From Lautropia sp. (GTDB lineage Bacteria; Pseudomonadota; Gammaproteobacteria; Burkholderiales; Burkholderiaceae_E), in contig JAUNLD010000033.1 of the NCBI GenBank assembly GCA_030532425.1, forward strand, positions 1-33,120: a stretch of DNA of 33,120 bases, in the 5' to 3' direction. The notes under the pieces are model-generated. The model was not told the origin of the DNA. It did no database searches and saw nothing but the letters and a program-made list of their open reading frames with translations. Below are positions 1-33,120 of this stretch, one piece after another (positions within the stretch are counted from its first letter, which is position 1; each line of letters begins with the position of its first letter). The position numbers and the translations under genes were made by a program.

Positions 1-257
1 GGTGCCGCAGCGGCACCACCGGCGGGTTCGATCACGGCCAGTTCGGTGCCTTCCGACACCTTGTCGCCCAGCTTGACCCTCAGCTCGACGATTCGGCCGG
101 CCGCCGTTGCGGGAATTTCCATCGAGGCCTTGTCGGACTCGACCGTAATCAGGCTCTGCTCGACAGCAACCTCGTCACCGGCCTTGACCAGCACTTCGAT
201 GACTTCGACATCCTTGAAATCGCCGATGTCGGGGACTTTCAGAATACTTGTAGACAT
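1..257 (-). CDS. lpdA: Dihydrolipoamide dehydrogenase E3 of pyruvate dehydrogenase, N-terminal lipoyl domain only (partial)
   Basis: Only the first 85 codons are present; the frame leaves the window at position 1. The visible part is a complete lipoyl domain beginning [14 protein letters not shown], with the lipoylated lysine in the [11 protein letters not shown] motif, then the start of an Ala-rich hinge. Its sequence nearly copies the lipoyl domain of the neighbouring aceF. In Betaproteobacteria the third gene of an aceE-aceF operon is normally an E3 flavoprotein with such an added lipoyl domain, so I infer lpdA. A second E2-like protein is possible, because the FAD/NAD domains lie outside the window. 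The ATG is 27 nt downstream of the aceF stop, so the gene is co-transcribed. E3 reoxidises dihydrolipoamide and passes electrons to NAD+. Confidence 0.8.
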
Positions 258-284
258 GGATTCCTCTGTTCAGCCAATGCGGGT

Positions 285-1607
285 TCAGAGCAGGATGCGA
301 CGGAAGTCGCCCAGCAGTTGCGCCAGGTAGCTGTTGAAACGGGCAGCCGCGGCACCATCGATGACGCGGTGATCCCAGGACAGCGACAGCGGCAGGATCA
401 GGCGCGGCACGAATTCGCCACGCTTTTCATCCCAGACCGGGCGCTTGGCCGAGCGGCAGACACCCAGGATGGCCACTTCGGGCGCATTGATGATCGGCGT
501 GAAGTAGGTGCCGCCGATGCCGCCCAGGCTGGAGATCGAGAAGCAGCCGCCCTGCATGTCGGCCGGGCCGAGCTTGCCATCACGAGCCTTCTTGGCCAGC
601 TCGCCCATCTCGCTGGCGATCTGGAACACGCCCTTCTGGTCGCAATCACGGATGACCGGGACGACAAGGCCGTTGGGGGTGTCAGCCGCAAAGCCGATGT
701 GGAAGTAGTTCTTGTAGACGATGGTCTCGCCTTCGAGCGAGGCGTTGAACTCGGGGAACTTCTTGAGCGCAGCCACACAGGCCTTGACCAGGAAGGCCAG
801 CATCGTCACCTTGATGCCGGACTTGGCGTTCTCGGCATTGAGCTGGACACGGAAGGCCTCCAGATCGGTGATGTCGGCATCGTCGTGGTTGGTGACGTGC
901 GGGATCATCACCCAGTTGCGGTGCAGGTTGGCGCCCGAGATCTTCTTGATGCGCGACAGCGGCTTCTTCTCGACGGGGCCGAACTTCTCGAAGTCGACCT
1001 TCGGCCAGGGGATCAGGCCCAGTGCAGAGCCATCGCCACCACCGGCAGCGGCCGGGGCTGCTGCCGCTCCGGCACCGCCGGACAGGGCGGCCTTGACGAA
1101 AGCCTTGACGTCGTCGGCGAGGATGCGCTCCTTGGGACCGCTGCCACGCACCTGCGTCAGGTCGACACCCAGCTCACGTGCCAGGAAGCGCACCGAGGGC
1201 GAAGCGTGCGGCAGCGCCTTGAGCACGCCATCGGCCAGCTGGGCCGGCACGGCAGGCGGACGCGGCGCGGCGGCTGCGGCCGGCTGGGCAGCAGGTGTGG
1301 CCGGCGCAGCCGCTGCCGGCGCAGGAGCCGGTTCGGCCGGTACTGCTGCGGCCGGTGCCGCGGCGGCCCCACCGGCTTCCATCTTGCCCAGCACCGATCC
1401 CTTCGACACCTTGTCACCGAGCTTGACGCTCAGCGACACGATGCGCCCGGCAGCGGATGCCGGAATTTCCATCGAGGCCTTGTCCGACTCGACCGTGACC
1501 AGGCTCTGTTCGACGGCAACCTCGTCCCCTTCCTTGACGAGGATCTCAATGACTTCGACATCGGAAAAATCACCGATATCGGGTACGACAATATCAATCT
1601 GGCTCAT
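285..1607 (-). CDS. aceF: Dihydrolipoyllysine-residue acetyltransferase, E2 of pyruvate dehydrogenase complex
   Basis: This 440-residue protein moves the acetyl group from lipoyl-lysine to CoA and forms the core of the cytoplasmic pyruvate dehydrogenase complex. Domains in order: one lipoyl domain (residues about 2-75, lipoyl lysine in [11 protein letters not shown]); an Ala/Pro-rich hinge (about 78-120); the peripheral subunit-binding domain (ASPSVRFLARELGVDLTQV, about 135-170); a second Ala/Gly hinge; and the C-terminal catalytic domain ending with the active-site motif SWDHRVIDG. E. coli AceF has three lipoyl domains; this one has a single copy, the second being carried by the adjacent E3. 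The start is the ATG of MSQIDIVVPDIG. The frame is open farther upstream, but that extension runs into aceE and shows no domain. It is the second gene of the operon, 97 nt after aceE. Confidence 0.95.
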   Translation of the reverse strand: MSQIDIVVPDIGDFSDVEVIEILVKEGDEVAVEQSLVTVESDKASMEIPASAAGRIVSLSVKLGDKVSKGSVLGKMEAGGAAAAPAAAVPAEPAPAPAAAAPATPAAQPAAAAAPRPPAVPAQLADGVLKALPHASPSVRFLARELGVDLTQVRGSGPKERILADDVKAFVKAALSGGAGAAAAPAAAGGGDGSALGLIPWPKVDFEKFGPVEKKPLSRIKKISGANLHRNWVMIPHVTNHDDADITDLEAFRVQLNAENAKSGIKVTMLAFLVKACVAALKKFPEFNASLEGETIVYKNYFHIGFAADTPNGLVVPVIRDCDQKGVFQIASEMGELAKKARDGKLGPADMQGGCFSISSLGGIGGTYFTPIINAPEVAILGVCRSAKRPVWDEKRGEFVPRLILPLSLSWDHRVIDGAAAARFNSYLAQLLGDFRRILL

Positions 1608-1659
1608 GGCTACGTGCGTCTCTTGTCTTCTGTTCGGTGAACGGCTGACCGCAGACCGC

Positions 1660-1677
1660 CCCTCCCGACAGGGAGGG
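1660..1677 (-). promoter_or_regulatory. Intra-operon hairpin between aceE and aceF
   Basis: The spacer holds a perfect 7-bp G/C stem (CCCTCCC / GGGAGGG) with a 4-nt loop. No U-tract follows on the transcribed strand, so it is not a good intrinsic terminator. It may stabilise the aceE message or set a processing point that adjusts E1:E2 ratio; that role is inference. Confidence 0.4.
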
Positions 1678-1704
1678 CACGGGTTGCGGCGCCATGACGG
1701 TTGC

Positions 1705-4425
1705 TCAGGCGTGGGCCGGGTCGATCTTCTCGGGATCGATGCCGTAGCGCTTGATCGCCTCGGCGACCTTGGCCTTGGGCAGCGTGCCCTCGTCGGCCAG
1801 GGCCTTGAGGGCAGCCAGCACCACGAAGTGGCGGTTGACCTCGAAGTGTTCGCGCAGCTTGTAGCGGAAGTCGGAACGGCCATAACCGTCGGTTCCGAGC
1901 ACCACGTACTTGCGATCGGCCGGCACATAGGGCCGGATCTGGTCGGCGAAGAGCTTCATGTAGTCGGTGGAGGCGATGACCGGACCGGCAGGACGGCTGG
2001 CCAGCTGCTGCGCCACATAAGGCACGCGCGCCTCGGCTTCGGGGTGCAGCAGGTTCCAGCGCTCGCAGGCCATGCCATCACGACGCAGCTCGGTGAAGCT
2101 GGTGGCACTCCAGACGTCGGCGGTCACGCCCCAGTCTTCCTCGAGCAGCCGGGCCGCCTCGATGACCTCGCGCAGGATGACGCCACTGCCCATCAGCTGC
2201 ACGTGCGGTGCCTTGGCCTTGGGCTTGCGCTCGGAGAACAGGTACATGCCCTTGATGATGCCTTCCTCGTCCCCCTTCTTCAGGCCGGGGTGCGGGTAGT
2301 TCTCGTTCATCACCGTCAGGTAGTAGAAGACGTTCTCCTGCTTCTCGACCATCCGCACCATGCCGTCCTGGATGATGACGGCCAGCTCGTGGGCAAAGGT
2401 GGGGTCGTAGGAGACGCAGTTGGGGATGGTCAGCGACAGGATGTGGCTGTGACCGTCCTCGTGCTGCAGACCTTCGCCGTTGAGGGTGGTCCGGCCGGCC
2501 GTGCCGCCGAGCAGGAAGCCACGGGCCTGCATGTCGCCGGCGGCCCAGGCAAAGTCGCCGATGCGCTGGAAGCCGAACATCGAGTAATAGATGTAGAACG
2601 GCATCATCACGCAGTTGTTCGTCGAATACGACGTGGCGGCTGCGATCCACGAGGCGAAGGCCCCCGCCTCGTTGATGCCTTCCTGCAGCACCTGACCCTT
2701 GGCGTCCTCGCGGTAGTACATCACCTGGTCCTTGTCGACCGGCGTGTACTTCTGGCCTTCGGGAGCATAGATGCCCAGCTGCCGGAACATGCCTTCCATG
2801 CCGAAGGTGCGGGCCTCGTCGGGCACGATCGGCACGACGCGGGGACCGATGGTCTTGTCACGCAGCAGCAGCGTCAGCATGCGCACGAAGGCCTGGGTGG
2901 TCGAGATCTCGCGGCCCTCGGCCGTGGCATCGAGCAGCGGCTGGAAAGCCGACAGGGCCGGCACGGTCAGCTTCTCGTCCGCATTGAGACGACGCACCGG
3001 CAGGTAGCCTCCCAGCGCCTTGCGACGCTCGTGCATGTACTTGACCTCGGGGCTGTCGGCCGGCGGCATGTAGAACGGCACCTCTTCCAGCCTGTCATCC
3101 GGGATGGGGATGTTGAAGCGGTCACGCATGCCGCGCACGGCGTCGATGTCGAGCTTCTTGAGCTGGTGGGTGGGGTTCTTGCCCTCGCCGACGGCGCCCA
3201 TGCCGAAGCCCTTGACCGTCTTGACCAGAATCACGGTCGGACGGTCCTTCGGGCTGTTGACGGCTGCATGATAGGCAGCATAGACCTTGTGCGGATCATG
3301 GCCACCGCGTTGCAGCTTCCAGATCTCGTCATCGGTCATGCGCGACACCATCTCGAGCAGCTTGGGATGCTTGCCGAAGAAGTGCTTGCGGACGAAAGCG
3401 CCATCGTTGGCCTTGTAGGTCTGGTACTCGCCGTCGACGGTTTCCATCATCACCTGACGCAGGATGCCTTCGTGATCCTGGGCCAGCAGCTGATCCCAGC
3501 CCGAGCCCCAGATCAGCTTGATGACGTTCCAGCCCGAGCCGCGGAAGTCGCCTTCCAGCTCCTGGATGATCTTGCCGTTGCCCCGCACCGGGCCGTCGAG
3601 ACGCTGCAGGTTGCAGTTGACGACGAAGATCAGGTTGTCGAGCTTCTCGCGGGCCGCCAGACCGAGGGCACCACGCGATTCCGGCTCATCCATCTCGCCA
3701 TCACCCAGGAAGGCCCAGACCTTTCTCTTGGCGGTGTCGGCCAGACCACGGGCATGCAGATACTTGAGGAAGCGTGCCTGATAGATGGCCATCAGCGGCC
3801 CCAGCCCCATCGATACCGTCGGGAACTGCCAGAAGTCCGGCATCAGCTTCGGATGCGGATAGGAGGACAGACCCTTGCCGTCGACTTCCTGGCGGAAGTG
3901 GATCAGCTGCTCCTCGGTGAGGCGGCCCTCGACGAAGGCCCGGCCATAGACACCCGGGGCGATGTGCCCCTGGAAGTAGATCAGGTCACCGCCATGATCC
4001 TCGCTCGGGGCATGCCAGAAGTGGTTCATGCCCATGCCGATCATCGTCGCCAGCGAGCCGAAGGAGGCAATGTGGCCGCCCAGTCCCCCGCCATCGGGCG
4101 GCTCGGCCTTGTTGGCGCGCACGACCATGGCCATGGCGTTCCAGCGGATGAAGCTGCGGATGCGCTCTTCAAACTCGGGATTGCCCGGCATCGGCGGCTC
4201 CAGGGCTGCCGGAATCGTGTTTACATACGCCGTGGTTGCCGAGAACGGCATGTCGCCAACCTGCCGACGCGCCGAATCCATCATCTGCTCCAGCAGATAG
4301 TGCGCACGGTCCGGGCCTTCACGCTGGATCACGGCCCCCAGGGCATCAAGCCACTCCTGGGTCTCGACCGGATCGACGTCCTTTGGCGAACCGCCCTGAG
4401 CACTGTTTTCTGGGATTGCAGACAT
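1705..4425 (-). CDS. aceE: Pyruvate dehydrogenase E1 component, homodimeric type
   Basis: This 906-residue protein carries out thiamine-diphosphate-dependent decarboxylation of pyruvate and reductive acetylation of the E2 lipoyl group. Length and layout match homodimeric AceE (887 aa in E. coli) rather than the alpha/beta type. Landmarks are GHIASFGSLATMIG near residue 120, the thiamine-diphosphate/Mg2+ motif GDGEMDEPESRGAL (from about residue 241), and the C-terminal transketolase-like part with GTDGYGRSDFR. I chose the ATG of MSAIPENSAQ because a strong GGGGGGAGG Shine-Dalgarno sequence lies 7-8 nt upstream. A TTG six codons earlier would lie upstream of that site. It is the first gene of aceE-aceF-lpdA and divergent from a histidine kinase. 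No PdhR-type operator was seen upstream. Confidence 0.96.
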   Translation of the reverse strand: MSAIPENSAQGGSPKDVDPVETQEWLDALGAVIQREGPDRAHYLLEQMMDSARRQVGDMPFSATTAYVNTIPAALEPPMPGNPEFEERIRSFIRWNAMAMVVRANKAEPPDGGGLGGHIASFGSLATMIGMGMNHFWHAPSEDHGGDLIYFQGHIAPGVYGRAFVEGRLTEEQLIHFRQEVDGKGLSSYPHPKLMPDFWQFPTVSMGLGPLMAIYQARFLKYLHARGLADTAKRKVWAFLGDGEMDEPESRGALGLAAREKLDNLIFVVNCNLQRLDGPVRGNGKIIQELEGDFRGSGWNVIKLIWGSGWDQLLAQDHEGILRQVMMETVDGEYQTYKANDGAFVRKHFFGKHPKLLEMVSRMTDDEIWKLQRGGHDPHKVYAAYHAAVNSPKDRPTVILVKTVKGFGMGAVGEGKNPTHQLKKLDIDAVRGMRDRFNIPIPDDRLEEVPFYMPPADSPEVKYMHERRKALGGYLPVRRLNADEKLTVPALSAFQPLLDATAEGREISTTQAFVRMLTLLLRDKTIGPRVVPIVPDEARTFGMEGMFRQLGIYAPEGQKYTPVDKDQVMYYREDAKGQVLQEGINEAGAFASWIAAATSYSTNNCVMMPFYIYYSMFGFQRIGDFAWAAGDMQARGFLLGGTAGRTTLNGEGLQHEDGHSHILSLTIPNCVSYDPTFAHELAVIIQDGMVRMVEKQENVFYYLTVMNENYPHPGLKKGDEEGIIKGMYLFSERKPKAKAPHVQLMGSGVILREVIEAARLLEEDWGVTADVWSATSFTELRRDGMACERWNLLHPEAEARVPYVAQQLASRPAGPVIASTDYMKLFADQIRPYVPADRKYVVLGTDGYGRSDFRYKLREHFEVNRHFVVLAALKALADEGTLPKAKVAEAIKRYGIDPEKIDPAHA

Positions 4426-4467
4426 GCTTTTACCTCCCCCCAAACGATGAGATTTAATTAGAACCCG

Positions 4468-4495
4468 ATTCTAAGCGGCCGCAACCGTAACGCAA
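4468..4495 (-). promoter_or_regulatory. Possible sigma-70 promoter for aceE
   Basis: Reading the minus strand, TTGCGT (-35) is followed after 16 nt by TAGAAT (-10), about 43 nt before the aceE start. The -10 is good and the -35 weak. A second AT-rich stretch (TAATTAAAT) lies a little closer to the gene and could serve instead. Confidence 0.3.
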
Positions 4496-4609
4496 GACAT
4501 ATTTTTCAGTTCGCAGGACAGCATTTCGTCATGCAGGAAAACAGACCGCTTCGTGCAGTTTTATGATCGCGGGATCACCCCAGCGGGTTTTTTCACGAAC
4601 CGATCCCGG

Positions 4610-4626
4610 ATTGTGCAGTGCGCAAT
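4610..4626. promoter_or_regulatory. Operator-like dyad upstream of the histidine kinase
   Basis: ATTGTGCA-G-TGCGCAAT is a 17-nt inverted repeat with 7 of 8 arm positions paired. It lies in the gap between the divergent aceE and kinase genes, 34 nt before the chosen kinase start. The size and symmetry suit a dimeric DNA-binding protein. No regulator is assigned. Confidence 0.3.
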
Positions 4627-4660
4627 TTCGTCGCATTTTCTTCCTTCCCCTGACTTCATC

Positions 4661-7561
4661 ATGCCCTCCTCTCCTTCCCGTCCGTCCGGCATGACGGGCG
4701 GCCCTGATGCCTCGATGATGAGTGCCTGGCGCGCCTGGCGTTTTCTGGGCGCCGCCCATGTGGCCGGCGTGCTGGTCTTCATCGGCATGATGGCCAGCTT
4801 TCTCTGGTATGTGCATGCCATCGAACGCGAGGAGCAGCGCAATGCCCTGATGCGCGACACCGACTGGGCCCAGCAGTCGATCCAGCTGTCGTTGCGTGAG
4901 CTGAAGGACCAGCTGTGGCGCCTGGCGCCGCTGTGGCAGATGCAGGCGGGCGGCTTTTCGGCCCCGCTCGACCGGGGGCAGACGCAAGCCGACTTCATGC
5001 AGCGCTTTCCACAGGCGCGCTATGTCGGTCTCATCAATGACGAGGGCAAGCTGCATTCGGTCAGCCTGGCCGAAGGCGCGCTGATCGGCAACGCACTGGA
5101 AGCGGGCGAGGTCGGCCACCACGGCAGCTCGATCCTGCTGTACGGCTTTCACCGGATGCCGCAGGAGTCATCACGCCGCGCCACCTACGAGCGCGCGCTC
5201 AAGTCTTGGCAGCCGCAGTATTCGCCTCCGCTGCTCATTCCCGGCGGTGAAGTCGTCACCGAGCTGTACAACCCGGTGATGCAGGGGCGCAATCTGATCG
5301 GCACTGTCGTCATCGGCATCGCCCTCGACCGCCTGCTGGAAACCGCCGTACCCGCCAGCATCCGCAATCGTTACCGCCTCAGCATTCTCGACAGCCACGG
5401 CATGCCGCTGGCCAGCATCTCGTCCACGCGCAAGATCGACACCCGGGCCAGCCTGCAGTTGCCCCTCGACCCGCAGGACGGTAGCCTGACGCTCAGCGCC
5501 ATCGCCTACGTCGACGAGCAGGCCAGTCTGGCCGACCGCCTGACCCTGCTGGGGCTGCTGACCCTGTCGGCCACCTCGATCCTGTCGCTGCTGCTGCTCT
5601 GGCGCAGCGCACGCGACCGCTTGCGCATCGAAAGTGAGCGCGACCGGCTGTTCCTGCTGTCCCAGGATGTCTTCTGCGTGATTCGACCCGACGGCACGCT
5701 GGTGCGCGGCAACCCCGCCTTCGTCGAATACTTTGGCACCGACATCACCAACACCCGTTTCTGGGATCATGTCTACCCCGACGACCGCCTGGACGTGATC
5801 GAGGCCTTCACGGCCACCGACGGCGCCGAACGCATCGGTCCGCTGGAATGTCGGGTGCGCTTTCGCAATGCCTGGCGCTGGCTGAGCTGGTCGATCAGCA
5901 TCGATCATCGTTCGGCCGAATCCCTCTATTACGCCGTCGCCCACGACATCACGGCCCGCAAGCACATCGAACACGCCCTCACCACCGAAGCCACCTTCCG
6001 TCGCGCCATCGAGGACTCGATCTCCACCGGCATGCGCGTCATCGACCACGACGGCCGCATCACCTACGTGAACCGGGCGCTGTGCGAGATCCTCGGTTTC
6101 GAGGCCGAGGAGCTGATCGGCCAGCTGCCGCCCTACCCCTACTGGATTCCCGAGGAATACGACCTCAACATCACCCACCTCAACCTCACCATCTCGGGCA
6201 GCGCCCCACCGTCGGGCATCCAGACCCGTGCCCGCCGCAAGGACGGCCGCATCATCGACGTGCGCCTCTATGTCTCACCGCTGATCGACGACCAGGGCCA
6301 GCAGGCCGGCTGGATGGCCTCTGTCACCGACATCACCGAACCCAACCGCATCCGCGATGAGCTGGTCAACGCACACGAGCGCTTCAATACCGTGCTGAAC
6401 GAGCTGGATGCGGCGGTATCGGTCGCCTCGCTCCCGCTGCCGGCAACGGGCACCACAGGCACCGCCAGCCCCCTGCCCGGCACGACCCTCGAAGCCCCCG
6501 GCGGCACCCCGATCGACAGCAGCAGCCCCGTGCCCGCCGCGCCCACCCTGCGCCCCGCGCCGGCGGCACCCACCCTGCTGTTCAGCAACTTCCGCTACCG
6601 GGCCATGTTCGGTGATGACATCGCCGGCCATCTGGCGCTGCTGCAAGGCTGGCCGGTCGCCGATTCATGGATCGGCGAGGAAGTGCATGTGCCATCCATC
6701 GATCGCTGGTTCGAGGTGCGGGTGCAGCAGATCACCTGGGTGGATGGCAAGGAAGCCCAGCTGGTGGTGGCCACCGACATCACCGCGCTGCGTCCGGTGT
6801 GGGAACAGCAGAAGCAGCAGCAGGAACAGCTGGCCCAGACGTCGCGGCTGGTGACGATGGGCGAGATGGCCTCATCGATTGCCCACGAACTGAACCAGCC
6901 GCTGGCAGCCATCAGCAACTACGCCATGGGGCTGGCCAAACGGCTCCAGATGCCCAATCAGGCAGGCACCGGGCCCGAGCTGATCAACGAAACCCTCATC
7001 AAGATCGCCAAGCAGGCCCAGCGGGCAGCCTCGGTCATCCAGCGGGTACGCGACTTCGTGCGCCGCAAGACCTCCGAGCGCCACCTCATCACGGTCAATG
7101 CCATCCTCAGCGAGGCGCTGGGCCTGGCCGAAATTGCCGCCAAGCGCCACGGTGTCAACATTTCGATCAACCTGCAGCAGACACTGCCCCCGCTGCACGC
7201 CGATCGCATCCTCGTCGAGCAGGTTTTGCTGAATCTGTTGAAAAATGCCATCGACGCGATGCGCGATACCCCCCATCCTGCCCTGACGCTGCGCGTGTCG
7301 GCCAACGAGACCTTCGTCGAATTCGCCGTGGCTGATCAGGGGCCCGGGCTGGCGCCCGATCTGCGTGACCGGGTGTTCGAACCGTTCTTCACCACCAAAT
7401 CCGAGGGCATGGGCATGGGACTCAACATCTGCCGGACCATCATCGAATCGCACGGTGGCCGGCTTTGGGTGGAGCCCAACGAACCGCAAGGTTGCATCTT
7501 CAAATTTACACTCCCCGCCAAACACCCGGATTCACCGATAATCGCACCCGGCGAACACTGA
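4661..7561 (+). CDS. Membrane-bound multi-PAS sensor histidine kinase (FixL/DctB-like HisKA)
   Basis: About 966 residues. Order: a transmembrane helix at about 29-52; an extracytoplasmic sensing region; a second helix at about 290-315 (LLGLLTLSATSILSLLLLW); PAS domain at about 325-440; a second PAS at about 443-563; a third, degenerate PAS-like segment interrupted by a Pro/Ala/Thr-rich stretch (near 590-640); then HisKA and HATPase. The phosphorylated histidine is H742 in the H-box AHELNQPLAAI. The N box is NLLKNAIDAM, and DQGPGL and GMGMGLNIC are the ATP-binding G boxes. The AHELNQPL form is typical of FixL/DctB/TodS-like kinases. The FixJ-like regulator 78 nt downstream is the obvious partner. 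The start is uncertain: no clear ribosome site was seen, ATG 4691 is possible, and the frame opens at GTG 4553. The signal sensed is unknown; adjacency to aceE suggests a link to pyruvate metabolism (inference). Confidence 0.9.
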   Translation: MPSSPSRPSGMTGGPDASMMSAWRAWRFLGAAHVAGVLVFIGMMASFLWYVHAIEREEQRNALMRDTDWAQQSIQLSLRELKDQLWRLAPLWQMQAGGFSAPLDRGQTQADFMQRFPQARYVGLINDEGKLHSVSLAEGALIGNALEAGEVGHHGSSILLYGFHRMPQESSRRATYERALKSWQPQYSPPLLIPGGEVVTELYNPVMQGRNLIGTVVIGIALDRLLETAVPASIRNRYRLSILDSHGMPLASISSTRKIDTRASLQLPLDPQDGSLTLSAIAYVDEQASLADRLTLLGLLTLSATSILSLLLLWRSARDRLRIESERDRLFLLSQDVFCVIRPDGTLVRGNPAFVEYFGTDITNTRFWDHVYPDDRLDVIEAFTATDGAERIGPLECRVRFRNAWRWLSWSISIDHRSAESLYYAVAHDITARKHIEHALTTEATFRRAIEDSISTGMRVIDHDGRITYVNRALCEILGFEAEELIGQLPPYPYWIPEEYDLNITHLNLTISGSAPPSGIQTRARRKDGRIIDVRLYVSPLIDDQGQQAGWMASVTDITEPNRIRDELVNAHERFNTVLNELDAAVSVASLPLPATGTTGTASPLPGTTLEAPGGTPIDSSSPVPAAPTLRPAPAAPTLLFSNFRYRAMFGDDIAGHLALLQGWPVADSWIGEEVHVPSIDRWFEVRVQQITWVDGKEAQLVVATDITALRPVWEQQKQQQEQLAQTSRLVTMGEMASSIAHELNQPLAAISNYAMGLAKRLQMPNQAGTGPELINETLIKIAKQAQRAASVIQRVRDFVRRKTSERHLITVNAILSEALGLAEIAAKRHGVNISINLQQTLPPLHADRILVEQVLLNLLKNAIDAMRDTPHPALTLRVSANETFVEFAVADQGPGLAPDLRDRVFEPFFTTKSEGMGMGLNICRTIIESHGGRLWVEPNEPQGCIFKFTLPAKHPDSPIIAPGEH

Positions 7562-7639
7562 ACCCCGCCGTGCCGCCCCACCCGCCGCAGGAAGCGGGTG
7601 ACCGGCATGATCTGCAACCCTCAACGCTGACCACAGTCC

Positions 7640-8290
7640 ATGAACGTCCCGTCAGACCCCGCCGCGCCGACGGCGCTTCCAGAAAAATACGTCTATGTCG
7701 TCGATGATGACGAGGCCGTGCGCGATTCGCTGCGCTGGCTGCTCGAAGGCAGCGGCTTCAGCGTCCGCACCTTTCCCAGTGCCGAGTCTTTCCTGCAGAC
7801 ATACACCCCCGGCCACTTTGCCGTGCTGGTACTCGACGTGCGCATGGGCGGCATGAGCGGTATCGAACTGCACGACGAGCTGCTGCGCCAGCAGTGCGAC
7901 ATCCCGCTGATCTTCATGACGGGCCACGGCGATGTCGGCATGGCGGTGTCACGGATGAAGCTGGGCGCCGTCGATTTCCTCGAAAAGCCCTTCGACGACC
8001 AGCTGCTCATCAACACCGTCAACAACGCCTTCCGGCAGGCCGAGGAAAAACAGGTGGACACCGCCCAGCGCGAGCAGTACCAGACGCTGCTGGCCCGCCT
8101 GACCCCCCGCGAACAGCAGGTCCTGGAGCTGATCGCCGCCGGCCGGCTCAACAAGCAGATTGCCGGCGACCTCTCCATCAGCATCAAGACCGTCGAGGCC
8201 CACCGCGCCAACATCATGGACAAGTTTGAAGTGCGGACGATGGCCGACCTGATGCGCCGCTTTCTCGCGGCCAGCAACGGCAACCGCTGA
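7640..8290 (+). CDS. FixJ-family response regulator (receiver + LuxR-type HTH)
   Basis: 216 residues. An N-terminal receiver begins at about residue 17 (YVYVVDDDEAVRDSL), with the acidic pocket DDD, the phospho-acceptor D66 in VLVLDVRMGG, the T/S switch in FMTGHGD and the conserved lysine in LEKPFDD. A C-terminal LuxR/NarL helix-turn-helix follows (LTPREQQVLELIAAGRLNKQIAGDLSISIKTVEAHRANIM). This is the layout of FixJ, TtrR and related regulators. It lies 78 nt after the histidine kinase on the same strand and very probably forms a two-component system with it. Targets are not visible. The divergent pyruvate dehydrogenase operon is an obvious candidate, but this is inference from position only. 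Confidence 0.93.
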   Translation: MNVPSDPAAPTALPEKYVYVVDDDEAVRDSLRWLLEGSGFSVRTFPSAESFLQTYTPGHFAVLVLDVRMGGMSGIELHDELLRQQCDIPLIFMTGHGDVGMAVSRMKLGAVDFLEKPFDDQLLINTVNNAFRQAEEKQVDTAQREQYQTLLARLTPREQQVLELIAAGRLNKQIAGDLSISIKTVEAHRANIMDKFEVRTMADLMRRFLAASNGNR

Positions 8291-8302
8291 CACCTTCGCT
8301 CC

Positions 8303-8324
8303 GGCGCCGGCCCGGGCCGGCGCC
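8303..8324. repeat. Perfect 22-nt GC palindrome after the response regulator gene
   Basis: GGCGCCGGCCC followed directly by its exact reverse complement, 12 nt after the regulator stop. Extruded as RNA it would be a very strong stem, but no T-run follows on the plus strand. It could act as a U-less terminator or an mRNA 3' end stabiliser. Confidence 0.5.
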
Positions 8325-8372
8325 CCATCCCGAGCCTCCGGCGCCCGGCCGGCATCCCCGGAACAACGTGGA

Positions 8373-8429
8373 AAGGCAGAAACGAAGCGTCTGCGGAAAA
8401 ACCTGCAAAGCCGGGAAGGCAGAAACGAA
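8373..8429. repeat. 14-nt direct repeat (AAGGCAGAAACGAA, two copies)
   Basis: Copies at 8373-8386 and 8416-8429, 43 nt apart start to start. The second copy is part of the T-rich tail (on the minus strand) of the tRNA terminator. It is probably a small local duplication. Confidence 0.45.
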
Positions 8430-8461
8430 AAGAGCCTGACTTCTTGCGAAAGTCAGGCTCT
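8420..8461 (-). terminator. Intrinsic terminator of the promoter-distal tRNA-Arg gene
   Basis: A 12-bp perfect stem (AGAGCCTGACTT with its complement, 8431-8442 and 8450-8461) and a 7-nt loop. On the minus strand it is followed by TTTCGTTT. It starts 6 nt past the CCA end of the tRNA at 8468-8544. Confidence 0.8.
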
Positions 8462-8467
8462 GGGATA

Positions 8468-8544
8468 TGGCGCGCCCGGCAGGATTCGAACCCACGACCC
8501 CTTGGTTCGTAGCCAAGTACTCTATCCAACTGAGCTACGGGCGC
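8468..8544 (-). tRNA. tRNA-Arg (anticodon ACG)
   Basis: A 77-nt cloverleaf with encoded CCA. Acceptor stem GCGCCCG pairs with CGGGCGC, discriminator G. The D arm contains AGCTCAGTTGGATAGAGT, the anticodon loop CTACGAA gives ACG, and the T arm contains GGTTCGAATCC. ACG is expected to be deaminated to ICG and to read CGU, CGC and CGA. Identical to the copy at 8665-8741. Confidence 0.97.
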
Positions 8545-8556
8545 AGTGCGAAACGG

Positions 8557-8562
8557 ATGTTA
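8557..8562 (-). promoter_or_regulatory. -10-like element of first tRNA-Arg
   Basis: TAACAT within GTGTTAACATCCG, 12 nt before the mature tRNA 5' end. The same block with two changes precedes the other copy at the same distance, which supports function. No clear -35 was seen. Confidence 0.4.
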
Positions 8563-8617
8563 ACACGAAGCTGAAAACCTCGTGAAGGCTCCATTCGCAA
8601 ACCGGGCCATTGCCCGG

Positions 8618-8653
8618 AAAACAAAAGACCTGACTCCCAGCAGGAATCAGGTC
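8618..8653 (-). terminator. Intrinsic terminator of the second tRNA-Arg gene
   Basis: On the minus strand an 11-bp stem (one G-T pair) with a 5-nt loop is followed at once by TTTTGTTTT. It lies 11 nt past the CCA end of the tRNA at 8665-8741. Its sequence differs from the other tRNA terminator, so the two tRNAs are probably separate transcripts. Confidence 0.85.
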
Positions 8654-8664
8654 CCTGTGAATGG

Positions 8665-8741
8665 TGGCGCGCCCGGCAGGATTCGAACCCACGACCCCTT
8701 GGTTCGTAGCCAAGTACTCTATCCAACTGAGCTACGGGCGC
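8665..8741 (-). tRNA. tRNA-Arg (anticodon ACG), second copy
   Basis: A 77-nt gene identical in sequence to the tRNA at 8468-8544, including the encoded CCA and the CTACGAA anticodon loop. The spacers after the two copies have diverged, while the promoter-like blocks before them remain similar. This points to an old tandem duplication with gene conversion or selection on the tRNA body. Confidence 0.97.
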
Positions 8742-8753
8742 AACGCGGAGCGG

Positions 8754-8759
8754 ATATTA
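8754..8759 (-). promoter_or_regulatory. -10-like element of second tRNA-Arg
   Basis: TAATAT within GTGTTAATATCCG, 12 nt before the mature tRNA 5' end, matching the block before the other copy. Confidence 0.45.
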
Positions 8760-9068
8760 ACACGAGTTCTGCTTTCGTTGCCAGTGCCGCCCGATTTTTC
8801 ATGAAACATGGTTAATTGAGGCACACTGCGCTGCAGCTGCGCGGGATGGCGGCCGTGCGCCGGAGATCGTGGCCCTCAGCGTCGGCATCCCTGTCATCGT
8901 GCGGCGATTGCGTCGCCACCTTGTAACGTTCGTTGGCAGGCCTGCGCCATCACGCGTGGCTACGGTAGACTTCTATCCATCAAGCCGGACGCGGCAGGCG
9001 TGCGGCCGGCGGCACCCCTGGCCCGTGCCAGCGCACCGTTTTACCGTGAACAATCGAAGGAACGTGGT
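8760..9068. other. Non-coding spacer between tRNA-Arg and the DHDPS-fold gene
   Basis: No convincing gene. It must hold the upstream part of the tRNA promoter (minus strand) and the promoter of the plus-strand gene at 9069. A ribosome site AAGGA is visible at its end. No clear hexamer pair, riboswitch or terminator was recognised. Confidence 0.5.
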
Positions 9069-10055
9069 TTGAATCTGAACTGGAACGATCGCCCGCTTAT
9101 CACGACATCGACACGCGGCATTTTCACCGAAGCCATCTCATCGTTCACCGAGGATGGCACCCTGGACCTTGACGGCATCCGGGCACAGATGGACTTCTCC
9201 GTGGCAGCAGGCGCCAGTGGCGTTCTGCTGCTGGGCGCCCAGGCCGAGGTCGACAAGCTCAGCAACGACGAGCGCCTGTCGGTGGTGCGTGCCGGCATCC
9301 GTCATCTCAACGGCCGGATCCCCGCCATCGTCGACATCTCCGAACCAGGCATCGACAACCTGGCCCTGCTGGGCCGGCGCGTGATGGATGCCGGTGCGGC
9401 CGGCGTGCGGATCAGCCCCGACCGCACGCTGCGCACCGATGACGACATCTATACCTATTTCGAGCGCGTCAGCACCCGCCTGGGAGAGATTCCCTGGGTG
9501 CTGCACGACCAGCCGATGCAGACCGGCGTCTACATCGCCCCCTACCTGCTGATCCGCATGTTGCAGGACTTCGAGCGGATGGCCGGCCTGTGCCAGGGAA
9601 GCGACTCCGGCCTGGACAAGGCCTACGAGCTGCGTGATGCCGAAACCAAGGGGATCCGCCGCGTTGCGATCTTCGAGGGCAACGACGGGATGCACTTCCC
9701 GCAGGCGCTGGAGCGCAACATCGACGGGGCCTTCACCGCCTTCGCCTACCCCGAGGCGCTCATCAAGCAGCAGGAGCTTTTCGATGCCGGCAAGCGTGAC
9801 GACGCCGAGGACATCTTCGATGCCTACCTGCCGCTGATGCGTCACCAGCACCAGCCCACCGTGGGGCTGGGCGTGCTCAAGCAGCTGCTGAAGCTGCGCG
9901 GCATCATCCGCAGCGCCCGCCTGCGTGAACCGGCCCGCCGCCTCAACGAAGCCGAACAGCAGGACATCGAGCGTCTGGTGCGCCGGATGGACCGCCGCAC
10001 CCGCCAGCTCGGCATCGGCCTCCCCACCCCCTGGCCACCGCGCCACCACGGCTGA
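9069..10055 (+). CDS. Dihydrodipicolinate synthase / N-acetylneuraminate lyase fold protein with non-canonical active site
   Basis: 328 residues, a TIM-barrel protein aligning over its whole length with DapA. However, GTTGE reads GAQAE (A57-Q58). LYNVPSRTG reads LHDQPMQTG, so the catalytic tyrosine is H146. GIKEATG reads GLCQGSD, so the Schiff-base lysine is C175. It is therefore unlikely to do class I aldolase chemistry and should not be called dapA. The fold, the ESATLNHDE-like helix (EVDKLSNDE) and the SGDD-like segment (EGNDG) remain. TTG 9069 is chosen for AAGGA about 8 nt upstream; GTG 9000 is the alternative. It stands alone, with no lysine or sialic acid genes nearby. A non-lyase role or a different enzyme chemistry is possible. 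Function unknown. Confidence 0.8.
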   Translation: MNLNWNDRPLITTSTRGIFTEAISSFTEDGTLDLDGIRAQMDFSVAAGASGVLLLGAQAEVDKLSNDERLSVVRAGIRHLNGRIPAIVDISEPGIDNLALLGRRVMDAGAAGVRISPDRTLRTDDDIYTYFERVSTRLGEIPWVLHDQPMQTGVYIAPYLLIRMLQDFERMAGLCQGSDSGLDKAYELRDAETKGIRRVAIFEGNDGMHFPQALERNIDGAFTAFAYPEALIKQQELFDAGKRDDAEDIFDAYLPLMRHQHQPTVGLGVLKQLLKLRGIIRSARLREPARRLNEAEQQDIERLVRRMDRRTRQLGIGLPTPWPPRHHG

Positions 10056-10157
10056 GTGCCCGGCGGGAGCCCGGGCGGCCCTGAAGCCTGCCACCCGATG
10101 ACGGCCCCGCCCACGATGGCGGCGCCGTGTCCCCCATCCCGCCCGGCCTGTGCCGCA

Positions 10158-11075
10158 TCAGGGGCGTACGCCCTCCTTCAGCTGCACGGCATCCCGCTGC
10201 TGCACGGTGTCCGTCGTCCGGGCGGCACGCTCCTGCCGTGCACCATCAGCCGACGGCACCCTTCCATGTTGCTGCGCCGCAGCCTTCGGCTGGCGGGCGG
10301 CCCCCTTCCCCGCATCAGCGGGCTCCGTCTGCACCGCAGCACGCTGTTGTCCGGCCTGGCGCTCACCAAACCAGCCGGGATCGGTCTGCACCTCCACCCG
10401 CCGTGAGACGCCATTGGGACCTGGAAAATCCTGGAACAGCGCACGGATCAGCAGCGGCACGACGTTGTTGAGCGCGCTGTCCTGCGATTCGGTGCTGGCC
10501 GTGCCCTCGTACAGGCGGGCCAGCTGCCCCGGCCGGGCCTGGGTGCGGGTCAGGCGCAGTTTCAGCTCGTGGCGGTAGAAGACGCGCTGATAGGTGCTGT
10601 AGCCGACCAAATCATAGCCATAGACCGGACGATGCTCCCAGTAGCTGACGAGCTGGCCATCAGGCAGGACGCGGTCGCGGCGCACCAGCTGACTGCCCTG
10701 GTAGACATAGGCGTACTCGGGCTGGCGGTAGCTGACCGGCTGCCCGCCATCCACCGAATAATCGATCGTCACGTCCACATCATGCCGCCCAGCCACGTGC
10801 TCCTGCATGCCGTGGGCCAGCAGCTGCTGGCGAACCTGCGCCGCATAGGCCTGAAACGCCAGACTGTCGGCCTGTGCCGCCGACGGGCGGATCTGAAAGC
10901 TCAGGCCCTGCCCTCCTGGCGGCGCAGACAGCCCCGGCTGGTGAAAGGACGTGACCTGGGCCCCGAAATAACTGGCGCACCCGGTCAGCGCCCCCGAGGC
11001 CAGCACCAGCGCGGCCAGCCGCTGGCAGCGCGACCACATACCGGAGGATACCGGCAACACACTTTTCACGACCAT
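10158..11075 (-). CDS. DUF4136-like lipoprotein with Gln/Ala-rich C-terminal tail
   Basis: About 305 residues. The N-terminus has a basic n-region, a hydrophobic segment (LAALVLASGAL) and a lipobox LTGC with lipidated C33, predicting an outer-membrane lipoprotein. The mature part (ASYFGAQVTSFHQ... YAYVYQGSQLVRRDRVLPDG... LKLRLTRT) resembles DUF4136-type lipoproteins of Proteobacteria, which have no known function. The last ~80 residues are Gln/Ala/Arg-rich and low in complexity, unlike the body. ATG 11075 is preceded by a close AGGGAG; ATG 11039 is an alternative that keeps a short signal peptide. It is convergent with the DHDPS-fold gene and divergent from the zinc hydrolase. Confidence 0.75.
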   Translation of the reverse strand: MVVKSVLPVSSGMWSRCQRLAALVLASGALTGCASYFGAQVTSFHQPGLSAPPGGQGLSFQIRPSAAQADSLAFQAYAAQVRQQLLAHGMQEHVAGRHDVDVTIDYSVDGGQPVSYRQPEYAYVYQGSQLVRRDRVLPDGQLVSYWEHRPVYGYDLVGYSTYQRVFYRHELKLRLTRTQARPGQLARLYEGTASTESQDSALNNVVPLLIRALFQDFPGPNGVSRRVEVQTDPGWFGERQAGQQRAAVQTEPADAGKGAARQPKAAAQQHGRVPSADGARQERAARTTDTVQQRDAVQLKEGVRP

Positions 11076-11284
11076 CGACTCCCTGAAAGGATCAAGCTCA
11101 ACGGGGCCGGCCCAGGCCGGCATCGATGGGCGCCACGCGCGGGCGCCCCGGCCAATCTTAACCGGAGGCCGGCAGGCACCGGCGCCAAAGCCCTGGCCAC
11201 GCACATGCCACGGCGCCGCCCACGCTTTCTGGTACGCTTGGCGCCCTGTGTTCCCCTGCTGTGGCGGCCCCGGCCGCTTTTGCC

Positions 11285-12253
11285 ATGAATCCCAACCGCA
11301 AGCCGCCCCCGGTCATCGAAGTCCGCCAGTTTCACGCCCTGCAACCCGGCCCACGCCTCCTGGTGATGGGCGGGGTTCACGGCAACGAGACCGCAGGCCC
11401 GGTCGCCATCCGTCAGATCCTGGCCGAGTTCGAGGCTGGCACCCGTCACCTGCAACGGGGCGTGCTCACCTTCATTCCGGTAGCCAACCCGGTGGCCTGG
11501 GCCGGCCAGCGCCGTGAGGGCGACCGCAACCTCAACCGCGACTTCCGTCCCGTGATGTCGCCGGAAAACGCCGAAGACCGCGTGGCCTCCCGGCTGGCGC
11601 CACTGCTGACCCAGCACGACATCCTGGTCGACCTGCACACCTTCTCGGCTCCCGGCGAAGCCTTCGTCTTCTTCGGCCCCGACAACAACCGTGACGAGCT
11701 GGAGCCATTTGCCCGCGCCACCGAAGAAGAACGGCTGGCCCAGGCCATCGGCCCGCGCCGACTGGTGCATGGCTGGCTGGGCGCCTATGCCAAGGGTGTG
11801 CGTCGCCGCCAGCAGGGCAGCATCGCCTATGGCGTGGGCACCACCGAATACATGCGTGCCCACGGGGGCTACGCCGTCACGGTCGAATGCGGCCAGCATC
11901 TCGACCCCGGGGCCCCCGCCGTGGCCCGCGCCGCCATCGACAACACGCTGCGCCTGCTCGATATCGGCGGCCTGCCCGCAGGCGAGGCCGCCCCCCCCGC
12001 ACAGGACGCCGCGCACGAGCTGATCGAACTGCACGATGTCTTCGACCGCCACAGCACCGAAGACCGCTTTGCCCGGGACTGGCGCTCCTTCGACCGCGTG
12101 GCCGCCGGCGAAGCCATCGCCCATCGGGCCGATGGCCAGGTGCTCAGTGCACCGGAAGACGGCTACGTCGTCTTTCCTAACCCGGGCACGCCGCCAGGCC
12201 GCGAATGGTTCTACTTTGCCCGCCCCAGCCACCGGAAGCTGGCCCGGCGCTGA
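11285..12253 (+). CDS. Succinylglutamate desuccinylase / aspartoacylase family zinc hydrolase
   Basis: About 322 residues, an M14-like zinc amidohydrolase. Visible zinc ligands are H32 and E35 in GGVHGNE, and H118 in VDLHTF. The substrate-binding motif NLNRDF and the catalytic-type glutamate in VTVECGQH are present. The C-terminal ~90 residues form the beta-rich domain common in this family. Members cleave N-acyl amino acids (aspartoacylase, AstE) or related amides; the substrate cannot be read from the sequence. No arginine-catabolism (ast) genes are nearby, so AstE itself is unlikely. ATG 11285 is chosen; GTG 11261 would add eight residues. It ends 9 nt from the stop of the convergent SGNH hydrolase. 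Confidence 0.88.
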   Translation: MNPNRKPPPVIEVRQFHALQPGPRLLVMGGVHGNETAGPVAIRQILAEFEAGTRHLQRGVLTFIPVANPVAWAGQRREGDRNLNRDFRPVMSPENAEDRVASRLAPLLTQHDILVDLHTFSAPGEAFVFFGPDNNRDELEPFARATEEERLAQAIGPRRLVHGWLGAYAKGVRRRQQGSIAYGVGTTEYMRAHGGYAVTVECGQHLDPGAPAVARAAIDNTLRLLDIGGLPAGEAAPPAQDAAHELIELHDVFDRHSTEDRFARDWRSFDRVAAGEAIAHRADGQVLSAPEDGYVVFPNPGTPPGREWFYFARPSHRKLARR

Positions 12254-12262
12254 TCCGCATGC

Positions 12263-13441
12263 TCAGGGCGCCAGCCCGAACTGCCCGTCAGGGTCGGCGA
12301 TCCGTGCCACCTCGATCCCGCTGATCGGGGGAATGTCGACCCCCGGCAGCCGGTTGAACCGTTCGACCATCGCCGCCGCCCACAGGCCGTTCCAGACGGT
12401 GCCCGCATGGCCGTCGCCAATCACCGCGTTGTAGGGTTCATCGCCCTGGGTGACGCTCACCGCGCGCTTGCCACCCAGCGACACGCGCTTGTAGGCCGGC
12501 TTGCCCGCCGCATCGCGGGCACCAAAATGCTGCCGGAAGAAGGCGCGGTCATCAAAGAATTCGACCCCTGCCGTGGCCTGCGCGATCTGTTGCAGCCGGC
12601 CGTCGTAGTGATCGAGCACGCGGGCAATCGCCGCCTGCTCGGCCGGATTCTGGAAACGGGCATGGATCGGAGGCCAGTCGACATTGTTCAGCACCCCCAC
12701 CAGGATGATGTTCAGTGACGGATGGCGGCTCTTGAGTGTCTTCACCGCCTCGGCCACGGCATCGGCACAGACCTGTGCCCTGGCCACGCCGGCCTCACCC
12801 CCGGCATCGGCAGCGAATGCTTCCAGATCCTCCCGCTTGCCCAGGTCGTTGATGCCGATGCGGATCACCACCACCGCCGGCTGGGCCTGCCAGCCCCTGG
12901 GGTCGCGCGCCATCTCATCCAGCAAGGCGGGCACCTGCCCGCTGCCCCGCGCATTCAGCGCGGAGCAGCCCGCCCCACTGATCGCAAAGTTGTAGCGGAA
13001 GTCTTCCTTGCGGTTGCGCAGCACGGTGCCCAGCATGTTGCGGCGCAGATAGGCGACCGCCCCGTTGCTGCCCACTTCACCAAACGGCCCCTGATCGATC
13101 TCGCGCGGGCGCAGCTGCGCCAGCACCTCGGTCCATTGCCAGGTGCTGGCCTGATGCTTGCCTCCGCGGGCCCGGGCCGTGCCGGCATGCAGTGACACCG
13201 CGTCATGAAAGGCGTGGCTGTCCGAATCCCCCAGCACCGCCAGCCGCATTTTCGGCCGCAGCGGCGCCTTCCCGCTGAATGACGACATCGCTTCTCCCCG
13301 CGGCCCCTCACTTCCCTGCACCGTTCCCCCGCTCACCGTGCCCTCCTGGGCCATCGCCATACTGGCACCTGCCCCCGAAAGCACGGCCAGCGATAACAGA
13401 AAGCGCCGGGCAATTTGTATCAATTGTTTAGCCGGCGTCAT
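12263..13441 (-). CDS. Exported SGNH/GDSL-family hydrolase
   Basis: About 392 residues with a signal peptide (basic MTPAKQLIQIARRF, hydrophobic LLSLAVLSGAGASMAMA, cleavage expected after AMA-Q). SGNH blocks are visible: block I in RLAVLGDSDSHAF with the nucleophile serine, block III in IRIGINDLG, and a late Asp/His pair in IGDGHAGTVWNGLWA, where the usual DxxH is compressed to DxH. The family covers esterases, lipases and polysaccharide deacetylases acting in the periplasm. The start is uncertain: ATG 13483 has a better ribosome site (CAGGTGG) and adds 14 residues before the signal peptide. It is divergent from the assembly-line genes with a short shared upstream gap. A role in processing the assembly-line product is possible but not shown. 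Confidence 0.8.
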   Translation of the reverse strand: MTPAKQLIQIARRFLLSLAVLSGAGASMAMAQEGTVSGGTVQGSEGPRGEAMSSFSGKAPLRPKMRLAVLGDSDSHAFHDAVSLHAGTARARGGKHQASTWQWTEVLAQLRPREIDQGPFGEVGSNGAVAYLRRNMLGTVLRNRKEDFRYNFAISGAGCSALNARGSGQVPALLDEMARDPRGWQAQPAVVVIRIGINDLGKREDLEAFAADAGGEAGVARAQVCADAVAEAVKTLKSRHPSLNIILVGVLNNVDWPPIHARFQNPAEQAAIARVLDHYDGRLQQIAQATAGVEFFDDRAFFRQHFGARDAAGKPAYKRVSLGGKRAVSVTQGDEPYNAVIGDGHAGTVWNGLWAAAMVERFNRLPGVDIPPISGIEVARIADPDGQFGLAP

Positions 13442-13573
13442 TGTCCGACCCCGTCGAGCATTTCCCTGTTTCCAATCTGCCATGCTAAAAATGCCACCTG
13501 CTCCATGTTCAGAACCGGTCGTTCTTCTTCCGGTTGCTTGTTCAAACGGATCGCCTACCCTGAAGCAGCAAAA

Positions 13574-16500
13574 ATGGCTGGGCGACCGCGCAGTCACGGC
13601 GTCGTGCCCGGCCTGCCGACCATCCCGCTGTCGAGAGGCGCCCTCCACGACCCCTTTCATCACGTCTTCCAGGTTTCAGTCAGCGTGGCCACCATCTCCA
13701 TCAAGCTTCCCGCCAACCTTGCCAACGTCCTCCGTCAGCGCCAGCTGGCCGGAGAATGCATCCTCGTGCCCTGGGTGGCGGCCTGGATGATGGCAGAGCA
13801 CCGCATCGGTGGCACGCCGCTGCCCGAAGGCATCACCAGCAGCCTCTGGCTGCTGGCCGACGCCAACCGGCGCTGTGGCGGCAACGGCAACGCCAGCCTG
13901 GAAAGCCGCCAGCCCCGCATCATCGAGATGCGCGGCGAAAGCGCGCTGGCCCTGCTCAGCAGCCATCCCATCGGCCAGAAGCCTGCTGCACCGCACGAAC
14001 CCACGCCGGACGATCATGCCAGCGGCCACGGCGGGATGCCAGTGACAGGGGGTAACAATGCGGACATTTACCTGCAGGTCAATGCGCAAAAGGTAAACAT
14101 CTCCTCACCGTCGGGCCGATATGACGAGATCGCCCTGCACGGCTGGCGCCGTTTCCTGCGCCACCTGCTGATCGAGCTGCTGCTGATCGACTCGCGCCCA
14201 CTGGCCGACATCTCCAACCTGGCCACCAGCATCCAGCCGCTGGTGCTCGACACCTGGGCAGGCTGCGCCGACGGCGATGCCCGCCTGCCACACGCCACCG
14301 TCATCGACCGCTTCGACCTGCAATGCCAGCGCACGCCGCAGGCAGTGGCCGTACGCATGCCCGGCATCCTGGACGAGGGCTGGAGCTATCTGGCCCTGCG
14401 CGAGATCTCGCTCAAGTACGCGGCCCGCCTGCAGGCACACGACATCAATGCCGGTGACCACGTGGCGATGCTGCTGTCGCGCCGCCCTGAAAGTGTCGCC
14501 CTGCTGCTTGCCATCCTGCGTCTGAACGCCGTCTACGTGCCGATCGACCCGGCCAGCCCCGCCCAGCGGATGACGCTGATGCTGGCCGACAGCAAGCCCC
14601 GGCTGCTGCTGGTCGATCGCCAGACCCAGGCCGAGCCCCGTCAGCTGGCAGCGGCCGCCGGGATCCCGCTCTGGGACATCGATGCCGATCCGGAAGACGA
14701 TCCCGGCACACTGCCGGGCGTGACCGTGCCCCAGCTCTCCGAACAGGTCTCGGAACAGACGCTGGTGCGCTCGCGCCGTTCGGCCCGGCACGCAGCCTAC
14801 GTGATGTACACCTCCGGCTCGACCGGTACGCCCAAGGGGGTCGTCATCCCGCACCGTGCCATCGTCCGTCTGGTCTACCGGCAGTATTTCGCCCCCCTGG
14901 GTCCGAAGGTGGTGATGCTGCACGCCGCGCCGCTGGCCTTCGATGCCTCGACCATCGAGATCTGGGGGCCCCTGCTCAATGGCGGTACCGTCGTCATCCA
15001 TCCCGAAGCGGTGCCCACCGGCAAGGGGCTGGCCGAGGTCATCCGGCAGGAACAGGTCAACACCGCCTGGCTGACGGCCGCACTGTTCAACCGCCTGGTC
15101 GATGAGGACCCGGCCTGCCTGACGGGACTGCGCACACTGATGACCGGTGGCGAAGCCCTGTCGCCCCGACACGTGCGCAAGGTGCTTCAGGCCCAGCCCG
15201 AACTGCGCCTCATCAACGGCTACGGCCCCACCGAAACCACTACCTTCGCCGTCACCGGCCCGGTCAGTGAGCAGGATCTCGACACACACGCGAATGTGCC
15301 GCTGGGCCGTCCCATCAACTGGACCTACGTCCGCATCCTGACCCCGCAGGGTGAACCGACCCCCCCCGGACTGCCCGGCGAGCTGCACATCGGCGGCCCC
15401 GGCCTGGCGCTGGGCTACCTGAACCGCCCCGAGGCCACCGCCGAACGCTTCATTCCCGATCCCTTCGGCCACAGCCACGAACTGCTCTATCGCAGCGGTG
15501 ACGCCACCCGCTGGCTGGACGATGGCCGCATCGACTACCTGGGCCGCCTGGACGGGCAGCTCAAGATCCGCGGCTTTCGCATCGAGCCGGGCGAGATCGA
15601 AGCCGTGCTGGCGGCATGCCCGGCCGTCGCCAGTGCCGCCATCACCGACGAGGTACCGGCCAATGGCGAACGCCGGCTGGTCGCCTGGCTGGTGGGCGAA
15701 GCGGGCCAGCCCCGCCCCGACGACGAAAGCCTGCGCGCGCACTGCCGTCCGCGCCTGCCCGGCTACATGATGCCGGCCCGTTTCGTCTGGGTACCGGCAC
15801 TGCCGATCACCCTCAACGGCAAGCTTGACCGGCGGGCATTGCAAGATCTTGAAAACACGGCGTTAACAGAAGACACGGTGCTTACAGACGGTGACGTAAC
15901 AGCACCGGCAACCAATTTTGCAAATTCGTCGCAGAAGATACACGCCGATCGTGAAAAAACCCCCACACTTGTGGGGATGCAACCGGACCTCCGCCTGCTT
16001 CAGCAGCAGGTGATCGCCCTCCTCAAACCGATCCTGGCCATCGACCGCCTGAACCCGACCGACAACTTCTTCGAGGTCGGCGGTTCGTCGCTGCTGGCCG
16101 CCCAGGCACTGGAGGCACTCACCCAACGCTTTGGCGAGGTCATCGGCATCGAGGACTTCTTCGGCAACCCCACCGCCGCCGCCTTTGCCGCACGCATCGC
16201 CCAGGGCATGACGGCGGCCACACCATCTCATCCGCCCGCCGGGGGCCGCGCCGATGATGCGGGCAGCCTTCAGCCGGGCGCGCCGCTGCCCGGTACCCAC
16301 AGTGCTGCCAGCATGGCCAGCGCTGCCAGCATGGCCACCGCCGCCCGCACGGCCACGACACCAGCCGGGATGCCTGCTGAAGAAGCCGCGCGCCCGCCCC
16401 TGCCCCCTGCCCCCCCATCGCAAGCGGGTGCGGCAAGCGCGCCGGTCCGTGCCCCCTGGCCACAGCCCAGGGGCGTACCGCTGCCGACAGCGGCCCGGAC

Positions 16501-19500
16501 GGCGCCCCCCGCGGCAGCGGCAGGCACCCCGGACGGGACGACGGCTGCGTCGGCCCAGGCCTGCGGGCAGCCCGCGCACCCGGACAGCGGGATCACACCA
16601 TCCGTCCCGGCCCGGCCGGACACAACGGCTGACAGCGCCGCTCAGCCAGCGGCAGCAGCCGATGCGGGCGACGATCCCCGCGCCATCGCCATCATCGGCA
16701 TGGCCGGACGCTTTCCTGGCGCCGCCAGCATCGACGAGCTCTGGCAGAACCTGATCGACGGCAAGGACGGCATCCGCCACTTCAGGCCTGACGAACTCGA
16801 CCCCTCACTGCCCGCCTCGCTCACCGGCGACCCGGACTACGTGCCGGCACGTGGCGTGCTCGACGACGTGGGTCGCTTCGATGCTGCCTTCTTCGGCATC
16901 GGCCCGCGCGAGGCCGAGCTGATGGACCCACAGCAGCGCATCTTCCTGGAGCTGGCCTGGCAGTGCCTGGAACACGCCGGCCATGCCCCCCGGGACGGCG
17001 TGCGCAACATCGGCGTCTTTGCCGGCATGTACAACCCCACCTACTTCCAGCGTCAGCTGCAATACCACCCGGACAAGATCGCCGCGCTGGGCGAGTTTCA
17101 GGTGATGCTGGCCAACGAGAAGGACTACATCGCCACCCGGACCGCCAACCGCCTGAACCTGCAGGGGCCGGCCATCTCGGTGCATACCGCCTGCTCGACC
17201 TCACTGGTGGCCATCGCCGAGGCCGTCACCGCGCTGCGCGCCGGCCAGTGCCAGATGGCGCTGGCCGGGGGCGTGGCCATCACCGCCCCGGTCAACAGCG
17301 GCTACCGCCACGAGGCCGGCTCGATGCTCTCGCCCGACGGGCGCACCCGCAGCTTCGATGCCGATGCCCAGGGCACGGTGTTCTCCGATGGAGCCGCCGT
17401 GGTGCTGCTCAAGCGCCTGGCCGATGCCCGGCGCGACGGTGACACCGTCCATGCGCTGATCCGCGGCGTCGGCATCAACAACGATGGCGCCGAGAAGGCC
17501 AGCTTCACGGCACCCAGCGTCGATGGACAGCACGCCGTCATCCGCGCCGCCCTCGATGACGCCGGCCTGCCGGCCCGCAGCATCCAGCATGTCGAGGCCC
17601 ACGGCACCGCCACACCCATGGGTGATCCGGTCGAAGTGGCCGCCATCACCCGTGCCTGGCGCGAGGAAACCGCCGACACCGGTTTCGCCGTGCTCAGTTC
17701 GCTCAAGAGCTACCTCGGCCATACCGTGATCGCGGCAGGCGCGGCCAGCACCATCAAGACGGTGATGGCCTTGCAGCACCAGCTGATCCCCGGCACCCTG
17801 CACTACCGCGCGCCCAACCCCGGCCTGCGCCTGGAGCAGAGTCCGTTCCGCGTCACGGCCGATCACACCCCCTGGCCCATGCAGGATGGCCAGCCGCGCC
17901 GCGCCGGCATCAGTGCCTTTGGTGTCGGGGGTACCAACGCCCACATCATCATCGAGGAGGCCCCGGCCGACTGCCGGGCACCCGGTGCTGCCCCGGCCGA
18001 TGCGCCGGCACTCGAGGCCGGCCAGCACGAGCGGCTTCTGTACCTGCCGCTCAGCGCGCGCACCGACACGGCCCTCGCTACCCAGCGTCAGCAACTGGCG
18101 GCCCACCTGCGCCAGCACCCCGTCAGCCTGCGCGACGTGAGCTTCACGCTGCACCACGGGCGCAGCCCCCTGCCCGAGCGTCAGTGCGTGCTGGCCAGCA
18201 CGCGCGAGGAAGCCGTCAACGCACTGGCCTCGGCCCACAGCCCCGACCGGCTCACCGGCAACACCCGCCAGGCCAGCCGCCTGGCCTGGCTGTTCCCCGG
18301 CCAGGGGGCGCAGTATGCCGGCATGGGGCGCGCGCTCTATCGCCAGTCACCCGCCTTCGCCGCCGCCTTCGACGAGGCCGCATCCGCCATCGGCCCCATC
18401 AGCCTGCCGGCTGCCGCCGACGGCCTGCCCCTCAGCGGCGACCTGCGTGCCCTGGTCTTCGATGGCAGCGATGCCGATCTGGCCCAGACCGGACTGACCC
18501 AGCCCGCCCTCTTTGCGCTCGAATACGCGCTGGCCCGGCACTGGCAGTCGCTGGGGGTCGAACCCGAGCTGCTGATCGGCCACAGTCTGGGCGAATTTGC
18601 CGCCGCCGTCATCGCCGGTGTCATGTCGGCTGCCGATGCGGCCCGGCTGGTGGCAACCCGTGGCCGGCTGATTCAGGCACTCCCCGCCGGCGAGATGCTC
18701 GCCGTGCGTCAGCCGGCCGGTGACGTGGCCCCGCGCCTGCCCGCCACGCTGTCGGTGGCCACCATCAATGCCGACGATGCCTGCGTGGTGGCCGGCCCGC
18801 CTGACGCGATCAGCGCCTTTGCCGCGACCCTGTCGGCCGAAGGGATCGCCCATCAGGTACTCAGGACCTCGCACGCCTTCCATTCGGCGATGATGGACGA
18901 CGCGGTTGCCCCCTTCGAGGCCGCCGTCTCGATGGTGCCGCTGTCGGCCCCGCGCATCCCGATCATCTCCGGACGCACCGGTCAGCCACTCAGCGATGCC
19001 GAAGCCACCGACCCGCATTACTGGTCGGCCCAGCTGCGCGACACCGTACGCTTTGCCGATGCGGCCCGGCTTGCCGTGGCCGAAACCGGTACCGTCTTTC
19101 TCGAGGTGGGCCCCGGTCAGGTCCTGGGCAACCTGGTGCGCCGCGCCGCCCGCGGCACGGTCTGCATTCCCAGCCTGGGCAACCAGCCCGATCAGGAAGT
19201 GCGCACCATCGCCCGGGCACGTGCCCAGCTCTGGTGCCTCGACCGTGCCTCTCTTGCCGATGCCGTCCCCGCACAGGGCCGGCGCATCGCCCTGCCCACC
19301 TACCCCTTCGAGGGCAAGACCTACTGGCTGTCGGCTCCGCCCGCCCAGGCCAGCGCTGCCACGCCATTGCCGCTGCCCCTGCAGGCTGCCAATGCGCCGG
19401 TACTCGATGCCGCCGGCAGTCCGCTGGCCGCCGCCGCCCAGGCCCTGGCCTCGTTGCGGGCCCTGGTGCAGGCCCGGGCCGTCGGTCAGTCGCACGACCC

Positions 19501-21928
19501 GGGCACGGCCATGACGAGCCTGGCCGGCAGCCCCGGGGCGGCCGACACACTGCGCCTGGTCAGTGCCCCGGAGGCTGCCCCCCAGGCCGGCGCCCTGGCA
19601 CAGGCAGGCGGCGCAACCCCGGCCAGCGGCACGGTGAGCGCCCCCCTGGCCGGCACCGCCAGCGCTGTGGCCGCCCCGGCCGGCACGCCCGCCCATTCTT
19701 CTCAATCTCAAGACAATCCGTCGCACACCATGAACGCACCTTCCCGACTAGACAGACTCCACACCGAACTGGCGGAGACCATCGACGGGGTCTGCGGCAT
19801 CGCCATCGGCACCGACGAGCGCCAGGCCGCCTTCGTCGACCTCGGCCTCGATTCCCTGCTGCTCACCCAGCTGGCATTGCAGGTCAAGCGCCACTTCGGC
19901 ACGCCGATCACCTTCCGCCAGCTGATGACCGATCTGCCCAGCCCGGCTGCACTGGTCGAGCACCTGGACAAGACCCTGCCGGCCGATGCCTTCGCCTCTT
20001 CCCAGCCCGCACCGGTCCAGCCTGCCACCGTCACGCCGCAGGCCAATGGCCTGGCAGCCCCGCTGACCGCCCCGGCGATGCCCGCCGTGACGGCAGGGGC
20101 AGGTACGGCGATGCCGGACAGCATGCAGCAGCTCATCAACCAGCAACTGCAACTGATGGAAGCGCAGCTGCGCCTGCTCACCGGCCAGATGCCGCTCAAC
20201 GCCCCGCCGGCCATGGCCCTGCCGGCCGCCTCCGCAACGCCGGCAACCCCCGGCAGCGCAGCGCCGGCCGCCCCGGCCACAGCGGCCGTCGAAGCCCCCC
20301 CGGCCCCTGCCACGGCCAACGGTGCCGACCGGGAAGAACGCGCCACCGACGATCCGAAGAAAGCCTTCGGCGCCCTGGCCCGCATCTATCGCCAGCAACA
20401 GGCCGACAAGCTCACACCCCGCCAGGAAAGCCGTCTGGATGCCTTCATCAAGCGCTACGTCGACAAGACCCGCAAGTCGCGCGACTTCACCCAGCAGCAT
20501 CGCCCCCACTCGGCCGATCCGCGTGTGGTCAACGGCTTCAAGCCGCGCCTGAAGGAGATGATCTACCAGATCGTCATCGAACGGTCGAAAGGCTCGCACC
20601 TCTGGGATCTGGACGGCAACGAGTACGTGGATGCGCTCAACGGCTTCGGCATGAGCCTGTTCGGCTGGCAGCCCGATTTCGTCGTCGAGGCGGTGAAGAA
20701 GCAGATGGATCTGGGCTATGACATCGGCCCCCAGCACCCGCTCTCGGGTCCCGTCACCGAGCTGGTCTGCGAGATGACCGGCTTCGACCGGGCCGCCCTG
20801 TGCAACACCGGCTCCGAAGCCGTGATGGGCACGGTGCGCATCGCCCGCACCGTCACCGGACGTGACCGCATCGCCGTCTTCTCGGGCGCCTACCACGGCA
20901 TCTTCGACGAAGTGATCGTGCGTCTGGGCGCCCGTGGCAAGGCCATGCCGGCCGCGCCCGGCATCATGCCCAACACCGCCGAAAACGTCGTCATCCTCGA
21001 ATACGGCGATCCGGCTGCCCTGGAATGGGTGAAAGCCAATGCCGACACGCTGGCCGCCGTGCTGGTCGAGCCGGTGCAGAGCCGGCGCCCCGAACTGCAA
21101 CCGCGCGAATTCCTGCACGAGCTGCGCCGCATCACCGAAGAGACCGGCTCGCTGCTGATCTTCGACGAGGTCGTCACCGGCTTCCGTACCGGCCCCGGTG
21201 GTGCCCAGGCCCATTTCGACATCCGCGCCGACCTGGCCAGCTACGGCAAGGTCATCGGCGGAGGCTTCCCGATCGGCATCATCGCCGGCAAGCGCGAATA
21301 CATGGACGCGCTCGATGGCGGTGCCTGGCAGTACGGCGACGATTCGATTCCCACCGTCGGCGTCACCTACTTTGCCGGCACCTTCGTGCGTCACCCGCTG
21401 GCGCTGGCGGCCTGCCATGCCGTGCTGACCCACCTGAAGGAAGCAGGACCCGAGCTGCAGCAGAAGCTCGGCGCAACCACCGCCGGCCTTGCGCAGACAC
21501 TCAACACCTTCTGCGAGGAACACGGTGCGCCGATCCGCATCAACCACTTCGCCTCGGTCTGGCGCGTGGTCTTCACCGAGGACCACCCGTACCAGGACCT
21601 GCTGTTCGCGATGATGCGCAACCGCGGCATCCACATCCTCGACAACTTCCCCTGCTTCATGACCACGGCACACACCCCGGAAGACATCGAGGCAATCTGC
21701 AAGGCCTTCTGCGAATCGGTGCTGGAACTGCAGGCCGACGGCTTCCTGCCGAAACCGGCCAAGACCGTCCGCGCCGGCAACGGCAGCAGCGACGGCAAGA
21801 AAACCGACCCGCGCAAGCCGCCCGTACCCGGTGCGCGCCTCGGCCGCGATGCCGACGGCAAGGCCGCCTGGTTCGTCGCCGATCCCGAGCGCCCGGGTGC
21901 CTACATCCAACTGAAAACCAGCGAGTGA
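13574..21928 (+). CDS. Hybrid NRPS-PKS with integrated aminotransferase: half-C, A, PCP, KS, AT, ACP, AMT
   Basis: About 2784 residues. By nucleotide: C-terminal half of a condensation domain (13685-14235, no HHxxxDG); A1 (14290-15850; YTSGSTGTPKG, GYGPTETT, NGKLDRRAL); PCP1 (serine S839 in GGSSL); Ala/Pro linker (16210-16680); KS (16680-17960; C1207 in HTACSTSL, His in EAHGTA and LGHT); AT (18280-19330; GHSLGE, malonyl-type HAFH); ACP (S2094 in LGLDSL); PLP aminotransferase of the glutamate-1-semialdehyde type (20510-21740; K2559 in SYGKVIGGG); tail AWFVADPERPGAYIQL. The A1 pocket reads D-A-I-W-M-G-G-T-F, close to valine codes. With no KR or DH, the AMT should convert the beta-keto thioester to a beta-amine, as in MycA/McyE-type systems. 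Start ATG 13574 is chosen because third-position GC becomes high from there; GTG 13685 is an alternative. The next gene follows after 16 nt. Confidence 0.9.
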   Translation: MAGRPRSHGVVPGLPTIPLSRGALHDPFHHVFQVSVSVATISIKLPANLANVLRQRQLAGECILVPWVAAWMMAEHRIGGTPLPEGITSSLWLLADANRRCGGNGNASLESRQPRIIEMRGESALALLSSHPIGQKPAAPHEPTPDDHASGHGGMPVTGGNNADIYLQVNAQKVNISSPSGRYDEIALHGWRRFLRHLLIELLLIDSRPLADISNLATSIQPLVLDTWAGCADGDARLPHATVIDRFDLQCQRTPQAVAVRMPGILDEGWSYLALREISLKYAARLQAHDINAGDHVAMLLSRRPESVALLLAILRLNAVYVPIDPASPAQRMTLMLADSKPRLLLVDRQTQAEPRQLAAAAGIPLWDIDADPEDDPGTLPGVTVPQLSEQVSEQTLVRSRRSARHAAYVMYTSGSTGTPKGVVIPHRAIVRLVYRQYFAPLGPKVVMLHAAPLAFDASTIEIWGPLLNGGTVVIHPEAVPTGKGLAEVIRQEQVNTAWLTAALFNRLVDEDPACLTGLRTLMTGGEALSPRHVRKVLQAQPELRLINGYGPTETTTFAVTGPVSEQDLDTHANVPLGRPINWTYVRILTPQGEPTPPGLPGELHIGGPGLALGYLNRPEATAERFIPDPFGHSHELLYRSGDATRWLDDGRIDYLGRLDGQLKIRGFRIEPGEIEAVLAACPAVASAAITDEVPANGERRLVAWLVGEAGQPRPDDESLRAHCRPRLPGYMMPARFVWVPALPITLNGKLDRRALQDLENTALTEDTVLTDGDVTAPATNFANSSQKIHADREKTPTLVGMQPDLRLLQQQVIALLKPILAIDRLNPTDNFFEVGGSSLLAAQALEALTQRFGEVIGIEDFFGNPTAAAFAARIAQGMTAATPSHPPAGGRADDAGSLQPGAPLPGTHSAASMASAASMATAARTATTPAGMPAEEAARPPLPPAPPSQAGAASAPVRAPWPQPRGVPLPTAARTAPPAAAAGTPDGTTAASAQACGQPAHPDSGITPSVPARPDTTADSAAQPAAAADAGDDPRAIAIIGMAGRFPGAASIDELWQNLIDGKDGIRHFRPDELDPSLPASLTGDPDYVPARGVLDDVGRFDAAFFGIGPREAELMDPQQRIFLELAWQCLEHAGHAPRDGVRNIGVFAGMYNPTYFQRQLQYHPDKIAALGEFQVMLANEKDYIATRTANRLNLQGPAISVHTACSTSLVAIAEAVTALRAGQCQMALAGGVAITAPVNSGYRHEAGSMLSPDGRTRSFDADAQGTVFSDGAAVVLLKRLADARRDGDTVHALIRGVGINNDGAEKASFTAPSVDGQHAVIRAALDDAGLPARSIQHVEAHGTATPMGDPVEVAAITRAWREETADTGFAVLSSLKSYLGHTVIAAGAASTIKTVMALQHQLIPGTLHYRAPNPGLRLEQSPFRVTADHTPWPMQDGQPRRAGISAFGVGGTNAHIIIEEAPADCRAPGAAPADAPALEAGQHERLLYLPLSARTDTALATQRQQLAAHLRQHPVSLRDVSFTLHHGRSPLPERQCVLASTREEAVNALASAHSPDRLTGNTRQASRLAWLFPGQGAQYAGMGRALYRQSPAFAAAFDEAASAIGPISLPAAADGLPLSGDLRALVFDGSDADLAQTGLTQPALFALEYALARHWQSLGVEPELLIGHSLGEFAAAVIAGVMSAADAARLVATRGRLIQALPAGEMLAVRQPAGDVAPRLPATLSVATINADDACVVAGPPDAISAFAATLSAEGIAHQVLRTSHAFHSAMMDDAVAPFEAAVSMVPLSAPRIPIISGRTGQPLSDAEATDPHYWSAQLRDTVRFADAARLAVAETGTVFLEVGPGQVLGNLVRRAARGTVCIPSLGNQPDQEVRTIARARAQLWCLDRASLADAVPAQGRRIALPTYPFEGKTYWLSAPPAQASAATPLPLPLQAANAPVLDAAGSPLAAAAQALASLRALVQARAVGQSHDPGTAMTSLAGSPGAADTLRLVSAPEAAPQAGALAQAGGATPASGTVSAPLAGTASAVAAPAGTPAHSSQSQDNPSHTMNAPSRLDRLHTELAETIDGVCGIAIGTDERQAAFVDLGLDSLLLTQLALQVKRHFGTPITFRQLMTDLPSPAALVEHLDKTLPADAFASSQPAPVQPATVTPQANGLAAPLTAPAMPAVTAGAGTAMPDSMQQLINQQLQLMEAQLRLLTGQMPLNAPPAMALPAASATPATPGSAAPAAPATAAVEAPPAPATANGADREERATDDPKKAFGALARIYRQQQADKLTPRQESRLDAFIKRYVDKTRKSRDFTQQHRPHSADPRVVNGFKPRLKEMIYQIVIERSKGSHLWDLDGNEYVDALNGFGMSLFGWQPDFVVEAVKKQMDLGYDIGPQHPLSGPVTELVCEMTGFDRAALCNTGSEAVMGTVRIARTVTGRDRIAVFSGAYHGIFDEVIVRLGARGKAMPAAPGIMPNTAENVVILEYGDPAALEWVKANADTLAAVLVEPVQSRRPELQPREFLHELRRITEETGSLLIFDEVVTGFRTGPGGAQAHFDIRADLASYGKVIGGGFPIGIIAGKREYMDALDGGAWQYGDDSIPTVGVTYFAGTFVRHPLALAACHAVLTHLKEAGPELQQKLGATTAGLAQTLNTFCEEHGAPIRINHFASVWRVVFTEDHPYQDLLFAMMRNRGIHILDNFPCFMTTAHTPEDIEAICKAFCESVLELQADGFLPKPAKTVRAGNGSSDGKKTDPRKPPVPGARLGRDADGKAAWFVADPERPGAYIQLKTSE

Positions 21929-21944
21929 TTCACAAGGCAAGAGA

Positions 21945-24900
21945 ATGGAAAACGGTTCCTCCGGCTCATCCCAGCTACCTCCCGGTGTCGTCGGCGTCGC
22001 CGTCGATTTCGACCCCTTCGACTCCGGTCACGCCGGCTCGCTGATCGAGCAGATCATCCCGCCCACCGAAGCCCAGCGCGAAGTCTGGCTGGCTGCCCGG
22101 CTGGGCCGGGAAGCCTCGCTGGCCTACAACGAGGCCGTCGAACTGGATCTGCGCGGCCCGCTCGACGAGGCCCGCCTCGATCAGCTGCGCGCAGCCTGCC
22201 AGGCGGTCTTCGAGGCCCATCCATCCCTGCGTGCGGTATTCTCGACCGACGGGAGCGAGATGCAGGTGCTGCCGGTCGACATGACCAGCCTGCCCTTCGA
22301 GCTGCTCGACCTGCGTACCCTGGATGAGGCCGCCCGCACGCGCCGCCTGCACGACTGGCGGCAGCAGGTGGTCAACGCCCCCTTCGACCTGACACTCGGC
22401 CCGCTGTTTCGTGCCCACCTGCTGTGGCTGGCCGATGACCATGCCGTGCTGCTGCTGTCGGCCCATCACCTGGTCTGCGACGGTTACTCCTTCGGTCGCG
22501 TGCTGACCGATTTCTGCCGTGCCTGTCGTGGCGAAGTCTTGACCCCGAGCGATTACGGCCAGTACGCCGAGGAAGAAGCCGAATGGCTTGCCGGCGATGA
22601 AGCCGCTGCCAACGTCCGCTACTGGACCGAGCAGTACGCCCGCGACATTCCGGTGCTCGACCTGCCCACCGACCATCCCCGTCCGGCCCGCCGGCGCGTC
22701 GATGCCGCCCGTGTCGACCATCTGCTTGATGCCGGGACATTCTCACGACTGCAGGCCACGGCCAGACAGCTGCGCATCAGCCTGTTCTCGTTGCTGCTGG
22801 GCGGCTTCGAGCTGCTGCTCTCGCGTCTGACCGGCAACAGCGAGGTCGTCGTCGGCGTGCCGGCGGCCGGCCAGATCGCAGCCGACCAGCCCGATGTCGT
22901 CGGCCACTGCGTCAACCTGCTGCCGGTGCGTGGCCAGGTCGATGCCGCGGCCAGCACCCGCGACTGGCTGACGGCGGTGCAGTCCCGGCTGCTCGATGCC
23001 TTCGATCACCAGCGCTTCACCTTCGGCACGCTGCTCACCCACCTGCCCCTGCGGCGCGATCCGTCGCGGCTGCCCCTGGTACCGGTGATGTTCAACCTCG
23101 ACCAGCGTCTTGATGCCGCCGCGCTGCAGATTCCCGGCCTGCGTGTCGGCGTCGAGCCGGTGGCGCGCAGCTTCGAGAACTTCGAGCTGTTCGTCAACCT
23201 CACGCCACTCGACACGGGTCTGCGCATCGAGTGCCAGTACAGTACCGCGCTGTTCGACGCCACCACCATCCATCACTGGCTGCAGAGTCTCGACGCCCTG
23301 CTGGTCGGCATCGCCGACGATGTCGAGCGTCCCGTCGGCCAGCAGCCAGCCCTCGGCCCGTCCCAGCAGGCCCTGCTGCGGTCGTGGAACGACACCGTCA
23401 ACGAACACGGCCTGGGCAAGACCCCCCTGCAACTGCTGGACCGCATCGCCCGCGCGCAGCCCCGCAAGATCGCGCTGGCCGATGCCCGCCACAAGATCAG
23501 CTACCAGCAGCTGATCGATGCCAGCGACGCCCTGGCCCGGCGCCTGCAGGAACGCGGCATCGGCCCCGATGCCCTGGTCGGCCTGTGTGTCGAGCGTGGG
23601 GTGGCGATGGTCATCGCCCAGTGGGCGATCTGGCGCACCGGGGCCGCCTACGTTCCGCTCGATCCGGGTTTCCCGCAGGAACGCCTGGCCTACATGGCCG
23701 AGGATGCACGCCTTGCCCTGATCGTCGCCGATGACGCCACCGTCGAGGTCTGCCAGGGCTTTGCATGGCCGGCCGAACGGATGCTGACGATCCAGGCCGA
23801 CGAGCTGGCCGCCACACCCGCCACCGACGGCGGGAAGCCGCCGCTGGACCTGTCGAAGCCGGAAGCGGCGGCCTACGTCATCTACACCTCCGGTTCCACC
23901 GGCAAGCCCAAGGGCGTGTCGGTACCGCACCGTGCCACCGCCAACCTGCTGCTGTCGATGCAGCGCAAGCCCGGCATCCGCGCCGCCGACCGCCTGCTGG
24001 CCGTCACCACGCTGTCCTTCGACATCGCCGTGCTCGAACTGCTGACCCCGCTGATCGCCGGTGGTCACGTCTTCGTCGCCGACCGCGACGACGCCATCGA
24101 CGGTCACCGCCTGGCCACCGTGCTCGCCGAACACGACATCAACGTCATGCAGGCCACCCCCGGCACCTGGCGTCTGCTGCTGGGCGCCGGCTGGCAACCC
24201 GCCGAGGGTTTCCGGGCCCTGGTGGGGGGCGAGCCCCTGCCCCAGGACCTGGCCGATGCGCTGTCTGCACTGCCGCTGAGCCTGTGGAACATGTACGGCC
24301 CCACCGAAACCACCGTCTGGTCCACCTGCTGGCAGGTGCCGCCCGGTGCCCACCAGATCCGCATCGGCGGGCCGATCGCCAACACCCGCATCCACGTGCG
24401 CGATGCCGCCGGTCAGGATGTCCCCTTCGGCGCCGCCGGCGAGATCGTCATCAGTGGCGAGGGCGTGGCCATCGGCTACCTGGGCCGCCCCGAACTGACG
24501 GCCGAGCGCTTCGTGCCAGACCCCGAATCCCCGGGACGCAGCGCCTACCGCACCGGTGACAGCGGCCGCTGGCGCAACGACGGCACGCTCGAACACCTCG
24601 GTCGTCTCGACCATCAGGTCAAGGTCCGTGGTTACCGCATCGAACTGGGCGAGATCGAGGCCGTGCTGGCCAGTTTTGCCGGTATCGCCCAGGTCGTCAC
24701 CATCGTCCGCGAGGACACGCCGGGCGACCAGCGGCTGGTCGCCTATCTGGTCGGCGATGATCCGGTGGCCCAGCCACGCGAGGCCGATCGTGAAGAAGCG
24801 AAAGCCATGCGCGCCCACCTGCGTCAGCAGCTGCCTGATTATATGGTACCGCAGCATTTCGTCTGGCTGCCGGCCTTCGGGCTGCTGCCCAATGGCAAGA

Positions 24901-27296
24901 TCGACCGCAAGCAGCTGCCACGCCCCGACCAGCGGCTGGCAGGCACTGGCGCACCCGCCACCGAAACGGCACCGGCCAGCGAATCGCTGCAGGCCGTGGC
25001 CCGGCTGATGGCCGAGCATCTGCGGCTGCCACAGGTCGATGCCGATGACGACTTCTTCGCCCTCGGCGGCCACTCGCTGCTGGCGGCCCAGTTCCTGATG
25101 GCGCTGGGCAAGGAACAGCACCGGCAGATCCCGCTGGCCCTGATCTTCGAGGCGCCGACCGCCCGCCAGATCGATGCCTGGCTGAAGGAAGACCATGCCG
25201 GCGCCGATGGCCAGCAGACCATCGCCCGCCGCACCGACACCCGCAGCGCCCCGCTGTCGGTGATGCAGCAGCGCCTGTACTTCCTGGAATCACTCAATCC
25301 GGGCACCCCGGTCTACAACACGCCCTCGGCACACCGCCTGTTCGGCCCACTCGACGAGGCCGCCTTCCAGCGCGCCTTCGACCGCCTGATCGAGCGCCAG
25401 CCGATCCTGCGTACCTGCATCGACACCGATGCACGCGGCATGCCGGTGCAGCGCATCGCCGACAGCCTGCACCTGCCGCTCTTCCCGGCCGAAGACCTCA
25501 GCCAGCTCAGGGGCCAGGAGCAGGAGGCAGCCTTGGCCAAGGCCCTGAAGTCGCTGGTCGAGGAACCGATTCCGCTGCATGGCACCCCGCTGTTCCGCAC
25601 CCGGATGTTCCGGCTCGGCGACGAGCGCCACGTCTGGTTCTTCATGCCCCATCACATCATCTGGGACGGCTGGTCCTTCGACCTGCTCTACCAGGAAATG
25701 GCGGCACTGTACCGCCACCAGCTCGACGGTGCGCAGGGTGACGAGGGGCTGCCGCCACTGGGCATCGACTACGGTGACTTCGCCCTCTGGCACAACCAGT
25801 TCCTGCAAAGCGGCACCATCCAGAAGCAGGTCGATCACTGGCTTGCCCGCATCGACCGCAACATGGCGCCGCTGGAGCTGCCCGCCGACCGGCCACGTCC
25901 GCCACGCATGAGTGGCCGCGGCGGCACCGAATGGGTACAGCTGCCGGCCTCGCTGGTGGCCAGCGTCCGCGAGCAGGCGATGGACCGGCAGTCGACACTG
26001 TTCATGTCGCTGCTGGGCACCTGGGCACTGCTGCTGCACGGCCTGTCGGGGCAGGATGCCCTCGCCATTGGCACACCGGTGCGGGGGCGCGAGCTGCCCG
26101 AGCTGGAACCGGTCATGGGCTTTTTCGTCAACGCGCTGCCGCTGGGCTTCCGTTTCGGCCCGCAGGACACCGTGCAGGACCTGCTCACCCGGCTGCGCCA
26201 GACCATGGTCGATGCCTTCGGCCATGCCGACGTCCCGGTCGACCGCATCCTGCAGGCGCTGGGCCCCAGCCGTGACGAGTCACGGCCACCGCTGTGGCAG
26301 GCCTTCTTCTCGTTCCAGGAAGCCTCGGATCGCCAGCTGACCTGGGGCAATCTTGAAGACAAGCCGCTGTTTCTGCTGCAACCGGGTACGGCGGAAGACG
26401 TCGGTCTGTGGTTCCTCGGCCATGGCAACCAGCTGGTCGGCGGCCTGCAGTACAACGTCGACATCTTCGATGCGCTGCGCATCCGCCGGCTGGGCGAGTG
26501 CTACCAGCTGCTGCTGACCCGCTGGAGCGAGAGCACGCCCGAGACGCCTCTGGCCTCGCTGCTGGCCGACATCCCGGCGCTGTTCGAGCACGGTGCCCAG
26601 CCCGTACAGCCCGAACCCGGCCGCACAGCCGGTGCCGCCGCCGAGGCAGCCGGTGATGGCGCGCAGCCCGCATCGTCCGCCGGGCAGGCAGCGGTGGAGG
26701 CGACAGCGTCTGCCACCGGCGCATCCACCGCCGCCGGGGCCACCGCCCCCGCTGCATCCGGCACGGCAGCCGCCGCCAGCCCGAGTCCCGGGACAGCCCA
26801 TGACGCATCGGCCACCCCGGCCAGCAGCGCCGCCACAGGCGTTGCGGCAGGTGCAGCAGCTGCCGGCGACAGTCCTGCCGCCCCTGCCGCGGCCAATGAT
26901 GACGCGGCCACCGCCACGGGTGAAGCCGGGACAGCTGGCAGGGACCTGAGCGCGGCCGACAGTGATGCCGCCGCCACCGATGGCGGATCGATGCAGCAGA
27001 TCCTCAGTGCGGTCTGGGCCGACCTGCTGGGGACCGACGACATCCGTGCCGATGACAACTTCTTCGACCTGGGCGGACACTCGATGCTGGTGATGCAGGC
27101 CCTGGCGCAGATGCAGGAGCGCACCGGCCGTCGCGTCAACCCGCGCCGCTTCATCTTCGAGACACTGGCACAGGTGGCCCGCGCCTACGAGGAGGCCGCC
27201 GACGAGCAGCCGGCGCCGGCCCCCGGCCCTGCCGCCAAGGGAAGCAGCGGCCTCGTGTCGCGGATGTTTGGCGCCTTCAACAAGCGCCGCGGCTGA
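21945..27296 (+). CDS. Nonribosomal peptide synthetase: C, A, PCP, C, PCP
   Basis: 1783 residues. The N-terminus (VAVDFDPF, then PPTEAQREVWLAA) is the segment that normally links an aminotransferase to a C domain inside one polypeptide. C1 has HHLVCDG with H175. A2 spans about 23400-24920 (YTSGSTGKPKG from residue 647, MYGPTETT, NGKIDRKQL), and its pocket D-I-L-Q-V-G-M-V-W matches glycine codes. PCP2 serine is S1044 in GGHSL. C2 has HHIIWDG with H1237. Then comes a ~135-residue Ala/Thr/Ser-rich linker in place of an A domain, PCP3 (S1713 in GGHSM) and a basic tail ending FNKRRG. No thioesterase, reductase or terminal C is present. The arrangement recalls yersiniabactin HMWP2, where one A domain loads two carriers. 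The start has AAGG at a good distance. Confidence 0.92.
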   Translation: MENGSSGSSQLPPGVVGVAVDFDPFDSGHAGSLIEQIIPPTEAQREVWLAARLGREASLAYNEAVELDLRGPLDEARLDQLRAACQAVFEAHPSLRAVFSTDGSEMQVLPVDMTSLPFELLDLRTLDEAARTRRLHDWRQQVVNAPFDLTLGPLFRAHLLWLADDHAVLLLSAHHLVCDGYSFGRVLTDFCRACRGEVLTPSDYGQYAEEEAEWLAGDEAAANVRYWTEQYARDIPVLDLPTDHPRPARRRVDAARVDHLLDAGTFSRLQATARQLRISLFSLLLGGFELLLSRLTGNSEVVVGVPAAGQIAADQPDVVGHCVNLLPVRGQVDAAASTRDWLTAVQSRLLDAFDHQRFTFGTLLTHLPLRRDPSRLPLVPVMFNLDQRLDAAALQIPGLRVGVEPVARSFENFELFVNLTPLDTGLRIECQYSTALFDATTIHHWLQSLDALLVGIADDVERPVGQQPALGPSQQALLRSWNDTVNEHGLGKTPLQLLDRIARAQPRKIALADARHKISYQQLIDASDALARRLQERGIGPDALVGLCVERGVAMVIAQWAIWRTGAAYVPLDPGFPQERLAYMAEDARLALIVADDATVEVCQGFAWPAERMLTIQADELAATPATDGGKPPLDLSKPEAAAYVIYTSGSTGKPKGVSVPHRATANLLLSMQRKPGIRAADRLLAVTTLSFDIAVLELLTPLIAGGHVFVADRDDAIDGHRLATVLAEHDINVMQATPGTWRLLLGAGWQPAEGFRALVGGEPLPQDLADALSALPLSLWNMYGPTETTVWSTCWQVPPGAHQIRIGGPIANTRIHVRDAAGQDVPFGAAGEIVISGEGVAIGYLGRPELTAERFVPDPESPGRSAYRTGDSGRWRNDGTLEHLGRLDHQVKVRGYRIELGEIEAVLASFAGIAQVVTIVREDTPGDQRLVAYLVGDDPVAQPREADREEAKAMRAHLRQQLPDYMVPQHFVWLPAFGLLPNGKIDRKQLPRPDQRLAGTGAPATETAPASESLQAVARLMAEHLRLPQVDADDDFFALGGHSLLAAQFLMALGKEQHRQIPLALIFEAPTARQIDAWLKEDHAGADGQQTIARRTDTRSAPLSVMQQRLYFLESLNPGTPVYNTPSAHRLFGPLDEAAFQRAFDRLIERQPILRTCIDTDARGMPVQRIADSLHLPLFPAEDLSQLRGQEQEAALAKALKSLVEEPIPLHGTPLFRTRMFRLGDERHVWFFMPHHIIWDGWSFDLLYQEMAALYRHQLDGAQGDEGLPPLGIDYGDFALWHNQFLQSGTIQKQVDHWLARIDRNMAPLELPADRPRPPRMSGRGGTEWVQLPASLVASVREQAMDRQSTLFMSLLGTWALLLHGLSGQDALAIGTPVRGRELPELEPVMGFFVNALPLGFRFGPQDTVQDLLTRLRQTMVDAFGHADVPVDRILQALGPSRDESRPPLWQAFFSFQEASDRQLTWGNLEDKPLFLLQPGTAEDVGLWFLGHGNQLVGGLQYNVDIFDALRIRRLGECYQLLLTRWSESTPETPLASLLADIPALFEHGAQPVQPEPGRTAGAAAEAAGDGAQPASSAGQAAVEATASATGASTAAGATAPAASGTAAAASPSPGTAHDASATPASSAATGVAAGAAAAGDSPAAPAAANDDAATATGEAGTAGRDLSAADSDAAATDGGSMQQILSAVWADLLGTDDIRADDNFFDLGGHSMLVMQALAQMQERTGRRVNPRRFIFETLAQVARAYEEAADEQPAPAPGPAAKGSSGLVSRMFGAFNKRRG

Positions 27297-27349
27297 GTGG
27301 CCGGTACGGGCGGCCCCCAGGGGCCTCCCTTCAGCCCTTCCCCGTGACC

Positions 27350-27375
27350 ACGGCGCCCTGCAGGCGCCGTCTTTC
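27350..27375 (+). terminator. Terminator-like hairpin after the assembly-line genes
   Basis: An 8-bp perfect stem (ACGGCGCC / GGCGCCGT) with a 5-nt loop, then CTTTC, 54 nt after the synthetase stop. The T-run is short, so termination may be partial. It suggests that the PPTase begins a new transcription unit. Confidence 0.55.
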
Positions 27376-27478
27376 ATGGGAGGGCCCACACCGCCCCGCT
27401 ACATCAGCGGTTAACATAAAAGGCATTCGGCAGACAGGCCGCAGGCCTGCCGCCTTTTCCCGGAGACCCTGTTCACGC

Positions 27479-28273
27479 ATGCCCTTCCCGCCGCCCGTGC
27501 CTGTCGACTGCCATCGCATCGACCTCGACCTGCCCCGTCCCGCCGGCAGCGATGCCTGGCTTTCGACGACGGAACAGGCGCGTGCGGCGCGTTTTCGCTT
27601 TACGCACCTGCAAGAGCGCTATCGCGCCACCCGCGTGGCCCTGCGTGCCCTGCTCGGCCAGCGTCTGGGTATCGCCCCACAGGCCGTATCCTTCGTACGC
27701 GGCCAGCACGGCAAGCCCCGGCTCGATCCCGCCCACGGCAGCCCGCTGCACTTCAACCTCAGCCACAGCGAGGGCGTGGCCTGGATCGCCATCGGCGCAT
27801 GCCCGCTGGGCATCGATCTGGAGCTGAACACCCGCCCGGTGCGCCTGCTCGATTCGCTGCCCGAGCGCGTCGCCACCCCGGCCGAACTGGCGACCCTGCG
27901 CGCCCTGCCACCCGCGCTGCTGCAAGCGGCCTTCCTGCTGATGTGGACCCGCAAGGAGGCCGCGCTCAAGGCCTGGGGGCTGGGCATCAGCAGCATGGGA
28001 TCACTGGCCAGCCTCGACACCTGCCTGCCCGATCCCGACAACCTGCCGGCGCTGCTCGGTACGCCCCTCCCGACCATGCTGCCCCCGGCACGCATCGAGC
28101 CCCCCGGGCAAGGCGACGCCGCCGGCCAGCCGCCACTGCATGTCCACAGCCATTGCCTTGAGTCCGAGATACTGAGCGTGACCTCGCCTGAAGACATCCT
28201 GCCCACACTGCATCGGCCCCATCCCCCCTTCCTGGCGCCGCCTCCGGCGGCGGTCCGGCATGACCGCCGCTGA
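27479..28273 (+). CDS. Sfp-type 4'-phosphopantetheinyl transferase
   Basis: 264 residues. Converts apo carrier proteins to holo form by moving phosphopantetheine from CoA to a serine. Visible signatures: HGKPRL, FNLSHSEG, GIDLEL with the Mg2+ ligands D113 and E115, and WTRKEAALKAWG with W156, K159 and E160. The two-part length is typical of Sfp/EntD enzymes rather than the ~120-residue AcpS. It lies 182 nt downstream of the synthetases, which carry three PCPs and one ACP, so these are the likely substrates. ATG 27479 is chosen; the nearest purine-rich site, CGGAGA, is rather far upstream, so the start is not certain. The TctC-like gene follows 18 nt later. Confidence 0.93.
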   Translation: MPFPPPVPVDCHRIDLDLPRPAGSDAWLSTTEQARAARFRFTHLQERYRATRVALRALLGQRLGIAPQAVSFVRGQHGKPRLDPAHGSPLHFNLSHSEGVAWIAIGACPLGIDLELNTRPVRLLDSLPERVATPAELATLRALPPALLQAAFLLMWTRKEAALKAWGLGISSMGSLASLDTCLPDPDNLPALLGTPLPTMLPPARIEPPGQGDAAGQPPLHVHSHCLESEILSVTSPEDILPTLHRPHPPFLAPPPAAVRHDRR

Positions 28274-28291
28274 GGCCCACCGGAGACTCCC

Positions 28292-29392
28292 GTGTCTGCA
28301 TCCCCCATCCGACGCCCGCCCCTGTGCCCCGATACGCCGGCCACGCACCCCTCGCACCAGCGCCGCCGGCACCTGCTGCAAGGCCTGCTGGCCCTGGGTC
28401 CCGGCCTGCTGTTGCCCAGCGTTCCGGCCGCTGCCCCGCTGCACCCCGCCGCGCAGGCATCCTCATCCTCCGCCAGCCCCCACGGTCATTGGCCCCAGAA
28501 GGCCGTGCGCCTGATCGTCCCCACCGCCCCCGGCACCCCGCCCGACCGCATCGCCCGCGCGGTCGCCGAACCCATGGGACGGCTGCTGGGCCACAGTGTC
28601 ATCCCCGAAAACCGCCCCGGCAATCACGGCAACCTCGCGGCCACCCTGGTGGCCAGGGCCCCCGCCGACGGCTACACGCTGTTGCTGGGCACCGAGACCA
28701 TGCCCGGCATCAATGCGCTGCTGCCGGGCCGCACGCCCTTCGATCCGGGCGAGCAGCTACTGGGCATCAACCGCATCGCCACCGCCCCCTTCCTGCTGGT
28801 GGTGGGTACCCATGCCCCCTTTCGCTCGCTGCGCGCACTGCTGCACCATGCCCGCAGGCAGCCCCTGGCTTATGGTTGTCACGGCACCGCCTCGGCCAGT
28901 CAGCTGGCTGTCGAATGGTTGCGCCAGAAAACCCGGGCCCGGCATCTGGGCTTCAACGACTTTTCCAGCCCGCAACGGCTCATCCGCGCCGTGGCCGAGG
29001 GCGAGATCTCACTGGCCTGCCTGCCGGCCCGGCACCTCACGCTGGTGCAGGAGGAAGAGCGCGTGCGGATCATCGCGATCACCCGCAGCCATGCCGATCC
29101 GCTGGTGCCGGGGGCTCCCGGCATCCAGCACCTCGACCGTTCGCCGCCTCATGAGTTTCTCGACTGGACGGCCCTGTTCGCGCCGCGCCGGACGCCCCGC
29201 GCCCTGATCGGACGTCTTGACGAGGTGCTGCGCCAGGCACTGCAGGGCCCGCAACTGGCGGCCAGCCTCAGCCCTCTCGGCTTCACGCCGGCACCCGCGG
29301 CCTCACCCGAGCAGTTCCAGCAGGATTTCACCGGAACGCTTGCCCGCAACCGGGCACTGCTCGGCGCGCTCGACCTTCGCCCTGCGTCCTGA
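28292..29392 (+). CDS. Bug/TctC-family extracytoplasmic solute-binding protein
   Basis: 366 residues. The N-terminus has a long Pro-rich lead, then RRRHLLQGLLALGPGLLL and an Ala-rich cleavage region, resembling a twin-arginine-type signal. The mature start (WPQKAVRLIVPTAPGTPPDRIAR) is the Bug/TctC hallmark, followed by ENRPGNHGNLAATLVARAPADGYTLLLG. These periplasmic proteins bind carboxylates or other small anions for tripartite tricarboxylate transporters, but in Burkholderiales most are orphans; no TctA/TctB is seen here. GTG 28292 is chosen because GGAGA lies about 8 nt upstream. The stop is 3 nt from the bioM ATG, so translation is probably coupled. The ligand is unknown; the context suggests a biotin-related or assembly-line-related molecule (inference). 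Confidence 0.88.
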   Translation: MSASPIRRPPLCPDTPATHPSHQRRRHLLQGLLALGPGLLLPSVPAAAPLHPAAQASSSSASPHGHWPQKAVRLIVPTAPGTPPDRIARAVAEPMGRLLGHSVIPENRPGNHGNLAATLVARAPADGYTLLLGTETMPGINALLPGRTPFDPGEQLLGINRIATAPFLLVVGTHAPFRSLRALLHHARRQPLAYGCHGTASASQLAVEWLRQKTRARHLGFNDFSSPQRLIRAVAEGEISLACLPARHLTLVQEEERVRIIAITRSHADPLVPGAPGIQHLDRSPPHEFLDWTALFAPRRTPRALIGRLDEVLRQALQGPQLAASLSPLGFTPAPAASPEQFQQDFTGTLARNRALLGALDLRPAS

Positions 29393-29395
29393 GCG

Positions 29396-30133
29396 ATGCC
29401 CGCCATCCTGCTTGAAGGCATCGACCTGCAACGCGGCAGCACCCCGGTCTTTCAGGCGCTGACGCTGCACCTGCACGAGTCCCGCATCGGCCTGATCGGC
29501 CACAACGGTGCCGGCAAGACCAGCCTGCTGCGCCTGCTGTGCGGTCTGGAAGATCCCGCGCAGGGCCGTGTCTGCATCGACGGACAGGACATTCATCGTG
29601 AAGCCCGTGGCCTGCGCCGCAGCCAGCTGATCGGCATGATGTTCCAGAATCCCGACGACCAGATCATCTTCCCCACCGTCGAGGAAGAACTGGCGCTCAG
29701 CCTGCAACCACGCGGACTGGGCAAGCGCGAGGCCCTGGCCCAGGCACGCACCTTCCTGCAACAGCGGGGCCTGGAGGCCTGGGCCCGACGGGCCGTCACC
29801 TCACTCAGCCAGGGGCAGCGGCAGCACGTCTGCTGGCTGGCGCTGCTGCTGGCCGGGCCAGCCACGCTGCTGCTGGACGAACCCTATGCCAGTCTCGACC
29901 TGCCCGGTCAGGCACGCCTGGCCCGCGATCTGGCCCAGTGCCCCCAACAGCTGATCGTCTCCACCCACCTGCTCGACCATGTCCGGCATTACCCGCGTGT
30001 GCTGTGGATGGACCAGGGCCGCATCCACCTGGATGGCGACGGTCCCACCGTCTGCGCCGCCTACGAGCAGGCGGTGGCCCGGCAGCTGGCGGCAGACGAT
30101 GCCACCGCCCGCGCCGCGGCAGAGCGGCGTTGA
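29396..30133 (+). CDS. bioM: Biotin ECF transporter ATPase subunit BioM
   Basis: 245 residues, an ABC ATPase of the energy-coupling-factor type. Walker A is GHNGAGKT (residues 35-42). The Q-loop segment FQNPDDQIIFPTVEEE is the form seen in ECF/CbiO-like ATPases. The signature is LSQGQRQ, Walker B LLLDEPYASLD, and the switch histidine is in STHLLDH. It is followed 2 nt later by the membrane subunit bioN and then bioY, the classic BioMNY set, which justifies the name over a generic cobalt ATPase. It energises biotin uptake at the inner membrane. Confidence 0.9.
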   Translation: MPAILLEGIDLQRGSTPVFQALTLHLHESRIGLIGHNGAGKTSLLRLLCGLEDPAQGRVCIDGQDIHREARGLRRSQLIGMMFQNPDDQIIFPTVEEELALSLQPRGLGKREALAQARTFLQQRGLEAWARRAVTSLSQGQRQHVCWLALLLAGPATLLLDEPYASLDLPGQARLARDLAQCPQQLIVSTHLLDHVRHYPRVLWMDQGRIHLDGDGPTVCAAYEQAVARQLAADDATARAAAERR

Positions 30134-30135
30134 CC

Positions 30136-30729
30136 ATGGGCAGCCTCTACAGCGAAACCCCTGGCTGGTTGCACCCGGTACCGGCCTGGCTGAAGCTGCT
30201 GCTGATGGCCGTGCTGGGCACGGTGCTGTTCTGGCTGCACACACCGCCGCAGATGCTGGTCGCAGCCGGCTGCGCGCTGCTGCTGTGGCTCAGTCTGGGT
30301 CGGGCCACGCGCCCGGCCCGGCGGCTGATGCTGTCGGTGCTGTTCACCAGTGCGCTGGTGGCCGCCTTCCAGTGGTGGTCAGGGCGCCCCGTGCTGGCCC
30401 TCACCAGCAGCCTGCGACTGGCCAGTGCCTGCTGTCTGGGCATCGCGCTTACCGTCACCACCCGCCCGGCCGACATCCTCGACGTGCTGGAGCGGCTGCT
30501 CTCACCGCTGCGCCGGATCGGGATGAAACCCGAGCGCATCGCCCTGCAGATGGGGTTGATGCTGCGCTTCATCGAACATTTCCTGATGCAGTGGAAAAAA
30601 CTCGACGACGCCCACCGCCTGCGTACCGGCAAGGCCGGGGGCCTGCGCCTGATCGCACCGCTCACCATCCAGCTCCTGCAAACGGCACGCCGGGTGGGCG
30701 ATGCGCTGTATGCACGGCTGGGCGACTGA
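30136..30729 (+). CDS. bioN: Biotin ECF transporter transmembrane subunit BioN (EcfT)
   Basis: 197 residues with several hydrophobic helices (LLLMAVLGTVLFWL, LVAAGCALLLWLSL, LMLSVLFTSALVAAF, ASACCLGIALTV). The cytoplasmic coupling helices near the C-terminus carry the Arg-rich segments DDAHRLRTGKAGG and DALYARLGD, equivalent to the Ala-Arg-Gly motifs with which EcfT subunits contact the ATPases. It is somewhat shorter than typical group II EcfT proteins, as known for BioN. The ATG lies 2 nt after the bioM stop. Confidence 0.87.
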   Translation: MGSLYSETPGWLHPVPAWLKLLLMAVLGTVLFWLHTPPQMLVAAGCALLLWLSLGRATRPARRLMLSVLFTSALVAAFQWWSGRPVLALTSSLRLASACCLGIALTVTTRPADILDVLERLLSPLRRIGMKPERIALQMGLMLRFIEHFLMQWKKLDDAHRLRTGKAGGLRLIAPLTIQLLQTARRVGDALYARLGD

Positions 30730-30815
30730 ATGCTGGCACGACGGCCCGCATTTTTACCTGGCACCGCGCTTCGATTATCCTGTCGGACCTGTTCCCTTCA
30801 GCCAAAGACAGCCCC

Positions 30816-31403
30816 ATGAACACACGCCTCTCCCGCCAGGCTTCGGCCTCCCTGTCCCTGGTTGCCCTGTTTGCTGCCCTGATGGCCGTGCTCGGGCTGA
30901 TTCCCAAGATCGACCTGCCCCTGGGCGTGCCGATCACCGCCCAATCCCTGGGCGTGATGCTGGCCGGCTGCCTGCTCGGCCCACGCCGCGGCCTGCAGGC
31001 ACTGCTGCTCTTCCTGCTGGCGGTGGCCGCCGGCCTGCCCCTGCTGGCCGGTGGCCGCGGCGGCCTGGGCCCCTTCACCTCGCCGGCCGCCGGCTATCTC
31101 TACGGCTACGCCGCAGCGGCCTTCGTCACCGGCCTGCTGATGACGATGCTGCCCAGCCGTGGCACACCACGGCACATCGCCCTCAACGCCTTCATCGCCT
31201 CGGTGCTCGGCGGCATCCTCTTCCTGCATGCGATGGGCATTGCCGGCCTGATGCTGCTGGCCCGGATGCCCTTCCAGCAGGCACTGTATGCCGATCTGGT
31301 CTTCGTGCCCGGTGATCTCGTCAAGGCAGTGCTGTGCGCCCTGATCGTCCACACCATCGCCCGCGCCCTGCCCGACTGGCCCTTTGGCGGCCAGGCGCGC
31401 TGA
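30816..31403 (+). CDS. bioY: Biotin transporter substrate-binding subunit BioY
   Basis: 195 residues, an S component that binds biotin in the membrane. Typical BioY landmarks: the N-terminal IDLPLGVPITAQSLGVMLAG, the Gly-rich AAGLPLLAGGRGGLGPFTSPAAGYL and the C-terminal FVPGDLVKAVL. About six hydrophobic segments are visible. It follows bioN after 86 nt, a gap that could hold a separate promoter. No BirA- or BioR-type operator was recognised there. Its TGA overlaps the ATG of the next gene by one base, so the ligase is translationally coupled. Confidence 0.93.
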   Translation: MNTRLSRQASASLSLVALFAALMAVLGLIPKIDLPLGVPITAQSLGVMLAGCLLGPRRGLQALLLFLLAVAAGLPLLAGGRGGLGPFTSPAAGYLYGYAAAAFVTGLLMTMLPSRGTPRHIALNAFIASVLGGILFLHAMGIAGLMLLARMPFQQALYADLVFVPGDLVKAVLCALIVHTIARALPDWPFGGQAR

Positions 31404-33120
31404 TGCCCCCACGGCCGCCCAGTGGCGCATTCATGCCAGCGGACAGGCCTGCCGCCCCGGCAGGCACCTGTCCCGCGGCCGGCGGAGCCGGCGTGCAGAT
31501 TTCCGACCGCACACAGGCCCCCGCTTCCCCGCCACCATCCGGTGCCGCCCGGCCGGCCCGCCCCTGTCTGGCCGCCCAGGATGATGCAGCGCTGGTTCAC
31601 GGCCGCCTGGGCCACTGGGCAGCACAGCGTCCCAGCCGGCCAGCGCTGACACTCGATGCCCATGGCCCGAACTGCCGGACACTGAACTTTGCCCAGCTGC
31701 ACGATCTGGTCGAGGCCCATGCCCGACAGCTGCACCAGCACGCAGCCCCCGCCACCCGCCTGCTGGACGCGCGGCAAGACCCCCTCGCCCAGCTGGTGGA
31801 CTTTCTGGGCACCATCCGCAGCGGACGCTGTGCCGCCATGGCCGATCCTGCCTGGCCCGATGCGCTGCACGCCCGCGTGGCAGCCCGCCTGCCGCCGGGC
31901 CCGGCCACCCCGCACGGCCAGAGGCCGGCCCACACCAGTGCCTCCCCCGGCACCGGCCTGGCGCCTGAGCAGCACATGCCGACAGATCCCGACAGCCCTT
32001 TCTACATCGGCTTCACCTCCGGCAGCACGGGTCTGCCCAAGGGTTTTCGTCGCAGCCATCGCTCCTGGACCGAGAGCTTCCGGGTCTCGCTGACGGATCT
32101 GGGCGTCGAAGCCGGTGACACGGTGATGGCCCCGGGTCGCCTGTCGCATTCGCTGTTCCTCTTTGGTGCCCTGCTGGCGCTCTGGAACGGGGGCGGCGCC
32201 TGGCTGCAAAGCCGGTTTTCAGCCGGCGCCACCCTGCGCACGCTGGCCGGCGGCAAGATCAACACACTGATCTGCGTGCCCAGCCAGCTGCTGATGATGC
32301 TGTCGGCCGCCCGGCAGCGCCGGCTGCGCCCCCTCCCGGCCCCCCGGCTGATCCTCATCAGCGGCGCCCGCTGGCCCGCCGATCAGACCCCCGCCCTGCA
32401 GGCACTCTTTCCGGCTGCCCGCATCCTCTGTTTCTACGGCGCCTCTGAAACCAGCTACATCAGCTGGATGCCTGCCCACGCCGACGCAGCGCCACAGGCC
32501 GTTGGCCGCCCCTTCAGCAATCTCCAGCTCCACATTGGCCCCGACCCGCGCCAGCCTGCCCATCCGGCCGGCCAGCCGGGCCTGATCTGGGTGCGCAGCC
32601 CGATGCTGTTCATCGACTACGTCAACACCGACGACCAGACCGCCGCCACCCGCATCGACGACTGGCTGAGCGTGCGCGACGTCGGCCACCTCGATGTCGA
32701 CGGCATCCTGCATCTGGATGGCCGCGAAAACCGCATGATCGTCAGCCAGGCACGCAACATCTTTCCCGAGGAAGTGGAGACGCGTCTGCACGCCCATCCC
32801 GCCATCGCCCACGCCTCGCTGCACGGCCTGACCGACCCCCAACGTGGTGCGGTCGTGCACGCCGTCATCCGCTGGCAGCCCCCGGCACGGGCCCCCGACC
32901 AGACCGGCCTGCCCGCCCATCCCGGCAGCCGCCAGCTGGCCCGCTGGTGCGAGCAGCAGCTGGAGCGCTACAAGACCCCGCGTCACTGGTGGGTCTGGCA
33001 AGGCGACTGGCCCAGCACGGCCAGTGGCAAGACCGACCATGAGGTCATCCGGCAGGCGTTGGTGCAGATGCTGGCCGACGCCGCGCCGCCCCCGCCGCCC
33101 GGCGCCCCCCGACAGGCGCA
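31403..33120 (+). CDS. AMP-dependent acyl-CoA synthetase/ligase, adjacent to bioY (3' partial)
   Basis: At least 572 residues; no stop before the window ends. After a Pro/Ala-rich lead of about 60 residues comes an adenylate-forming (ANL) enzyme: P-loop FTSGSTGLPKG, ATP-binding YGASETSYISW, the hinge region RDVGHLDVDGILHLDGRENRMI, the NIFPEEVE segment and a C-terminal SGKTDHE with the candidate catalytic lysine. The final residues (PPPPPGAPRQA) look like a linker, so another domain may follow. ATG 31403 overlaps the bioY stop (TGATG). The pairing recalls B. subtilis yhfU(bioY)-yhfT, where an acyl-CoA ligase of unclear role sits in the biotin regulon. It may activate pimelate or another fatty acid. 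Alternatively it could load the orphan carrier of the upstream synthetase (speculative). Confidence 0.85.
   Translation, partial: MPPRPPSGAFMPADRPAAPAGTCPAAGGAGVQISDRTQAPASPPPSGAARPARPCLAAQDDAALVHGRLGHWAAQRPSRPALTLDAHGPNCRTLNFAQLHDLVEAHARQLHQHAAPATRLLDARQDPLAQLVDFLGTIRSGRCAAMADPAWPDALHARVAARLPPGPATPHGQRPAHTSASPGTGLAPEQHMPTDPDSPFYIGFTSGSTGLPKGFRRSHRSWTESFRVSLTDLGVEAGDTVMAPGRLSHSLFLFGALLALWNGGGAWLQSRFSAGATLRTLAGGKINTLICVPSQLLMMLSAARQRRLRPLPAPRLILISGARWPADQTPALQALFPAARILCFYGASETSYISWMPAHADAAPQAVGRPFSNLQLHIGPDPRQPAHPAGQPGLIWVRSPMLFIDYVNTDDQTAATRIDDWLSVRDVGHLDVDGILHLDGRENRMIVSQARNIFPEEVETRLHAHPAIAHASLHGLTDPQRGAVVHAVIRWQPPARAPDQTGLPAHPGSRQLARWCEQQLERYKTPRHWWVWQGDWPSTASGKTDHEVIRQALVQMLADAAPPPPPGAPRQA

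Follow-up and report, generated by a model that had tools for sequence, protein, structure and literature searches.

The window, a 33,120-base stretch that is the whole of contig C113 of Lautropia sp. (genome 3.1 Mb, 88.8% complete), comes from an oral genus and carries on its plus strand two long open frames in the ORF listing, 13415-21928 for protein P0001 and 21945-27296 for protein P0002. Pfam matches at E ≤ 0.001 (for P0001, AMP-binding, ketoacyl-synt, Acyl_transf_1, Aminotran_3 and two PP-binding stretches; for P0002, two Condensation, one AMP-binding and two PP-binding stretches), read together with motifs, give the order C-lobe remnant-A1-PCP1-KS-AT-ACP-AMT followed by C1-A2-PCP2-C2-PCP3. 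This confirms the architecture given in a preliminary description of the DNA, (half-C)-A-PCP-KS-AT-ACP-AMT and then C-A-PCP-C-PCP. Neither protein matched a KR, DH or thioesterase Pfam family at the same threshold, in agreement with the earlier statement that KR and DH are absent. The start of P0001 is probably GTG 13685, the equivalent of which is the earliest start codon assigned by script in five of six Lautropia homologues; 13574 is uncertain. The features of the locus are these:

12263 to 13441, minus strand: SGNH/GDSL hydrolase, the divergent neighbour, start ATG 13441 (Pfam, on a longer ORF)
13685 to 14284, plus strand: condensation-domain remnant, C-terminal lobe only, no HHxxxDG (hhalign against the C-lobe)
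14312 to 15823, plus strand: adenylation domain A1, code DAIWMGGTF (Pfam; code alignment)
16004 to 16198, plus strand: PCP1, Ser892 of P0001 (Pfam; residue check)
16679 to 17806, plus strand: ketosynthase, C1260, H1396 and H1436 (Pfam; residue check)
18287 to 19153, plus strand: acyltransferase, GHSLGE and HAFH (Pfam; motifs)
19742 to 19984, plus strand: ACP, Ser2147, limits approximate (Pfam; motifs)
20411 to 21754, plus strand: PLP aminotransferase (AMT) of the MycA AMT family, Asp2584 and Lys2612 (6kfm match, E 1.1e-127)
22053 to 23384, plus strand: condensation domain C1, HHLVCDG, limits approximate (Pfam; motifs)
23439 to 24899, plus strand: adenylation domain A2, code DILQLGMVW (Pfam; code alignment)
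24972 to 25214, plus strand: PCP2, limits approximate (Pfam; motifs)
25245 to 26324, plus strand: condensation domain C2, HHIIWDG, in a module that lacks an A domain (Pfam; motifs)
27003 to 27182, plus strand: PCP3, the last carrier, with no thioesterase behind it (Pfam; residue check)
27344 to 28273, plus strand: 4'-phosphopantetheinyl transferase (PPTase), behind P0002 (Pfam ACPS)

The N-terminus of the SGNH hydrolase is signal-peptide-like as judged by eye, and its profile found no PDB relative at E ≤ 0.01. Farther upstream (9000-12253) lie DHDPS-like and AspA/AstE-like genes, and homologues of the AspA-like gene are confined to Lautropia loci within the examined set (the best 80 of 174 relatives). 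A pyruvate dehydrogenase E1-like protein is encoded on the minus strand at 1708-4425, and the long plus-strand ORF at 721-4461 is therefore probably antisense noise. Beyond the PPTase (28292-33118) there are genes for a TctC-like receptor, an ABC ATPase, a BioY-type component and an AMP-binding acyl ligase-like protein, the last running off the contig end; these look like an unrelated group.

The N-terminal remnant and conservation among relatives

A search for HHxxxDG in the N-terminal remnant of the window P0001 found no such motif. A profile built from 55 N-termini aligned by hhalign to columns 190-437 of the 440 columns of the C domains of the clusters (probability 97.0, E 9.6e-11), and the reversed profile used as a control reached a probability of 0.1. 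This alignment identifies the N-terminal region as a genuine remnant of a C domain, corresponding to its C-terminal lobe. The N-terminus extends 150-300 residues ahead of A1 in 55 of the 61 first proteins from the best 80 of 174 relatives; the other six have later ORF starts (L031, L048, L066 and L076) or longer N-termini (L055 and L060). The relative L060 has HHLVSD in this region, and L023 has HHEAAD, which looks like chance. Because only the C-lobe remnant of a C domain lies upstream, A1 is most likely a true chain starter acting on a free amino acid.

The scan for relatives gave 174 stretches that encode them, of which the best 80 were taken as loci and examined. They belong to the Burkholderiales (Variovorax, Xenophilus, Thiomonas, Ideonella and others) and the Xanthomonadales (Dyella, Dokdonella and a Luteibacter MAG), and although many are truncated, whatever each retains follows the same domain order. 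All 61 first proteins that could be recovered, the window included, keep the catalytic residues of KS, AT and PCP1, and 60 of 61 keep those of ACP and AMT (the PLP Lys and the Asp), the one miss being L022. Among the second proteins, all 58 plus-strand sequences keep the residues of C1, A2, PCP2 and C2, and all but the truncated L053 keep the PCP3 serine (57 of 58); the genes were chosen by script, and ten of the 68 rows in that table are antisense ORFs, whereas the 58 plus-strand rows are sound. Within the genus, the AMT domain is found in seven of eight other genomes at 84-89% identity (the exception, G004, is 81% complete and in 720 contigs), and the nearest AMT sequences to that of the window are from Lautropia. 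Since active-site residues are kept in 60-61 of the 61 first proteins, the line is real far beyond chance. Chance or misread domains were considered and rejected, with Pfam families and active-site residues in place.

In L022 (L. dentalis KCOM 2505, 2631-11339) the frame of the first synthetase is split between ACP and AMT, with the frame-3 ORF ending at 9161 and AMT in frame 2, through either an assembly error or a real change. Such a split, like the half-C, the missing A3 and the missing TE, might be expected of a decaying lipopeptide line that makes nothing, the absent parts being damage. However, 55 of the 61 N-termini join one profile, and this, together with the intact catalytic residues and the identity of AMT across Lautropia, makes decay very improbable.

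Codes, aminotransferase and predicted product

Adenylation codes were read by alignment to motif anchors, and of 115 A domains three received no assignment. The A1 code, DAIWMGGTF, is one that we take to be Val-like, with deviations at two positions from what is presumably the usual Val code, and the A2 code, DILQLGMVW, we likewise take to be Gly-like. In A1 the alpha-amino Asp is present (FDAS) and the code is of the amino-acid type, which is not the pattern of a fatty-acyl starter. Among 58 first A domains from the best 80 of 174 relatives, 41 are Val-like (DA?W?GGTF), nine Pro-like (DVQF[MI]AQVV), three Thr-like (DFWNIGMV[HF]) and five of other kinds; 24 of 51 second A domains from the same set are of the Gly type DILQLGMVW, and the remainder vary. 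The HAFH motif of the AT is assumed to indicate the malonyl type. The motifs and codes thus sustain the preliminary assignment of an HAFH-type AT, a Val-like A1 and a Gly-like A2.

The AMT, an Aminotran_3 domain of GSA type directly behind the ACP, has the MycA AMT (6kfm) as its best match in a phmmer search of the PDB (429.9 bits, E 1.1e-127), with GSA aminomutases far behind at 192.7 bits at best, and it keeps the Lys and Asp; the proposed in-line PLP aminotransferase is borne out to that extent. According to PMC3870968, Gln is the amine donor of the MycA AMT and an ACP-bound beta-ketothioester its acceptor. The same reaction applied to this line would yield a beta,gamma-diamino thioester, which presupposes that the AMT tolerates the neighbouring amine, as we suppose by analogy.

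From the architecture, its conservation, the codes and the gene neighbours we infer each of the reactions that follow. A1 would load a Val-like amino acid onto PCP1 as the chain starter, KS-AT would extend the chain by one malonyl unit, and the MycA-type AMT would convert the ACP-bound gamma-amino-beta-keto thioester to a beta,gamma-diamino thioester, to which C1-A2-PCP2 would append Gly. Our best prediction of the product is a beta,gamma-diamino acyl-Gly, namely a 3,4-diamino-5-methylhexanoyl-Gly thioester, because the domain order, the HAFH AT, the Val-like A1, the Gly-like A2 and the MycA-type AMT are all supported. Beta-keto-gamma-amino thioesters are prone to ring closure, and this general chemistry would favour a small-ring product instead, formed either by cyclization of the gamma-amino-beta-keto intermediate or by closure of the diaminoacyl chain to a 4-amino-gamma-lactam. 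In all 58 plus-strand homologues of P0002, however, both C domains retain the HHxxxDG His and Asp, which points to onward peptide bond formation; we therefore regard a small ring as improbable.

The last module, module 4, appears to have lost an A domain of its own. A complete A3 is present in module 4 of L040, L052 and L089, with the code DILQLGMVW in all three. The second proteins of L054 and L061 have three AMP-binding stretches and just one A domain of the TSGSTG type, a pattern that we read as a degenerate A3, and those of the window and L097 have a single AMP-binding stretch. C2-PCP3, its own Gly-coded A domain lost, would probably append a second Gly loaded by A2, or it may merely move the chain; Gly-Gly is plausible because module 4 of three relatives still has an A domain with a Gly code.

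Release partners and neighbouring genes

Loci with at least 3.5 kb behind C2 were taken as scorable, which left 67 of the 80 (L032, with no C2 hit, and 12 loci that were too short were dropped). Among these 67, from the best 80 of 174 relatives, an alpha/beta hydrolase that we call hyd1 is present in 52, hyd2 in 51, a PPTase homologue in 45, a TIGR04325-type methyltransferase in 11, and an SGNH homologue and a cupin-like gene in 10 each; six have no hyd1, hyd2 or SGNH nearby. SGNH and the hydrolases occur together solely in L052 among the 67, and in L115 outside that set. The cupin-like gene lies upstream of the synthetase in L040, L044, L045, L049, L054 and L061, which are relatives from the Xanthomonadales and Thiomonas; that of L061 is Cupin_8/JmjC and possibly a hydroxylase.

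The sequence of hyd1 is similar to those of alpha/beta hydrolases, and strands alternate with helices in the model predicted for it (mean pLDDT 80.4). The nucleophile motif of hyd1 has Cys in 40 of 40 sequences, and the corresponding position of hyd2 is Arg in 25 of 27 sequences and Gly in the other two, counts that include three hyd1 and two hyd2 copies from Lautropia that are unlinked to the synthetases. The Cys nucleophile would suit acyl transfer. The only models matched by hyd1 and hyd2 were TIGR03100 and TIGR03101; true membership of these families (XrtA hydrolases 1 and 2) was rejected, with 58 bits against a cut-off of 168.45 and 91.4 against 202.75. No homologue of either was found among the window ORFs scanned. 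The same genome does encode an adjacent hyd2-hyd1 pair, with Arg and Cys at the nucleophile position, on contig C101 (L112:11791-13682), where it sits between Wzc-like genes and beside wecB, and the pair is possibly an enzyme-pseudoenzyme pair of polysaccharide systems in general. Release from PCP3 would fall to a partner enzyme, and for most relatives the probable candidate is the nearby Cys-nucleophile hyd1 together with the nucleophile-less hyd2. The explanation that best accounts for the whole, to which we assign a probability of about 0.6, is a TE-less hybrid line with a diamino acyl-glycine released in trans.

The acceptor is harder to assign. Using polysaccharide query genes, six of which were chosen from loci where they had already been noticed, we found at least one such gene in the 10 kb flanks of 20 of the 67 scorable loci (best 80 of 174 relatives), from several lineages, and none within 10 kb in the other 47. 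The 20 fall to 19 if L054 is left out, which is linked solely through its own asparagine synthase/XrtA-amidotransferase-like gene. The genes include Wza- and Wzz-like genes in 12 Variovorax, an XrtA chain-length homologue in five loci and an XrtA kinase homologue in four, among others; no polysaccharide gene was found among the window ORFs scanned. Twelve of the 20 linked loci form one Variovorax clade. On an AMT tree of 81 rows, in which loci with short flanks were scored as unlinked, the polysaccharide label requires eight changes, against 18.1 in shuffles, and well supported branches force at least seven, so that the linkage is not a single event.

In V. boronicumulans PgBe293 (L062/L120) the synthetases are followed by hyd2, hyd1, a Poly_export gene (Wza-type), a Wzc-type kinase gene, a GDP-fucose synthase-like gene (below cut-off), a WcaI-family glycosyltransferase gene and GMP_PMI; two intervening genes of L120 had no family match, and the locus cannot be called complete. 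Another Variovorax (L121) has a WbaP-like sugar transferase too. A search of six records for PF00534 glycosyltransferases found them for five, L097, L062, L091, L045 and L040 (the sixth being L038), in each case 3-10 kb past the downstream end of the locus and on the strand of the cluster. L030, L038, L044 and L045 have homologues of XrtA chain-length and tyrosine-kinase genes within 10 kb, with TIGR03007 over cut-off in L044 and L045 and TIGR03018 in L038, and the L030 kinase just below; on a rough estimate, if there is one XrtA chain-length gene in every 4 Mb, a random gene would have one within 10 kb in about 0.5% of cases. The Lautropia genome itself has an XrtA chain-length gene on contig C51. 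Across 31 relatives, TIGR03007 exceeds its cut-off in nine of nine genomes with the line versus one of 22 others, a comparison weakened by eight of the nine being from one genus. Among 399 genomes of the order, 12 have an AMT match at E ≤ 1e-75 and 108 have TIGR03007 over cut-off, with an overlap of nine of the 12, which is weak since only two genera account for the AMT matches at E ≤ 1e-200. The three AMT-matching genomes without TIGR03007 (G249, G268 and G307) are distant, at 40-47% identity, and the match in G307 belongs to a multi-module line of another kind.

An RND (ACR_tran) exporter gene adjoins 17 of the 67 scorable loci (best 80 of 174 relatives), downstream of the synthetases and on the opposite strand, and none of the 17 is among the 20 polysaccharide-linked loci. 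It is possible, at somewhat less than even odds, that the product is a free, secreted diamino acyl-Gly(-Gly) serving as a metal binder, signal or antibiotic, cut off by the hydrolases or SGNH and exported through RND transporters in some Variovorax, with polysaccharide proximity being incidental. The 47 loci with no scored polysaccharide gene, the concentration of 12 linked loci in one clade, the RND neighbours and the variation of starter codes among relatives, as in diversifying natural products, all favour such a molecule. The supported changes of linkage on the AMT tree, at least seven in number, and the hydrolase kin in polysaccharide loci of Lautropia itself speak against it, and the RND genes may be mere neighbours because they are on the opposite strand and restricted to one part of Variovorax and its kin. 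The alternative that we put forward tentatively, and which as a complete statement is rather unlikely, is that amino-acid-derived (Val, Pro or Thr by code) vicinal diamino acid-glycine units are covalent cationic decorations of capsule or exopolysaccharide, attached by an acyltransferase that has a Cys nucleophile and acts with a pseudoenzyme partner, in a widespread class of which Lautropia is one carrier. Gene proximity does not demonstrate chemistry, and as to the destination of the chain, a free exported product is nearly as good a reading as a polysaccharide acceptor.

Comparison with known systems

The preliminary description suggested a layout without precedent, which is too strong. As a layout it has been in print since 2013: Table 2 of the survey by Milano et al. 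(PMC3870968) lists A-CP-KS-AT-CP-PLP1 for Pedobacter heparinus C6XWU5, with a predicted Nrp-Mal-Gly-Pk and no known product, and gives similar cores for Thiorhodococcus G2E5C9 and Salinisphaera F7QBN5. The first-protein layout of these lines is the same as that of P0001, a likeness of domain order, and the accessible text gives no product or polysaccharide context for them. No characterized product of such a line was found in the literature searched, nor were papers on Lautropia clusters or on such lines in polysaccharide loci; most subscription papers lie outside that search, and a characterized product may be described elsewhere. The preliminary description does not mention the loss of A3 from module 4 and the possible second glycine that goes with it, the varied starter codes among relatives, the lack of a release domain, the hydrolase partners, or the polysaccharide and exporter genes near the line in relatives. 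What is new here is the recurrence of the line in Burkholderiales and Xanthomonadales, its hyd1/hyd2 partners and its polysaccharide or RND neighbours.

If the proposed chemistry is correct, the line would provide an enzymatic route to beta,gamma-diamino acids, which are amine-rich building blocks, and an aminotransferase that acts beside an existing amine. If the polysaccharide link holds, modular synthetases would be tied to bacterial surface sugars, a pairing not found in the literature searched. What merits testing is the release in trans and the polysaccharide context. The XrtA system offers one point of comparison, its hydrolases 1 and 2 (TIGR03100 and TIGR03101) being matched by hyd1 and hyd2, although below the curated cut-offs, and in contrast to the XrtA hydrolases hyd2 has no nucleophile. 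Another likeness, in domain arrangement and in the best PDB matches of the AMT (6kfm and 6kfu), is to MycA of mycosubtilin, in which an ACP is likewise followed by a GSA-aminomutase-like AMT and then a C domain. MycA starts from a fatty acid, whereas here an adenylated amino acid would start the chain, and the carbon to be aminated would adjoin an existing amine.
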